Of a DNA stretch of 64,000 bases, positions 1 to 64,000 are shown piece by piece (position 1 is the stretch's first letter; each line of letters starts with the position of its first letter). The DNA is from Candidatus Nitrospira neomarina. GTDB taxonomy: Bacteria; Nitrospirota; Nitrospiria; Nitrospirales; UBA8639. Under the pieces are notes generated by a model. It saw only the letters and a list, made by a program, of their open reading frames with translations. It had not been told where the DNA came from and ran no database searches. The stretch is taken from the NCBI RefSeq assembly GCF_032051675.1, contig NZ_CP116968.1, positions 1,984,001 through 2,048,000 of the forward strand. Reading direction: 5' to 3'. The position numbers and the translations under genes are program-made.

Positions 1-513
1 TGCCTTCACTTTTTCAATTTGCCCCGACAACGGCTTTTTCAGATCAAACACGGCCGCCATTCGCCATTCCGACAAACACAAGGTGACCTCTTCACCTCCC
101 CCCAGCCAATCCGGTCCCTGTCCGAAATAGATCCGACCGTAATTCGAATCAAATGACAACATCCAGGGTTTGGCAATGGCGGGATTCGGAAGGCCACTGA
201 GATGGTATTTTTCTAATGAATTGGGCATGCGAGCTTTAAATGCCGGATGATCCGGCGTAAAAACTTTTTTGCGATATCGAGTGGGATACTGAGGATCTTT
301 GGCACAGGACAGATCAAAATCGTATGTTTGCAGGTAGTGTTGTTCCCAATCCTTCCGGTAATCCGAACGACGCCGGAGAAACTCCCACCGCCAAAAGGTA
401 TCGTTTAAACTCTGGGCGCAGGGATAGGTCTCCTCACGTTGCCAGTTGGGAACGGTCCCTACCACTCGTGGATGCCGCTGTAGTTCTTTGGGCGGTCGTT
501 TACTGCTCGACAT
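1..513 (-). CDS. DUF6499-like protein, N-terminal part (runs off window)
   Basis: An open minus-strand frame runs from an ATG at 511-513 to the window edge, giving 171 visible residues without a stop. A strong AGGAGG ribosome site lies just upstream (about 521-528) with normal spacing, which fixes the start. Near residues 40-55 the protein has a WRWEFLRRRSDYRKDW stretch, which resembles the WEFLRRnpdYradw signature at the start of DUF6499 'transcriptional regulator domain' proteins. The rest visible is hydrophilic and has no membrane segment. DUF6499 proteins are usually short regulators linked to plasmids or integrated elements, and no function can be proven here. The family assignment is by eye from one motif, but that the frame is a real gene is fairly safe. 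Confidence 0.72.
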   Translation of the reverse strand, partial: MSSSKRPPKELQRHPRVVGTVPNWQREETYPCAQSLNDTFWRWEFLRRRSDYRKDWEQHYLQTYDFDLSCAKDPQYPTRYRKKVFTPDHPAFKARMPNSLEKYHLSGLPNPAIAKPWMLSFDSNYGRIYFGQGPDWLGGGEEVTLCLSEWRMAAVFDLKKPLSGQIEKVKA

Positions 514-1341
514 ATCGCCGGACCTCCTGTTCAGGAGTATTCAAGGTAATTCGCGGGATGAGAGGTACGTGCCGGGTCCGAATTGCGCCCAAAGACAGTC
601 AATCCCGGCTAACGCGACATTCCAGCAACCGGCCTCAAACCCGCAAGGACTCAGGAATACTGATAGCACGGTCAAAAAAAGAATGGATTCGGTTCTCAAA
701 CTACAGAACAAACGAGGCAGGTGTCGGGAGATAAGCTGAGTGATCTTTACTCATGATGAGGAGAACAGGTTTTGCGCCTTGACCAAGACACTCCATGGAC
801 CCATCCAAACCAGGAGAGCACCGTCACACAACAAGCTAAAGCAACCATGGCCAAGACAAAACAAATTTTCCCTAACATGTCGAAGACCCCCAGGAGAGCG
901 GTTCTTCATTCCTGCCTCTACTCTCTGTATCGGCAGGGTTTTTACAGGTCTTTACTCGATGCCAAAAAAAACATACCCTTTCTTTAAAGAAAATAACTCC
1001 AAAAATGCTACAAAACAATAGGCAAGACTTTCTTCTCGGCGATTTCCACATTTTCTCTTAAAAAACAATTGTTTACAGAAAAAATTCTATTGGAAGATGC
1101 CTCAGGCGGCGATTTCAAGTCCACTACACGCCCAGAGTTCATATTCACGGTCCAGCCACGGCTTTGAGCAGATCACTATTCAATTGAACCGACAGTAGAA
1201 ACAAACTTATAAATTACAGAGCCCAGTTGGTTGGCACACCCCTCATCGGCTCCAAGGGGAATGGATCAGCGTACCGGACCCAGTTAGTGGAGACACTTCT
1301 CCCAAGGACCCAACCCTTTAGCCAAGAAGGAGCTCGAACTT
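514..1341. other. Long gap without a recognisable gene
   Basis: About 830 bases lie between the divergent DUF6499-like gene and the pseudouridine synthase gene. Short frames exist on both strands, but none has a ribosome site together with protein-like composition. I see no tRNA, rRNA or clear hairpin terminator. The right end (about 1000-1110) is A+T-rich and may hold promoters. Confidence 0.5.
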
Positions 1342-2043
1342 GTGAGTGTCCTGCGACAAAAACCACCAGAGATCTCGAATTCTTCGGCCACTGGCGATTC
1401 AACAAAAAAACCAGGCATGCCTGACTTCAAGGGATTGGACGCTGGAACAGGACCTTCTCCACGGGCGCGAACCAGCGTCATCTTGTTCCATAAGCCCAAA
1501 GGGTATCTGGTGACTCGAAAAGATGAGAGGGAGAGAAAAACGGTCTATCATATCCTACCGCCTTTCCTATTGCAGGAAGGCTGGGTACCAATCGGCCGCT
1601 TAGACAAAGACTCCCGTGGCCTCCTGCTCTTCACTCAAGATGGAACAATGGTTGATCGGCTCACCGCACCAGGCGGATGCGAAAAAACCTATGAGGTTGA
1701 GATCCGGGGAAGAATTTCAGACGATGACTTGTCCCGCGTGTTGCAGGGAGTTTCCACTTCCATCGGAATATTAAAAGTACACAGGATTACAAAAAAAAGA
1801 GAAGTCGGACCCAAAACACAGCTAGAGGTCGTCTTACAGGAGGGGAAAAACCGGCATCTCCGTCGAATCTTTCACGCCCTGAAAGATCCAAAATTTCATA
1901 CGCCGCTCAAAGTTCTCGATCTCAAACGCATACAAATCGGCACTTTGCCCTTGGATATCCCCGTTGGAACATGGAGGTTTTCAACACCCGACGAGGAGAG
2001 ACAATTGTTGGCTATTTTCAAAATACCAATACATCGGGGTTGA
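1342..2043 (+). CDS. rRNA pseudouridine synthase, RsuA/RluB/E/F family
   Basis: A 233-residue enzyme of the family that converts specific rRNA uridines to pseudouridine. The catalytic motif GRLDKDSRGLLLFT is at residues 85-98, with the family's nucleophilic Asp at D88. The second conserved block, EGKNRHLRRIFHALK, matches the usual EGxxRQIRRM segment near the C-terminus. The first conserved strand (FHKPKGY) starts at about residue 49. There is no S4 RNA-binding domain, so the protein resembles the short RluE type more than RsuA or RluB. The start is a GTG preceded by AAGGAG at normal spacing. The first 45 residues are not conserved-looking, so a later start is possible. It converges on glnS with a gap of about 20 nt. 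The exact rRNA target cannot be told from sequence. Confidence 0.88.
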   Translation: MSVLRQKPPEISNSSATGDSTKKPGMPDFKGLDAGTGPSPRARTSVILFHKPKGYLVTRKDERERKTVYHILPPFLLQEGWVPIGRLDKDSRGLLLFTQDGTMVDRLTAPGGCEKTYEVEIRGRISDDDLSRVLQGVSTSIGILKVHRITKKREVGPKTQLEVVLQEGKNRHLRRIFHALKDPKFHTPLKVLDLKRIQIGTLPLDIPVGTWRFSTPDEERQLLAIFKIPIHRG

Positions 2044-2062
2044 ATCTTTGGTGAAAGAGCTC

Positions 2063-3751
2063 TTACTTCTTATCAATTTTTGCCCATGAATCTCGAAGAG
2101 GTACCGTCCGGTTAAAGACCAAACGACCCTGAGTAGAATCCGGATCAAGGCAAAAATATCCCTGCCGCTCAAACTGAAACCGACTACCTGATGGCGCCCC
2201 TCTGAGACCGGGTTCGACCTGGCAATCAGACAACACGGTCAAGGAATGTGGATTGAGCAGGTGGTGAAGATCCTGAGGCTCACTCCCCGAACCGGGATTC
2301 GGTTGAGTCAACAGGGCCTCATACAGTCTGACTTCGGCAGGAAGGGCATGTTGAGCCGAGACCCAGTGGAGAGTCCCTTTTACCTTACGACTTGATTGAC
2401 TCCCGCCACTTTTCGTTTCAGGATCGAAGGTACATCGTAGAGCCGTCACTTCTCCGGTTTCGGGATCGCTCTCGACACCGACGCAGCGAATAATATAGGC
2501 ATAGCGCAGACGTACTTCCTGCCCTGGAGATAAGCGAAAAAACTTTTTAGGTGGATCTTCCCGGAAATCATCCTGTTCAATATACAGCTCCCGGGAGAAA
2601 GGGATTTCACGTGTGCCCTGGGTGGGATCCTCAGGATTATTAATCGCCTCTAAGATCTCAACCTGCCCAACCGGATAATTTTCAATAATGACTTTCAGAG
2701 GATGCAATACCGCCATCACCCGCGGCGCCGACCGGTTCAAATCTTCTCGGATCGTATGTTCCAACACGGCCATTTCAATCACACTGTCACGTTTCGCCAC
2801 CCCCACCCGCTCACAAAAATTTCGAATCGCTTCAGGCGTGTAACCCCGACGCCGTAGCCCTTTTAAGGTGGGCAATCGGGGATCCCCCCACCCGTCCACA
2901 TGCTTCTCTTCCACCAACTGGTGAAGCTTGCGTTTACTCATCACAGTATGCCCGAGATTCAAACGGGCAAATTCAATTTGCTGGGGATAACACGAGACCT
3001 CACACACCCGGAGCAACCAATCATATAAGGGACGGTGATCCTCAAACTCCAGCGTACACAACGAATGCGTAATGCCCTCCAACGAATCGGAAAGAGGATG
3101 CGCAAAGTCATAGGTTGGGTAGAGGCACCAGTCATCACCGGTCCGATAGTGGGTGGCATGTCGGATACGATACAAGGCAGGATCTCGCAGATTAATATTC
3201 GGCGAGGCCATATCTATTTTGGCTCGCAATACATGGGCCCCGTCCTCAAATTCTCCGGACCGCATCCGGGCAAATAAGGCCAGATTTTCTTCAACAGTAC
3301 GATTCCGGTACGGGCTATCCTTCCCTGGCTCAGTCAGGGTCCCTCGAAAAACACGGATCTCCTCGGCCGTTAAACTATCCACGTAGGCATGGCCGGTTTG
3401 AATCAGTCGCACCGCAAATTGATACAGTTGCTCAAAATAGTTTGAGGCAAAAAAGAGGCGATCATCCCACTCAAAGCCCAACCACCGGACATCTTCCTGA
3501 ATGGAAGAGACATATTCCATGTTCTCCTTGGTCGGATTCGTATCATCGAAACGAAGATTGCACAGCCCACCGAATTCCTGGGCAATGCCAAAATTCAAAC
3601 AGATGGATTTCGCATGACCAATATGTAAATGCCCATTCGGCTCAGGGGGAAAACGGGTATGCACTCGTTTGCCAATAGTCTGGCTTTCGAGATCTGCCAT
3701 AACCTTGGCTCTAATAAAGTCGATGGAAACATGTTGGTCTGGTGACGACAT
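2063..3751 (-). CDS. glnS: Glutaminyl-tRNA synthetase
   Basis: A class I aminoacyl-tRNA synthetase of 562 residues that charges tRNA-Gln with glutamine in the cytoplasm. Seen directly: the HIGH-type motif [15 protein letters not shown] near residues 35-49, LRFDDTNP near 66-73, the [16 protein letters not shown] segment typical of GlnRS, and the KMSKS equivalent VMSKRK near 270-275. A C-terminal anticodon-binding beta-barrel region follows, and length is normal for bacterial GlnRS (about 550). An in-frame TTG three codons upstream (3760) is possible, but the ATG is preferred. GlnRS rather than GluRS is supported by the overall collinearity with GlnRS through the C-terminal barrel. Presence of GlnRS suggests direct charging of tRNA-Gln instead of the GatCAB route. 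Confidence 0.95.
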
Positions 3752-4331
3752 AGTAAACAAGCTTTCAGAAAATTAAATGAAACATTTCCCAGCGCCTCGC
3801 ATCTTCAAAAAATAAAACTCGGGCTGTTTGATTCCCGTTTCTAGGCAGAGAGAGTGTCCGAAAAGGTCCGAGGACGGCCTTTCCAAACAACTTTTCCAGA
3901 CGACCTGTGGGTTATTCGCCAGGCGTGGAGAGTACAGTTGCCCCCACGCTACCATGAGTCGCGCCAACTCTCAACACGAGCCAGACAAGATTCGATCCCC
4001 CAGGGTTACGAAAACCCGTCCAACCGGCTCCAGACAGAGACGGCATGAGCGTCGCAACTCTCAAAAATACCAGGCATGACGGCTAGAGAGAAAACGAGGA
4101 TCCCGAGGGGCAAATTCAATCCGGCCTCCGGAGGCAGATCGGCAAGTCACCGCCCCAGGATGTAATCGATTCATCTAGTGGATTCGAATCAAGAACCTTG
4201 GGTTAGGGCACGGAAGGAATGACAGGGAGTGAAGAGCACTTCAACGCCCCTCAGGAGGCCTCTTCCCTGTTACATGTATTGGAGATGAGGTAAAAAAAAA
4301 CAACCAACAGCGGATGGACCGCAACCGGATT
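3752..4331. other. Gap without a recognisable gene
   Basis: About 580 bases lie between the start of glnS and the end of the next minus-strand gene. Short frames lack ribosome sites and look like chance. Near 4170 there is a GATTCGAATC palindrome that looks like a tRNA T-loop, but no cloverleaf can be drawn around it. No strong terminator is visible. Confidence 0.45.
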
Positions 4332-5009
4332 TTAGGAGAAGGTTTTGGTATACACAAAGTTCTGACGCACGGACACTCCATCTTTGCCCGGTGCAGCGGG
4401 TTTTCCCTGTTGGGCTGCGCCCTTCTCTTTTGGCCCTTTGGAGCCTTCTTCATGGTTCGCGTTCGATTCAGCGAATTCAGATCCCTTCGCAGCTTTCGAT
4501 TCCCCACCCTCGTCCTGACCATTTTTCAATTGCCTGGCCCACAGGTTGGGCTGACAAACAAGGTGAAAGTTGGGAGCAGGGACGGAATCATCAATGCGCC
4601 ATAACTCAAGTTCCGCGCCATAGAATGTCACTTCATCACGGGAAACGCCATTCAGCCAATCCAGGGTTTGGCGAATCTCCGCAGAAATACCCTGGGCCAC
4701 ACACACCACCGTCTTCGCATCAAGGCCCGCAGCATACATAATCAGTTTACCCAGCGCGTCGGGATCAATGCCCTCCAAATGACCCAACACAATCACGTAA
4801 CTCCCGGTCTTCGCATCTTTGGCGAGAACGCCTCCGGCCAGAATACTCAGAGGAATGTCACTGCCGGCCGGCTTGAGGGGGCGCTCGATCGTCTCTCCCA
4901 ATATGTCTAAAATTTCTTCCTGCTGAAGCCATGAAGCAAACCCGTCGGCCTCATTTCCCCACACTTCACTCAAATTTATTTTTCGAAGCTTTCCAACCGG
5001 TTTTGCCAT
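4332..5009 (-). CDS. Protein with degenerate restriction-nuclease-like N-domain (DUF4268-associated type)
   Basis: A 225-residue cytoplasmic protein. Residues 1-160 follow the layout of the nuclease-fold domain that precedes DUF4268 in many bacterial proteins: LxxVxLxEVWxxEAxxFxxWL at the start, GKLIMYAAGLDAKTVVCVA in the middle, LDWLN, and FYGAELELWRIDDSxPAPxFHLVxxPNLW at the end. In the usual family the strand before the YAAG helix carries an ENQ signature thought to be part of the active site. Here that place reads VLGHLEG, so catalysis may be lost. The DUF4268 C-terminal part is absent and is replaced by a polar, charged tail rich in Gly, Lys, Glu and Ala. The chosen ATG has GAGG just upstream; a longer in-frame start at 5267 has no matching homology. 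Function unknown. Confidence 0.7.
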   Translation of the reverse strand: MAKPVGKLRKINLSEVWGNEADGFASWLQQEEILDILGETIERPLKPAGSDIPLSILAGGVLAKDAKTGSYVIVLGHLEGIDPDALGKLIMYAAGLDAKTVVCVAQGISAEIRQTLDWLNGVSRDEVTFYGAELELWRIDDSVPAPNFHLVCQPNLWARQLKNGQDEGGESKAAKGSEFAESNANHEEGSKGPKEKGAAQQGKPAAPGKDGVSVRQNFVYTKTFS

Positions 5010-5295
5010 AACAACCTCAACCGAAAAAAATTGTTGTTTTCTACTGACTATTCCAATGCGACGTACTAGTCTTATCGACAGGTATTCAAAAAAGTTAAGA
5101 CACAAAAGACATAAGGCACCACCTCCCCATGCACCATATCCTATCCCGTCATATCCAACCGGTAACGGGACAACCAGATTCCGAGAAGACCTCATCCAAA
5201 ACGCCCGCTGTCCTGAGCCATTCCTGGATTTTCCGGTTTCAATCAGGTAAATGGTCAGGCAAGACATTCACGTAAAAAAAATTACCTAATTATCA

Positions 5296-5323
5296 TTGAT
5301 CTTTCTTCAAATTAGAGTACAAT
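5296..5323 (+). promoter_or_regulatory. Candidate sigma-70 promoter for the small lipoprotein gene
   Basis: TTGATC (5296-5301) and TACAAT (5318-5323) are separated by 16 bases, close to the sigma-70 consensus. They lie in an A+T-rich patch 138 bases before the lipoprotein ATG. The call is by pattern only. Confidence 0.45.
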
Positions 5324-5460
5324 AGATTAAGTTCATTCACGCATGAATTGGTCCTCGTATCCCATTCAACCCCTTCTCCGGACTCGAAGACCCCTCTGGA
5401 TCGAGGGACCAAAAGGATGGACAGCAAGGTGTTTCCCAACTTTAACAGGAGGTTTCTGCT

Positions 5461-5727
5461 ATGAATCGATTATCCCTATTAGGGCTGAGTCTCGTCTGTG
5501 CGCTCGGACTGATGGCTTCTTTTTCAGGGTGCGGGGAAACGGAAGGGCCTGCCGAAAAAGCCGGGAAGACCCTTGATCAAGCGGCAGAAAATACAACCGA
5601 ATCCGTCGATAACGCTATGGAAAGCACAGGGGAAGCCATGGATAACGCAGCCGAAAAAACAGGAGAAGCCGTCGACGAGGCCATGGAAAGTACCGAGAAA
5701 ATGGCAGAAGATACCGCGAAACATTAA
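5461..5727 (+). CDS. Small lipoprotein with 11-residue amphipathic repeats
   Basis: An 88-residue protein preceded by a perfect AGGAGG site (about 5449-5454). The N-terminus is a lipoprotein signal peptide ending in SFSGC, with the lipidated Cys predicted at position 24. The mature part is made almost wholly of alternating charged and Ala-rich segments (AENTTESVDNAMESTGEAMDNA-type), recurring about every 11 residues, like LEA-type or apolipoprotein-like amphipathic helices. It has no catalytic residues. It probably sits on a membrane surface as a helical stress or envelope protein, but this is inference from composition. A good promoter lies upstream and the gene seems to stand alone. Confidence 0.8.
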   Translation: MNRLSLLGLSLVCALGLMASFSGCGETEGPAEKAGKTLDQAAENTTESVDNAMESTGEAMDNAAEKTGEAVDEAMESTEKMAEDTAKH

Positions 5728-6016
5728 AAAAGTTTCCTGACCTCACGTCTCTGAGGGTCTAAATCCCCTCCAAACTGTTCCAACTTGTGATGGCAAGGGC
5801 CGGGAGGAGGTGGGCAATATCTCTCATCTTCCTTTTATTCTCTGATCTTCAGGTGGCCGATGGCATACCATGAGGACCAAGGGAAAAAAGGGTTATGAAA
5901 ACGAGTTTACGCTGAAACGGCAGGGTCAGGACTAAAGACCAGTCAGTGATTCCGAATTAAGAGAAGGGTAAGTTCCATCGCACACTCAACCTATTGAACC
6001 AAGAGGAAAACGAGAC

Positions 6017-6547
6017 ATGATGATCGATAAGTGGATAAAAACGATCTTGGCCGTCTTAGCCCTCATTGTTGCGCTCTCAGTGGGCAGTCCCTTCGCACGG
6101 GCAGAAAACAAGTGGGCCTTTGGAACGGATATCGGTTTCCTGTCAGATACCACCGACGACACCGTGTTCACACTCAGTTTTCAGGGAGACTATTTTCTCA
6201 ACTCACAAGTTTCTGTTGGCCCGCAACTCTTGTTTTCTCCCGGCGGCGACCTCACTCAAGTCACCTTCGCCGGAATCGGTCGGTATCACATTCCCGTCGG
6301 TGCGGTCACCATCATTCCTTTTGGTGGAATTGGCTTTGTCTATGCAGATTTGGAACACGGCCGTCGTGATGACAGCGATGTCAGTTATAGCTTTCCTTTT
6401 GGGGCTACCGCAGCCTTCAAGATCAATCGGACCGTTGATCTGTCAAGTACACTCATTTTTACTTTCCAGGATATTGATCTGGATAATCGGAAAAATAGCG
6501 ACAATTTCAACATCGGTATGTTATTCGGCTTTCGGTTCCAACCCTAA
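6017..6547 (+). CDS. Outer-membrane beta-barrel protein
   Basis: A 176-residue exported protein. A clear Sec signal peptide ends at FARA (about residue 29). The rest is a series of alternating short amphipathic strands (FGTDIGFLSD, FTLSFQGDYFL, VSVGPQLLFSP, FAGIGRYHIPVG, IPFGGIGFVYADL, SYSFPFGATAAF, STLIFTFQDI, FNIGMLFGFRF). It ends in an aromatic FRFQP, close to the terminal Phe signal used by the BAM machinery. The predicted eight-strand barrel size fits small OmpA/OmpW/OprF-like barrels, but no specific family signature is obvious. Purine-rich GAGGAAAACGAG precedes the ATG. The gene has no operon partner. Role unknown; a structural or small-solute porin role is plausible. Confidence 0.8.
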   Translation: MMIDKWIKTILAVLALIVALSVGSPFARAENKWAFGTDIGFLSDTTDDTVFTLSFQGDYFLNSQVSVGPQLLFSPGGDLTQVTFAGIGRYHIPVGAVTIIPFGGIGFVYADLEHGRRDDSDVSYSFPFGATAAFKINRTVDLSSTLIFTFQDIDLDNRKNSDNFNIGMLFGFRFQP

Positions 6548-6697
6548 TACCCTCACATCACCCTTCACGATGGCAGGCGGTCGTATCGTTGGATGACCAT
6601 TACCATGGGGCCTGACATGCTCAAAGAGATTGGGAGAGCCTACACCATAAATAGATGAATGGATGCGTTCCCATCGTGTGAAGCTGCCAGAGGGTTT

Positions 6698-7243
6698 TTA
6701 CTCCTTCACGCTTTCTAAATACTCGGCCATTCGATCCAACGCCAACGCATTCAGTCGCTTCCCATACCATCGGGGCATCACCCGATCGGAGTATCCGGGC
6801 ACCACGTACGCGCCTGGATTCAAAATCGATTCCTGGACATATTCACGAACGGTTGTCGCCGTCCCCTGATATTGAGGGTCCGCCAATCGAAGGGGTCCAT
6901 TCGTCCCTAGGATTAACCGGGGACCTTCACGCCCCAGAGCAGGCGCAATACCTGGAATGGTATGACAGACCGCGCAGCCGGATTGCACAAACAACTTTTC
7001 CAGTGGCTCGGTGCCCGTGGCCAGTGGCACATCGGTCAGCTCCACAGACGGAACTTTGGCGGATGGGGACTTTGGTTGCTCCGGATTGGTGGATTCCCCC
7101 ACGCGGGCTTCGCTAGGATCCGAAGGCGATTGATTGAACAGATTCACTGAAATGGTCGCCATGATCCCGCAGGCCACCACAATAAAAATGAGAAAGGTTT
7201 CCCGGCTTCCTACAAATTGTGAAGACTTTGGTTTTTTTTTCAT
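6698..7243 (-). CDS. Membrane-anchored monohaem cytochrome c
   Basis: About 181 residues. A single N-terminal transmembrane helix (about residues 16-35), not obviously cleaved, is followed by a Pro/Ser-rich periplasmic linker. A cytochrome c class I-like domain then carries one haem motif, CAVCH, near residues 90-94. A likely axial Met sits in VPGYSDRVMPRWYG near residue 156, followed by a final helix (LALDRMAEYLESV), as usual for class I cytochromes. It should carry electrons on the periplasmic face of the inner membrane. The chosen ATG gives an MKKK start typical of membrane anchors; a GTG four codons upstream (7255) is an alternative. No oxidoreductase gene is adjacent, so its partners are unknown. 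Confidence 0.85.
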   Translation of the reverse strand: MKKKPKSSQFVGSRETFLIFIVVACGIMATISVNLFNQSPSDPSEARVGESTNPEQPKSPSAKVPSVELTDVPLATGTEPLEKLFVQSGCAVCHTIPGIAPALGREGPRLILGTNGPLRLADPQYQGTATTVREYVQESILNPGAYVVPGYSDRVMPRWYGKRLNALALDRMAEYLESVKE

Positions 7244-7509
7244 AGACGCGTTCACGATCCTGCGGTAAAGATTGAAGGAATGACCAAACTAAATGAACCA
7301 CCAACTCATAAAACCTGAGGTGGTCTACCGAAAGTTCTCGTGCCCTGTCAAATAGTCATTCCCCGTGCAAGGTGAATCACACCTACCCCGACCGGCCACT
7401 TCCCTGTCTCATGCCCTTATCCTGACTTGTCTTACGCACAGGAGTTTTGGTATCCCACACATGAGAGACAATCGAAAAGCCGCCATCGAAAGCCTCACCC
7501 CGCTCACAC

Positions 7510-8517
7510 ATGACTAATCATTGTTTGTGGCCGTCCCAACCTTTTATTCCACACCCGTGGTTAGATGGCCCGCACCGCATGACCCTTCTCCCCCGCTGGT
7601 GGCCCCGTGGTCGTTTCCCATCGGAATTGCCCACACAAGACCGTATCTTTCAGGTCTCTCCCGAAGTGGGCCTACTCACAAAATGTCATTGGCAACCCTG
7701 CCCCTCACAGCACCCCACCATCCTGATGGTTCATGGCCTTGAAGGGTGCACTGAATCCCACTATATGCGGGGCCTGGCCAGGAAATGTTGGGATGCAGGA
7801 TGGAATTGCATTCGCATCAATCAACGCAATTGTGGCGGATCCGAACATCTGACACCCACCCTCTATCACAATGGGCTCAGTCAGGATTACGCCAGGATTA
7901 TTCAAGAAATTACCGAAGAGGATCGCTGCACCGCGGTGTGGCTCATCGGGTATTCCATGGGAGGCAATCTTGCCCTCAAATTAGCTGGCGAGCATGGAAC
8001 CACCCTCCCCTCTCTTCGTGGAGTCGCAGCCGTCTGTCCCAACATCCAGCCCGCAGCCTGCGTACGCGCCCTGCAACATCCTTCAAATTGGCTGTATCAT
8101 CGGTATTTCCTAAAAAGCTTAACCGCAAAATTACGCAAAAAAGCCCGCCTCTTTCCAGGTCGGTGGGATCTCTCACACCTCTCTCATATACGGACCATGT
8201 GGGAATTTGATGAAATCTATACCGCTCCAGACGGAGGATATCGAGGTGCCGAAAATTATTACGAACAAAGCGCCGCTCGAAACACGCTGTCCTCAATCAC
8301 CATCCCGACTCTCGTCATCACCGCCCAAGACGACCCGTTTATCCCCTACCACATGTTTGCCGACCCTGCTCTCGACGCCAATCCTTTCATCCAGCTTGAG
8401 GCGCCTGCTCATGGGGGCCATTGCGGATTTCTTCAACGGCACTATAAGTATGAGGATCCTTTTTGGGCCGAAAATCGTCTATGCGACTGGATTCATGCTC
8501 GACTCAACTCAGCATGA
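7510..8517 (+). CDS. Alpha/beta hydrolase, YheT/EstC family
   Basis: A 335-residue cytoplasmic hydrolase. The nucleophile elbow GYSMGGN places the catalytic Ser at about residue 149, the acid is in AQDDPFIP (D274 or D275), and the His is in HGGHCGF (about residue 304). The oxyanion strand VHGLEG lies near 74-79, and the NQRNCGGSE segment is characteristic of the YheT group. Members act as carboxylesterases of uncertain natural substrate. Length is normal for the family (320-340). No good ribosome site is visible before the ATG, and an internal ATG at 7579 is an alternative. Confidence 0.88.
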   Translation: MTNHCLWPSQPFIPHPWLDGPHRMTLLPRWWPRGRFPSELPTQDRIFQVSPEVGLLTKCHWQPCPSQHPTILMVHGLEGCTESHYMRGLARKCWDAGWNCIRINQRNCGGSEHLTPTLYHNGLSQDYARIIQEITEEDRCTAVWLIGYSMGGNLALKLAGEHGTTLPSLRGVAAVCPNIQPAACVRALQHPSNWLYHRYFLKSLTAKLRKKARLFPGRWDLSHLSHIRTMWEFDEIYTAPDGGYRGAENYYEQSAARNTLSSITIPTLVITAQDDPFIPYHMFADPALDANPFIQLEAPAHGGHCGFLQRHYKYEDPFWAENRLCDWIHARLNSA

Positions 8518-8692
8518 CCACGATCGGTTCCTGGACTTCTTCCCTTTTGAACGCCATTCAAACCCCCTAAACACTTATCGCCTTCACGCCTATTCTCCAC
8601 TTGCCTGAGACCTCTCAGGTAGGGTAGAACTCTGTTCAAATGCGTAGCCAATCCTTTCTGTCACGATTCCCATCACAAGTTTTCACACGTCC

Positions 8693-10090
8693 ATGAAATT
8701 AAAACCCGGATCCCCAGGAAAAGGCATTCTTCGCCAAATGCATAAGGCGCAAGAAAAATATTTGGAAGGCTGGTTGGATGTTCCCGCCCATGTGCATCAC
8801 ACCGCCTATCGTATGGCGAACCCGGCAGTGGAACGTCCCCAAAGTCGAAAAGAGTTTCAACAGCTTCTGACCTGCTTAGAGATCGATTCCGCCCACGCCG
8901 TCATGGAAGACAAGGTTGGATTCGGAGTAAAGAAAGGCACGAATGGGGACAAACTCATTGTCATTTGGGAGGCTCACACTGAATATTACAGCTATCAGGT
9001 TTGGCATATTCCCTCTAACGCAACCCAGCCATTGGGATTCGGCCCGTTGGGATTTTTCGACTATGTGTTTCCCTTTTCTCCGTTGGGCATCCAAGTCAAC
9101 GCGTTGGATCTCTTAATCATCCCTGAGCGTACTTACGACCAGGAGGAATTAAGAACCCTTCTCCCGGGACCACAATTGTATGCCAGCCAGGTTCTGGGGG
9201 AGAACATCTGCGTGGCCACCAGCTTTACTCCAGACGAACATGATCGGGAACGATATCTCATTTGGGCTCCTGATCCTGTTGTGCTTCGGCAAAAACTAGC
9301 CAGACTCATGACGATTGTGACGACTCTTGAAAATTATACCCATCTGATTCTACTGCCTTATCCAGCCTTTTCCCGGTCGGTCGATCAGGTTCAAATCTTC
9401 GAACAGCGTCATCTCTATCAACGGACCCTTATCACGAAAGAACTGAACCGAGCCACGCATAGCACGCTTCAACAATGGCTGGAAGGGTTAACCCATGATT
9501 TTCTTGAAGTGGGACGGTTGACCGCTTCGCTGCGGTATCGCCTTTCCGCTTCGGTCCCCTATGATCGAATTGTGCACAGTAATACCCAGGCCCTCCAGGA
9601 GCAACCGCTGCCCTACGGTCGAACGCTCATCGATTATTTTCAATGGAAAATCACAGGAGTCGCCGATGGATACCAGCAATTGCTCTCCCGTGTTCAGGCT
9701 CTAGAGCAGGATTTTGAGGGTACCATTGCAGTCTTGCGTACAAAGGTGGAACTACTCTTACAAGAACAAAATTTGGCGCAACAAGATCAAAATGTGAATC
9801 TCCTGGCCAGCTTGGATAAGACCACCAAAAGCCAAGTCGTTTTGCAACATACCGTGGAAGGCCTCTCCGTAATCGTGATTGCCTATTACGTGAGTGGGTT
9901 AGCCAACTACCTCTTTAAGGCCCTGCACGAAATCGGTTGGCTCGACACGTATGAGTTGGCCTCTGGAATCTTCGTGCCCATTGCTCTAGGTCTCTCGTTT
10001 GCCATCATCACATGGGGAAGAAACCGCATCCAAAGGAAAATTACAGCAATGCCTCCTGCCTCCACCTCTCATACTCCCGATGGTGCTTAA
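8693..10090 (+). CDS. DUF3422 family membrane protein
   Basis: A 465-residue protein matching the DUF3422 layout: a large soluble N-terminal region, a helical central part, and a C-terminal signature LLASLDKTTKSQVVLQHTVEGLSVIVIAYYVSGL. In the known family the same place reads like LLxSMxxRAxxQLxLQxTVEGLSVxAISYYV. Two transmembrane helices close the protein (about 396-415 and 428-450), followed by a short basic cytoplasmic tail. The family is widespread and has no established biochemical function; it is often annotated as an egg-lysin-like membrane protein. There is no operon partner in the same frame group, and the next gene is 240 bases away. Confidence 0.85.
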   Translation: MKLKPGSPGKGILRQMHKAQEKYLEGWLDVPAHVHHTAYRMANPAVERPQSRKEFQQLLTCLEIDSAHAVMEDKVGFGVKKGTNGDKLIVIWEAHTEYYSYQVWHIPSNATQPLGFGPLGFFDYVFPFSPLGIQVNALDLLIIPERTYDQEELRTLLPGPQLYASQVLGENICVATSFTPDEHDRERYLIWAPDPVVLRQKLARLMTIVTTLENYTHLILLPYPAFSRSVDQVQIFEQRHLYQRTLITKELNRATHSTLQQWLEGLTHDFLEVGRLTASLRYRLSASVPYDRIVHSNTQALQEQPLPYGRTLIDYFQWKITGVADGYQQLLSRVQALEQDFEGTIAVLRTKVELLLQEQNLAQQDQNVNLLASLDKTTKSQVVLQHTVEGLSVIVIAYYVSGLANYLFKALHEIGWLDTYELASGIFVPIALGLSFAIITWGRNRIQRKITAMPPASTSHTPDGA

Positions 10091-10333
10091 TCGTTCCTCC
10101 CATATTCCTCGTTCCTGCACCTGTATGACCGCAGCCTGATCCGACAAACCAGGGACAGGCTCCCTCCGGATTTCTCCACAAACCAACCGATTACCCCCGC
10201 CCGGGGTCCAACCGCCAACCCCAAAAAGCTAAAATCGATTCATTTCAAGTACCTCAGGGAAATATCCGAGAATTATAAGAAATGGTCGACGTTTAGGCTA
10301 TTGAACACCAGAGTTGCACCAGAAGGGATCACC

Positions 10334-11200
10334 ATGCTAACAGCCGAGGAATTGGTAAAAAATTGCACAAAACTCTTTACCCTGCCGGAAGTCTATCTAC
10401 AGGTCAAAAAGGTCATCGATAATCCAGAGTCCACCATGGCGGATCTGTCCAGGGCGATCAGCATTGATCCCGGCATGACCGTCGCCGTCCTCAAATTAGT
10501 GAATAGCGCATTTTATGCCATGCCGCGAAAAGTCGAGACCATTTCGCGGGCTGTCGGAATCCTCGGTATGCAACCGCTCCATGATCTGACGCTCGCCATC
10601 TCGGTCACCAAAACCTTCTCAGGCCTCAATCAACACGTCATGAGCATGAGTGTCTTTTGGTCCAACAGCTTCTTTAGTGGACTGGTCGCACGGGAGTTAG
10701 CAAGAAAATGTTTTCTGGTGGATAGTGAACGGATGTTTGTAGAGGGCCTGTTGAGAGATATCGGGCATCTCCTCCTCTATGAGCAACTTCCCGAACCGTC
10801 TGAGGAGGCGTTACGAGAGTCGGCCAAAGATGGCTCTCCCGTTCATATATTGGAACAACAGTTGTTGGGCTTCGATTATACCGAAGTGGGTCAGACACTC
10901 ATTGAGGAATGGCAACTGCCAAAGAATTTCGGGATCGCAATTCGCTATCAGAACAATCCATCCGGGACCAGCGAGCACGGATTTGAAGCAGCGCTCCTCA
11001 ATATGGCCGGCGCCCTCACGGAAGGGTTCCAATCACCCCAGGGACATGCCCAATGGCACCATCTCGTGGCTCCTGAATCGTGGAAATTAACAGGACTGGA
11101 TGAGGAAGGCCTCCAAGAATGTATGCTGGAAGCAGGCAAACAGCTTTCCGGCATGTTACTCCTTATGGAAGAAGCACGCCAACCCGTTGGAGCCTCATAA
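10334..11200 (+). CDS. HDOD domain signalling protein
   Basis: A 288-residue protein largely made of an HDOD domain, the non-catalytic relative of HD-GYP phosphodiesterase domains used as a signalling scaffold. Seen: the LFTLPEVYLQVKKVIDNP start, LSRAISIDPGMTVAVLKLVNSAFYAMP, and VETISRAVGILGMQPLHDL, all standard HDOD segments. It has no attached receiver, GGDEF or EAL domain. The ATG at 10334 is preferred because AGAAGG lies just upstream; a TTG start at 10301 is also in frame. It opens a group of signalling genes that is interrupted by the giant surface-protein genes, so a role in the same c-di-GMP circuit is plausible but unproven. Confidence 0.85.
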   Translation: MLTAEELVKNCTKLFTLPEVYLQVKKVIDNPESTMADLSRAISIDPGMTVAVLKLVNSAFYAMPRKVETISRAVGILGMQPLHDLTLAISVTKTFSGLNQHVMSMSVFWSNSFFSGLVARELARKCFLVDSERMFVEGLLRDIGHLLLYEQLPEPSEEALRESAKDGSPVHILEQQLLGFDYTEVGQTLIEEWQLPKNFGIAIRYQNNPSGTSEHGFEAALLNMAGALTEGFQSPQGHAQWHHLVAPESWKLTGLDEEGLQECMLEAGKQLSGMLLLMEEARQPVGAS

Positions 11201-11285
11201 AAACAAGGGAGACCGGAGTGTCAACGGGTTCAACGGAAAATCCGGACACGGGAATGTCCCCTCAACTCAAAAAAGGCTGAGTCCT

Positions 11286-12005
11286 ATGACCACAAAAACG
11301 TACCCGTCGGTTATGTACCAAAAGCCTCCGTTACTCGATGTCACCTTCCAAATGACCTTTCCACAAAATTTACAAATCTCCTCCGCTCCGCCGGTCAATT
11401 TTCAAAGAAGGGTCAAAAATCTTTTTCCAAATTTTTCACTGACACAAGATAAAGCATCCTATAATTTCCTCAGTGCCGATCAGCGCTGGCAACTGGTCTT
11501 AAGTCCGGGATCTCTTGCGGTAGTGGCCAGACATTATGAAGGCTGGGACACCTTTCAGACGCATATCCGGTTAGCGACGAATGCGATGGAGAACGAATAT
11601 CCCCCACCGTATCTCTCCCGTATCGGGTTACGTTTCAGAAATATCATCCGGAGGTCCGCCCTTGGACTTGCGAACAAAGATTGGAATCACCTGCTACAGA
11701 ACAAATGGACAGGAGATCTCGCCTGGTCTGAGGTGGCCGGAGCCATGAAAGCCACGCACACTGAAGTGATGATGGGACTGAATGGAGGAGATGACCTGGT
11801 GTGCGTGCGACACGGACTCGTTCCGATCGCGCAACCTGTACAAGAAATGGGCTATCTCATCGATCATGATTTCTTTGTGAGTGGACAATTTGCAATGACA
11901 GAACTCGTAGGCAAACTGACAGAATATCATCAAGCCGCGCAACGATTTTTCAAATTATGGATCACCGATTTGTTGCATCAGGCCATGAAACCGCAGATCT
12001 CCTGA
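11286..12005 (+). CDS. TIGR04255-like protein
   Basis: A 239-residue cytoplasmic protein. Visible family-like features: an early 'PPLLDVTFQMTF' strand, the middle 'FLSADQRWQLVLSPGSLAVVARHYEGWDTF' segment, and 'YLSRIGLRFRNII', which matches the RxGLRYxN motif seen in TIGR04255 proteins. The function of that family is unknown, though members turn up in defence and mobile-element settings. The chosen ATG at 11286 follows the HDOD gene by 85 bases. The same frame is open upstream into that gene (to 11100), but the upstream part looks like chance overlap. Co-transcription with the HDOD gene is likely. Confidence 0.6.
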   Translation: MTTKTYPSVMYQKPPLLDVTFQMTFPQNLQISSAPPVNFQRRVKNLFPNFSLTQDKASYNFLSADQRWQLVLSPGSLAVVARHYEGWDTFQTHIRLATNAMENEYPPPYLSRIGLRFRNIIRRSALGLANKDWNHLLQNKWTGDLAWSEVAGAMKATHTEVMMGLNGGDDLVCVRHGLVPIAQPVQEMGYLIDHDFFVSGQFAMTELVGKLTEYHQAAQRFFKLWITDLLHQAMKPQIS

Positions 12006-12103
12006 AGGAAGACGCCCATCTGCTGAACACGCTCAAAAGAAAATACGCCACACGTCGTACGAACTGCTTTATTCCATCAGCGCACGACTTCACATAAGGG
12101 AGT

Positions 12104-12218
12104 GTTTAAAAAAGACTTGTCCGGTAAGGCCGTAGCCGCTTGGACTCATGAAGCATAGGGAGGTCTATACGAGCACGACCAGGTGGCGAGAACGCCGATG
12201 GTAGCATGGTTCAAAGCT
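12104..12218. repeat. Dispersed palindromic element, degenerate copy
   Basis: This stretch is an inverted, diverged copy of the element at 33012-33125. Shared blocks in order are AAAAAAG, AAGGCCG(T/C)AGCCG, GAGCACG, GGCGAGAACGCCG and a terminal TTCAA segment. It lies in the gap between convergent genes, as small non-coding repeats often do. No ORF is inside. Confidence 0.6.
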
Positions 12219-12253
12219 CCCTGTTCGGGAGGCGACTCCACCCCCAGCTCCCG

Positions 12254-13768
12254 CTAGGATACTGAGTGACTCATCAATTTCTCATCTTGAGCTGACGCTT
12301 CGACCGCTTCATCAACCGTCCACTGTTCCACCCGATTTCGCCCATTCTCTTTGGCCACATACAAGGCTTTGTCGGCTTGGGCCACCAATTCCAAATAATC
12401 AGAAGCTCCTAAGGCGGCGGCTGACACACCAAAACTCATCGTAATTTTCTGCCCGGACGTCGTGCGAATAGCCGCACTGGCGGAAACTTCAATGGTTTCC
12501 CGTAACCGTTCGGCCACCAACATACCCTCCACGCACGTCTGCCCAGGCAGGAGAATGCAAAATTCCTCTCCCCCATACCGGCCAATAATATCCAACGGAC
12601 GCAAAGCGGTTGATAACAATTTTGCCACGAGTTCAATCACTTGATCCCCCACCGCATGGCCAAACCGATCGTTATACGATTTGAAATGGTCGATATCCGC
12701 CATAATACAGACCATATCGCTCCCATCATGTTGAGCCTTCTCCCACTGTTCTTCAAACGCCTCAAATAACGCTCGCCGGTTGCAACATCCCGTCAAGGGA
12801 TCTCGGTGAGCCAGTTTCTCTAATTCGGTTTTTGATAACTCCAACTCCCGAATCGTACCTTCCAATACCGTCACATCATTGAAAGATACCAAAATGCCTC
12901 GGACCTGCTTGCGTTGACCCAAGATGGGAGTGCAATTGACTCGAAACTTCTTCACCGTTTTCCCCATCCTCTCCCAAACCAGGGGGACATCTAATTTCAA
13001 GCATTCTCCCTGTCGCGCCGTTTTCCACGGGTAAATGTTCAGCGGGTCACCCATGTCGGATGACGTCCATTCAAAACTATCCAATGTTTTCCCGATCAGG
13101 TCGTGAGGAGCCACATCAACAATGAGGCTAAAGGCGCGATTGGCGAGCACAATACGGTCCTCACCATCCAGGAACACCACACCCTCTGCCAACACATCAA
13201 ACGCGGCTTGCACCCGCATGGGCACCACCGAACTGGGATCGAGTTGCCGCAACGTTCGTTTCATATACAGAAAATAGCCCACAAACCCGTAGACCATGAC
13301 CAGCGCAAGAAATCGCACCCAGGCATTATTAAGCACATGGGTCCAAAATCCAGTATCCAGAGAAGGAAACCGGAGTTGTAAGGTTCCCCAATGGAGGTCC
13401 CCGTTGAAAATGGGAATCTGAATGTGTTCGGGCGTAGAATGGTCCCCTGATGGTTGCGTCCAGAGAGCCTGATGGGGCCCGGCCATGGCCATAATCTCAC
13501 CACTTTCCAAGACCAATGCCACTGATTGGATATCCCCATTCCGTTCGACCAGGAGATCCAAAGCCTGCTGGAGGTCCTGATTGTCCCCCCTCTGCGCCAG
13601 GATGGAATACTGGACAGCCATCGCTTCGCTAAACTTTTGCCGGTAGGTAAAGATTTGAGCAGCCTGGTCCGGAATGAGACCCACCATCAGGTCACTGATC
13701 AAGAGAATACTCAGGGTCAGGGATACCAGCCCCAGACTCATCCAGAAGATGGGTGTCAGTCGTTTCAT
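12254..13768 (-). CDS. Membrane diguanylate cyclase coupled to giant protein A
   Basis: A 504-residue inner-membrane sensor that should make c-di-GMP. Layout: a TM helix (about 10-30), a periplasmic sensing region (about 31-148), a second TM (about 150-168), a PAS domain (about 183-305), then a GGDEF domain. The active-site motif is GGEEF at 399-403. RPLD at 390-393 sits five residues before it and is the standard inhibitory I-site, so feedback control by product is expected. The start codon overlaps the stop codon of the giant gene A in an ATGA (13765-13768), so the two are translationally coupled. The first 310 residues align collinearly with the hybrid kinase at 53985, including LxQLDPS..VP.RV, AEG...LD, LANRAF, NC.PILG and G.LVSF.DVT. 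The output domain is what differs. Confidence 0.93.
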   Translation of the reverse strand: MKRLTPIFWMSLGLVSLTLSILLISDLMVGLIPDQAAQIFTYRQKFSEAMAVQYSILAQRGDNQDLQQALDLLVERNGDIQSVALVLESGEIMAMAGPHQALWTQPSGDHSTPEHIQIPIFNGDLHWGTLQLRFPSLDTGFWTHVLNNAWVRFLALVMVYGFVGYFLYMKRTLRQLDPSSVVPMRVQAAFDVLAEGVVFLDGEDRIVLANRAFSLIVDVAPHDLIGKTLDSFEWTSSDMGDPLNIYPWKTARQGECLKLDVPLVWERMGKTVKKFRVNCTPILGQRKQVRGILVSFNDVTVLEGTIRELELSKTELEKLAHRDPLTGCCNRRALFEAFEEQWEKAQHDGSDMVCIMADIDHFKSYNDRFGHAVGDQVIELVAKLLSTALRPLDIIGRYGGEEFCILLPGQTCVEGMLVAERLRETIEVSASAAIRTTSGQKITMSFGVSAAALGASDYLELVAQADKALYVAKENGRNRVEQWTVDEAVEASAQDEKLMSHSVS

Positions 13769-16700
13769 GAGGATCCGGAGGAAAACGTGGAGGAAGGGCG
13801 AACCGATTGATCACTATTCTTGTCCAACATCCGATCCAATCCGTGATGCTCCCGGGTCTCCTTCTCTGCGGCTTCCTTCATTTTCTTCGTCAAACTTTCC
13901 CGGCTCTTTTGATCCATATCCAGAATGGCAATAGGGTCAAAGTTCCGCCAGGCCGGGAGCGTCGCCAATACGCTCGCCAGGAGCGTGCCACTTCTCACCA
14001 GCCACGCCAGAAGGACTCCCGATACGCCCAGCCCCGTGTATTCCATCATCTTGATGAAAAAGGACCGTTCCTCAATGGTTTGTTGGGTGGTCTCTTTCAA
14101 ATCATCGGCAAAAGAGTTCAGCTGCTGAAGGAATTCCTGGCTCAGCTCGATGCTGGAAAGCAGCACTGGGGCCGGAGTATAGGCACGAATTTGTTCTGAG
14201 GTGGTTCCAAAAGTGCCTGGACGCAGAAATGGGGCGACCTCCAAGACCCTATTCCAGTCAGGAACTGACTGTGGATCAGGATGTCGGGTAAGATCCCGTC
14301 CCGCTGGAGGTTGACCACCGAATGAATCCGGAAACCCGATCGGGGGTGTTCCTGGAGGCGAAGTATTGGTATCAAGCGGCGCCTCCGGAGTTGGACGAGG
14401 GCTTGGCGCAGGCGTGGGCGTGGGATCTGGTTGCGGCGAGGGCGTTTGGGGCATGCCTTCCTGGATATCTGTGACGGTCACCTGAATCATTTGAGAATCC
14501 ACACCCCCGTTACCATCGCTCACCTGTACCACCACCTCATAAATATTATTCGCATCGGCATCGGTGGGTGTCTCAAAGTCCGGGGGCACGGTGAAGGTCA
14601 ACACCCCGGTGGTCGGATCAATGGTGAATAACGCCGCATCCGCCCCGCCTAATATCGTATAGGTCAACGGATTTGCCGGCATATCTACATCCGTGGCCGT
14701 CACCGTCGTAACATACGTTTGATTCTCTGCCGTATTCATTACCGCCGTGGGGCCGCCCCCATTACTCGTGATTATCGGCACATCATTGTCATCGGTCACC
14801 GTCACGGAGATGGCTTGCGTATCCACACCGCCATTACCATCACTCACCTGGACGGTCACCTCATAGACATTATTGCCATCAGCATCTGCTGGTGATTCAA
14901 AGTCGTGAGCCGTATTAAAGGCCAAGACCCCCGTACCGCTGCTAATGGAAAACAGACTCGCATCCGCTCCGCCAATGATAGTGAAGGTCAGCGTATCTGC
15001 CGGTAAATCAACATCAGTGGCCGTAACCGTGGTGACACTCGTTTGATTCTCCACCGCATTCACTGCAGCCGTGGGACCGCCACCATTACTGGTGATGACC
15101 GGTGCATCGTTCACCGCTGTCACCGTGATACTGGCCGTATCCGTCGCGGTACTAAACGCGGTGGTCCCCCCGTTCGTCGAGGCATCCACCTTCGTCCCTT
15201 CCGTCCCGCTCGTCTGATCCCACGCCCGGTAGGTCACCGTCGCACTGTCCGCATTCTGCCCATCCGGCACAAACCGCAAACTGTCGGTCGCCCTCAGCAG
15301 GAGGGCCGAGGCATCACTGACCGCCCCCACCGCCGTCCACCCGCCGCCAATGTCATACTCCCACGTACCATTGCCACTGGTGAGGCCCGTGATGGCGATG
15401 CCCTCCACCGCCCCCGTGTCCACATCGGCAATGGAGCTCCCCACGATGGCCGAGACCAGGTCGCCGCTATTATTGGTCTGATCTTCGGTGATGGTGGTGA
15501 GCGTGGGACTGGCCGGCGTCAGCACTGGGGCATCATTGACCGCCGTCACCGTAATCGTCGCCGTATCCGTCGCCGTCGAGAAGGCCGTCGTGCCCCCATT
15601 GCTCGAGACATCCACCTTCGTGCCTTCTGTCCCGCTCGTCTGATCCCACGCCCGGTACGTCACCGTCGCACTGTCCGCATTCAAGCCATCCGGCACAAAG
15701 CGCAGACTGTCGGTCGCCCGGATCAGTAATGCCGAGGCATCACTGACCGCCCCCACCGCCGTCCAGCCGCTCCCGATGTCATACTCCCACGTCCCGTTGC
15801 CACTCGTGAGACCCGTGATCGCGATACCCTCCACCGCCCCCGTGTCCACATCGGCAATCGAACTGCCCACAATGGCCGACACCAGGTCGCCGCTATTATT
15901 GGTCTGATCTTCCGTGATGGTCGTGAGACTCGGCGCCGCCGGCGTCACCACCGGGGCATCGTTGACCGCCGTCACCGTGATGCTCGCCGTATCCGTCGCC
16001 GTCGAGAAGGCCGTCGTCCCCCCGTTCGTACTCGCATCTACCTTCGTGCCTTCCGTCCCGCTGGTCTGATCCCACGCCCGGTAGGTCACCGTCGCACTGT
16101 CCGCATTCTGCCCGTCCGGCACAAACCGGAGACTATCCGTGCTACGGAGCAAGAGCGCCGAGGCATCACTGACCGCCCCCACCGCCGTCCACCCGCCCCC
16201 GATGTCGTACTCCCACGTGCCGTTGCCACTCGTGAGACCCGTGATCGCGATGCCCTCCACCGCCCCCGTGTCCACATCGGCAATCGAACTCCCCACGATC
16301 GCTGACACCAGATGGCCGCTGTTGCTGGTCTCATCTTCCGTGATGGTCGTGAGAGTCGGCGCCGCCGGTGTCACCACCGGCGCATCGTTGACCGCCGTCA
16401 CCGTGATGCTGGCCGTATCCGTCGCGGTGCTAAAGGCTGTCGTCCCCCCGTTCGTACTCGCATCCACCTTCGTCCCTTCCGTCCCGCTGGTCTGATCCCA
16501 CGCCCGGTAGGTCACCGTCGCACTGTCCGCATTCAAGCCGTCCGGCACAAACCGCAGACTATCCGTGCTACGGAGCAAGAGCGCCGAGGCATCACTGACC
16601 GCCCCCACCGCCGTCCAGCCGCCCCCGATGTCGTACTCCCACGTGCCGTTGCCACTCGTCAGGCCCGTGATCGCGATGCCCTCCACCGCCCCCGTGTCCA

Positions 16701-19425
16701 CATCCGTGATACTCGCCCCCACGATCGCCGACACCAGGTCACCACTGTTATTGGTCTGATCTTCGGTGATGGTCGTGAGGGTCGGCGCCGCCGGTGTCAG
16801 CACCGGGGCATCGTTGACCGCCGTCACCGTGATACTGGCCGTATCCGTCGCCGTCGAGAAGGCCGTCGTCCCGCCATTGGTCGACGCATCCACCTTTGTT
16901 CCTTCTGTCCCGCTCGTCTGATCCCACGCCCGGTAGGTCACCGTCGCACTGTCCGCATTCTGCCCGTCCGGCACAAACCGCAGACTATCGGTGCTGCGCA
17001 AGAGCAGGGCCGAGGCATCACTGACCGCGCCCACCGCCGTCCAGCCGCTCCCGATGTCATACTGCCATGTGCCGTTGCCACTCGTGAGGCCCGTGATGGC
17101 GATGCCCTCGACCGCCCCCGTGTCCACATCCGTGATACTCGCCCCCACGATCGCTGACACCAGATGGCCGCTGTTGCTGGTCTCATCTTCCGTGATGGTC
17201 GTGAGGGTCGGCGCCGCCGGGGTCACCACCGGCGCATCGTTCACCGCTGTCACCGTGATGCTGGCCGTATCCGTCGCCGTCGAGAAGGCCGTCGTGCCCC
17301 CGTTCGTACTCGCATCCACCTTCGTGCCTTCCGTCCCGCTCGTCTGATCCCAGGCCCGGTAGGTCACCGTCGCACTGTCCGCATTCAACCCATCCGGCAC
17401 AAACCGTAAGCTATCGGTACTACGCAGTAAGAGGGCCGAGGCATCACTGACCGCCCCCACCGCCGTCCAGCCGCCCCCGATGTCGTACTCCCACGTCCCG
17501 TTGCCGCTCGTGAGGCCCGTGATGGCGATGCCTTCCACCGCCCCACTGTCCACATCGGCAATCGAGCTGCCCACGATGGCCGACACCAGGTCGCCGCTGT
17601 TGCTCGTGTCATCTTCGGTGATGGTGGTGAGCGTGGGACTCGCCGGCGTCAACACCGGCGCGTCATTGACCGCCGTCACCGTAATCGTGGCCGTATCCGT
17701 CGCGGTCGAGAAGGCCGTCGTGCCCCCGTTGGTCGAGGCATCCACCTTCGTCCCTTCCGTCCCGCTCGTCTGATCCCACGCCCGGTAGGTCACCGTCGCA
17801 CTGTCCGCATTCTGCCCATCCGGGACAAACCGCAGACTATCCGTGCTACGGAGCAAGAGCGCCGAGGCATCACTGACCGCCCCCACCGCCGTCCACCCAC
17901 CCCCGATGTCGTACTCCCACGTGCCGTTGCCACTCGTGAGGGCGGTGATGGCGATGCCCTCCACCGCCCCTGTGTCCACATCCGTGATACTCGCCCCCAC
18001 GATCGCTGACACCAGGTCGCCACTATTGCTCGTGTCATCCTCCGTGATGGTCGTCAGCGTGGGACTGGCCGGCGTCAGCACCGGCGCATCGTTCACCGCT
18101 GTCACCGTGATACTGGCCGTATCCGTCGCGGTACTAAACGCGGTCGTCCCCCCGTTCGTCGAGGCATCCACCTTCGTCCCTTCCGTCCCGCTCGTCTGAT
18201 CCCACGCCCGGTACGTCACGGTCGCACTGTCAGCATTCTGCCCGTCCGGCACAAAGCGCAAACTGTCGGTCGCCCGGAGCAGTAATGCCGAGGCATCACT
18301 GACCGCCCCCACCGCCGTCCAGCCGCTCCCGATGTCATACTCCCACGTCCCGTTGCCACTCGTGAGGCCGGTAATCGCGATGCCCTCCACCGCCCCCGTG
18401 TCCACATCCGTGATACTCGCCCCCACGATCGCTGACACCAGATGGCCGCTGTTGCTCGTGTCATCTTCCGTGATCGTCGTGAAGGTCGGCGCCGCCGGCG
18501 TCACCACCGGCGCATCGTTGACGGCCGTCACCGTGATGCTGGCCGTATCCGTCGCGGTGCTAAAGGCCGTCGTCCCGCCATTGGTCGACGCATCCACCTT
18601 TGTGCCTTCTGTCCCGCTCGTCTGATCCCACGCCCGGTAGGTCACCGTCGCACTGTCGGCATTCTGCCCATCCGGCACAAACCGGAGACTATCGGTGCTG
18701 CGCAAGAGCAAGGCCGTCACATCACTGACCGCCCCCACCGCCGTCCAGCCGCTCCCGATGTCATACTCCCACGTGCCGTTGCCACTCGTGAGGGCGGTGA
18801 TCGCGATGCCCTCGAGCGCCCCCGTGTCCACATCGGCAATCGAACTGCCCACAATGGCCGACACCAGGTCGCCGCTATTATTGGTCTGATCTTCGGTGAT
18901 CGTCGTCAGCGTGGGACTCGCCGGCGTCAGCACCGGCGCATCGTTGACCGCCGTCACCGTGATACTGGCCGTATCCGTCGCGGTGCTAAAGGCCGTCGTC
19001 CCGCCATTGGTCGACGCATCCACCTTTGTGCCTTCTGTCCCGCTCGTCTGATCCCACGCCCGGTAGGTCACCGTCGCACTGTCGGCATTCTGCCCGTCCG
19101 GGACAAACCGGAGACTATCGGTGCTGCGCAAGAGCAAGGCCGTCACATCACTGACCGCCCCCACCGCCGTCCAGCCGCTCCCGATGTCATACTCCCACGT
19201 GCCGTTGCCACTCGTCAGGCCCGTGATCGCGATGCCCTCGAGCGCCCCCGTGTCCACATCGGCAATCGAACTGCCCACGATGGCCGACACCAGGTCGCCG
19301 CTGTTGCTCGTGTCATCTTCGGTGATGGTGGTGAGCGTGGGACTCGCCGGCGTCAACACCGGCGCGTCATTGACCGCCGTCACCGTGATCGTCGCCGTAT
19401 CCGTCGCCGTCGAGAAGGCCGTCGT
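13765..19425 (-). CDS. Giant surface protein A, C-terminal part (after frameshift)
   Basis: The C-terminal half of a giant repetitive surface protein. It contains ten full copies of a 142-residue beta-sandwich repeat (VNDAPVLTPASPTL..., ending FSTATDTASITVTA), then two cadherin-like repeats (SNGGGPTAAVN...VTVQVSDGNGG), a Pro-rich spacer (PQTPSPQPDPTPTPAPSP) and a helical C-terminal region. That region ends in a TM segment with the motif GVLLAWLVRSGTLLASVLATLPAWRNFDPIAILD (about 13915-14035). The frame is open to 19596, but residues upstream of about 19425 are out-of-frame nonsense. True coding continues in another frame into the next entry. Its stop overlaps the diguanylate cyclase start. Product is probably not made as one chain unless the frameshift is an assembly error. 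Confidence 0.85.
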   Translation of the reverse strand, partial: TTAFSTATDTATITVTAVNDAPVLTPASPTLTTITEDDTSNSGDLVSAIVGSSIADVDTGALEGIAITGLTSGNGTWEYDIGSGWTAVGAVSDVTALLLRSTDSLRFVPDGQNADSATVTYRAWDQTSGTEGTKVDASTNGGTTAFSTATDTASITVTAVNDAPVLTPASPTLTTITEDQTNNSGDLVSAIVGSSIADVDTGALEGIAITALTSGNGTWEYDIGSGWTAVGAVSDVTALLLRSTDSLRFVPDGQNADSATVTYRAWDQTSGTEGTKVDASTNGGTTAFSTATDTASITVTAVNDAPVVTPAAPTFTTITEDDTSNSGHLVSAIVGASITDVDTGAVEGIAITGLTSGNGTWEYDIGSGWTAVGAVSDASALLLRATDSLRFVPDGQNADSATVTYRAWDQTSGTEGTKVDASTNGGTTAFSTATDTASITVTAVNDAPVLTPASPTLTTITEDDTSNSGDLVSAIVGASITDVDTGAVEGIAITALTSGNGTWEYDIGGGWTAVGAVSDASALLLRSTDSLRFVPDGQNADSATVTYRAWDQTSGTEGTKVDASTNGGTTAFSTATDTATITVTAVNDAPVLTPASPTLTTITEDDTSNSGDLVSAIVGSSIADVDSGAVEGIAITGLTSGNGTWEYDIGGGWTAVGAVSDASALLLRSTDSLRFVPDGLNADSATVTYRAWDQTSGTEGTKVDASTNGGTTAFSTATDTASITVTAVNDAPVVTPAAPTLTTITEDETSNSGHLVSAIVGASITDVDTGAVEGIAITGLTSGNGTWQYDIGSGWTAVGAVSDASALLLRSTDSLRFVPDGQNADSATVTYRAWDQTSGTEGTKVDASTNGGTTAFSTATDTASITVTAVNDAPVLTPAAPTLTTITEDQTNNSGDLVSAIVGASITDVDTGAVEGIAITGLTSGNGTWEYDIGGGWTAVGAVSDASALLLRSTDSLRFVPDGLNADSATVTYRAWDQTSGTEGTKVDASTNGGTTAFSTATDTASITVTAVNDAPVVTPAAPTLTTITEDETSNSGHLVSAIVGSSIADVDTGAVEGIAITGLTSGNGTWEYDIGGGWTAVGAVSDASALLLRSTDSLRFVPDGQNADSATVTYRAWDQTSGTEGTKVDASTNGGTTAFSTATDTASITVTAVNDAPVVTPAAPSLTTITEDQTNNSGDLVSAIVGSSIADVDTGAVEGIAITGLTSGNGTWEYDIGSGWTAVGAVSDASALLIRATDSLRFVPDGLNADSATVTYRAWDQTSGTEGTKVDVSSNGGTTAFSTATDTATITVTAVNDAPVLTPASPTLTTITEDQTNNSGDLVSAIVGSSIADVDTGAVEGIAITGLTSGNGTWEYDIGGGWTAVGAVSDASALLLRATDSLRFVPDGQNADSATVTYRAWDQTSGTEGTKVDASTNGGTTAFSTATDTASITVTAVNDAPVITSNGGGPTAAVNAVENQTSVTTVTATDVDLPADTLTFTIIGGADASLFSISSGTGVLAFNTAHDFESPADADGNNVYEVTVQVSDGNGGVDTQAISVTVTDDNDVPIITSNGGGPTAVMNTAENQTYVTTVTATDVDMPANPLTYTILGGADAALFTIDPTTGVLTFTVPPDFETPTDADANNIYEVVVQVSDGNGGVDSQMIQVTVTDIQEGMPQTPSPQPDPTPTPAPSPRPTPEAPLDTNTSPPGTPPIGFPDSFGGQPPAGRDLTRHPDPQSVPDWNRVLEVAPFLRPGTFGTTSEQIRAYTPAPVLLSSIELSQEFLQQLNSFADDLKETTQQTIEERSFFIKMMEYTGLGVSGVLLAWLVRSGTLLASVLATLPAWRNFDPIAILDMDQKSRESLTKKMKEAAEKETREHHGLDRMLDKNSDQSVRPSSTFSSGSS
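15115..19374 (-). repeat. Ten tandem 426-nt (142-aa) repeats in giant protein A
   Basis: Ten head-to-tail units, each exactly 426 bases, encode near-identical Ig/cadherin-like domains. Unit boundaries taken at VNDAP fit 10 x 426 exactly. Variation is mostly block-wise (TEDDTSNSGD, TEDQTNNSGD, TEDETSNSGH; ASITDVD versus SSIADVD), as expected from gene conversion and unequal crossing-over. The array also creates long chance ORFs on the plus strand, which are not genes. Confidence 0.95.
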
Positions 19426-22400
19426 CATCACTGACCGCCCCCACCGCCGTCCACCCACCCCCGATGTCGTACTCCCACGTGCCGTTGCCACTCGTGAGGG
19501 CGGTGATGGCGATGCCCTCCACCGCCCCTGTGTCCACATCCGTGATACTCGCGCCGACGATCGCCGACACCAAATGGCCGCTATTGCTCGTGTCATCCTC
19601 CGTGATGGTCGTGAGCGTGGGACTCGACGGTGTCAGCACCGGGGCATCGTTTTCCGCAACCGCAGTCGTGTTAAGCGAAAATTCCGAGGTTGAACCATAG
19701 TTACCGCCTCCCAAATCTTCTGTGGCGGTGGCCGTCACAAACTCACCTGTTGTTACCGAAGCGTTCAAAGTGAGATTAAAACTCCCATTGCCGCTGCCAT
19801 CCGTCGTGACGCTCGTAAAACCAAGATAGGTTTGGCCTTCTCCGTGACCGGAAGGATCTTCGCCGGTCGCAGTGGTATTCTTGAAAAACTCAACCCGGAA
19901 CGAGGAACTGGCCGTACTATTGAAGGTCCCGTCTATAGTGACCTGGGTCGGCGAATCCACATCGGCGGTAGCCAGCACAGGAAAATTCTGCAGGTCGTTG
20001 GCACCCGCATCGGCATCACCCGCGTCGTTGACAGTAACTCCGGTACTTCCTAACTCAATGCCCAAACCGGTATTTGAATGAATCTGGTTACCAAGAATAC
20101 TATTGTTCGTCCCTCCGGTGACATTCACACCATTATTGGTGTTGTGTGCGATGAGATTGCCTTCGCCGGCATTCACCCCACCCACCTTGTTACTCGAGGT
20201 GGCGATCTGAATACCATCGCCGACATTTCCCAAGGCAACAGTTCCCGCGGCATCGGTGCCGATTTTGTTACCCAGCACGCGATTTCCCGTCCCGATGATC
20301 CACACACCCCATTGATTATTGCCGGAAATGAGGTTCCCCTCCCCCGTATTTGAGCCTCCAATCGTGTTGTTACTCCCGTCTACAATAATTCCTCCCCAGG
20401 GCCCCACACCGACCTGTCCATTGCCGACAGCCGCAGTGCCTGAAATATTGGTGCCAATATAGTTTCCTTGGATGACTGTCCCGGAAATGCCAGGATCAAC
20501 ATCCACACCCTCGTCATTATTCCCGGAGATCACGTTGCGGTCTGCAGCGGCGGCACTGCCAATGGTATTATTATTCGCGGTGATCGTAATACCATCTATG
20601 GCGTTCCCCTGGTCAACCGCCCCGGTATTATCCAAACCGATCCAGTTGCCCACCACAACATTGTTGGCACCACTGAGTTGAATACCGCTGAGGCTGAAGC
20701 GATTGATAATCAAACCCTTGATCGTACTGCCGGCGCTCCCCGAGCCAAGAGTCAGTCCGTTTGCACTACCCGCACCAGTGCCATTCAGTTCGATTTGCAA
20801 GACACCATCATTTCCAGTCGCAAGCGTATTGGCCGATGAACCAGCCTGCGTGTACCCGTCAATCACCACGACATCGGTAAGGGTGGTTAAAGCTGAAGAC
20901 GGACTGATCGTATGCGGGCCGGCCCCCGCAATGTTGAAATTGATTTGATCCGCCGCCCCATCATTACCCGTGTTGTTGGTGGCAATAATGGCTTCTCGAA
21001 GAGAAATAAACCCATCAAACCCCTTATCCGCCAGCAAGGCTGCGATCGAGGAGGTATCCCCATCGGCCGTATCGGAGGTCGTATCGACTGTCAAAGTGCC
21101 GACGTTATCGACCACGGTAACGGAGATGGCTTGCGTGTCGAATCCACCGTTCCCGTCACTGACCTGCACGGTCACTTCATACACATTGTCCGTGTCGGCA
21201 TCCCCGGGCGCCTCGAAGTCCGGAGCGGCATTAAAGACAAGGACGCCAGTGCCACTCCCGATAGAAAACAGAGCCATGTCCGCTCCACCAATGATGCTAT
21301 ATTGCAGCGTGTCTGCCGGCACATCTACATCTGTGGCCGTCACTGTCGTCACAGCAGTAATATTTTCACTCCGGGTAAGGGCGGCAGTGGGCCCCCCTCC
21401 GTTAGTGATGATAGCCGGGGCATCGTTGACCGCCGTCACCGTGATCGTCGCCGTATCCGTCGCCGTCGAGAAGGCCGTCGTCCCGCCGTTGGTCGACGCG
21501 TCCACCTTCGTCCCTTCCGTCCCGCTCGTCTGATCCCACGCCCGATAGGTGACCGTCGCACTGTCCGCATTCAACCCATCCGGCACAAACCGTAAGCTAT
21601 CGGTACTACGGAGCAAGAGCGCCGTCGCATCACTGACCGCCCCCACCGCCGTCCAGCCGCTTCCGATGTCATACTCCCACGTGCCGTTGCCACTGGTGAG
21701 GCCCGTGATGGCGATGCCTTCCACCGCCCCACTGTCCACATCGGCAATCGAGCTGCCCACGATGGCCGACACCAGGTCGCCGCTGTTGCTCGTGTCATCT
21801 TCGGTGATGGTGGTGAGCGTGGGACTCGCCGGCGTCAACACCGGCGCGTCATTGACCGCCGTCACCGTGATGCTGGCCGTATCCGTCGCGGTCGAGAAGG
21901 CCGTCGTGCCCCCGTTCGTACTCGCATCCACCTTCGTCCCTTCCGTCCCGCTCGTCTGATCCCAGGCCCGGTAGGTCACCGTCGCACTGTCCGCATTCTG
22001 CCCGTCCGGCACAAACCGTAAGCTATCGGTGCTGCGCAGCAGCAACGCTGAGACATCACTGACCGCGCCCACCGCTGTCCACCCGCCCCCGATGTCATAT
22101 TCCCACGTCCCGTTGCCGCTCGTGAGGCCCGTAATCGCGATCCCCTCCACCGCCCCCGAATCCACATCGGTGATCGAAGCGCCGACGATGGTCGACACCA
22201 GGTCGCCGCTGTTCGTCGTGTCATCTTCCGTGATGGTGGTGAGCGTGGGGCTGGCCGGCGTCAACACCGGCGCATCGTTTTGGCTGCTGATCGTCACCGT
22301 CGTGTCGTAGTTGGCACTGGTGCCCCCGTCCCCATCGGTCAGCACATAGCGCACCGTGCGGCTGCCCAAGGTCGGGTTGTCCGTGTCCGTGTTCTCATAG

Positions 22401-25400
22401 GTGATGTTCTGCACCAACGCACTCACCGCCGCCGAATCGGCATTGGCATCGAGCGTGATGACCAGGTCGGTCCCGCCACTGCCCCCCGTAAAGGTGCCGA
22501 TTTGCGTGCCGCCATAACTGACCGCACTGCCCGCCACGGTGATATTGGTGGGGCCCGCCCCCTGATCGCGGATGGCCAAGACATCCTCGGCCGCATCACT
22601 GCCCGCTTGGAAGGAGACCGTCAACGTCCCCGTGTCAAAGTCCGCCGAGTCCACATCACTCACCGCCGCATTGCCACTCTGGTCGATGACTTGCGCGCCG
22701 TCGCCTTCGGTGTAGGCCAACGTGTCGCCCCCCAGGTTGGCAATGACCGGGATGTCATTGACCGCGGTGGCTGTCGCGTTAAGCGCGAATTCGGAGGTTG
22801 AACCATAGTTGCCGCCGCCAAGATCTCTCGTGGCAGTAGCGGTCACAAACTCACCGGCGGTAACCGAAGCTGTAAGGGTGGTGTTGAACGTCCCGTTTCC
22901 ACTTCCGTCTGTCGTGACGCTCGTAAAGCCGAGATAGGTTTGTCCTTCTCCGTGACTGGAAGGATCTTGCCCGGTAGCAATGGTGTTTTTATAAAATTCG
23001 ATCCGAAAGGTGCTACTAGCTGTACTATTGAATGTTCCGTCAATGGTGACCTGCGTGGGTGAGTCCACATCAGCCGTCGTGAGCACCGGAAAATTCTGTA
23101 GGTCGTTAGCGCCGGCATCTCCGTCCCCTGCGTCATTGGCGGTTACGCCGAAACCGTCTTCTGTGCCTCCCTCGAGATTAATTCCCCGGAGAGTGTTTCC
23201 ATAAATCCGGTTCCCCAGGATCGCATTTCCAGTAGTAGGAGCATCGCGTACCTCAATCCCATGCAGGTCGTTTCCGAAAATCAAGTTCCCTTCGTTCGCA
23301 CCTGTCCCACCAATAAGATTGCCAGTAGCCCCGTCTCCCGTATCTTCATTGAGATCGATGCCATCACGGCTGTTCCCAAGGTCGAGTGTGCCCGTATAGT
23401 CCGTCCCGATATAGTTTCCTTGAATGATGTTGTTGTCGCCGTTGTCGATTTCGATCCCATCGCTGTCATTGCCTGAGATCACATTTTGTGCGCCGGCGGC
23501 GGAACCTCCAATGGTATTTCCGTCGGCATTGTCGATCTCAATCCCTTCCTGCGTATTCCCACGATCAAGGGTTCCTCCGGCGTCGGTCCCGATATAGTTT
23601 CCCCGGATTTGATTTCCTGTGGCACCGGCACCGGCAAGCGCAATTCCGCTGAATATGTTTCCGGATATTACATTGCGATCAGCGGCAACAAGACCACCGA
23701 TGGTATTATTGGCTGATTCAATTCGAATACCGCCTTGAATACCCGTGCCGGACGTATTATTTCCCCTCGTCGTCGTGCCGTCGGCGTCGAGGCCAATGTA
23801 ATTTCCCGCAATCAGGTTATTCCCCCCTTGGAGGAGGATGCCGTTCTGAACAAAATTTTGAATGACCAGCCCACGGAGAGTCGAACCGCCCCCAGTCCCA
23901 CTGATCACTAATCCGTTTGACCCGGCACCTGCGCTGGTGCCGTCTATCTCAATGATGGGTGTGGTCCCAAAATCCGGCTCGGTGGTGCCATCGATGATGA
24001 CGGCCTCCGTGATTGATGGCAGAGCCGAGCTGACGATAATCGTATGGGCACCCCCCGTCAGCGCAGCGGGTATATTGAACACAATAGTATCGGTCCCGCC
24101 TGTCGCATTGGTTGCCGCAACGGCCTCCCTTAATGAGATGCGGCCGTCGGCGCCACGCGCGTTACCCAGATTAGTGATGCTCGTCGTCGTGCCGTCGCTG
24201 ACATCGCTCGTCGTATCGACGACCACTATGCCGGTAGAGGTTGCGGTGGCGTTGGCCGCGAACTCCGAGGTATCGCCGTAGTTGCCGCCGCCGAGATCAC
24301 GCGTGGCCGTTGCCGTGACGCGATCACCCGCGTTTATCCAGACGCTATTCAGGGTTACGTTGAAGCTCGCATTACCGGATCCATCAGTCGTGACGGTCGT
24401 GAAGCCCAGGTAGCGCTCACCTTCACCATTAGAGGCGTCCGCAACGGAAGGGCGATTGGCAAAAAATTCGATACGATAGGCGAGACTGGCATTGGTGTTG
24501 AGTGTACCGACAATCGTCGTGCCGCTCGTATTAGAGTTGGCAGAAGTGAGCACGGGAAAATTTTGCAAGTTGTTGGCGCCGGTGTCCGGATCACCCGCAT
24601 CGTTAGCGGTGACTCCGCTCGTACCCAGGTCAATGCCCAAGTTACTGTTTGAATGAATTCGATTCCCAAGTACCGCATTACTACTTCCGTTAACGATATT
24701 CACCCCATCCAATGCGTTGAAGGCGATGAGGTTGCCGGCTCCTGCTGCCGTCCCGCCGATCAGGTTGCCGGTCGCACTGCCCTGGACTTCCACTCCATCG
24801 TCTGAGCGATTCCCTCGGTTCAACGTGCCGCCCGCATCCGTCCCGATGTAGTTTCCCTGCACAATGTTATTATTCGTGTTGATTTCGATCCCTTCGAAAT
24901 TTTTTGAAATGACATTTCTGGCAGCCGCTGTGGTGCCGCCAATCGTATTGCCGGACCCCGTTATAATGGCGATCCCGACATCGGTATTGCCCCCTCCGGT
25001 TGATCCGTCAGGATCAAGACCGATGTAATTCCCTTGGATGAGATGTCCGGTGACTCCTGAACCCACGATGGTGATTCCTTCGTCTCCACTGTTGGTGATG
25101 ACGTTACGGTCATTAGCCCCGGTACCGCCGATGATGGCGTTGGAACCAGCAATTTCAATCCCATCATCTCCATTTCCTACGCCGGTCGAACCGGTCCCGG
25201 TTGTACCGATCCAATTCCCAACCACGGTGATATTGTCCGCACCCGACTGAATAAGGATCCCGTCTCGAGAAAATCCCGTGATCATCAATCCTCGGACCGT
25301 ACTGCCGTCGCTGGTCCCGGTAAAAGAGAGGCCATCTCTGCTCGGCCCCCCCAGTGAAGACCCGTCTATTCGAATGACCGGCGTACCCGCGAAATCGGGT

Positions 25401-26449
25401 TCGCTCCAGCCATCAATGAGCACCGGGCCAGTAATGGGATCCAGCTCACTCCCAGTGAGAGTGATGACGTGTGGGCCCGCACCGGCAATGCTGAAATTAA
25501 TGGTGTCACTCCCGGCATTGGCATTGGCATCGAGAATGGCTTGTCTGAACGACCCTGCCCCGGAATCATTGGTATTGGTCACGGTATACGTGGCCAGCAC
25601 CCCTTCCCATACGTCTTGCGTGGCCTGGCCGATCACAATGGACGACTCAATGAAGCCGGTGGAAATTTCCAGTTGCCAGTTGGCATATTCGCTCACGTGC
25701 CCGGTGCGGTCCGTGCTGGCGGCGATATCCGCTCTTGTGAGATCCGCTAAGGCCTGGATAGCCGAGAGGCCGCCTGCTCCACGCCCGAAGTTACAGCCGT
25801 AGATCAACAGATCGGCGTCGGCAGACAGACTCTGTCCAATCTGACTGAGCAGCGCCGCATAGTGATTGCTGATCGAATCGTTCGTGAGAAAGGCCGTACC
25901 CAAATGCATCTCGGCCTCGGTGCCTTCCCCGATGAGATGAATGGCGTCGATATCGCTCCGATCCTTGAGGGCTTCCGCAATCTGTTCGATCCCGTCCCGT
26001 CTCGCATCCAGAAGAATAACTTCCGCGGCCGGATCGATCCCGTCCATAAGCGTCTGATAATTTTCAACACGCGTATCGATGAAGACGATCTCTTTGCGGT
26101 CCGAAGACGTGGAGAGGGAAAGACCGGAGGACCAGAGGGCGTCATTGTCGGAAGTATCGTGAGTGTTGGAATCCGTACTTGTCTCACCATTGACTTCGGG
26201 AACGCCCGGTTGATCTTGCGTGGTGGTGTCTTGAACGACTTCCGCTCCCGTGGCGAGGGCGGCTCCATCGAATAGGATCCGTGGCTCCAGGGCGATACAG
26301 GTTCCGGTCAATCTGGCTGTATCCGGTTCTTGGGGTGGGGTGGGCTTCCGCTTCTTCTTCGCGCCAGGTTTCACCACCTTAGGGTCCTTCCCGGCCTGGA
26401 GCGTCGCGGGCTTGCAGTGCATGGATTTCATATGACGATCTTTAATCAT
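19367..26449 (-). CDS. Giant DUF4347 surface protein A, N-terminal part
   Basis: A 2360-residue N-terminal part of giant protein A. Layout: a basic N-terminus, LEPRILFDGAA at about 54-64, and DUF4347 (about 119-285, with EIVFIDTRVENYQTLMDGI, HLIGEGTEAEMHLGT and LLIYGCNFGRG). Three right-handed beta-helix regions follow, each opened by an (L/F)RQAI or SLREA motif and filled with NxIGG, GNxIGTD and GNYIG coils. Between them are a VCBS-like domain and two 142-residue repeats. The last about 20 residues before the stop are out of frame: the true reading continues in the previous entry after a 146-nt deletion at about 19425. No Sec signal peptide is evident. It is predicted to be secreted and to act in adhesion or matrix, by analogy with DUF4347 proteins. 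B is its closest paralogue. Confidence 0.88.
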   Translation of the reverse strand: MIKDRHMKSMHCKPATLQAGKDPKVVKPGAKKKRKPTPPQEPDTARLTGTCIALEPRILFDGAALATGAEVVQDTTTQDQPGVPEVNGETSTDSNTHDTSDNDALWSSGLSLSTSSDRKEIVFIDTRVENYQTLMDGIDPAAEVILLDARRDGIEQIAEALKDRSDIDAIHLIGEGTEAEMHLGTAFLTNDSISNHYAALLSQIGQSLSADADLLIYGCNFGRGAGGLSAIQALADLTRADIAASTDRTGHVSEYANWQLEISTGFIESSIVIGQATQDVWEGVLATYTVTNTNDSGAGSFRQAILDANANAGSDTINFSIAGAGPHVITLTGSELDPITGPVLIDGWSEPDFAGTPVIRIDGSSLGGPSRDGLSFTGTSDGSTVRGLMITGFSRDGILIQSGADNITVVGNWIGTTGTGSTGVGNGDDGIEIAGSNAIIGGTGANDRNVITNSGDEGITIVGSGVTGHLIQGNYIGLDPDGSTGGGNTDVGIAIITGSGNTIGGTTAAARNVISKNFEGIEINTNNNIVQGNYIGTDAGGTLNRGNRSDDGVEVQGSATGNLIGGTAAGAGNLIAFNALDGVNIVNGSSNAVLGNRIHSNSNLGIDLGTSGVTANDAGDPDTGANNLQNFPVLTSANSNTSGTTIVGTLNTNASLAYRIEFFANRPSVADASNGEGERYLGFTTVTTDGSGNASFNVTLNSVWINAGDRVTATATRDLGGGNYGDTSEFAANATATSTGIVVVDTTSDVSDGTTTSITNLGNARGADGRISLREAVAATNATGGTDTIVFNIPAALTGGAHTIIVSSALPSITEAVIIDGTTEPDFGTTPIIEIDGTSAGAGSNGLVISGTGGGSTLRGLVIQNFVQNGILLQGGNNLIAGNYIGLDADGTTTRGNNTSGTGIQGGIRIESANNTIGGLVAADRNVISGNIFSGIALAGAGATGNQIRGNYIGTDAGGTLDRGNTQEGIEIDNADGNTIGGSAAGAQNVISGNDSDGIEIDNGDNNIIQGNYIGTDYTGTLDLGNSRDGIDLNEDTGDGATGNLIGGTGANEGNLIFGNDLHGIEVRDAPTTGNAILGNRIYGNTLRGINLEGGTEDGFGVTANDAGDGDAGANDLQNFPVLTTADVDSPTQVTIDGTFNSTASSTFRIEFYKNTIATGQDPSSHGEGQTYLGFTSVTTDGSGNGTFNTTLTASVTAGEFVTATATRDLGGGNYGSTSEFALNATATAVNDIPVIANLGGDTLAYTEGDGAQVIDQSGNAAVSDVDSADFDTGTLTVSFQAGSDAAEDVLAIRDQGAGPTNITVAGSAVSYGGTQIGTFTGGSGGTDLVITLDANADSAAVSALVQNITYENTDTDNPTLGSRTVRYVLTDGDGGTSANYDTTVTISSQNDAPVLTPASPTLTTITEDDTTNSGDLVSTIVGASITDVDSGAVEGIAITGLTSGNGTWEYDIGGGWTAVGAVSDVSALLLRSTDSLRFVPDGQNADSATVTYRAWDQTSGTEGTKVDASTNGGTTAFSTATDTASITVTAVNDAPVLTPASPTLTTITEDDTSNSGDLVSAIVGSSIADVDSGAVEGIAITGLTSGNGTWEYDIGSGWTAVGAVSDATALLLRSTDSLRFVPDGLNADSATVTYRAWDQTSGTEGTKVDASTNGGTTAFSTATDTATITVTAVNDAPAIITNGGGPTAALTRSENITAVTTVTATDVDVPADTLQYSIIGGADMALFSIGSGTGVLVFNAAPDFEAPGDADTDNVYEVTVQVSDGNGGFDTQAISVTVVDNVGTLTVDTTSDTADGDTSSIAALLADKGFDGFISLREAIIATNNTGNDGAADQINFNIAGAGPHTISPSSALTTLTDVVVIDGYTQAGSSANTLATGNDGVLQIELNGTGAGSANGLTLGSGSAGSTIKGLIINRFSLSGIQLSGANNVVVGNWIGLDNTGAVDQGNAIDGITITANNNTIGSAAAADRNVISGNNDEGVDVDPGISGTVIQGNYIGTNISGTAAVGNGQVGVGPWGGIIVDGSNNTIGGSNTGEGNLISGNNQWGVWIIGTGNRVLGNKIGTDAAGTVALGNVGDGIQIATSSNKVGGVNAGEGNLIAHNTNNGVNVTGGTNNSILGNQIHSNTGLGIELGSTGVTVNDAGDADAGANDLQNFPVLATADVDSPTQVTIDGTFNSTASSSFRVEFFKNTTATGEDPSGHGEGQTYLGFTSVTTDGSGNGSFNLTLNASVTTGEFVTATATEDLGGGNYGSTSEFSLNTTAVAENDAPVLTPSSPTLTTITEDDTSNSGHLVSAIVGASITDVDTGAVEGIAITALTSGNGTWEYDIGGGWTAVGAVSDDDGLLDGDGYGDDHGDGGQ
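19375..19654 (-). repeat. Truncated repeat unit causing the frameshift in giant protein A
   Basis: This unit is 280 bases instead of 426. The bases that encode the second half of the domain, from after GAVSD to before TTAFSTATD, are missing. The junction is near 19425, and the loss of 146 bases (not a multiple of three) breaks the frame. Short GCCGTC sequence occurs at both ends of the missing stretch in neighbouring units. Confidence 0.85.
21431..22282 (-). repeat. Two further 142-aa repeat units in giant protein A
   Basis: Two exact 426-base units of the same family as the main array. They sit between the second and third beta-helix regions of protein A, separated from the main array by the third beta-helix. 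Confidence 0.9.
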
Positions 26450-26941
26450 GAAAGAATACTGGAGACGAATAAATTCCGGTCACACATTGTTGAAAAAGCC
26501 TTGATACTCCATAGGTCATCGATTAACAGATTCATCCCCTCAAAAAAGGAGACGTTTCTATATCTTTTGTCGGACCTTGGGGAATGACTCTTGATGCGGA
26601 TTAAGAAGGGTTTTAGGGGGTTATTTTCCGGCTACTGCATGTTGGTGGATGTTCTGTCACGTATCGAAAACATCCTGCAAGTTGGGTTGCGGGAAATGGT
26701 GTTGAATACCACGCCATTCAGGTATCGATCAGTCTTTTCAGTCTCTCTGTGAGGCATGGGGAACCGGCTTGCCATTGCATACTTTTCTCCTTAAGAGCAT
26801 TCACGCTTTTTCCGATACAAAGGCACACCCCTCACATCACCGGGGAAAGGTTCAGACATCTCACCACCACACCAAGCCACGACGGACCCGTTGACCGGGT
26901 GACAAACCAAAGACATTCCGAAACCTACCATAGAGAGGGAC
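26450..26941. promoter_or_regulatory. Divergent control region of giant gene A and the ParA-like gene
   Basis: The first about 260 bases upstream of gene A are recognisably homologous to the region upstream of gene B (32737-32945), so the leader was duplicated with the gene. The best-conserved block is 26566-26598, reading TTTGTCGGACCTT then GACTCTTGATGCG on the plus strand. It may hold the promoter or a regulator site. No sigma-70 boxes stand out. The rest of the gap shows no gene. Confidence 0.5.
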
Positions 26942-27862
26942 ATGAGGATGGAGATTCAAAAAACCGTGCAAGCGTTTCAGCGATTGAAAGGACAGGAAAC
27001 TATACTCCAAGCGGCCGGCGTCGATACGGCCGATACAAGCGAGCCACCATCACCCTGCCATGTGATCGGCTTTGCCGGTGCCAAGGGAGGAGTCGGAACG
27101 ACCACGGTAGCACTCAATGTCGCCATGACCCTTGTTCATGGAGGCCATCGCGTCATCTATGTCGAGCTGAGCCCCCATTTGGGAACGGCCACGCGGCTCC
27201 TTCACATGCCACACCAATCGCCTTTGCGCAATGCAGCGACCACGTTAACAGACATGAATGAAGCGGTGGTGAGCCAACTGCTCATGCAACATTCGACAGG
27301 ACTGCAAGTCCTCTGTGTACCCATTTGGGATCAAGAAGTGGGGGCTCAAGTCTCCACGGAATTCCTGACCGTATTATTCCGGGAACTCAAAGGACTCGCA
27401 GATTATCTGATACTTGATTTTCCGTTGGAACCCTCTTTTCCATCCATATGTTTTCTCGGTCAATGTCAGATCCTGGATCTCGTGATGGAGAGCGATGCCA
27501 TTGGTATGAATTTAGCGAAAAACCAATTAGCGTTTATCCGAAGCCACTGCGAAACTCCCGTGTTTGTCACCCTCGTGAATCGCTCGGGTATTCCATTAGC
27601 TGACGGGGTCCAGAGTATCCAGGAAGAAATCGGCTATGAAATCCCGGTCGTCATCCCCACAGCCTCGGAGTTATGTTATACCGCCGGCATTAAAAAATTG
27701 CCGATCGTCTGCTTCAACCCCGAAAGCGTCCCTGCCATGCAGTTTGTCAAACTGAGCGAACACCTGCTCGGGTACTTTTCCGAAGACGGTCCGGAGCCAA
27801 AACGAGACCGACGAGGCCGGGACCGCCGGAAAGGCAACCGTCGAGACCGTGGTGTCTGGTAA
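26942..27862 (+). CDS. ParA/MinD-like ATPase
   Basis: A 306-residue P-loop ATPase of the ParA/MinD/CpaE/BcsQ superfamily. The deviant Walker A GAKGGVGTTT is at about 46-55, with the signature Lys early in the loop. Strand 'VIYVELSP' and the Walker B-like 'LADYLILDFPLE' follow. The N-terminal about 40 residues are a helical extension, and the C-terminus is a very Arg-rich tail (RDRRGRDRRKGNRRDR), possibly for binding nucleic acid or acidic lipid. There is no ParB gene or parS-like site nearby. The gene lies on the opposite strand between giant genes A and B. ATPases of this group often position envelope machines such as pili or cellulose synthase at a cell site, so placing the export system is a reasonable guess. 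A second in-frame ATG is at 26948. Confidence 0.85.
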   Translation: MRMEIQKTVQAFQRLKGQETILQAAGVDTADTSEPPSPCHVIGFAGAKGGVGTTTVALNVAMTLVHGGHRVIYVELSPHLGTATRLLHMPHQSPLRNAATTLTDMNEAVVSQLLMQHSTGLQVLCVPIWDQEVGAQVSTEFLTVLFRELKGLADYLILDFPLEPSFPSICFLGQCQILDLVMESDAIGMNLAKNQLAFIRSHCETPVFVTLVNRSGIPLADGVQSIQEEIGYEIPVVIPTASELCYTAGIKKLPIVCFNPESVPAMQFVKLSEHLLGYFSEDGPEPKRDRRGRDRRKGNRRDRGVW

Positions 27863-27957
27863 CCTCTTCTCCCTTTTTCACACGTTGTTCCGGAAAAGAG
27901 GGACGTCAGACAACCGCCCTCTCCAGCCTGTCGTCAGACCCATGGGGACTCCCACAT

Positions 27958-28027
27958 CTCAAGAGAATACGTGGGGTAGGAAAACCAACCCCAGACTCAT
28001 CCAACAGGTGGGCGTCAGTCGTTTCTT
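27958..28027 (-). pseudogene. Fossil start of a diguanylate cyclase gene after giant gene B
   Basis: Read on the minus strand, this stretch encodes KKRLTPTCWMSLGLV, matching the start MKRLTPIFWMSLGLV of the diguanylate cyclase that follows giant gene A. DNA identity is high over about 70 bases and then stops, so only about 22 codons remain. The start codon, which should be the ATG of an ATGA overlap, reads AAG. The same single change also removes the matching stop codon of giant gene B, which therefore runs a few codons further to 28015. Confidence 0.75.
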
Positions 28028-31000
28028 GAAGGTCGTAAGCGGGGAGAAATGGAAGGCGTAGAAGATGTACCAACCTCCGGATCCAACATCTGATCTAAGC
28101 CTTGATACTCTCCGGCCTCCTTTTGTGAGGCTTCTTTCATCCTTTTTGTCCAACTCTCCCGACCCTGTTTATCCATATCCAATATCGCAATGGGGTCAAA
28201 ATTGCGCCAAGCCGGGAGGGAAGCCAACACGCTCGCCAACAGCGTGCCACTTCTCACCAGCCAGGCTAAAAGGACTCCCGATACGCCGAGCCCGGTGTAT
28301 TCCATCATGGTGATGAAAAAGGACCGCTCATCAATGGCTTGCTGTGTGGTCTCTTGTAAATCTTGGGAAAACGCGTTTAACTGTTGAAGAAATTCACGAC
28401 CCAGTTCGATGTGTGAAATCAGCACCGGGGCCGGAGCATACGAACGAATTTGTTCTGTGGTGGTCCCGGAAACCGCTGGGCGCAGGAAGGGGGCGACATC
28501 CAAAACCCTGCTCCAATCCCGAACCGGCTGAGGGCCGGGCCTACGTGAAAGATCCCGTCCCAGTGGGGGTTGACCATCGAAGAAACCCGGAAACTCGGAA
28601 GAAGGCGTCCGCGTGGTCGAATAATCGATATCAGAAGGCGGTTCCGAAATTGGGTGGGGCCCAGGGTCAGGGGTGGGGATGGGATATGGCTGAGGTAGAG
28701 GCTGTAGGGGAAGGGGAAGAACTCCTTCCAGCGTATCTGTGACGGTGATACTCATCATTTGTGTATCCGCTCCCCCATTGCCGTCACTCACCTGCACGGT
28801 GACCTCATAGATATTATTCGCGTCAGCATCGGCGGGCGTCTCAAAGTCGGGGGCGCCCGTGAACGTCAACACCCCGCTGGTCGGATTCAGGCTGAATAGC
28901 CCCGCATCCGCGCCGCCGATGATGCTATAGGTCAGGGTGTCCGCCGGAACATCCACATCGGTGGCCCTCACGGTGGTCACACTCGTTTGATTCTCCGCTA
29001 CATTCACCGCTGCTGTGGGGCCGCCACCATTACTGGTGATGACTGGCGCATCATTGACCCCCGTCACCGTGACCGTCGCCGTATCCGTCGCCGTCGAGTA
29101 GGCCGTCGTGCCGCCGTTGGTCGAGACATCCACCTTCGTGCCTTCCGTCCCGCTCGTCTGATCCCACGCCCGGTAGGTCACCGTCGCACTGTCGGCATTC
29201 AAGCCATTCGGCACAAAGCGCACGCTGTCGGTGGCCCGCAACAACAACGCCGACCCATTACTGACCGCTCCCACGGGCGTCCACCCGCTACCCGTGTTGT
29301 ACTCCCACGTGCCGGTGCCACTGTTCAGCCCCGTGATGGCAATACCTTCCACCGCCCCACTGTCCACATCTGCGATGGAGGCCCCCACAATATTCGAGAT
29401 GAGGTCGCCGCTATTACCCGTGTCATCTTCCGCAATGGTGGTGAGACTTGGCGCAGCCGGGGCGAGGACCGGCGCGTCATTGACGCCGTTAATCGTGACG
29501 TAGACCGTCCCTGTATCTGTGCCTCCGTTGCCGTCGTCAATTGTATAGGCAAATTGGTCAAACGTTTGCTGCCCACTATCCAAATTGTCGAACTGTCCAT
29601 TGGGATCGTAGTTGAAACTGCCATCGGCGTTGAGGGTGACCAACGCTCCGGACGCAAGGGAAATGGGATTTCCGATATTTGCGGCATTACCATTGACCTC
29701 ACTTACCACAAATGGATCACTATCAACATCGATATCATTGGTAAGCACCCCAGCCATCGGGATATTAAGAGGTGAGTCACCGTTTGTGGCATAGCCAACC
29801 CATGTCGGCTCCTGAAAGGGCGTGCCTCCACCCAACGCTCCGTTGTTACTTGAGGGTGAAATATCTGTCGCAACGGTTCCTACACCTTCTGTCAACCGCC
29901 AGTTACCCACGAGCCCCGTTTCAGCACCGGTGAGCCACTGATTATAGTTGGTGGCAATTTCCACCCCGGTCCTCGCGACATTCCAAATTCGCACCTCACT
30001 AATCGATCCCTCGAAATACTGCCCTGTTGGATTATTCGAACGACCACCGATACGAAGATCGTCGAGTGTGGGGTGAGCATCGCCAATGGACCCGGAGCCG
30101 TTATAGGTATCGACAGGTGATCCATTGACATAGGTAATCACAGTGCCGCTGCTGTAGGTAATGGCGACATGCGTCCATTCATTGAGAGGCACCACATAAC
30201 CTGTGTCATACCAACTCCATCCAGGGTCCGTGTTGGCAAGGGCCCAACGAATGCTTCCATCAGGAAATATTCCTACTTCATATTCCCCTTCCTTATTAAT
30301 AATGAGCGCACTACTGCTGGTCGGGAAACTTGTTGGCCGGAACCACGCCTCCATCGTCATGGTATTGCTCATTTCCAAGCTGACGTCATTACCCAGCTGA
30401 ACATAATCATCCACACCATCGAATGTGAGGCCGGAACGATCATCTGCAGCGATCGGCGCATGGTTAACCACGACATTTGCGGAGAATTCCGAGGTGTTGT
30501 TCGATGCATCGTTAGCCGTTGCCGTCAAACGGTCGCCGGCTGCGAGCAGGCTGGTCGAGAAGCTGAAACTGAACTGCCGCGCCGAGGCATCGACGCTGCC
30601 CGGCGTCGATCCGCTCACAAGGCCGGAGTCCAGATAGGTCTCACCTTCGCCGTAGCCGCTCACGTTCGGCGCCGATTTGAAGAACTCGACAGTCGCGCCT
30701 GCCCCTGCCTCCCCAGTGACCGTGACCGTCGTACCCGAGACCTGCACGCTGTAGATCACGGGAAAGTTCATCAGATTGTTGCCGCCGGTGTCGGCGTCGC
30801 CGGCATCATTGGGGGTCACGAAAGGCGCGGTGCCCAAGTCGCCCGGGTCGCCCGCCGGCAGGAGATCGATACCGATCCCCCCTCCGGGGCCCGTGCCATT
30901 GCCGTAGATCGAATTCTGCGTGATCAGATTGCCCGTTGACGAGCCGGACCGAATCATCACGCCCGCGCCAGCATTACCGCTGCTGATGTTCTTACTGATC

Positions 31001-32736
31001 GTCAGGTTCGATGAGCGGGCGCGAATGCCGGCTGATTCGTTGCTCGCACTGCCGTTATTGCTGACCGTGTTATTGTCGACCAGCGATCCGGTAGCGGTGA
31101 TGAGGTCCAACGCCGGCCCGGCATTGGCGACAATCAAGTTGCCCTGGACCGTCTGCCCGATGCTGTTGCTATTGGTGGCAATCGCATCGGCGCGCATGTT
31201 GCTGCTGCCGAAGGCGTTGCCGCGTAATTCATTACCCGTGATCAGCCAGTTGTTCGAGCCGCTGAGCAGGTTGATACCCGATTCGGTTGCGAAGCCGATC
31301 AGGTTGTTGCGAATGATGCCGTTGTCTCCACCGGCCGAGTAAATATTGGAGCCTTCGGTCTTGGCTCCCGGCGCCGGCGCGCTAAAGGTGCTCGCGTCGG
31401 CGCCGATGATGTTGTCTTCGATCAGCGCGTTGGCCGCGGTGCTGCCGATGGTGATGTTGCCGTTGCTCGAGGTGCTACCAAAACCGTAGATCGCCACGCT
31501 ACGGATCGTCACGTTGCTGGCGTTGAGGGCCAGGCCGGTGGTAAGGCCGGCGCCGTCAACAATCTCGATCTCCGGCCGCGCGACCTGCGACAGCGTCAGC
31601 GCATCGACACCGACGGTGCCTCCGGCTCCGAGCAGGCCGGTATTGGTGTTCCCAATATTGACCGCCTGCGTGCTCCCGTCGATCGTCAGCGCATCGGTGA
31701 TTGCCGGAAGTAGCGACGTGACCGTGATCGTGAACACACCACGGCCCGCGTCATAACCGGCATCGCCCGTAGGGATGGCAAAGGCAATGCTGTCGGTTCC
31801 AGCATTGGCATTCGCATCAGTGATCGCTTGACGCAACGACCCTGCCCCCGCATCATTGGTATTGGTCACTGTGTAGGTCGCCAACACGCCTTCCCATGCC
31901 GCCTGGGTCACGGCATTCATGATGACAGATGTTTCAATAAGGCCGGTAGAGACTTCCAAATTCCAGTTGGCATATTCGCTGACGTGCCCGGTGCGATCCG
32001 TGCTCGCCGCAATATCCGCTCCCGTGAGATCGGCTAGCGCCTGGATAGCGGATAGACCGCCGGGTCCACGCCCAAAGTTACATCCGTAGATCAACAGGTC
32101 GGCATCGTCAGACAGACTCTGCCCTATTTGACCGAACAGTTCGGCATATGGCCCGTGTATCGAATCGTTGGTGAGAAAGGCCGTGCCCAAATGGAGTTCC
32201 GCTTCGGTGCCTTCCCCAATGAGATGAATGGCATCTACAGCACTGCGGCCCTCAAGCGCTTCCGCAATTTGGTCGATTCCGTCCCGTCTCGTATCCAGAA
32301 GAATAACTTCCGCGGCCGGATCGATCCCGTCCATGAGCGTCTGGTAATTTTCGACACGGGTATCGATAAAGACGATTTCTTTACGGTCGGAAGACGCAGA
32401 GAGGGAAAGGCGAGAGGACCAGAAAGCCTCCTCGTCGGAAGAATTCGTATGAGTCGAATCCGTGGATGTTTCGCTCTCAATGCCGGGAACCCCCGGTTGA
32501 TCCTGCGCGGTGGTGTCTTGAACGACTTCCGCTCCCGTGGCAAGGGCGGCCCCATCAAACAGGATCCGTGGCTCTAAGGCAATAAAGGTTCCGGTCAATC
32601 TGGCGGTGGGGGATTCTTGGGGTGGGCTGAGCTTCCGTTTCTTGGGGACACCAGATTTCCCCACCCTGGTGTCTGTCCCGGCTTCAAGCGTCGCAGGCGT
32701 GCAGCGCAGATGTGTCATGTGACGATCTTCATTCAT
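28015..32736 (-). CDS. Giant DUF4347 surface protein B with LamG domain
   Basis: A 1573-residue paralogue of protein A. Layout: a basic N-terminus, LEPRILFDGAA at about 54-64, DUF4347 (about 118-285) and a beta-helix region. A LamG/concanavalin-like domain follows (starting GLTFDGVDDYVQLGNDVSLEM, with WTHVAITYSSGTVITYVNG and DDLRIGG), then a VCBS/Ig-like domain, one 142-residue repeat (29059-29484), one cadherin-like repeat and a Pro-rich spacer. The C-terminal helical region carries the TM motif LLAWLVRSGTLLASVLASLPAWRNFDPIAILD. The LamG domain suggests carbohydrate or glycan binding. There is no Sec signal and no RTX repeats. The last residues (SRND) come from read-through of the original stop into a fossil gene. 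The frame is intact from start to end. Confidence 0.9.
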   Translation of the reverse strand: MNEDRHMTHLRCTPATLEAGTDTRVGKSGVPKKRKLSPPQESPTARLTGTFIALEPRILFDGAALATGAEVVQDTTAQDQPGVPGIESETSTDSTHTNSSDEEAFWSSRLSLSASSDRKEIVFIDTRVENYQTLMDGIDPAAEVILLDTRRDGIDQIAEALEGRSAVDAIHLIGEGTEAELHLGTAFLTNDSIHGPYAELFGQIGQSLSDDADLLIYGCNFGRGPGGLSAIQALADLTGADIAASTDRTGHVSEYANWNLEVSTGLIETSVIMNAVTQAAWEGVLATYTVTNTNDAGAGSLRQAITDANANAGTDSIAFAIPTGDAGYDAGRGVFTITVTSLLPAITDALTIDGSTQAVNIGNTNTGLLGAGGTVGVDALTLSQVARPEIEIVDGAGLTTGLALNASNVTIRSVAIYGFGSTSSNGNITIGSTAANALIEDNIIGADASTFSAPAPGAKTEGSNIYSAGGDNGIIRNNLIGFATESGINLLSGSNNWLITGNELRGNAFGSSNMRADAIATNSNSIGQTVQGNLIVANAGPALDLITATGSLVDNNTVSNNGSASNESAGIRARSSNLTISKNISSGNAGAGVMIRSGSSTGNLITQNSIYGNGTGPGGGIGIDLLPAGDPGDLGTAPFVTPNDAGDADTGGNNLMNFPVIYSVQVSGTTVTVTGEAGAGATVEFFKSAPNVSGYGEGETYLDSGLVSGSTPGSVDASARQFSFSFSTSLLAAGDRLTATANDASNNTSEFSANVVVNHAPIAADDRSGLTFDGVDDYVQLGNDVSLEMSNTMTMEAWFRPTSFPTSSSALIINKEGEYEVGIFPDGSIRWALANTDPGWSWYDTGYVVPLNEWTHVAITYSSGTVITYVNGSPVDTYNGSGSIGDAHPTLDDLRIGGRSNNPTGQYFEGSISEVRIWNVARTGVEIATNYNQWLTGAETGLVGNWRLTEGVGTVATDISPSSNNGALGGGTPFQEPTWVGYATNGDSPLNIPMAGVLTNDIDVDSDPFVVSEVNGNAANIGNPISLASGALVTLNADGSFNYDPNGQFDNLDSGQQTFDQFAYTIDDGNGGTDTGTVYVTINGVNDAPVLAPAAPSLTTIAEDDTGNSGDLISNIVGASIADVDSGAVEGIAITGLNSGTGTWEYNTGSGWTPVGAVSNGSALLLRATDSVRFVPNGLNADSATVTYRAWDQTSGTEGTKVDVSTNGGTTAYSTATDTATVTVTGVNDAPVITSNGGGPTAAVNVAENQTSVTTVRATDVDVPADTLTYSIIGGADAGLFSLNPTSGVLTFTGAPDFETPADADANNIYEVTVQVSDGNGGADTQMMSITVTDTLEGVLPLPLQPLPQPYPIPTPDPGPHPISEPPSDIDYSTTRTPSSEFPGFFDGQPPLGRDLSRRPGPQPVRDWSRVLDVAPFLRPAVSGTTTEQIRSYAPAPVLISHIELGREFLQQLNAFSQDLQETTQQAIDERSFFITMMEYTGLGVSGVLLAWLVRSGTLLASVLASLPAWRNFDPIAILDMDKQGRESWTKRMKEASQKEAGEYQGLDQMLDPEVGTSSTPSISPRLRPSRND

Positions 32737-32945
32737 GATATGAATCTGAAGACGACTAGTTTCGAGTCACAGATTATTCGAAAAGCCTTGGTACCCCATA
32801 AGTCATCGATCAACGGAGTGGTCCCCTAGGATGGAGGTTTTCCCATATCCTTTGTCGGACCTTCGGGAAAGACTCTTGATGCGCATTGAGGACTGTTGTA
32901 GCGGGTTCACTGCCGGCTTCGGAATGTTGGTGGAGGTTTTGTAGG
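32737..32945 (-). promoter_or_regulatory. Upstream region of giant gene B, homologous to that of gene A
   Basis: This region aligns with the upstream region of gene A over about 200 bases, with an estimated two-thirds to three-quarters identity by eye. The strongest shared block is 32851-32883 (TTTGTCGGACCTTCGGG and GACTCTTGATGCG on the plus strand). Conservation of non-coding sequence between diverged paralogues suggests a shared control site. Confidence 0.45.
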
Positions 32946-33011
32946 GAGTAGAAAAAATTGCGTGAGGCTTAAAAATAGGCAGGAGCCTGTCAACACAAAT
33001 AAAACAGATAA

Positions 33012-33125
33012 AGGGTCTGTTGAAAAAAGCCGCCAGCGGCGTTCTCGCCATTTTCCCGTGCTCACGTACTACGCGTACGCTCCGCGCGTAAAAACGGCTG
33101 CGGCCTTGCTGGACGGACTTTTTTG
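33012..33125. repeat. Dispersed palindromic element with imperfect terminal inverted repeats
   Basis: An about 114-base element with no ORF. The left end, TGTTGAAAAAAGCCGCCAGC, and the reverse complement of the right end, GGTTCAAAAAAGTCCGTCCAGC, match in most positions, giving terminal inverted repeats of about 20 bases. The centre has GC-rich palindromic steps (TACGCGTACGC). A diverged copy is at 12104-12218. This is the form expected of a MITE-like or REP-like element. Confidence 0.65.
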
Positions 33126-33218
33126 AACCGACCCGGAGCCTTTGATGAGTAAGCTAATCCTGGACCAATTTGCCCTTGCACATCCTTATTATTCAACATT
33201 CCCATAAAGTTGCCAGAC

Positions 33219-33240
33219 ATCCTTACTCTATAGTAAGGAT
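33219..33240. promoter_or_regulatory. Palindromic operator upstream of vapBC
   Basis: A perfect 9-base inverted repeat, ATCCTTACT-CTAT-AGTAAGGAT, lies 26 bases before the antitoxin ATG. VapB antitoxins of the AbrB type bind such palindromes to repress their own operon, so this is the likely operator. A partial half-site CATCCTTATT is at 33181. Confidence 0.65.
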
Positions 33241-33265
33241 TAGCTAAAATTGAGAGGAGTAAGCC

Positions 33266-33505
33266 ATGGCTGTTGCCACGTTGACCAGCAAAGGACAAAT
33301 TACCCTTCCAAAGGAGATCCGAGAACAATTACAGCTACAACCCGGGGACCGGGTGGAATTTCTTGTGGAGCCTGATGGGCGGGTTACCGTGTGGCCGGTG
33401 ACCTCAGATGTCACCATCTTAAAAGGTCTGATTCCTAAGCCCAAACAACCAGTCACTCTCGAAGCCATGCGGGCTGCCATTAAGCAACGAGATGGCCGAC
33501 CATGA
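33266..33505 (+). CDS. vapB: AbrB/SpoVT-type antitoxin (VapB)
   Basis: A 79-residue antitoxin. The N-terminal swapped-hairpin AbrB domain is clear: LTSKGQITLPKEIREQLQLQPGDRVEFLVEPDGRVTV. The C-terminal 30 residues (LKGLIPKPKQPVTLEAMRAAI) are the part expected to wrap around and inhibit the toxin. A good AGAGGAG site precedes the ATG. The stop codon overlaps the toxin start (ATGA at 33502-33505), giving tight translational coupling. It should bind the palindrome at 33219-33240 to repress the pair. Confidence 0.92.
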   Translation: MAVATLTSKGQITLPKEIREQLQLQPGDRVEFLVEPDGRVTVWPVTSDVTILKGLIPKPKQPVTLEAMRAAIKQRDGRP

Positions 33506-33900
33506 CCGGCCTCGATACGAAGGTGCTCGTGCGCTATCTCGTCCAGGACGCGCCCGCCAAATCCAAGGCTGCTACGCAACTTATTGAAAAGCAATGCTCG
33601 CAGGAAAACCCCGGCTTTTTAAACCACTTGGTGTTGTGTGAAACGCTTTGGATTCTTGAGGGCTGTTACCGCCAAACAAAAGAGACTCTCGTAAAGACCA
33701 TCGAACACGTGTTGCGTGTCGCCCAATTACGAGTGGAAGATCCTCAGTTAGTCTGGCAAGCTTTGGACGATTACCGAAAGAGCCGTGCTGATTTTGCCGA
33801 CCATTTATTGAGCCGAATGAATGGTGGTCATGATTGCACCACGACTGTGACGTTTGATCGTGATGCCGGGAAATCTCCAGGATTTTCCTTGTTGCAGTAG
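33502..33900 (+). CDS. vapC: PIN-domain ribonuclease toxin (VapC)
   Basis: A 132-residue PIN-domain protein, normal length for VapC, acting as an RNase when free of antitoxin. Acidic residues typical of the metal site are seen at D5 (GLDTKVLVRYLVQD), E47 (LCETLWIL) and D97/D100 (SRADFADHLL), with another Asp near D119 (FDRD). It overlaps the antitoxin gene by four bases. The pair lies next to a MITE-like repeat between giant gene B and the export operon, and looks like an independent insertion, not a part of that system. Confidence 0.92.
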   Translation: MTGLDTKVLVRYLVQDAPAKSKAATQLIEKQCSQENPGFLNHLVLCETLWILEGCYRQTKETLVKTIEHVLRVAQLRVEDPQLVWQALDDYRKSRADFADHLLSRMNGGHDCTTTVTFDRDAGKSPGFSLLQ

Positions 33901-33958
33901 CCAAAGAAATGGCCGCTCGAGCAGCGCATCTCCCCAACCCCACTGTTCCTTCTAACAA

Positions 33959-36088
33959 TCAGGCTCCGCTTTCACGAATGAGAATGGAGGCCGCACGTGC
34001 CCAGAGATGTCCCATCACACTTTGCCCATTGCCCTTCACATGGACCACCCCTCGCACCACCTGATGCCAGGATGGCTCCTTGTCCGTCACATCCAGTTCC
34101 ACCCGATACACGGAATGCTCGGGAATCAATCTGCCCCGCGCATCCTGGCGCACGGGCACACCTCCGGAATAGGTGGAGGCTAAATACGGTAATGCCATTT
34201 CCGATTCATCCACATGACGAAGGTCCCGAAGCTGCCCCTGTCGGGCAGGTCGCGTAGGGTCGTCCGGATAAAACCATCCTTCATTCCCCACCGAGAGCCG
34301 GGCTTTTTCTTTTTCCGTGGCGAGGGCCAGCATCACGGATGGATGTTCCCCAATCACATGGGCCACCGCCATGTCGGTATTCACCCACAGCCCTGGATGG
34401 AGTGACGACGCCAGATCCGTGACCACCCCGGAGAACGGAGCACGCAAAATCAATTGCTCCCGGAGCGTAACCAAGCCGGCCAACGCCTTTCGTTCGCCCA
34501 CCAGCGTCTCCCAAATCACCAGATGATCATCCCGATCATCCTGATAGGCGACTTCTCGTTCCGCGCGCAATTCCAACGCCGCAATGCGATGTCCGATAAT
34601 GTCAATCTGATGTTCCACCTGTGGCGACTGTAAGATCAAAAGCGTTTGACCGGGTTCGACCCGATCTCCCTCCTCAACCAACACCTCCACCACCATTGCC
34701 GGAGCCGGTGGAAACAGAGTCGTGCGTTCCGGAGCCTCAAGAATCGCCGGAACCTCCACTGTCGTATCCAAGGGCATCACACTCACCAGCACACATCCCA
34801 TGAGCGCGACTCCGACTCCCCGCCCCCGCCAGGATTTGATCACAGCCGCCCGACGGGTCCACCAGACCTGCAGTTCTTCATAGACCGGCCATGCCAGAAA
34901 CCAGCCTATTTCCACGAGAAAGAGGATGACGCCCAAGACTTTGAAAAAAAGGTAATACACCAGGACCGCAATGCCGAGGAACACGACGGCCCGATAGACC
35001 CACACCGCCCACGCATAGGCGATCAGCACCGATTGCCGTTGCGGGGGCATGTGTTCCGGAGGAGCATCTCCCCAGGCAAACAACCATTCCCGTAATTTCC
35101 AACGACCAAACCCGAAGGCCCGTGATTGCAAATTGGGAACACCCAGCCAATCGGAGAGGACATAGTAGCCGTCAAAACGGAGCAGCGGATTTAAATTGAT
35201 CAGCAGCCCCGTCACCCAACTGGTGGTCGCCAAGACAAAGAGCATGCTTTTGACAATGCCCTCAGGACAGAAGTTCCACAAAAAGGTCGCGAGCATCGCC
35301 ACACTGAGTTCAACCACCATTCCCGCAGCGGCAATGGCCGCGCGTTGCTTCCGGACCGTGAGCCGCCAGGAATCGGTCGTGTCGGTATAGAGGACAGGCA
35401 CCATAATGAGGAATCCGAGGCCCATCGTGGGAACCCGGCACCCGTATCGAACGGCGGTGTAGGCATGCCCCAGTTCATGCAATATCTTAATGGCCACCAA
35501 CCCGACGATATAACCGGTCATCCCTTGAAACGTAAAAAAGTATAAAAAGACATTGGCAAACGATTCCCACTGCCGCACGACTCCCATACACCCGATCACA
35601 CCCAGGATGATTACGCACCATAAGGCCCAGCGACTAAACAGCGGAGTGACGAACGGAAGCGTTGTTCGTAAGAACCGGTCGGGATTACATACGGGAATTC
35701 TGAAAAATAAATAGTTGTGGAGCACTCTCAGCAGCCAATGTTGTTTCGCCTGTTCGGCCTGTCCTAAAAACCCCTGACTTCCACCGGCTAAGGAATCCCG
35801 GGTTAAATTGTTCCGATAGAGAAACTGGATCAACTCCATCACATTCCCGGTTGAGACCCTGGCCGAGGTGGTTCGGGTCACCAGATCCACCAGTCCCTCG
35901 GCCGTTCCCGCCTGCCAATGTGAAAGCAGTTGGAACGCGGACCATTCAATTTGGAAAAATTGATTTCGAACCGTGTCCACGATCGTCCAGGTGGGGACGC
36001 CATCGGGCGTGGGGGTACCCGGCAGGATCTGAAGATCTTCGCGCAAAGGTGGAAGGGGAACGTCTTCTTGAGGCTTTGGCTGACCCAT
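33959..36088 (-). CDS. M50 (site-2-protease-like) peptidase fused to an HlyD adaptor domain
   Basis: A 709-residue inner-membrane protein. Layout: an N-terminal PqqD-like winged-helix region (about 20-95), then several TM helices from about 155 to 400 that hold the M50 zinc site. HELGH is at 204-208 and the second motif NPLLRFDGYY is at about 300-309. After a further TM (about 423-440) comes a periplasmic HlyD/biotinyl-lipoyl-like adaptor (VPAILEAPERTTLFPPAPAMVVEVLVEEGDRVEPGQTLLIL) with an alpha-hairpin and beta-barrel. Proteins of this kind occur beside TolC and HlyD genes in other bacteria. Their role is unclear; processing or passing of a secreted substrate has been suggested by context. 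It starts directly at the base after the GAF-HlyD stop (TAA-ATG) and is the last gene of the operon. Confidence 0.9.
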   Translation of the reverse strand: MGQPKPQEDVPLPPLREDLQILPGTPTPDGVPTWTIVDTVRNQFFQIEWSAFQLLSHWQAGTAEGLVDLVTRTTSARVSTGNVMELIQFLYRNNLTRDSLAGGSQGFLGQAEQAKQHWLLRVLHNYLFFRIPVCNPDRFLRTTLPFVTPLFSRWALWCVIILGVIGCMGVVRQWESFANVFLYFFTFQGMTGYIVGLVAIKILHELGHAYTAVRYGCRVPTMGLGFLIMVPVLYTDTTDSWRLTVRKQRAAIAAAGMVVELSVAMLATFLWNFCPEGIVKSMLFVLATTSWVTGLLINLNPLLRFDGYYVLSDWLGVPNLQSRAFGFGRWKLREWLFAWGDAPPEHMPPQRQSVLIAYAWAVWVYRAVVFLGIAVLVYYLFFKVLGVILFLVEIGWFLAWPVYEELQVWWTRRAAVIKSWRGRGVGVALMGCVLVSVMPLDTTVEVPAILEAPERTTLFPPAPAMVVEVLVEEGDRVEPGQTLLILQSPQVEHQIDIIGHRIAALELRAEREVAYQDDRDDHLVIWETLVGERKALAGLVTLREQLILRAPFSGVVTDLASSLHPGLWVNTDMAVAHVIGEHPSVMLALATEKEKARLSVGNEGWFYPDDPTRPARQGQLRDLRHVDESEMALPYLASTYSGGVPVRQDARGRLIPEHSVYRVELDVTDKEPSWHQVVRGVVHVKGNGQSVMGHLWARAASILIRESGA

Positions 36089-37534
36089 TTAGAAACCTAA
36101 CGTTTGTCGAAGAACTCCGAGAGGGCGCCGGAAGAGATGGAAAAAGAGGGTGACCGGTTCCCCATAGATTTTGGCGGTGCCTTGCCAGCCGATTCGAATA
36201 TCGTCAGGCGGGTCGATGAACGCGGCTTCCACCCGATAGGCCAGGACATTCGTCGGGAGAATACTCGCATGGTAACTGGCATGGATTAATTGGGCAGGAA
36301 TGGCTCGTAAGGGATTGGCATTCAAAAACACCTCGACGTCGGCGCCCTCCCGTAACACGATCGCGTCTTCCACCGGCAGATCAATTTTCAATTCAAACTC
36401 CCGGGGATCGGCCACTTCCATAATGCGTTCGCCCACCACCACCGGCTTGCCGACCCATTCCGATTTATCCGTGAAAATCACGATGCCCGCCCGGGGAGCT
36501 TTAACCTCCACTTGCTGTAACATGTCCCAGGCGTAATCCCGCTCGGCTTCTTTCAGCCGGACTTCCGAAGCTTGCACGGGCATGCCCGCACCGGTGTCAT
36601 GGTCGACAAAGGCCCCCTGCGACACTTTGCGATACTCCATCCAGGTGACGGACAGATTCTTTTCCGCCACTTCAAATTGATTCCGGAATGTGGTGTCCTC
36701 ATAGCGAAAGAGGGTTTGCCCCGTCTGAACCAGGGTATTCGGGTGGACAAGGATTTCTCCCAGCACCCCATCCAATGGAGCCGTCACCACCGACGGATCC
36801 CGCGGCACCACTTCCACCGGAGCCAGCGTGGACAATCGCACGGGGAGCCACATGGCGGCCATCACGACCACCAGCACTCCCCATAGCCAGTTTTTAAGAA
36901 CCTTCCAGTTGTTCACTCTCCGTTTCGTGCCCCCGAGCGCCTGCCAGGCATGAGCCACCGTTTCGGCAAACCGCCGGATCAATTGCACTTCCCCATCTTG
37001 CCAGGGTATCTCCCTGCTCAACCACAGGCCACCAATCACCTGCTGATCCTGGCGGATCAATGGACACCAGAGGACGTGCGGAAATGCAAAGGACTTCCAA
37101 TCAGGTTGGAGGTCTGTCGAACAATGAGTGGAGGAGAGAGGACCGGGATCTTTGAGGCTGCCTTGTTCCCATAATTCTGAAATGACGCGTTCAATCCAAG
37201 TGACCATCGGCGCATTGCGGTCAACCACGGCCACACTGGACACTGCTTCCACTCTGCCTCGCATCCGCCCCTTCGGGGTGATGGAAAAAATACAGGCTTG
37301 TCGAAAGTCCACGAGACGCCGGGTCTCATTGGCTAGAAGAAAACAGAGTTCTTTCACCGTTTGGGCCTTGCGAACCTGACTTTCCAGGTGAAGAAGTGCC
37401 AGGAAAATACTTGAATCTTTTTCTGGTTTGACCTTGGACGCGATGGAAGGGCCGCCGGCCAGACCGGAAGAGGGCTTAAAGTCCTTCCCGGTCCCTCGCG
37501 AAGGGGACTCTGTCTGGGTTGCTGTATGCACCAC
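36089..37534 (-). CDS. Inner-membrane HlyD-type adaptor with a cytoplasmic GAF-like domain
   Basis: About 481 residues. An N-terminal disordered stretch (about 1-40) and a GAF-like sensory domain (about 42-197, with FRQACIFSI, VLWCPLIRQDQQVIGGLWLS and LIRRFAETVAHAWQ) lie before one TM helix (about 214-233). The periplasmic part is a membrane-fusion adaptor: a barrel-sandwich start (VTAPLDGVLGEILVHPNTLVQTGQTLFRYED), a hairpin, the lipoyl half VKAPRAGIVIF, and a beta-barrel. GAF domains bind small ligands, so this adaptor may sense a cytoplasmic signal; the combination is unusual. The GTG at 37534 is preferred because AGGAGG lies eight bases upstream; a TTG at 37558 is in frame. It is second from last in the operon. 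Confidence 0.85.
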   Translation of the reverse strand: MVHTATQTESPSRGTGKDFKPSSGLAGGPSIASKVKPEKDSSIFLALLHLESQVRKAQTVKELCFLLANETRRLVDFRQACIFSITPKGRMRGRVEAVSSVAVVDRNAPMVTWIERVISELWEQGSLKDPGPLSSTHCSTDLQPDWKSFAFPHVLWCPLIRQDQQVIGGLWLSREIPWQDGEVQLIRRFAETVAHAWQALGGTKRRVNNWKVLKNWLWGVLVVVMAAMWLPVRLSTLAPVEVVPRDPSVVTAPLDGVLGEILVHPNTLVQTGQTLFRYEDTTFRNQFEVAEKNLSVTWMEYRKVSQGAFVDHDTGAGMPVQASEVRLKEAERDYAWDMLQQVEVKAPRAGIVIFTDKSEWVGKPVVVGERIMEVADPREFELKIDLPVEDAIVLREGADVEVFLNANPLRAIPAQLIHASYHASILPTNVLAYRVEAAFIDPPDDIRIGWQGTAKIYGEPVTLFFHLFRRPLGVLRQTLGF

Positions 37535-37582
37535 CCTCGTTTCCCTCCTTTGGATCAACAGAGAGGTCGATCCGGGAAGGAG

Positions 37583-38440
37583 TTAATGTTTGGCAGTCTG
37601 TTTACTCGTGGACGTCGGTGAGGCTGCAGGCTTCGTGCTTGGCGAAAATGTTGATTGAGCGGGAAACGTGCCTTCCGGAAATTTCGCGCTTCCACTCATA
37701 CCGGCTAAGACACCTGTGGGATGTTTGTGAAATCGGCCAAAAACCCGAATGGTTTGACTCACAGGATCAACACGAGGACCAATTTCCACCACTTCCGCAG
37801 AATAGTCCTTTTGAGTCTCATCGATACTAAATGAAAACGGACTGTTCTTGGCGATCCACTGCAGCGAAGACGACGGGAGAATCAATTCAATATCCAGATC
37901 CTGATTACTGACAATACTCACCAGATCATCGTACGGATTCACGCTTTCATAAGGGTTGACCAACGTCTTGACCACATGTCCCGCAAAAGGGGCTGGAATC
38001 CGGCAACCTTGAACAATCACCTGGGCTCTGGTGAGAACCGCCTGAGCTTTTTTTAATTCGGCCAGCGAAATGTCCACTTCCAACCGGCCAATCCCGTGAA
38101 GAGCGGCCAGCTCCTCGTTATTGATGACGGTCTTTTGCCTTGCATCCAAATCCGCTTGGGCGGCCGATAATTCCGCCCGGTATTTGGCACATTCAAATTC
38201 AACGAGAATGTCTCCCTTTTTAAAAGCGTCCCCGTCTCGAAACGGCATCCGCTTCACTAATGCCTGGATTTCACTGGCAAGCACCGCTTCAACCACAGGT
38301 TTCACGATGCCCCGAATCGTCTGAAGATCCGATGAGGGCACACTGCTGCGTCCTCCGCCTTTTGCCAGACTGAGGCCTGAAGTCAGCATGATCAGACTCA
38401 GGACTAAACACAGAATCGTGATTGGGTGTCGATGTATCAT
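37583..38440 (-). CDS. Periplasmic HlyD/AcrA-type membrane fusion protein
   Basis: A 285-residue periplasmic adaptor with a Sec signal peptide (about 1-26, ending GLSLA). It contains the two lipoyl halves (VKPVVEAVLASEI... FKKGDILVEFECAKYRAEL and RIPAPFAGHVVKTLVNPYESVNPYDDLVSI) around an alpha-hairpin, then a beta-barrel (SFSIDETQKDYSAEVVEIGPRVDPVSQTIRVFGRF). Such adaptors join an inner-membrane unit to a TolC duct. It is shorter than typical RND adaptors (350-400). Its start codon overlaps the tolC stop in ATGA. With the two other HlyD domains in the operon, three adaptor-like proteins serve one TolC. Confidence 0.9.
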   Translation of the reverse strand: MIHRHPITILCLVLSLIMLTSGLSLAKGGGRSSVPSSDLQTIRGIVKPVVEAVLASEIQALVKRMPFRDGDAFKKGDILVEFECAKYRAELSAAQADLDARQKTVINNEELAALHGIGRLEVDISLAELKKAQAVLTRAQVIVQGCRIPAPFAGHVVKTLVNPYESVNPYDDLVSIVSNQDLDIELILPSSSLQWIAKNSPFSFSIDETQKDYSAEVVEIGPRVDPVSQTIRVFGRFHKHPTGVLAGMSGSAKFPEGTFPAQSTFSPSTKPAASPTSTSKQTAKH

Positions 38441-40218
38441 GGATTAACTCTCTCTTGGGGTTGAGTGGTTGTCTCTTGGGGTTGAGTGGTTGTCTCTTGA
38501 GGTTGAGTGGTTGTCTCTTGTGATTGCGCGACAGTCTCTTGAGATTGAACCTCAGGTCCTTGAGAAAGCCCGCCAGCCTCTTGGTATTGGGCCTCAGGTT
38601 CTTGAGATAGCGCGTCAGCCTCTTGGGATTGCCCGACCGTATCTTGGTGTTGAGGCCCGGCTCCTTGGGATTGGGTGGTTGGCGCTTGAGTTTGGGCGTC
38701 AGTTGGATGAATCTGCGCGAAGACCTCGGGGCGTTCAAGCCATTCCCAACGTTCCTGTAAGGCCACGGCCAATTCTTCGACACCATCTCCCGTGATGTCC
38801 GTGGGGAAGGGGTCTTCTCCGATCGCGGCTAACACATTGGCATAGGCCATTTCCAATTTGGCCAGTGCCGATTCATACCGTAATTCGGCTACCAGGCCTT
38901 GCATTTTTTCCCGGATGACCAGATGCTCACTGAGCCGGTTCAGGGACCAGGCACGTTGGACCTGTTCGGCAATGGCCATTTGGGTCTCGAGGTAGCGCTT
39001 CCCGGTGGTCACATCCTTCATGGCTGCATGATATTGCGCCACCGACACATGGACTTGACTCATCAAAGCCATCGTCAACGCCAGGCTTTGCATCTCCAAC
39101 ACCTTCTCCTGGGCGTCAATGACCTGCAAGCGGACAGGATGCCGGAACACATTCAACAGATTCCAGCTGACTTTGGCTCCGTAATTCAGCCAATTATTAT
39201 GAAACAGAAAATTGTTGCTATCGTAATTGCCTCCCATATACACATTAAGGTTGGGGAGCAATTCCAGGATGGCGGCTTTGGTTTCTTTGGCGTTAATGCG
39301 TTTTTGGTAGTCGACCTTTCGCAGTTCCGGACGATTCATGAGAGCCCGGTATTCCAAATCTTCCAGCTTCTCAGAGACCTTCGACACGAGGGGTGGATGG
39401 TCCGGCACCGCCAGTTCATAGGGCTCACCGGGATCCAGGTTCATGAGTTCGGCGAGGTGAATTCTGGATAGCGATAATTCCTGATACAGCTGTTGAATTT
39501 CCCGTTGCGCGCTCAGGAGTTCTCGCTCATATTGTAGTGAAGTGAGTGGATCCGCCAGGGCCCGCTCCCGGATCAGATGAACTTCACCCAGCGCTTGCGT
39601 CACCCAATCCTGAAGAAACGCCAGGCGACCCAATGCCCGTTCCGCCCCCACGGCCTTCCAAAAGGCTGAACGGACATCCTGAATAACCCGATTGGCAATG
39701 CGACGTTTATCTTCTTCGGCAATAAGCACGTCGTTGGCCGCTTGTTCCGCCCGGACATACGACAGTCCGAAATCCAGCACATCCCAGCTGAGGGCTAAAT
39801 TGGCCGTGAAGATATTCTTGTCGGAAGACGTGGAGGACACGAGGGATTGTTGGCCTGTTTCTAACGACCGGCTGCTCGCTCCCGCAAAGTTGCTGCGTCC
39901 ATTATAGGCCGCATCAGCCACCACTTTTGGCAGCATATCGTAATGCGCCAGATCCAGTTGCCGATGCGTGACCATTTCCTTTAAACCCTGGACACGCGTT
40001 TCCAAATTATATTTCAATGCCCGCGCCATCGCTTCAAAGAGCGTAATGGGACGAGCCACGGGTTCCTGATATTGCGTGAGTTGAGCCAGGTCCTCTTGGA
40101 CCCGCTGTTGAATTTCTTCCTGAGTGAGTGGAGTGGGCATCACAGCACAGCCGGAGTCCAGCAGGACCAATCCCATCACCACCACACCGACCAGAAATTT
40201 TTGAATGTGTAATGTCAT
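38437..40218 (-). CDS. TolC-family outer-membrane efflux duct with repetitive C-terminal tail
   Basis: About 593 residues. A signal peptide (LVGVVVMGLVLLDSGC) has a Cys at the usual lipidation point but an unusual Asp in the lipobox. Two TolC-type repeats follow: long coiled-coil helices and strands, with LALSWDVLDFGLSYVRA and VSWNLLNVFRHPV as the beta-strand/turn signatures. The last about 85 residues are a Gln/Glu/Thr-rich low-complexity tail not found in standard TolC. It is the first gene of the four-gene envelope operon. It should form the outer-membrane exit for whatever the HlyD and M50 partners move. The ATG at 40218 is preferred over a GTG at 40233; neither has a clear ribosome site. 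Confidence 0.9.
   Translation of the reverse strand: MTLHIQKFLVGVVVMGLVLLDSGCAVMPTPLTQEEIQQRVQEDLAQLTQYQEPVARPITLFEAMARALKYNLETRVQGLKEMVTHRQLDLAHYDMLPKVVADAAYNGRSNFAGASSRSLETGQQSLVSSTSSDKNIFTANLALSWDVLDFGLSYVRAEQAANDVLIAEEDKRRIANRVIQDVRSAFWKAVGAERALGRLAFLQDWVTQALGEVHLIRERALADPLTSLQYERELLSAQREIQQLYQELSLSRIHLAELMNLDPGEPYELAVPDHPPLVSKVSEKLEDLEYRALMNRPELRKVDYQKRINAKETKAAILELLPNLNVYMGGNYDSNNFLFHNNWLNYGAKVSWNLLNVFRHPVRLQVIDAQEKVLEMQSLALTMALMSQVHVSVAQYHAAMKDVTTGKRYLETQMAIAEQVQRAWSLNRLSEHLVIREKMQGLVAELRYESALAKLEMAYANVLAAIGEDPFPTDITGDGVEELAVALQERWEWLERPEVFAQIHPTDAQTQAPTTQSQGAGPQHQDTVGQSQEADALSQEPEAQYQEAGGLSQGPEVQSQETVAQSQETTTQPQETTTQPQETTTQPQERVNP
38452..38700 (-). repeat. Short tandem repeats in the tolC 3' end
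   Basis: Three near-perfect 21-base units (plus strand GGTTGAGTGGTTGTCTCTTGG) at about 38459-38521 encode QETTTQP. Several diverged units of 18-36 bases follow, encoding SQExxxQxQE-type peptides. All are in frame, so copy-number change would alter tail length without breaking the gene. Confidence 0.85.
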
Positions 40219-41016
40219 AGTTAAAAAATGCACGATCAGTCGCTACAATTTATTGGTGCACAGATCTCATGGCCCCAAGCACTTGTTTGCGAAACGTCAC
40301 CACCCGCATGACTCCACAGATCCGCATGTCACATCTTCCGCAACTCAAGTCCGTCTTCCCTTATCGGTCTTTTGACCATTTTTTACACATTAGAAACCGG
40401 AACTACCCCTTTGGGGCATTCCAGTTCTGTTTCTCGGTTTTTCTTTTGTCAAGATTAAATAGCGGGTGATTTTTATTCATTCGACTCCTGGGCAGGCGTA
40501 CAATAATGCGCAATAACTTCTCCCAACCTCTTGTATCCGCATACGTTGAAAGACAAGACAGCCCAAAATTATTTTTCACATCCACCTCATTTTTTCCCTC
40601 AAGTCTTTATTTCACTATCCTTATGAAGCAGATCCCGCCCGGGTTGTTGTCAACCAAGGACGAAAACTCATTGGATCAACCGGACTCCTCACTGCTGAGA
40701 ATCCCTTGCATCCCCGACCAGAAGAAATGTCTATAGGCAAATTTTTCCGTATTTCGTACAGAAAGCCAAACCATTGACCGAATAAGGAGATGGCGCAATC
40801 TCGTGCCATGGGCATGCGTCAAAAGAGGCAACAAAACAAGATGTCAGATGTGCCATGGAGGATCGATAGAAATCATGTCTGCTGGTGAAATACGACAAGA
40901 AGAATGGCGACATCAGGATTGGTGCATGATATCAGGGGAACCAGCAGAAGCAGAACGAATGTCTGCAACACGCAACGTCTGCGCCAGCACCCATCGGCAG
41001 TAGGAATTGCATTGCA
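40219..41016. other. Divergent control region between the tolC operon and giant gene C
   Basis: About 800 bases without a convincing gene. It must hold promoters for the tolC operon (leftward) and gene C (rightward). Apart from the terminator-like hairpin at 40392-40447, no clear boxes are visible. The short frames here have no ribosome sites. Confidence 0.5.
40392..40447 (+). terminator. Terminator-like hairpin in the leader of giant gene C
   Basis: AGAAAC..GAACT.CCCC pairs with GGGG..AGTTC.GTTTCT around a TTT loop, and a T-rich run (GGTTTTTCTTTTG) follows on the plus strand. No gene ends just upstream on that strand. It could end a short upstream RNA or act as an attenuator before gene C. 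Confidence 0.4.
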
Positions 41017-44000
41017 ATGAAGGCACTGTTAGCGCTTGAACCCAGGATACTCTTTGATGGAGCCGCTTTCGTTACCGGGGCGGAAGTGGCTCAGGATCAG
41101 ACCACCCAAGATCAACCTGACCCGGATATCAATGCAGATACAAAAAATAGTTCCGGTGAAAACATAGCCACTGATCATGACGCCTTCTGGGCGTCCGGTC
41201 TCTCACTGGCCACACCAGCGGATCGTCGGGAAATGGTCTTCATCGATACGCGTGTCGAAAATTACACAGCCCTCATGGACGGCATCGATCCGGCCACGGA
41301 AGTCATTCTCCTGGATGCGAGACGGGACGGGATTGAACAAATTGCAGAGGCGCTCAAGGACCGAAGTGATATCGATGCCATTCACCTTATTGGGGAAGGC
41401 ACCGAGTCGGAGATGCATTTGGGAACAGCCTTCCTCACGCAAGAGGCCATCAGTGGCCGCTACGCCAACCTATTCACCCAGATTGGACAGAGTCTGTCTG
41501 CCGACGCCGATCTGTTGATCTATGGTTGCAACTTTGGCCGTGGTCAGGCCGGCCTATCCGCGATGCAAACCATAGCCCAACTCACGGGGGCGGATATTGC
41601 CGCAAGCACGGATCGAACGGGCCACATCAACGAATACGCCAACTGGCAACTGGAAGTCTCCACCGGGTTTATTGAAACATCAATCGTCATCGGCCAGGCC
41701 ACCCAGGACTCCTGGGAAGGCGTGTTGGCCACTTTCACGGTAACAACGACGGCTGATGGCGGCGCCGGATCGCTGCGCCAGGCTATTCTCGATGCCAATG
41801 CCAACTCCGGCACCGACTCAATAATCTTTGTGGGAAGCGGGACCTATCTGCTCACCATTACCGGAACAGGCGAGAATTCCGCGGTCACGGGAGACCTGGA
41901 CATCACGGAGAGTCTGACTATTACCGGCAACGGCGTCGGGAACACCATCATCGACGGCGGAGGGATCGACAGAGTTTTCGATGTCCGTTCCAGTTCCGTC
42001 GCCACCATATCGAACGTCACCGTTCAGGGCGGAAATTCTTCCTCAGGTGGAGGAATAAGTGTTGACAGCGGGACCAATGTGACGCTGTCAAACGTGATCG
42101 TGAGTGGGAATACCACGAGTGTTGGCGGAGGAGGAATATCTAACAAGGGAACTCTAACCCTTACGGACACCGCCATCAGCGGCAACTCTGCAGTCTGGGG
42201 CGGAGGTATTTACAATGAAAGTGGAGTCGTCACGCTTAACCGGGTGACCATCGGTCCCGGCAATACCGCCACCAACGATGGAGGTGGCATTTATAATTTT
42301 GGCGTCGGTGCCGGTTTATCCCTGACCAATGTGACGATCACCGGAAATTCAGCTGGAATAAATGGCGGGGGGATTTGGACAAACAGGACTGTCGATATCA
42401 CCAACTCCACCATTGCTTCCAACACGAGTGGGGGTGGCATTTATGGATCGGGGGCTCAAGGTAACGTGACCCTCAAGAATACGATTCTGGACAATAATAT
42501 CGGGGGAAACGCGAATAAAGCGATGACATCGCTTGGAAACAATATCGATAGCGACGGCACTGCAGGGTTAGGAGATCCGTTGGACGGCCAGGATCCCATG
42601 CTGGCAGGCTTGGCCGATAACGGGGGGCCTACGCAAACTCATGCTCTTCTGGTCGGCAGCCCGGGCATTGATGCCGGAACGGCCGTAGGTACACCCCTTA
42701 CCGACCAGCGTGGAGTAAGCCGCGTCGGAAACGTCGACATCGGTGCATTTGAATTCACGTCGACCAACCAGGCACCGGTCAATGTGGTGCCCGTAGCTCA
42801 GACGACCAATCAAGACACCACGTTGGTGTTTTCCAGCGGTACCAGCAATCAGATCTCAATTTCGGACCCCGATGCCGGCACCAGTGAAGTAGAGGTGACA
42901 TTGTCCGCCACCAATGGCACCGTGACCTTGGCTGGCACTGCGGGACTTACGTTCAGTATCGGTGATGGCACGGGGGATACAACCATGACCTTTGCCGGTA
43001 CCGTCGCCGCCATCAATACCGCCTTGAATGGCCTGATGTTTGATCCCCCCACAAGCTACACCGGCCCTGCTAGTGTGGACATTACCACGCGGGATCAGGG
43101 CAATAGTGGCGCCGCTCCGCTCGATGGGGACGCCAACATCACGACGAAATACACCTTCGATGTCGATGGCACAGACGCGATCGGCATTAATGACGCCACG
43201 CTGAACAACGGTGCCGCCATTGTCACAGATGGCGAGCGCGGCAACGTCCTCAGCACCGATGGAATCAATGACTATGCGAGAGTTCCAGCCGCTGCCACGA
43301 ACGGATTAGCGCAATTCACTTTCAGTTTCTGGGTGAAAACGACGGAGAGCCGAACGAACGCCACCTACTATAACCGTCCTACTCTTTTCGGGATGGAGCT
43401 CGCCGGGTTCGGCAACAACGACCTGGCGCTCAACACAAACAATGGCTTTATTGGTTTTTGGACGGGGCTGGCGGGGGCGGGGGACGGCAATTATCTCTCG
43501 ACCACCACCCAAATCAACGACAACCAATGGCATCAGATCACGGTTTCCAACAATGGTGCCAGCGCTAGCCTATACGTAGACGGGGTGTTGGAGACCTCTC
43601 TGGCGACCGGAAATGGCCTGGCCAACTCCGCCTTCTTCATCGGGGCATTAAATAACAGTGGGGCTCCAGGACGCTACCACAGCGGATTTTTCGACGACGT
43701 TCGTATTTTCAATCGCTCGCTGACGTCTCAGGAAGCCAACGATCTTTATAGCCTGAGCGACACCGATAATGTGGCGATTACTGTTTCTGTTGCCCCCACG
43801 CTTGATCTGGATGCCAATGATAGTTCCGGGGCGACGGGCAATGACTACCAGTTCACCTTTACCGAAGGCGACGGCCCTACCGCTATCGCCGACACCGATA
43901 CGGACGTGGTCGATCCCGACAGTACCACCTTCGCCTCGGTAAAACTGGCTGTCACCGGACTCCTGGACGGAAACGCCGAGACGCTTGTTCTCGATGGCGA

Positions 44001-47000
44001 CACCTTTGCCCTGGCCACAGCAAATGCGGGACAAGACACCACCGGCGGCAACTATCGTGTCGTCATCGCGACTGGCGCCGGGACGGCCTCGGTCACCATC
44101 ACCAAACAGGGCGGCGGCACATTTACTGAAGCCGAGACCGAAACCTTGATCGAGGCGGTGCAGTACCAGCACACGGATACCAGCACTCCCACCGACGGCA
44201 ACCGGCTGATCGACATCATCGTCAATGACGGCTCCGCCGACAGCGCCCCAGCCCGCACGACCATTAACGTGAACCCCGTCAACGATCAACCAACTTTTGC
44301 CGGCCTGGACAACGCCCCCACATTTACCGAAGGCGGCACACCAGCGGTGCTTGATGGCAATGTCACGATTGCGGACCCGGAGTTGGATGCAGCCGACAAT
44401 TACAACGGCGCTACCCTCACGTTGGTGCGCAACGGGGGAGCTAACGCGGAGGATATTTTCGGAGGTAGCGGCACCCTCAATTCTCTGACCCAAAGCGGAT
44501 CCCTTGTGGTCGGAGGGACCACAATCGGCACAGTCACGACCAACGGTGGCGGCACACTTGTGCTCACCTTCAACGGGAATGCCACCACAGCCCGGGTCAA
44601 CAGTGCACTCCAGCAACTCACCTATGCCAACAACAGCTTCACACCACCCGCCAGCGTCCAGATCAACTTCACAATTAACGATGGAAACAGCGGGGGTCAA
44701 GGTGGTGGCGGGGCCTTGAACGGTTCAGGCTTGGTCACGGTCACCATTCTCGCAACCAACACCGCGCCGGCCTTCAGTGGGCTGGACAACACCCCCACTT
44801 TTACGGAAGGCGGCCTCCCGGTGGTTCTTGATAATAACGCCATCATCGCCGATCCGGAACTGGATGCGGCCAATAACTACAACGGGGCCACCCTCACCCT
44901 GGTGCGCTACGGCGGCGCGAATGCGGAGGATCTCTTTAATGGCAGTGGCACCCTGCTACCGCTAATTGAAAATGGCAACGTTTGGATCGGTATTACCAAT
45001 ATCGGTACCGTCACCACCAACAGCGGGGGGACGCTCGTGCTCACCTTTAACGGCAACGCCACCACCGCTCTGGTGAACAGTGCGCTCCAGCAGCTCACCT
45101 ATGCCAACAACAGCCCCACGCCCCCGGCCAACGTGCAAATCGATTTCACCATTGACGACGGCAACGCCGGCGCCCAGGGTAGCGGCGGCGCCCTTACGGG
45201 TACGGGTTCGATCACGGTCGGCATCAACGCAATCAACACTCCACCCGTCGCTGTGCTGGACGTCTTTGTGGTCAACGAAGGTTCGACCAACACCTTAAAC
45301 CTTGCCGGCAATGACATCGATCTTGATGACGGCCTGGACCTGACCAGTATTACCATTATCTCCGGGCCTACCAACGGCACCATCTCCGCCATCAATCCCG
45401 ATGGGACCATGGACTACCTCCACAATGGCTCCGAAACCCTCAGCGACAGTTTCACCTACACCATCAATGATCTGGCCGGGGCCACGTCCAATACCGTGAC
45501 GGTGAGCTTGAATGTGACGCCGGTCAACGATTCGCCGACGCTACGAAACGTGCCGTTGGCGCTAAATCCGAGCACCGAAGATACCGGCTTCCCGGTTGGA
45601 GCCGTTGGCACGTTGGTTTCAAGCCTGGTGGATTTGGACACGATACCTGGCGGACACGACAACGTCACCGATCCGGATCCCGGCGCACTCACCGGAATGG
45701 CCGTGACTCAGGTCGACGAAACGAACGGCTCGTGGCTCTACAGTACGGATAACGGGGTGAACTGGTTGGGGCTAACCGGGGTCAACCCCAACGCAGCGCG
45801 TTTGTTGGCTGCTGATGGTGCAACCCGCCTCTATTTTCAGCCGAATCCAGACTTCTTTGGGACGGTCTTATCTGGGATTACCTTCCGAGCATGGGATCAG
45901 GTTAATGGGAGCAACGGGGCGATTGGCGATACGACACCGCCAGGGGGCACATCAGGATTCAGTACAGCGCAGGGCACCGCCGATATCACCATCAATCCGG
46001 TTGGCGATCCCCCCATCATCACCTCCAATGGAGGTGGCGCCAGCGCCACTGTGACCGTTCTTGAGGGGAGCACCGTGGTGACCGATGTGAATGCCGGCGA
46101 TGCCGATGGGGATATTCTGACCTACAGCATTATTGGTGGTGTCGATGCTGCGCGCTTTAGCATCGATCCTTCCACCGGAGTGCTCACCTTCCTCACGGCG
46201 CCCGACTTCCGAACCCCGGGTGATGTGGGATCTGACAATGTCTATGACGTAATTGTCCAGGCCTCCGACGGTACCGCCGTCGATACACAAGCCCTTGCCG
46301 TCACCGTCACCCCGGCTAACGTCGCGCCTCCCATATTCAATCCCTCGCCGCCGGACTCCCCGCCTTCTTCAGATCCGCCACCGAGAGAGACCGGGGGAGA
46401 GCCAGCGGGGGACCAGGCTCCGGTCAATGGGGGCAGTCTTGATCCCGGCTCGCCCGGACAAATCGCTCACGGCGGACAGGGCTTCACAACCACTGGTGCC
46501 AGAGAGGCAGACACGGGGAATTCTCCGGGACAATACGATGTGTCCGTTAAGCAAGAGGGTGAAGAACGGATCGGACCCGTGGAGATGATGAGTGACATAA
46601 TGGGGTTTCTACAGAAACCATTTGACGTCACAGCTCTTAAGAGTGAAATCCAGTCCTTACTGCACCGATCAGGATTCCTTCAGGGCCTCGATCGGGTCCG
46701 GGACGATGTTCAGGAGGTCACGGCATCCGAAAAGACCTCTTTGGCCTCCAGCATTGCCGTGTCCACAGGGCTATCGATCGGTTATGTCGTCTGGCTCCTT
46801 CGCAGTGGGGTGCTGTTGACGGCCCTGCTCTCTTCCGTGCCTGCCTGGCAGTTTGTGAATCCGCTGGTGGTGCTGGATTCGGCTGCGAAGAAGAACCGTC
46901 AAAAGGGGCAGAAAGATGTGAAAGACGATTCGGTTGAGTCCCTGTTTGAGGAATCCGCGGCAGCTACCGGAACATCTGAGGCAAAGACCGGAGACCACAC

Positions 47001-47040
47001 CAGGCATCATCGAGCCCGGTGGTTCCGAAACAGACCATGA
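41017..47040 (+). CDS. Giant DUF4347 surface protein C with LamG domain
   Basis: A 2007-residue surface protein. It starts almost at once with LEPRILFDGAA (residues 7-17), then DUF4347 (about 60-230, with EMVFIDTRVENYTALMDGI and LLIYGCNFGRGQAG). A beta-helix follows and closes with a choice-of-anchor Q-like segment (NNIDSDGTAGLGDPLDGQDPMLAGLADNGGPTQTHALL). Next come an Ig-like domain and a LamG domain (YTFDVDGTDAIGINDATLNNGA...SGFFDDVRIFN). Two repeat types then alternate: one opening LDLDANDSSGATGNDYxFTFTEGDGPTAIAD and one opening FxGLDNxPTFTEGG. VCBS- and cadherin-like units and a Pro-rich spacer lead to the C-terminal TM motif GYVVWLLRSGVLLTALLSSVPAWQFVNPLVVLD. There is no Sec signal and no RTX repeats. 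Its stop overlaps the ATG of a tiny fossil ORF. Closest relative is D. Confidence 0.92.
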   Translation: MKALLALEPRILFDGAAFVTGAEVAQDQTTQDQPDPDINADTKNSSGENIATDHDAFWASGLSLATPADRREMVFIDTRVENYTALMDGIDPATEVILLDARRDGIEQIAEALKDRSDIDAIHLIGEGTESEMHLGTAFLTQEAISGRYANLFTQIGQSLSADADLLIYGCNFGRGQAGLSAMQTIAQLTGADIAASTDRTGHINEYANWQLEVSTGFIETSIVIGQATQDSWEGVLATFTVTTTADGGAGSLRQAILDANANSGTDSIIFVGSGTYLLTITGTGENSAVTGDLDITESLTITGNGVGNTIIDGGGIDRVFDVRSSSVATISNVTVQGGNSSSGGGISVDSGTNVTLSNVIVSGNTTSVGGGGISNKGTLTLTDTAISGNSAVWGGGIYNESGVVTLNRVTIGPGNTATNDGGGIYNFGVGAGLSLTNVTITGNSAGINGGGIWTNRTVDITNSTIASNTSGGGIYGSGAQGNVTLKNTILDNNIGGNANKAMTSLGNNIDSDGTAGLGDPLDGQDPMLAGLADNGGPTQTHALLVGSPGIDAGTAVGTPLTDQRGVSRVGNVDIGAFEFTSTNQAPVNVVPVAQTTNQDTTLVFSSGTSNQISISDPDAGTSEVEVTLSATNGTVTLAGTAGLTFSIGDGTGDTTMTFAGTVAAINTALNGLMFDPPTSYTGPASVDITTRDQGNSGAAPLDGDANITTKYTFDVDGTDAIGINDATLNNGAAIVTDGERGNVLSTDGINDYARVPAAATNGLAQFTFSFWVKTTESRTNATYYNRPTLFGMELAGFGNNDLALNTNNGFIGFWTGLAGAGDGNYLSTTTQINDNQWHQITVSNNGASASLYVDGVLETSLATGNGLANSAFFIGALNNSGAPGRYHSGFFDDVRIFNRSLTSQEANDLYSLSDTDNVAITVSVAPTLDLDANDSSGATGNDYQFTFTEGDGPTAIADTDTDVVDPDSTTFASVKLAVTGLLDGNAETLVLDGDTFALATANAGQDTTGGNYRVVIATGAGTASVTITKQGGGTFTEAETETLIEAVQYQHTDTSTPTDGNRLIDIIVNDGSADSAPARTTINVNPVNDQPTFAGLDNAPTFTEGGTPAVLDGNVTIADPELDAADNYNGATLTLVRNGGANAEDIFGGSGTLNSLTQSGSLVVGGTTIGTVTTNGGGTLVLTFNGNATTARVNSALQQLTYANNSFTPPASVQINFTINDGNSGGQGGGGALNGSGLVTVTILATNTAPAFSGLDNTPTFTEGGLPVVLDNNAIIADPELDAANNYNGATLTLVRYGGANAEDLFNGSGTLLPLIENGNVWIGITNIGTVTTNSGGTLVLTFNGNATTALVNSALQQLTYANNSPTPPANVQIDFTIDDGNAGAQGSGGALTGTGSITVGINAINTPPVAVLDVFVVNEGSTNTLNLAGNDIDLDDGLDLTSITIISGPTNGTISAINPDGTMDYLHNGSETLSDSFTYTINDLAGATSNTVTVSLNVTPVNDSPTLRNVPLALNPSTEDTGFPVGAVGTLVSSLVDLDTIPGGHDNVTDPDPGALTGMAVTQVDETNGSWLYSTDNGVNWLGLTGVNPNAARLLAADGATRLYFQPNPDFFGTVLSGITFRAWDQVNGSNGAIGDTTPPGGTSGFSTAQGTADITINPVGDPPIITSNGGGASATVTVLEGSTVVTDVNAGDADGDILTYSIIGGVDAARFSIDPSTGVLTFLTAPDFRTPGDVGSDNVYDVIVQASDGTAVDTQALAVTVTPANVAPPIFNPSPPDSPPSSDPPPRETGGEPAGDQAPVNGGSLDPGSPGQIAHGGQGFTTTGAREADTGNSPGQYDVSVKQEGEERIGPVEMMSDIMGFLQKPFDVTALKSEIQSLLHRSGFLQGLDRVRDDVQEVTASEKTSLASSIAVSTGLSIGYVVWLLRSGVLLTALLSSVPAWQFVNPLVVLDSAAKKNRQKGQKDVKDDSVESLFEESAAATGTSEAKTGDHTRHHRARWFRNRP

Positions 47041-47072
47041 ACATCTTGTCAAAAAACCAGCTTCACATTTGA
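47037..47072 (+). pseudogene. Fossil start of a sensor kinase gene after giant gene C
   Basis: The ATGA overlap at the end of gene C opens an 11-codon ORF, MNILSKNQLHI. The hybrid kinase that follows gene D in the same ATGA arrangement starts MNILSTKSRL. Only the first five codons match, so this is the stump of a lost partner or a conserved coupling signal. Evidence is short. Confidence 0.5.
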
Positions 47073-47613
47073 AAATTTGGTAGTCCTCCCGGTTCAATCC
47101 TGAATTCTGAGTTTCATGAGGTTCTATCCGGATGTTGCATAACGCGTAATAATGTCCATGACCATCCATCTATGCCCTCTAATCTGAGCTGAAAACCCCC
47201 ACGATATTTCAAGGTCAATTCCCTCCCTTTTTTCACGTTGAGTCAAAAAGGCTTCTCCAAGCCGTTGGTGAAAAATCACAAGCCCGATTCAGCTCTCTCA
47301 ATCTAATTTGTCGTTTTCTCCGGAGTCTTCCAATTCTTGAATGAGGGAAAAAAGGGTATGGGAAAATTTTTCCTCATGAAGTCCAGTAATCATATAAATG
47401 GCCGAAAAGAAAGGGAAAGCCTTCTTCTATTTTTTGAAAGAATAAATAGGGAGAGAGTATGAACCGGGCAAAATTTGCCGTTCTGCCGGTAAAACATCAA
47501 TCCCACGGCACAACGACGTTTTACTTTTCAAGTGGACAAGAATCACAGAGACGCATGGATTGGGAACAACACATCTGGGCGACCACGCACACGGGGTGGA
47601 GGCGGCCGAGGGC
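47073..47613. other. Gap between giant genes C and D
   Basis: About 540 bases with no gene. An inverted repeat at about 47340-47376 (ATGAGG..AAAAA against TTTTTCCTCAT) could fold in RNA. It must hold the promoter of gene D unless C and D are co-transcribed. Confidence 0.4.
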
Positions 47614-50600
47614 ATGAAAACACTATTGGCTCTCGAACCAAGAATTCTCTTTGATGGAGCCGCCCTTTCCACGGGAGCAGAAGTGGCTCAAGATCAGACT
47701 GCTCACAATCAAACTATGGCGGGTACCGATGGTCATGCAGATACCGATTCCGATGCCCTCATGGCCACTGACCATGAAGCCGATTGGGCCGAGAGCTTCT
47801 CACTTGCCGCCCCCACTCAATCCGGTCGTCGGGAAATTGTCTTCATCGATACGCGGGTTGAGGATTACCAGACCCTCATGAACGGTATCCATCCTGGCGC
47901 AGAAGTTGTTCTTCTGGATGCGGGGCGGGACGGACTTGAACAAATTGCCGAGGTGCTCAAGGATCGAAGTGCTGTGGATGCCATTCATCTCATTGGAGAA
48001 GGCACCGAAGCGGAACTGCATTTAGGCACGGCCTTTCTCACCAATGATTCGATCAACAATCACTATGCGGCGCTGTTGAGTCAGATCGGGCAGAGTTTGT
48101 CTGCCGACGCCGATCTCTTGATCTATGGCTGTACCTTTGGACGCGGTCAGGCCGGCTTCTCTGCGATCCAAACCCTAGCCGAACTGACAGGGGCTGATAT
48201 TGCCGCCAGCACGGACCGGACCGGGCACGTCAGCGAATATGCCAACTGGGAATTGGAAGTGGCAACGGGTTTCATTGAAACGTCGATCGTCATCGGCGAA
48301 GCCACCCAAGAAGCCTGGGAGGGTGTCCTCGCGACCTTTACCGTCACCAATACCAATGACTCTGGAGGGGGTTCACTGCGGCAGGCCATCATCGACGCCA
48401 ATGCCGCGCCCGGAACCGACACGATTATCATTCCGACAGGAACCTACGTATTGACCTCGGGAAAACTTGTCATTGATGACGATGTAATCATCACCGGAGC
48501 CGGCGCCGCAACAACCATCATTGATGGCAACGCAAATGAACGAGTGTTTGAGACCACAGGAAGCACTACGACCACCATGAGCGGGGTCACGATTCAAAAC
48601 GGCCGGGCGAGCGGGAATGGGGCCGGTGTGTATGTGAATAACTCGAGCATTCTGAATTTGAGCGACGCCAGGTTGACGAACAACGATGGCACGGGTGGCG
48701 ACGGCGGGGCTTTCCACGTACATGGCACGCTGAACCTTAACCGGGTCCTCATTGACAATAACCAGGCAAATAACGGCGCCGGAATCTACTTTCACGGGGC
48801 CGATGGAGGCACCCTGACGAATGTCACGATCAGCGGCAACACCGCAAGCAACGAAGGGGGTGGGATCTGGACGGACATTCCGATCACGATTATGAATTCC
48901 ACCATCGCGTTCAATACGGCACCTGTTGGGGGTGGCGTGTATGACAAGGATGGCATGGAAATCACGATCACGAATTCCATTCTCCATAATCCAGGATCAC
49001 CCAACAGCTTTGGCACGTTAATCTCGGGTGGGAACAACATCGATAGCGACGGCACGGCGGTATTAGGAGATCCGTTGGATGGCCAGGACCCTATGCTGGG
49101 CGGTTTGGCGGACAACGGGGGGCCGACCTGGACCCATGCGCTCTTGGCGGGCAGCCCTGCCCTCAACGCGGGCACGACATCCGGTGCTCCCGCCGTCGAT
49201 CAACGGGGATTGACCCGTGATGCCGCACCGGACATCGGCGCGTATGAATTTAAGTCTTCCGCCTTTGTCTCCAAGAATGAATTCATGGTCAACGCTCCTT
49301 CCGGAGACAACGAAATGACCAGCGGGCCCCTACGCGGGGCCGAGCGCGCCGTCGATATCGCCTCGAATGGCGACTATGTGGTGGTGTGGACGAACGGCAC
49401 CTCCAACGACAAAGTATATGCCAAAGTCTTAGACGCCAGCGGCAACCAGAAGGTCGCACAATTTCAAGTCAACATTGGTGGTGGGACCAACAATTGGACA
49501 GATGTGGCCGTAGACGATAGCGGGAATTTCGTCGTCATCTGGACTCAAGGGAACGATGTGTTCATGCGTCGCTTCCTGGCCAATGGCACCGCCGTTGACG
49601 CCGGAGACGTATTGGTCAACACCGGCACTGCCAACACTCAACAAAACCCGTCCGTGAACATGAACGGCACCGGAGATTTCGTCATCGCCTGGGAAGGTGA
49701 TGGCGGGGCCAACGAAGGCATCTTCGTGCGACAGGGCAGCTTTGGCGGAGGGTTAGTCGGCAGTGACATCACCGTGAACACTGCGGCTGCGGCCAAGGAT
49801 CCATCGGTAGGTATTGACGATTCGGGAAACTTCGTCGTCGTCTGGGATAACGGATCGGATGTGTTCTTTCAGCTCTACAACAGCGCGGGTGTTCCACAAA
49901 ATAGCGGTCAGGTTGACATCGTACTTCATTCAAATGCCGGAGGTGCTGCGGTCGAAATGAGCGGCGATGGCCGGTTCACGGTAGCCTATCGGGCCACGGT
50001 CTTGAATGTCGATGTGTATGTCCGGCAGTTCGATGCCGCCGGAAACCCTCTTTTCCTCCCTCAACTCGCCAATACGTCCATCCTTGGCACGCAGACCAGC
50101 CCCTCGATCGCCATGGATGATATCGGTGAATTCATCGTCGTGTGGGAAGGAGCCGGCAACCAGCTTGGGCAGAATGACACGGCCGGGGTCTTCGGCCAGA
50201 AGTTCAACGCCAGCGGCCAAAAAGTCGGCTTCGAATTTTTGGTCAATCAAACCACCGCCAACACTCAGGACCGTGCCTCGGTGGCCATGCTGGACCGGGA
50301 TAACTTCGTGGCCGTGTGGACCGGCAGCGACGGCGCACAAACTGATATCTTTGCGCGCCAATACGGGAGTACAGCCGCCCCAACGTTGGACCTTGATGTG
50401 AATAACAGCAGTGGAGCTTCGGACAATGATTATGCTTTCACTTTTACCGAAGGTGACGGACCCACCGCAATTGCCGACGCCGATACCGATCTGGCGGATG
50501 TGGACAGCACCACGTTTGCGTATGTGACCTTGTCAGTCAGTGGCCTCCTGGATGGCGATGCGGAAGTCCTGATCCTCGACGGGGATACCTTTGCGCTGGC

Positions 50601-53600
50601 CACCGATGCGCCCGGTCAGGACACCACCGGCGGCAACTACCATGTGCGTGTGTCCACGGCAGCCGGCACGGCCATCATGACGATCGTCAAACAGAGCGGG
50701 GCCACCTTTAGTGAAGTCGAAGCGGAAACGCTCATCAAGGCGATTCAATACCAGCATACGGATACGGACGCACCTACTGATGGTGACCGGCTGATCGAGG
50801 TAAGGGTGAACGATGGCACCACGGACAGTGCGGCAGCCCGCACGACCATCAACATGAATCCAGTCAATGACCCGCCGGTGCTGGTCACCAACAATCCCCT
50901 GAATGTTCCGGAGGAATCCACCCAAACAATTACCAGCGCCTATCTGGCAGCCACGGATGTGGACAACACCCCGAGTCAACTCGTCTATACGCTGACACAA
51001 TTGCCCGGCGGAACTGGTCAGGTGCGGTTGAGCGGGAGTGGCCTCGGACTGGGAGGGACTTTCACACAGGACGATATCGATAATAATCGCGTCACCTTCA
51101 GGTTCACCGATGATGACGAAGCCACTGCGACCACCTTCAACGTGACGCTGAGTGACGGGACATTTACCTCATCAGACATCACGTTTTCGATCAACGGACA
51201 ACCAGTTAACGACCCACCGGCCTTTAGTGGACTGGACAATACACCCACCTATACCGAAGACGGGGCTGCCGTGGTGCTGGATAACAATGCGACCATTGCC
51301 GATCCTGAATTGGATGCGGCCAATAATTATAACGGAGCCACACTCACGTTGGCCCGTAACGGCGGCGCCAATGCCGAGGATGTGTTTGCTAACAGCGGTA
51401 CTCTCAATACCCTGACGGAAAGCGGCAGTTTGGTGGTGAGCGGCACGACTATCGGCACCGTCACCACTAATAGTGGCGGCACGCTGGTATTAACGTTTAA
51501 TAATAATGCGACGACAGTCTTGGTCAACAGTGCATTGCAGCAGATCACTTATTCCAACAGCAGCGATACTCCTCCCGCCAATGTCCAGATCGACTTTACG
51601 GTCAACGACGCCAATACAGGCGGACAAGGTACCGGCGGTGCCCGGAGCGATACAGGCTCCATTACCGTCATCATTAATCCTACCAATGATCTTCCGTCAA
51701 TTGACCTGGATGCCAACGACAGTTCCGGCGCCACAATCAACGACTATGCGGTCACCTTTCCTGAAGGCGCCAGCCCGATCGGCATCGCCGACGTCGACAC
51801 CGATCTGGTGGACCCGGACAGCAGCACCTTCGCATATGTGAAACTGGCCGTCAGCGGCCTGTTGAACGGTAATGCCGAGACTTTCGTCATCGACGGGGAT
51901 ACCTTTACCTTGGCCGCCGCCGTAGCCGGCCAGGATACCTCCGGGGGAAATTACCACGTCATCATGACGACCGGCGCCGGCACGGCCACCATGACCATCA
52001 CCAAACAGGGTGGGGGCACCTTCACGGAAATCGAGACAGAGACGCTCATCAAATCCATTCAGTATCAGCATACGGATTCAAATTCGCCAACTGATGGCGA
52101 CCGTCTGATCGATGTGATCGTCAACGATGGGACAGCAGACAGCACTGCCTCCCGTACGACGATCAACGTCAATCCCGTCAACGATCTCCCCGCATTTAGT
52201 GGCCTGGACAATACGCCCACCTTTATCGAAGGCGGTGTGGCCGTTGTGCTTGATGGCAACGCTGCGATCGCCGATCCGGAGCTGGATGCGGCCAATAACT
52301 ACAACGGGGCCACGCTCACTCTGACCCGCAATGGCGGCGCACGCGCCGATGACGTATTCAACGGCAGCGGCACGCTCCTTCCTCTTGTGGAGAGCGGCAA
52401 CCTGATGGTGGGCGCCACGACAATCGGCACCGTCACCACCAACAGCGGTGGCACACTGGTGCTCACCTTCAACAGCAACGCCACAACCGCCTTGGTCAAT
52501 AGTGCGTTGCAGCAAATCACCTATGCCAATAACAGCAGTAATCCACCGGCTAACGTACAGATCGATTACACCTTCTCTGATGGTAATACGGGTGCCCAAG
52601 GCACCGGTGGCGCGCTCAACGATCTCGGATCCATCACCGTGAACATCACTACCGTTAATAATCCTCCCATCGCCTTGCCTGACAGCTTTCTGGTGAACGA
52701 AGGTTCGACTACCACTCTGAACCTCTCCAACAACGATCTGGATATTGATGACGGGCTGGATTTGTCTAGCATTACTATTATCTCAGGTCCCACCAATGGC
52801 ACCATCACAAGCATTAATCCCGATGGGACGGTAAATTATACCCATAATGGCTCCGAAACCCTCTCTGACAGTTTCACCTATACGATCCGGGATCTCTCCG
52901 GTGCCACATCAAATACCATCAGGGTGGACCTGACCGTAACCCCGGTTAACGATGCCCCCGTCATCACCTCAGATGGAGGCAGTGCCACCGCCAATATTTC
53001 CGTTACCACCGGCAGCACGGCGGTGACTGATGTCGATGCCACAGATGCAGAGAGCAACCTCCTGACCTACAGCATAATCGGGGGTGCCGATGCGGCGTTA
53101 TTTACCATCGATCCCGCGACCGGGGTCCTGACATTCATCACCGCTCCGGATTTCCAGGCGCCTGGCGATGTCGGGGCCGATAACATCTATGACGTGATCG
53201 TCCAGGCCTCCGATGGCACGTCCGTCGATACACAGGCCATCGCCGTCACGGTTACCGAAGCCAATGTTCCGCCACAAATTTTTGTCCCCCCGCCATCGGA
53301 CCCTCCGCCTTCATCGGATCCCCCCCCAAGAGATGCCGGCGAAGAGACTTTAGAGGACCAGGCGCCTGGCAACGGGGGCAGTCTTGATTACGGCTCGCCA
53401 GGGAATATCCCTGACGGCGACCAGGGCTCCACAATCACTGGCGCCAAAAATTCGGTGTCGGAAAATCCCCTGGGACGACACGAATCGCCCGATAAGCAAG
53501 AGGATGGAGAACGCACGGGCCTCGTGGGCATAGTGAGTGACTTGTGGAGTGTGCTCAGGAAGCCCCTTGATATCACAGCCTTCAAGGATGAAATCCGGTC

Positions 53601-53988
53601 CTTGCTGCACAGATCAGGATTCCTTCAGGACCTGGATCGGGTTCGCGACGATGTTCAGGAGGTTGCCGCCACCGAACAAACCTATTTGGCCTCCAGCATT
53701 GCGGTCTCAACCGGGTTGTCCATCGGCTATGTCGTCTGGCTCCTGCGCAGTGGGGTGCTATTAACGGCCCTGCTTTCGTCCGTGCCGGCCTGGCAGTTTG
53801 TGAACCCCCTGTTGGTGCTGGATGCGGCGGGGAAGAAGAAACGACAAGAGGGACAGAAGGGCGTGGACGGCGATTCAGTAGAGTCCCTATTTGAGAAACC
53901 CACCGTATCTGCCGAGACAGGTAAGGAGAAAACCGTGGCCCCCGCTAAGACCCTTCGAGCCCGGTGGTTCAATTGGAATAAGGGATGA
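47614..53988 (+). CDS. Giant DUF4347 surface protein D with propeller-like region
   Basis: A 2124-residue paralogue of C. It starts MKTLLALEPRILFDGAA like C, which is why this ATG is chosen over an upstream TTG at 47560. Layout: DUF4347; a beta-helix closing with NNIDSDGTAVLGDPLDGQDPMLGGLADNGG; then a region not found in A-C with about seven blades of about 50 residues (DxSGNFVVIWTQG, GTGDFVIAWEGDG, DDSGNFVVVWDNG, DDIGEFIVVWEGAG, DRDNFVAVWTGSDG), a probable beta-propeller. A CSPG/cadherin-3-like unit, the two alternating repeat types of C, a VCBS and a cadherin unit and a Pro-rich spacer follow, then the C-terminal TM motif WLLRSGVLLTALLSSVPAWQFVNPLLVLD. Its stop overlaps the kinase start (ATGA). 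Confidence 0.92.
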   Translation: MKTLLALEPRILFDGAALSTGAEVAQDQTAHNQTMAGTDGHADTDSDALMATDHEADWAESFSLAAPTQSGRREIVFIDTRVEDYQTLMNGIHPGAEVVLLDAGRDGLEQIAEVLKDRSAVDAIHLIGEGTEAELHLGTAFLTNDSINNHYAALLSQIGQSLSADADLLIYGCTFGRGQAGFSAIQTLAELTGADIAASTDRTGHVSEYANWELEVATGFIETSIVIGEATQEAWEGVLATFTVTNTNDSGGGSLRQAIIDANAAPGTDTIIIPTGTYVLTSGKLVIDDDVIITGAGAATTIIDGNANERVFETTGSTTTTMSGVTIQNGRASGNGAGVYVNNSSILNLSDARLTNNDGTGGDGGAFHVHGTLNLNRVLIDNNQANNGAGIYFHGADGGTLTNVTISGNTASNEGGGIWTDIPITIMNSTIAFNTAPVGGGVYDKDGMEITITNSILHNPGSPNSFGTLISGGNNIDSDGTAVLGDPLDGQDPMLGGLADNGGPTWTHALLAGSPALNAGTTSGAPAVDQRGLTRDAAPDIGAYEFKSSAFVSKNEFMVNAPSGDNEMTSGPLRGAERAVDIASNGDYVVVWTNGTSNDKVYAKVLDASGNQKVAQFQVNIGGGTNNWTDVAVDDSGNFVVIWTQGNDVFMRRFLANGTAVDAGDVLVNTGTANTQQNPSVNMNGTGDFVIAWEGDGGANEGIFVRQGSFGGGLVGSDITVNTAAAAKDPSVGIDDSGNFVVVWDNGSDVFFQLYNSAGVPQNSGQVDIVLHSNAGGAAVEMSGDGRFTVAYRATVLNVDVYVRQFDAAGNPLFLPQLANTSILGTQTSPSIAMDDIGEFIVVWEGAGNQLGQNDTAGVFGQKFNASGQKVGFEFLVNQTTANTQDRASVAMLDRDNFVAVWTGSDGAQTDIFARQYGSTAAPTLDLDVNNSSGASDNDYAFTFTEGDGPTAIADADTDLADVDSTTFAYVTLSVSGLLDGDAEVLILDGDTFALATDAPGQDTTGGNYHVRVSTAAGTAIMTIVKQSGATFSEVEAETLIKAIQYQHTDTDAPTDGDRLIEVRVNDGTTDSAAARTTINMNPVNDPPVLVTNNPLNVPEESTQTITSAYLAATDVDNTPSQLVYTLTQLPGGTGQVRLSGSGLGLGGTFTQDDIDNNRVTFRFTDDDEATATTFNVTLSDGTFTSSDITFSINGQPVNDPPAFSGLDNTPTYTEDGAAVVLDNNATIADPELDAANNYNGATLTLARNGGANAEDVFANSGTLNTLTESGSLVVSGTTIGTVTTNSGGTLVLTFNNNATTVLVNSALQQITYSNSSDTPPANVQIDFTVNDANTGGQGTGGARSDTGSITVIINPTNDLPSIDLDANDSSGATINDYAVTFPEGASPIGIADVDTDLVDPDSSTFAYVKLAVSGLLNGNAETFVIDGDTFTLAAAVAGQDTSGGNYHVIMTTGAGTATMTITKQGGGTFTEIETETLIKSIQYQHTDSNSPTDGDRLIDVIVNDGTADSTASRTTINVNPVNDLPAFSGLDNTPTFIEGGVAVVLDGNAAIADPELDAANNYNGATLTLTRNGGARADDVFNGSGTLLPLVESGNLMVGATTIGTVTTNSGGTLVLTFNSNATTALVNSALQQITYANNSSNPPANVQIDYTFSDGNTGAQGTGGALNDLGSITVNITTVNNPPIALPDSFLVNEGSTTTLNLSNNDLDIDDGLDLSSITIISGPTNGTITSINPDGTVNYTHNGSETLSDSFTYTIRDLSGATSNTIRVDLTVTPVNDAPVITSDGGSATANISVTTGSTAVTDVDATDAESNLLTYSIIGGADAALFTIDPATGVLTFITAPDFQAPGDVGADNIYDVIVQASDGTSVDTQAIAVTVTEANVPPQIFVPPPSDPPPSSDPPPRDAGEETLEDQAPGNGGSLDYGSPGNIPDGDQGSTITGAKNSVSENPLGRHESPDKQEDGERTGLVGIVSDLWSVLRKPLDITAFKDEIRSLLHRSGFLQDLDRVRDDVQEVAATEQTYLASSIAVSTGLSIGYVVWLLRSGVLLTALLSSVPAWQFVNPLLVLDAAGKKKRQEGQKGVDGDSVESLFEKPTVSAETGKEKTVAPAKTLRARWFNWNKG

Positions 53989-56525
53989 ACATTCTTTCGA
54001 CAAAGTCTCGGCTGGCCTTCGGCCAGGTCAGCCTACTTATCAGTGTGTTGCTGACCGCGAGCTTGTTTGGCTTGATGCCGGACCGAACCGGAGCGGTTCG
54101 CCAGGGACGTGCGGCCCTGGCCGAATCCATTGCCGCCAATAGCACGATTCTGATTACCCAGGATGATGTTGATCGCCTGGAGGGGATTTTGCAGTTGGTC
54201 GTGGACCGTAACCCGGACCTCTTGTCTGCCGGATTGCGGACTGAATCGGGTGATTGGCTTCTCACGATAGGTGACCATGAGAACCATTGGCGGGACAACC
54301 ATTCGGACTATTCGTCTAATACCCAAGTGACGGTCGCGATCTGGGAAGGGGAAGACAAATGGGGCCAAGTCGAACTGCGATTTACACCGCTAAGTGAAGA
54401 AGGCTGGCTCGGGTACATCACCGGCCCACAGCCACAACTCCTGCTGTTTGTGGGTCTGATGTGTTTCATCGGATTTTATCTGTATTTGGGAAAAATGTTG
54501 AAGCAACTCGATCCCTCACAAGCTGTTCCTGAGCGTGTGCGATCCGCTTTGGATACGATGGCAGAAGGGCTTCTGGTGCTCGACAATAAAGGGCAAATCA
54601 TGCTGGCCAATCGGGCTTTCGCCACGTTGTTAACCAAGACGCCTGAGGCGCTCCTGGGTCAGGCGGTCGGAGCGTTTCCGTGGTCGGACATCGAAGGCCA
54701 TCCGTTGGCACCGGGGACACACCCCTGGCATATCGCATTGAATTCGGGAGAGGCGCAAAAGAACGAACGCGTCCGATTGACTCTGCCCGACAACACACGG
54801 CTGACGTTTATGATTAACTGCTCCCCTATCCTTGGCAGCGGAGCCAAAAATGTCGGGGTCCTGGTCAGCTTTGACGACGTCACGCAATTGGAAGAAGCGG
54901 AAATCGAGTTACTGAAGTCCAAAGAAGAGGCCGTTGCGGCCAATCAGGCCAAGAGCGCTTTCCTGGCCAATATGAGTCATGAGATCCGCACACCGATGAA
55001 TGCCATACTGGGTTTCACAGAACTGATTAAACGTGGGTACGGACGTGACTCGGTTGAAACCCGTAAACACCTCGAGATCATCCATTCCAGTGGGAAACAT
55101 TTGCTTGACCTCATTAACGATATTCTGGATCTCTCGAAGGTCGAATCGGGGCGTCTGGAGATCGAACGGGTACGATTCAATCCCTACCTCGTGATCATGG
55201 ATGTCGTCAGAGTCCTGGGTGTGAGGGCACACGAGAAGGGCATCGAACTCGAACTCAAGATACCTGATGACGTCCCGGAGACCATCATCGGCGATCCGGG
55301 CCGGATTCGCCAGATAATCACCAACCTTGTGGGGAACGCGGTGAAATTCACTGAGCGCGGCGCGGTCACGGTGACTGCGCACGCCAAGCAGGTCGCCGGA
55401 GAGCTGATCCAATTTCATATCGATGTCGCAGATACCGGGATTGGAATGAATGGGGAAGCCACTCAGCGAATTTTTGAAGATTTCGTCCAGGCCGATGCGT
55501 CGGTGACCCGAAAGTTTGGAGGAACCGGCCTTGGATTAGCGATCAGCCGCAAATTCGCACGCGCCCTGGGTGGGGATATTACGGTGGACAGTCAGCCGGG
55601 AGTCGGCAGTGTATTCAAGATCACACTGGATGCCGGCAGTGCGGTGGAGGTGGCCTGGGTCACACCCGAGCAGGCCTTAACGATCGACGAATCGGGCATG
55701 ATGCAGGAACACACCAACTGGATCTTTCCATCGGCCAGGATTCTGGTCGTAGACGATGGCCCGGAAAACCGCGAATTCGTGAAGGTGGTCCTGGGGGGTT
55801 ATGGTCTGAGCATCGACGAAGCGGGGAATGGTCTGATAGGAGTGGAAATGGCTATGGCCAGCGAATATGACATCATTCTCATGGACATGCAGATGCCTGA
55901 GATGGACGGACTCACTGCCACTCGCACGTTACGCGACAGAGGCTTGCAGATCCCCATCATTTCGCTCACCGCCAATGCCATGAAAGGCTTCGAGCAGGAG
56001 TTATTTGATGCCGGATTTTCCGACTATCTCACCAAACCTATCGACATTGACCGATTCCTCGCTAAATTGGCTCAATTCCTCCATGGGCAACCAGTCCGTG
56101 AATCGTCCAGGCAATCCGTCCTCCCGGCATCCTCGCACCGTCACGCCTCAGAGATTGAGGATTCCTCACCCATTCTTTCCAAGTTAGGATCAACCAACCC
56201 GAAATTCGCCAACGTGATTACCCGTTTTGTGGGTCGCCTGGGTGAACAACTGCAGGCGATGGATACCGCCTACTCGAACCGCGACATGGAGGCCCTGGCC
56301 AAGCTGGCTCATTGGCTGAAGGGTGCGGGTGGCACTGTGGGGTTCGATGTGTTGAACAAGCCGGCTGCTGAACTGGAAGCCGCGGCCAAGGCTGCCGATC
56401 TGGCAATTATCGAGCAACACCTTCACAGTATTCACCTTCTGGCGACACGAATAGCTCATGGAGCTCAAGGCACCCCAGAGCCGGTGGCAATGGGAGTGCC
56501 CTCTGCATCCACGTCTGTTAAATAA
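53985..56525 (+). CDS. Membrane hybrid histidine kinase coupled to giant protein D
   Basis: An 846-residue inner-membrane sensor kinase. Layout: TM (about 12-31), a periplasmic region (about 32-148), TM (about 150-168), and PAS (about 182-305). HisKA follows with FLANMSHEIRTP (phospho-accepting H332), then HATPase (N-box IRQIITNLVGNAVKF, DTGIGMN, GTGLGLAISR). A receiver domain has D634 in ILMDMQMPEMDG, and a C-terminal Hpt domain has H777 in LAHWLKGAGG. This is a complete His-Asp-His relay that still needs an outside receiver. The REC-GGDEF-EAL protein encoded next is the natural candidate. The start overlaps the stop of giant gene D. The first 310 residues match the diguanylate cyclase at 12254-13768. 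Confidence 0.95.
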   Translation: MNILSTKSRLAFGQVSLLISVLLTASLFGLMPDRTGAVRQGRAALAESIAANSTILITQDDVDRLEGILQLVVDRNPDLLSAGLRTESGDWLLTIGDHENHWRDNHSDYSSNTQVTVAIWEGEDKWGQVELRFTPLSEEGWLGYITGPQPQLLLFVGLMCFIGFYLYLGKMLKQLDPSQAVPERVRSALDTMAEGLLVLDNKGQIMLANRAFATLLTKTPEALLGQAVGAFPWSDIEGHPLAPGTHPWHIALNSGEAQKNERVRLTLPDNTRLTFMINCSPILGSGAKNVGVLVSFDDVTQLEEAEIELLKSKEEAVAANQAKSAFLANMSHEIRTPMNAILGFTELIKRGYGRDSVETRKHLEIIHSSGKHLLDLINDILDLSKVESGRLEIERVRFNPYLVIMDVVRVLGVRAHEKGIELELKIPDDVPETIIGDPGRIRQIITNLVGNAVKFTERGAVTVTAHAKQVAGELIQFHIDVADTGIGMNGEATQRIFEDFVQADASVTRKFGGTGLGLAISRKFARALGGDITVDSQPGVGSVFKITLDAGSAVEVAWVTPEQALTIDESGMMQEHTNWIFPSARILVVDDGPENREFVKVVLGGYGLSIDEAGNGLIGVEMAMASEYDIILMDMQMPEMDGLTATRTLRDRGLQIPIISLTANAMKGFEQELFDAGFSDYLTKPIDIDRFLAKLAQFLHGQPVRESSRQSVLPASSHRHASEIEDSSPILSKLGSTNPKFANVITRFVGRLGEQLQAMDTAYSNRDMEALAKLAHWLKGAGGTVGFDVLNKPAAELEAAAKAADLAIIEQHLHSIHLLATRIAHGAQGTPEPVAMGVPSASTSVK

Positions 56526-56754
56526 AGCTCCGACAGACCTTTCCAACGTCGGGGGCTGCCCCGGCTGACCTTCCAACTCCATAACTGTCAGGTGGCACCA
56601 GGGTGTCCAGAGGTAGTCGCCATCATTTTTCCGATTTTTCGCCTTTAACACTTTATTTTCCATTTCGGAAGACCGAAAAGTCTCCATAGAAAAAGAACAC
56701 CCTTGTCCTGAAGCCGGAGAGACCGGCCTATTTCAGCATTGAAGTGATCGCGAC

Positions 56755-58587
56755 ATGGCAACAGAGCAGACAAATCAGAGAGCATACCAAGCACACAATA
56801 ACGACGGGCTGCTCTTGGCGAAACCCGTCCTCAATGAATTGGGATGTGATGAAACCTCTCTGACTCAGGCCACGATCATGATGGTCGACGATGAGGAAAC
56901 GACCATGGAGATCATGCGGGCCTATCTGGAGGATGCCGGTTATCAGAACTTTGTGCTGGTGGAGGATTCGTCTCGGGCCATGCAACAGATTGAAGAATAT
57001 CGACCGGATATTCTGTTACTTGATCTGATGATGCCGAACGTCCCGGGATTTGAAATCCTGCAGCTGGTACGAGACCATCCCAAACTGAAACATCTTCCTG
57101 TCATTATCCTGACCTCTTCCTCCGACGCGGAGACCAAACTCCAGGCTCTTGACCGGGGTGCCACAGATTTTCTCGCCAAGCCGGTCGATCCCAGTGAATT
57201 GAAGCTTCGGGTTCGCAACACACTCGCCGCCCGAGCCTATCAGAACCAACTTGCCTACTATGATGCCTTGACGAAATTGCCGAACCGGAGTTTGTTTCTT
57301 GACCGCTTGGCTTGGTTTATCCAGCGAGCGGAACGTCATCAAGACAACCTGGTTTTGCTCCATATTTCTCTCAACCAGTTTAAGCGCCTGTCTACGACCT
57401 TCGGGCCGGAAATCTCGGATCAGCTCATCTCACAGATCGCGGAGCGGATGAGTTCCTGTATGCGCCGATCTGATGTATTTGGGCGGGGAATACCCGATTC
57501 GACTGAGCTGGATAGCCTGTTTCGCGTGGATGGGGATGAATTCTCTTTATTGTGCCCGACCATGGCGCATGCCGAACATGCGACCAAGTTAGCTTCACGT
57601 ATTCTCAAGGTCATGGAATCTCCATTTAATGCCAATGGGACAGAGGTCTATATTTCCCCAAGTATTGGCATTGCGAGTTTCCCTGCGGATGCCACAGATG
57701 TGACCGCCCTCATCCAATGCGCGGTTGGTGCAAGCACCCAGGCCAACTTGCATGGAAAGGGAGGCTTCAATTTTTATTCGAGCGAATTGAATTCTCAAAG
57801 CCTGGAGCGCCTGCGAATGGAAGCAGACTTGCGCCATGCTATCGAGGGAGACCAACTGCTATTGCACTATCAGCCGAAGGTTGAGGTTAAGAGTGGTCAC
57901 ATCATCGGGGTCGAAGCGCTGGTTCGATGGCAGAAACCGGACGGCACGCTGATCTTTCCGGATCAATTCATTCCCTTAGCCGAAGAGACCGGCCTGATCA
58001 TCTCTCTGGGTGAATGGGTGCTCAAAGAAGCGTGTGCGCAATTAGGACGATGGCAGGCTGAGGGGCTACGGCTTCAGATGGCGGTCAATGTGTCGGCCAA
58101 ACAATTCAATGACGGCTACCTGGTGCAGTTGGTGAGGGAGACCTTACAGAGCACGGGGATCGATGCAAAGTATTTAACACTAGAGCTAACGGAAAGCCTT
58201 CTTATGGGAAATGCCGAGCAGGCCGTGGAGACCTTGAACCACCTGATGTCCTTGGGACCAAAGATCTCTATGGATGACTTTGGAACAGGCTACTCCTCTC
58301 TCAGCTATTTGAAACGTTTTCCCATTCATGAGTTGAAAATCGACCGCTCCTTTTTGACCGATATTACCCATAACCCTGAAGCCCGGGCCTTGGTCTCTGC
58401 CATGATTTATTTGGCGCATGAGTTCTCTCTGACGGTTGTGGCCGAAGGGGTAGAGAATCAGGAGCAACTTGAACTGCTCACCACCTTGAATTGCGACCAA
58501 TATCAGGGTTATTTCTTCAGCCGACCTATCAGGGTTGAGGCCCTGGCTACCCTGCTCCATCCCAAATGCCTTTCAGGGAAGGCATAA
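56755..58587 (+). CDS. REC-GGDEF-EAL c-di-GMP phosphodiesterase
   Basis: A 610-residue cytoplasmic response regulator. The receiver domain (about 38-155) has VDDEE, the phospho-acceptor D90 in LLLDLMMP, and LAKPVD. The GGDEF domain (about 165-345) has a degenerate active site reading RVDGDEF, with Asp in place of the first Gly (about 257-263), so synthesis is doubtful. The EAL domain (about 355-605) has EALVRW (387-392), ELTESLLM, DDFGTGYSSLSYLKRFPIHELKIDRSF and AEGVENQEQ, all the metal and catalytic residues needed for hydrolysis. It is therefore probably a phosphodiesterase gated by phosphorylation. It follows the Hpt-bearing kinase by 229 bases, so it may receive that relay. The gene begins at an ATG with a weak ribosome site. 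Confidence 0.93.
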   Translation: MATEQTNQRAYQAHNNDGLLLAKPVLNELGCDETSLTQATIMMVDDEETTMEIMRAYLEDAGYQNFVLVEDSSRAMQQIEEYRPDILLLDLMMPNVPGFEILQLVRDHPKLKHLPVIILTSSSDAETKLQALDRGATDFLAKPVDPSELKLRVRNTLAARAYQNQLAYYDALTKLPNRSLFLDRLAWFIQRAERHQDNLVLLHISLNQFKRLSTTFGPEISDQLISQIAERMSSCMRRSDVFGRGIPDSTELDSLFRVDGDEFSLLCPTMAHAEHATKLASRILKVMESPFNANGTEVYISPSIGIASFPADATDVTALIQCAVGASTQANLHGKGGFNFYSSELNSQSLERLRMEADLRHAIEGDQLLLHYQPKVEVKSGHIIGVEALVRWQKPDGTLIFPDQFIPLAEETGLIISLGEWVLKEACAQLGRWQAEGLRLQMAVNVSAKQFNDGYLVQLVRETLQSTGIDAKYLTLELTESLLMGNAEQAVETLNHLMSLGPKISMDDFGTGYSSLSYLKRFPIHELKIDRSFLTDITHNPEARALVSAMIYLAHEFSLTVVAEGVENQEQLELLTTLNCDQYQGYFFSRPIRVEALATLLHPKCLSGKA

Positions 58588-59097
58588 ACTCTTTCGCTGA
58601 AAATCTCGCATTTTCGCCGGCCATCGACTCCCGTTCGCTCCGATGCCATCTCCTGTCATCCGGTCGGATCGTCTTTTCCATACACCGAAGCCCCACCCAT
58701 TCCCCACTCTTGGGGTGCCAAGAAAATCCCTGTACAGAGGCAGATTTTTACTCATCTCATGATCTCCCTACCCGACACGCGTTTGTAAATACTTGAAAAA
58801 ACTTCCTGAAACGTCAGATAGGTTCAACGAGCGACGCAATCGGGAAGCCCCGGGAATCGTGGAGTACGAACATAAAAAAACGGGCATTTCCAGATCCCGG
58901 TCAACGATTGGGGGTTCTTTTGCGGACTTCAATGCATTTGTATGATTTCTCAATTCTTTCCTGTGAACGACCGACAATAATGAATGGAAACCTCTAACAG
59001 CTTGGAAATCTCAGATGAGAATAATCGGTATCATCACCGGCATAGGCATGTCTCGTCCCTCTAAACCAATCAACACTATGAATCTTCGCCTGTAGTC
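58588..59097. other. Gap without a recognisable gene
   Basis: About 510 bases between two plus-strand signalling genes. Short frames are chance-like. No clear terminator, riboswitch or tRNA is visible. Confidence 0.4.
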
Positions 59098-60330
59098 ATG
59101 AACACCGGCATTGCCAACTATGGAAATATCTTCGTCGGTCGCCAGCCCATTTTAGGCCCGAATCTGAAGACCATTGGCTATGAGGTGCTGTATCGAGATT
59201 GTGAATCCGACTCCGCAAACATCCATGATGAAGCCATGGCTACGGCCCAGGTCCTCTTAAATACCTATCTCGATATTGGTCTGGAACATGTGGTGGGAAC
59301 CCACCTGGCTTTTTTGAATATTCCCGAACAGTTTTTATTAGACAGACATTGTGAAGCGCTCCCGAAACACCGCGTGGTCTTGGAGATATTGGAGACGGTG
59401 GAACCCACCCCAGAAGTCATTGAGGCCATGACCTCCCTCTCTCAGCAGGGCTATACCATTGCCCTGGATGATTTTGTCTTCCATGATCGCTTTCGACCGT
59501 TTCTGGAATTGGCCGATATCGTAAAAATCGATGTCTTAGATAAAACCTTCGAACAATTACAACACGAGACCCACCAGCTCCGGAATTATCGTGCGCGTCT
59601 CCTCGCCGAAAAAGTGGAAACACGGGAGGCCTTTGAGACCTGCAAACACCTTGGAATGTTCTATTTTCAAGGGTTCTTCTTTTATCGCCCTGATATAATT
59701 CGCGGGCACAAAATCCCCGCGAATCGTGTCGCCCTCCTGGAATTATTAGGAAAATTTCAGGATCCGAATATCTCCTTTGAGGGTCTGGTCGAGTGTATCC
59801 GAAACGATCTGTCTTTGAGCTACAAGATTCTTCGATATGTGAATTCGGCCTCTGTCGGGCTTCCCAGGCGAGTGGAGTCCATTGAGCAAGCGGCCTGTAT
59901 GGTAGGCCTCGACCGGATACGCACCTGGGCCTCCCTCATTGTAATGGCCAGTGGAGAGAACCGGCCGATGGAAATGCTGGTGATTGCCTTGGTGCGAGCG
60001 AAAATGTGCGAGAGCTTAGGACAGCAGCTTGGCGCCGATTCTCCAGAAAAGTATTTTACCATGGGCCTTCTGTCGGTCTTAGAAGCCTTGTACGGATCTT
60101 CTATGGAAAAACTTGTGGGGAACCTTCCGCTCCCTGACGATATTCTTGAAGCCCTAATACTGGAAAAAGGAACAATGGGAGCCGCGTTGAGTAGCGTGAA
60201 AGCCTACGAAAAGGGGGAGTGGTTGCAACTCAAAACACTCCAATTCACCCCTGGCACGATTCGGGATTTCTATGTGCAAGCCATTGATTGGGCCAACCAC
60301 TTTTCTCCGATGATTGATGAAGCCGCATGA
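59098..60330 (+). CDS. EAL-HDOD signalling protein
   Basis: A 410-residue cytoplasmic protein of the YuxH-like EAL-HDOD family. The N-terminal EAL-like domain (about 12-205) begins VGRQPIL and has YEVLYR in place of EALxR, LEILETVEP, IALDDF, VKIDV, LLAEKVET and FYFQGFFFYRP. This pattern is typical for the family, where c-di-GMP is often bound but not always cut. The C-terminal HDOD domain (about 210-405) has NDLSLSYKILRYVNSASVGLPRRVESIEQAACMVGLDRI. Length is normal. It may act as a scaffold or effector for c-di-GMP in the same circuit as the upstream genes. Confidence 0.93.
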   Translation: MNTGIANYGNIFVGRQPILGPNLKTIGYEVLYRDCESDSANIHDEAMATAQVLLNTYLDIGLEHVVGTHLAFLNIPEQFLLDRHCEALPKHRVVLEILETVEPTPEVIEAMTSLSQQGYTIALDDFVFHDRFRPFLELADIVKIDVLDKTFEQLQHETHQLRNYRARLLAEKVETREAFETCKHLGMFYFQGFFFYRPDIIRGHKIPANRVALLELLGKFQDPNISFEGLVECIRNDLSLSYKILRYVNSASVGLPRRVESIEQAACMVGLDRIRTWASLIVMASGENRPMEMLVIALVRAKMCESLGQQLGADSPEKYFTMGLLSVLEALYGSSMEKLVGNLPLPDDILEALILEKGTMGAALSSVKAYEKGEWLQLKTLQFTPGTIRDFYVQAIDWANHFSPMIDEAA

Positions 60331-60550
60331 CATGTTGATAAAACCGCCTAAAGGCTCACCTTCGCCAACAGCAGCCCTCATCGCTTATTAGATTCCCCTG
60401 CCTCCTTGAGGCTCTGGCAGATCTTTTCGAGAAAGTAGGCATCCCTATACTCACGTGTTAGAATAGGCCATAGTTAGACTATCGAGTGCTTGGCGCCCTC
60501 GATGCCGCCTCAGGACACATTCACAGGTCACTATATACTCGAAGCCATAC

Positions 60551-61465
60551 ATGACATTCATTCCTACTTCAGAAATCGCTCCCGTTTCTTCTACGGTGAA
60601 GACCTCCCGCAGGAGAAACCTCCCTTCCTGGTTCAAAGTCCGTTTCCGGCCGGGCCCCCATTACCAGGAAATCCGTCAACTGATGGAGACGCACCGCCTG
60701 CATACCATTTGTGAAGAGGCACGATGTCCGAATATATGGGAATGTTGGAATAATCGGACGGCCACGTTCCTTATCCTGGGAGATATTTGTACCAGGCGGT
60801 GTCATTACTGTTCGGTGACTACCGGACGCCCGTCTGCAGTGGACCGAGAAGAGCCTCAGCGCGTAGCGGATGCCGTCAAGCTCCTTAAATTGCGGCATGC
60901 GGTGGTGACATCGGTCAATCGAGACGATCTCCCCGATGGAGGGGCCGCACTATTTGCCGAGACCATTCAACGAATCCGACATGAAAACCCCGCCTGCACC
61001 GTTGAAGTATTGATCCCGGACTTTCAGGGGCATCAGACTGATCTGGAAATAGTCATGAAGGCCAAGCCGGATATTTTGAACCATAATATTGAAAGCGTGC
61101 CTCGCCTCTTTCCTTCCTTTCGTCCACAGGGAAAATACCAACGCTCGCTTCAGGTTCTTGATTGGGCTAAAACCATGGGAGGGCGAACCAAATCCGGGCT
61201 CATGGCAGGATTAGGAGAATCAAACGATGAAATCCGGCAGGTGATGCAGGATCTTCGAAAAGTGGATTGTGACATTCTGACCATCGGCCAATACCTTCAG
61301 CCGACTCTTCAGCATGCGCCGGTTTCCCGATACTATAGTCCCGAGGAATTTGAAGAATTTAAACTGGAGGGAACGGCTTTAGGTTTTCAGCACGTAGAGT
61401 CCGGGCCCCTCGTCCGGAGTTCCTACCATGCAGAAGAGCAAACACTCAAAAAAGCTGATTCCTGA
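60551..61465 (+). CDS. lipA: Lipoyl synthase
   Basis: A 304-residue radical SAM enzyme that inserts two sulfur atoms into protein-bound octanoyl chains to form lipoate. The auxiliary cluster cysteines C54, C59 and C65 (CEEARCPNIWEC) and the radical SAM cluster CTRRCHYC (C80, C84, C87) are all present, as is the conserved C-terminal RSSYHA (about 290-295). The length is normal. It serves the 2-oxoacid dehydrogenases and glycine cleavage system. No lipB or other lipoate gene is adjacent; the nearby citrate synthase is on the same metabolic side. Confidence 0.96.
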   Translation: MTFIPTSEIAPVSSTVKTSRRRNLPSWFKVRFRPGPHYQEIRQLMETHRLHTICEEARCPNIWECWNNRTATFLILGDICTRRCHYCSVTTGRPSAVDREEPQRVADAVKLLKLRHAVVTSVNRDDLPDGGAALFAETIQRIRHENPACTVEVLIPDFQGHQTDLEIVMKAKPDILNHNIESVPRLFPSFRPQGKYQRSLQVLDWAKTMGGRTKSGLMAGLGESNDEIRQVMQDLRKVDCDILTIGQYLQPTLQHAPVSRYYSPEEFEEFKLEGTALGFQHVESGPLVRSSYHAEEQTLKKADS

Positions 61466-61521
61466 ATCCCCTGTTCACTGAATGTCCCAAGGCATTTAAT
61501 CTGGGTGGCCGCAAACCCTGG

Positions 61522-61689
61522 TCAGACCGGTTGGTGAAGATCTAATCGGGAAACAGACTTGTCTGACTTGTAATAAGAGGGATTCTGCTTCTGGGCAAGG
61601 GAATCTAAATACACGTGTTCGCAGAGGTTCCGTAGAGTAACAAAATCAAATTGCGTAAACTCTTGACAGCAGGTTTCACATTTCATCAT
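61522..61689 (-). CDS. Small Cys-containing protein of unknown function
   Basis: A 55-residue protein starting MMKCETCCQEFTQFDF, with a further LCEH later, so three or four Cys/His could bind one zinc. GAGAAGG lies just upstream of the chosen ATG pair. The frame is open further upstream to 61755, but that part looks untranslated. It has no recognisable family. The call as a gene rests on the ribosome site and the Cys pattern. Confidence 0.5.
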   Translation of the reverse strand: MMKCETCCQEFTQFDFVTLRNLCEHVYLDSLAQKQNPSYYKSDKSVSRLDLHQPV

Positions 61690-61927
61690 TGGCCTTCTCT
61701 CCAATAATTTGCTAACATGCACCGAATAACTTAGAATTAGCGGAAGGACGAACACTTCGAGCTACGCACCGTGTCTCCCCCAAGTGACAAAGCGAATAAT
61801 TCTGAAATGTTCACCCTTCCCGCATTCATGATATCGTAGTGTATTCTTATATCCTTCCGTGATGGCCTCTTCCCATACAATTCTTTATCACAGTTTTATC
61901 TCAGGCAACGCATTACCGCGCTTCCTG

Positions 61928-62272
61928 TTATCGAATGATCAACGCATGTCCGTCCTGGGCTGAGACCAGGGCATTGACGGGTTGCCCGAGTTGTTTTTGC
62001 CCATTGGGAAATGCGGTATCTTTTCCCACCTGGATTTTAATCTGTTTTTCGGCTGACGCCTCTTCAATGATAAACAGGTCTCCCTGGATGGCCTGAAGCG
62101 TCCCTTCCACATTGACATACCGTGCCGTCGAAGTCGGCGAATTCGTCTGTAGTTCCTGCCGAACTTGAGGTGCTTGAGACTTCTGTTCTCCCTCCATGGC
62201 AAGCCCCGAGAGCACTCCCTGGAAACCACCCATCACCACCATCAAGATGCAAAATTTGGTCAATGGTTTCAT
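61928..62272 (-). CDS. Small secreted protein
   Basis: A 114-residue protein. A perfect AGGAGG six bases before the ATG fixes the start at MKPLTKFC; the longer frame to 62335 is not used. The N-terminus is a signal peptide (about 1-26, CILMVVMGGFQGVLSGLAM). The mature part has a polar linker then a compact beta-rich segment (VNVEGTLQAIQGDLFIIEEASAEKQIKIQVGKDT...LVSAQDGHALII) that looks like a small OB- or SH3-like fold. Such periplasmic proteins occur in Nitrospira-type genomes without a known function. Confidence 0.75.
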   Translation of the reverse strand: MKPLTKFCILMVVMGGFQGVLSGLAMEGEQKSQAPQVRQELQTNSPTSTARYVNVEGTLQAIQGDLFIIEEASAEKQIKIQVGKDTAFPNGQKQLGQPVNALVSAQDGHALIIR

Positions 62273-62523
62273 TTCAACCTCCTTCCACGACACATAAATG
62301 CGACTGAGGACCTTATCGTGTTTCGTTGCTGACACTTAATAGATATTGCAAGGCTCATTCCCTACCATGACATCTATTTTTTCATGAACAACATCAAGTG
62401 GTTAGATTTCTCCTGTGGCAAACCGCAACAGGATTCACATGAGGAGGTGCAGGCAATCGCCTACAACTTCCCCAATAACCCTGTAGGGAGATAAATGCAG
62501 ATAGCCAGATACATGAAACACGA

Positions 62524-62558
62524 CGGGCCCCTCCTCCTGTTGATGAAGAAGGGGCCCG
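62524..62558. terminator. Strong hairpin, possible terminator
   Basis: CGGGCCCCT and AGGGGCCCG form a perfect 9-bp stem around a 17-base loop. It sits about 100 bases after the end of the His-rich protein gene. There is no T-run on either side, so it may act in RNA stability instead. Confidence 0.35.
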
Positions 62559-62659
62559 GAAGGATGACTTAATCGAACCCTTGATGCGCCAAACCTGAAA
62601 ACGTCCTCTCAGGTCCATAAGAAAACGAAAGAAATCTCCTCAAGAGGACATTTTTATCA

Positions 62660-63259
62660 TTAGGGATGGTTTTTCTCTATCCCACCATCATGACCATGGG
62701 ATTTTTCTGAATACTCTCCATGAGGGTTTTTTCCTTCACGCATTTCCCCTCCATGAAAGGCCATGTCTTCCATATGCTCACGAACCCGGGACCGAAACTG
62801 CTCATATTGCACGGGCGACAAGGCCTCTTTGACTTTGAGATAAACCCCGACACGATACATCATCATGTTTTTTTGTAATAGGCTGATTTCATCAACTTTT
62901 CGGGTAATGGCAGCCATATCGACTTGTTTGGCATCCATGAGAGTCCCCATATCGACCATGGCCAACCGTAAATCGGCCCCATTTTGAATCATGGTCTTCC
63001 GATAGTCCAATTCAAGCGGGCGGAGCTGGGTCACCTGATCCTCAGAAAGACCCAATTCGTCTTTCATGTCTAATGGAGAAAGACCACCATGATGCTCCAT
63101 TCCTTCATGATCACTTTTGCCATATCCCATTCCCGCATGAGGCTGTTTCCCATGGGGATCGTGAGCACTCCCGGGATCCGCTCCTGCCCAGGATGTTGTT
63201 CCCCCTATGACAAGTGTCACCAAACCTACGACCACCAGGAAGTGCTTAAAACCCTGCAT
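62660..63259 (-). CDS. CpxP/Spy-like His-rich periplasmic protein
   Basis: A 199-residue periplasmic protein. The signal peptide is about 1-25 (FLVVVGLVTLVIGGTTSWAGA). A His/Gly-rich stretch (HDPHGKQPHAGMGYGKSDHEGMEHHGG) then leads into a helical domain with the ordered LxxDQVTQLRPLELDYRKTM and LSPVQYEQFRSRV segments of the LTXXQ family, and the C-terminus is again His-rich. CpxP and Spy proteins are periplasmic chaperone-like envelope stress factors; the His content suggests metal (Cu, Ni or Zn) binding. The start MQGFKHF is chosen by its GGGG site and signal peptide; the frame is open to 63337. Confidence 0.8.
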   Translation of the reverse strand: MQGFKHFLVVVGLVTLVIGGTTSWAGADPGSAHDPHGKQPHAGMGYGKSDHEGMEHHGGLSPLDMKDELGLSEDQVTQLRPLELDYRKTMIQNGADLRLAMVDMGTLMDAKQVDMAAITRKVDEISLLQKNMMMYRVGVYLKVKEALSPVQYEQFRSRVREHMEDMAFHGGEMREGKNPHGEYSEKSHGHDGGIEKNHP

Positions 63260-63387
63260 ACTCAAATCCCCTTTCTTGAAAGTAAAATTACTCACGCTTC
63301 CGAAACCAATGATGAATGTCTCCTTCGCAATCAACACCTGACTTCAGACTAATTTCCCACTTAACTATAGCAAATTCATACAGAAAG

Positions 63388-63417
63388 TTGGGGGGAAGAT
63401 CATCAGCAAGGTATACT
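63388..63417 (+). promoter_or_regulatory. Candidate promoter for citrate synthase
   Basis: TTGGGG (63388-63393) and TATACT (63412-63417) are 18 bases apart and end 54 bases before the citrate synthase ATG. The -10 is good and the -35 is moderate. Confidence 0.4.
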
Positions 63418-63471
63418 AGAAATATACGTCATTTTTTCGGAGATGCCATCTAAGAGAAAGAGAAGGTGACA

Positions 63472-64000
63472 TGGAAGATTATTTGCCAGGCCTGGCAGGG
63501 GTTCCTGCTGCGAAATCAACAATCAGTTATGTCGATGGAATCCAAGGAATTCTAGAATATCGCGGGATCCCGATTGAGGAACTTGCAACCCGAAGCACCT
63601 TTACCGAAACGGCGTTTTTATTATTATTCAACCGGCTTCCAACTCAAGCAGAACTCTCCCGGTTTCATGAGGATCTTACGCACCATCGCCGGATCAAATA
63701 TCGCATCACCGATCTCCTGAAATGCCTCCCGGAGCATGGACATCCGATGGATGCTCTCCAAGCGGCAGTGGCCGCCCTCGGCATGTTTTATCCGGTGCCG
63801 GATGTCCGGGATGATGCCACCCGGTATTGGACCGCTGTCCGGCTCATCGCCAAACTCCCCACCATCGTCGCGGCGTTTGCCCGCCTGCGTCATGGTGATG
63901 AGCAGATCCAACCACGTGACGACCTTTCCTTCGCCGAAAACTTTTTATACATGCTCACGGAGAAAGTTCCTGCTCCCGACATTGCCAGGATGTTTGATAT
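63472..64000 (+). CDS. gltA: Citrate synthase, N-terminal part (runs off window)
   Basis: The first 176 residues of a citrate synthase, the enzyme that joins acetyl-CoA and oxaloacetate to start the citric acid cycle. The start MEDYLPGLAGVPAAKSTIS is followed by YVDGIQGILEYRGIPIEELA, a highly typical early segment, then LLFNRLPTQAEL, the HGHPMDALQAAVAALGMFYP block, and LSFAENFLYML. GAGAAGG precedes the ATG. The catalytic His and Asp lie beyond the window. Confidence 0.95.

Follow-up and report, generated by a model that had tools for sequence, protein, structure and literature searches.

A giant-protein C-terminal domain and a membrane sensor module form a conserved gene pair linked to c-di-GMP enzymes in Nitrospirota and Proteobacteria

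Results

Genes and features of the locus

The window, i.e. the whole 64,000-nucleotide stretch of the Candidatus Nitrospira neomarina genome analysed here (NZ_CP116968.1, 1,984,001 to 2,048,000), carries two gene runs in a mirrored layout (Table 1). Giants B and A and a diguanylate cyclase follow one another on the minus strand, and giants C and D, a hybrid histidine kinase and a REC-GGDEF-EAL protein on the plus strand, each sensor coming after the second giant of its tandem. The genes of the M50-HlyD fusion, the GAF-HlyD protein, the HlyD-type adaptor and the TolC-like protein sit between the two runs.

Table 1. Coordinates of the features in the window
Feature	Positions	Strand	Remarks
Diguanylate cyclase sensor, TM - periplasmic sCache/PAS-like - TM - PAS - GGDEF	12254-13768	-	GGEEF and RxxD kept
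Diguanylate cyclase input module (residues 1-191)	13196-13768	-	
Diguanylate cyclase GGDEF domain (residues 320-479)	12332-12811	-	Pfam
Giant A	13765-26449	-	Split in this assembly into ORFs 13765-19596 and 19367-26449, which overlap
CTD of giant A, long helix with membrane segment	13822-14133	-	GLGVSGVLLAWLVRSGTLLASVLATLPAW
Giant B, first of the B/A run	28015-32736	-	CTD (28081-28392) shares the type of A
M50 intramembrane protease fused to HlyD-type adaptor	33959-36088	-	HExxH and NLNPLLRFDG kept
GAF-HlyD-type adaptor protein	36089-37558	-	
HlyD-type periplasmic adaptor	37583-38440	-	
TolC-like outer membrane efflux protein	38437-40233	-	
Giant C, first of the C/D run	41017-47040	+	CTD at 46675-46941
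Giant D, partner of the hybrid kinase	47560-53988	+	
CTD of giant D	53620-53886	+	
Hybrid histidine kinase sensor, input module then HisKA-HATPase-REC-Hpt	53985-56525	+	
Hybrid kinase input module (residues 1-190)	53985-54554	+	
REC-GGDEF-EAL response regulator, probably acted on by the hybrid kinase	56755-58587	+	Pfam; neighbourhood of HisKA-type sensors

The genome encodes four DUF4347 proteins (PF14252 above the cut-off, 173-183 bits) and two copies of the sensor input module, all of them inside the window. The window giants resemble the known DUF4347/LEPR-XLL giants with tandem cadherin-like repeats in having DUF4347, the LEPR motif and Cadherin_4 and Big_9 repeats. Giant A combines a LEPR motif, DUF4347, a beta-helix, cadherin-like repeats and a C-terminal membrane segment. 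Its frame is broken at 19367-19596 (minus strand) within a near-identical repeat; since the homologue in the relative G019 is a single ORF of 4832 aa, the break may be due to faulty assembly or to a recent deletion. On the plus strand, opposite to giants A and B, a ParA/MipZ-like ATPase ORF (26942-27862) occupies the gap between them, and an EAL-HDOD protein (59098-60330, plus strand) is encoded 3' of the REC-GGDEF-EAL gene.

The M50-HlyD protein shares the HExxH and NPxxRFDG motifs with the M50 (site-2) proteases, and HExxH with NPxxxxDG is likewise found in nearly all homologues that are complete in this region. Unlike those proteases it is fused to an HlyD-type adaptor and associated with giants. 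Of the ABC exporter, adaptor and TolC-like channel that make up a type I secretion system, Pfam found the adaptors and a TolC-like outer membrane protein but no ABC ATPase in the four genes at 33959-40233 (minus strand). The cluster may be a so far undescribed exporter of giant proteins.

The two sensors share an input module

An earlier note on this DNA, made from the sequence alone, had described both sensor genes as beginning within a giant's stop codon, and their products as sharing about 310 N-terminal residues before diverging. These descriptions hold. Both reading frames are open and located as given in the note, and each overlaps its giant by ATGA. The cyclase starts inside the stop codon of giant A (minus strand ...TCATGA, 13765-13768) and the kinase inside that of giant D (plus strand GGGATGA, 53985-53988). 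The common N-terminus aligns over 319 residues with 35% identity, 57% positives and 18 gaps (E=1e-57), a likeness that far exceeds chance, and every element listed in the note is found in the sequences, i.e. TM, periplasmic part, TM, QLDPS..VP, PAS, NC.PILG and G.LVSF.DVT. Pfam assigns PAS to both proteins, then GGDEF to the cyclase and HisKA, HATPase, REC and Hpt to the kinase. The former is a GGDEF diguanylate cyclase by its PF00990 match (149 bits) with GGEEF and RxxD present, and the latter a hybrid histidine kinase by its four Pfam domains and the motifs SHEIRTP, MDMQMPEMDG and AHWLKG.

The input module is a defined family for which Pfam has no dedicated model. The periplasmic part of both window sensors has no Pfam match, and in the wider family marginal matches to sCache_4/CHASE8 were obtained for a few members only. 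The structure model of the module consists of a TM helix, a long helix, an sCache/PAS-like domain and a second TM helix (pLDDT 80). The closest solved structures are the extracellular domain of WalK (Z 10.5), CitA (Z 9.9) and the LapD-type CdgS9 (Z 9.4), with DctB also among them. The periplasmic part is predicted to have an sCache/PAS-like extracytoplasmic fold, which fits outside-in sensing and does not name the signal.

The giants end in a conserved domain

Upstream of each sensor, the giant closes with a conserved C-terminal domain (CTD) that contains a membrane segment and has the consensus LD..., then GlSxGYvaWLlRsGxLlxSxLxSlPAW..DPLPVL. In type, the CTD of B resembles that of A and the CTD of C that of D. 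In the AlphaFold model one long helix spans the membrane segment and breaks off at PAW..DP, where a second helix follows; with a mean pLDDT of 68 the model is to be taken as a sketch only. A fold search of the PDB with this low-confidence model gave no match, a result that carries no weight. Lysine and arginine are weakly more frequent on the C-terminal side of the membrane segment, and the flanking charges do not settle the orientation. With its single predicted membrane segment the CTD would tie the giant to the inner membrane, at least temporarily. For both the giant end and the sensor, membrane topology and fold are predictions from models.

The CTD precedes the sensor in relatives and across phyla

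The 98 relatives contain 47 modules, and for 40 of these a CTD lies on the same strand at a distance of 43-111 nt upstream. The earlier note had also considered that the module might occur mostly without giants; these counts contradict it, and several of the exceptions keep a decayed giant tail. Seen from the giants, the 63 CTDs in the same genomes are followed by a sensor (40), another giant (9) or neither (14), counts made with a profile that was seeded from sensor-adjacent genes, so that it favours paired CTDs and could miss a divergent CTD elsewhere. All 36 CTD giants of the organism's own family are accounted for, 29 being followed by a sensor, seven by a giant of the same run and none standing alone. 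The lone ones all belong to the sister family that includes Nitrospira, where 14 of 27 CTD giants have no adjacent sensor or giant.

We scanned 84,980 species genomes and obtained 79 organism-named loci, from Nitrospirota and Gamma- and Betaproteobacteria. The CTD immediately precedes the sensor in most of the loci with upstream room, and the gene order is mostly the same from Nitrospira to Marinobacter, Aquabacterium and Thiobacillus. Over all loci there are 95 CTD-sensor pairs, the two genes overlapping or touching in 38.

About a dozen Nitrospira sensors have no giant upstream, several of them lying beside a decayed one. At L082, L097, L105 and L112 (Nitrospira), remnants resembling a giant tail lie directly 5' of the kept sensor, and the tail-like broken pieces upstream of the exceptional Nitrospira sensors include GIDRVLTSS and FRGLDRVLKS. 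By the look of these remnants, the giant at the four loci was lost while the sensor was retained. In G028 a 43-residue sensor relic lies beside an M50-HlyD cluster (L161:6047-6175), a second sensor in decay. The lone giants of the sister family and the giant-less Nitrospira sensors suggest that the sensor may serve without an adjacent giant.

The sensor co-occurs with the CTD rather than with DUF4347

We drew 369 gammaproteobacterial genomes evenly, three of which held loci already in our set. The sensor module was found in 23 of them and the CTD in 23, both together in 22 (p=4e-33), whereas DUF4347 occurs in 48 and the M50-HlyD fusion in 57, 36 of these with DUF4347. Within the 48 DUF4347 genomes, 20 have CTD and sensor, one the CTD only, one the sensor only and 26 neither (p=3e-11; both p-values are descriptive because genomes are non-independent samples). 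The CTD counts in this sample, too, come from the profile seeded with sensor-adjacent genes, which may have passed over divergent CTDs. The CTD thus predicts the sensor almost perfectly among DUF4347 genomes, which indicates that the sensor belongs to the CTD and not to DUF4347 or M50-HlyD generally. DUF4347 is ruled out as a marker of the pairing, 27 of its 48 genomes being sensorless; together with the lone giants of the sister family, these genomes place the link at the CTD.

The suggestion of the earlier note that each sensor is dedicated to its giant thus stands for giants with the CTD and not as a tie to LEPR/DUF4347 giants generally. Its counter-case, that giants mostly lack such a neighbour, does not apply to the CTD giants of the own family and is often true of DUF4347 giants at large; the sensor accompanies only the subset with the CTD membrane segment.

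Both output types lead to c-di-GMP enzymes

By motif search we sorted the sensor outputs into three classes: GGDEF, HisKA hybrid kinase and, in Nitrospira, a kinase carrying an LHN box. A REC-GGDEF or REC-GGDEF-EAL gene comes after every one of the 30 HisKA sensors whose downstream DNA is readable, while only one of 33 GGDEF sensors has any GGDEF/EAL gene nearby downstream, indicating that the two branches converge on c-di-GMP. The outputs of the two window sensors, described as different in the earlier note, do differ in their domains, yet less than it appears, as both routes reach c-di-GMP enzymes. Behind the LHN sensors come genes for REC proteins, in many cases overlapping, and next a REC-GGDEF gene in two of the inspected loci; this branch possibly leads to c-di-GMP in part. 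At L075, L084 and L112 the LHN kinase sensor is followed by REC and then by REC-GGDEF or REC-kinase genes, i.e. a long relay.

Discussion

A sensor that may read the anchored end of the giant

The sensor is paired and co-occurs with the CTD, and the c-di-GMP gene neighbourhood is conserved. We consider it somewhat probable that these genes form a conserved cassette in which the sensor reads the membrane-anchored end of the giant and sets the level of c-di-GMP. The giant, probably exported, would stay tied to the inner membrane for a time by its CTD helix. The sensor encoded by the next gene, with its two membrane helices, periplasmic sCache/PAS-like domain and cytoplasmic PAS, would read whether the tied end is waiting, under export, pulled or released. 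In the B-A branch the built-in GGDEF domain would turn the signal directly into c-di-GMP, and in the C-D branch a phosphorelay would run from the kinase to the REC-GGDEF-EAL enzyme encoded next. The M50-HlyD, HlyD and TolC-like genes between the runs probably export the giants. We infer that giant and sensor are in physical contact, and likewise what the signal is, how the giant is exported and that it serves in adhesion. The lone CTD giants of the sister family and the giant-less Nitrospira sensors tell against this reading. Since the M50-HlyD protein keeps its protease motifs, it may cut the CTD helix in export. We speculate further, and hold it unlikely as a whole, that M50-HlyD cuts or passes the tether of a giant standing beside its sensor, with c-di-GMP reporting the tethered, pulled or released state, which would give the cell a means to count or feel its giants.

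The main rival is a plain environmental sensor, which would bind a small molecule and switch synthesis or export of the giant through c-di-GMP while never sensing the giant; we regard it as possible, though rather doubtful. Small-molecule binding is frequent in sCache/PAS-like domains, hence the signal could be a metabolite. The closest folds are the extracytoplasmic sCache/PAS domains of CitA, DctB and WalK, the Nitrospira sensors persist beside decayed giants, and in the Lap system the Cache domain of GcbC senses citrate (PMC11395469). WalK, DctB and GcbC-type sensors also have the same architecture, i.e. TM - sCache/PAS-like - TM - PAS - output. However, the module family of the window differs from them in being tied to one giant CTD in the preceding gene. 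It tracks this short domain and not DUF4347 or M50-HlyD, a tie that a mere regulator of the giant would not need, and in the module tree it stays with the CTD although the outputs changed several times.

The Lap/Bpf system, in which LapD and LapG govern a large adhesin via c-di-GMP (PMC11395469, PMC3032553), is the closest known system. Lap (LapA, LapD, LapG and GcbC of Pseudomonas fluorescens) and Bpf (Shewanella) likewise have a very large surface protein whose control is linked to c-di-GMP and to a membrane protein carrying a PAS/Cache-like domain in the periplasm, as well as TolC-like and HlyD-type export parts (PMC11395469, PMC3032553). Inside-out control of this kind would make the periplasmic domain an output, which restrains or liberates a protease of the giant in the manner of LapD and LapG. 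It would agree with the second Foldseek match, 4u64, which is the output domain in the periplasm of a LapD orthologue, and with a locus that combines a large protein with c-di-GMP enzymes. We nevertheless think it very unlikely here. LapG (Peptidase_C93) has no match in the whole genome, while a Caulobacter control genome gave one, and membership in the Lap system is ruled out on this ground. LapD has a degenerate GGDEF-EAL, whereas the window sensors have an intact GGDEF or a kinase: the cyclase keeps its GGEEF motif, Pfam finds no EAL domain in either sensor, and the kinase versions lack any LapD-like part that would bind c-di-GMP. The window also differs from Lap in the predicted membrane anchor at the C-terminus of the giant, and in an export cluster with an M50-HlyD fusion and no ABC ATPase gene seen.

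Plain hitch-hiking, in which giant and sensor share nothing but transcription within an operon that is mobile or slowly decaying, we find hardly more credible, and if anything a little less so. Whole cassettes appear to cross phyla, and adjacency by itself proves no function. Yet module and CTD co-occur in 22 of 23 genomes over an evenly drawn class, and the order and the spacing of tens of bases are kept in two phyla despite great sequence divergence.

History of the cassettes

In the module tree the window cyclase falls within a Nitrospirota sensor clade and the window kinase within a mainly proteobacterial HisKA clade, and the AU test rejects a single clade of all Nitrospirota modules under the model used (p-AU 1.5e-6). 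The idea of the earlier note that a duplication in this lineage was followed by an exchange of output in one sensor, for which the 35% identity of the module and the mirrored layout would speak, is ruled out by this tree and test to the point that we give it next to no credence, and several proteobacterial genomes likewise carry one HisKA pair and one GGDEF pair each. The CTDs agree with the module tree: for the kinase pair, the closest cross-phylum CTD and the closest cross-phylum module both belong to locus L144. Probably, then, the C/D-kinase cassette was transferred as one unit between Nitrospirota and Proteobacteria, in one direction or the other. The distances of CTDs and modules are correlated (r=0.83, 94 pairs), a correlation also expected from joint inheritance as a cassette.

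Significance

To our knowledge, c-di-GMP control of large adhesins is known chiefly from LapD/LapG, and we found no description of the giant-sensor pairing in the open-access literature searched. The cassettes would represent a second, LapG-free arrangement that occurs in two phyla, nitrite oxidisers included. One input module is genetically bound to a short membrane domain of a giant while its output varies. The CTD, the input module and the REC-GGDEF-EAL protein are defined parts with which outside-in sensing of giant export or attachment may be tested.
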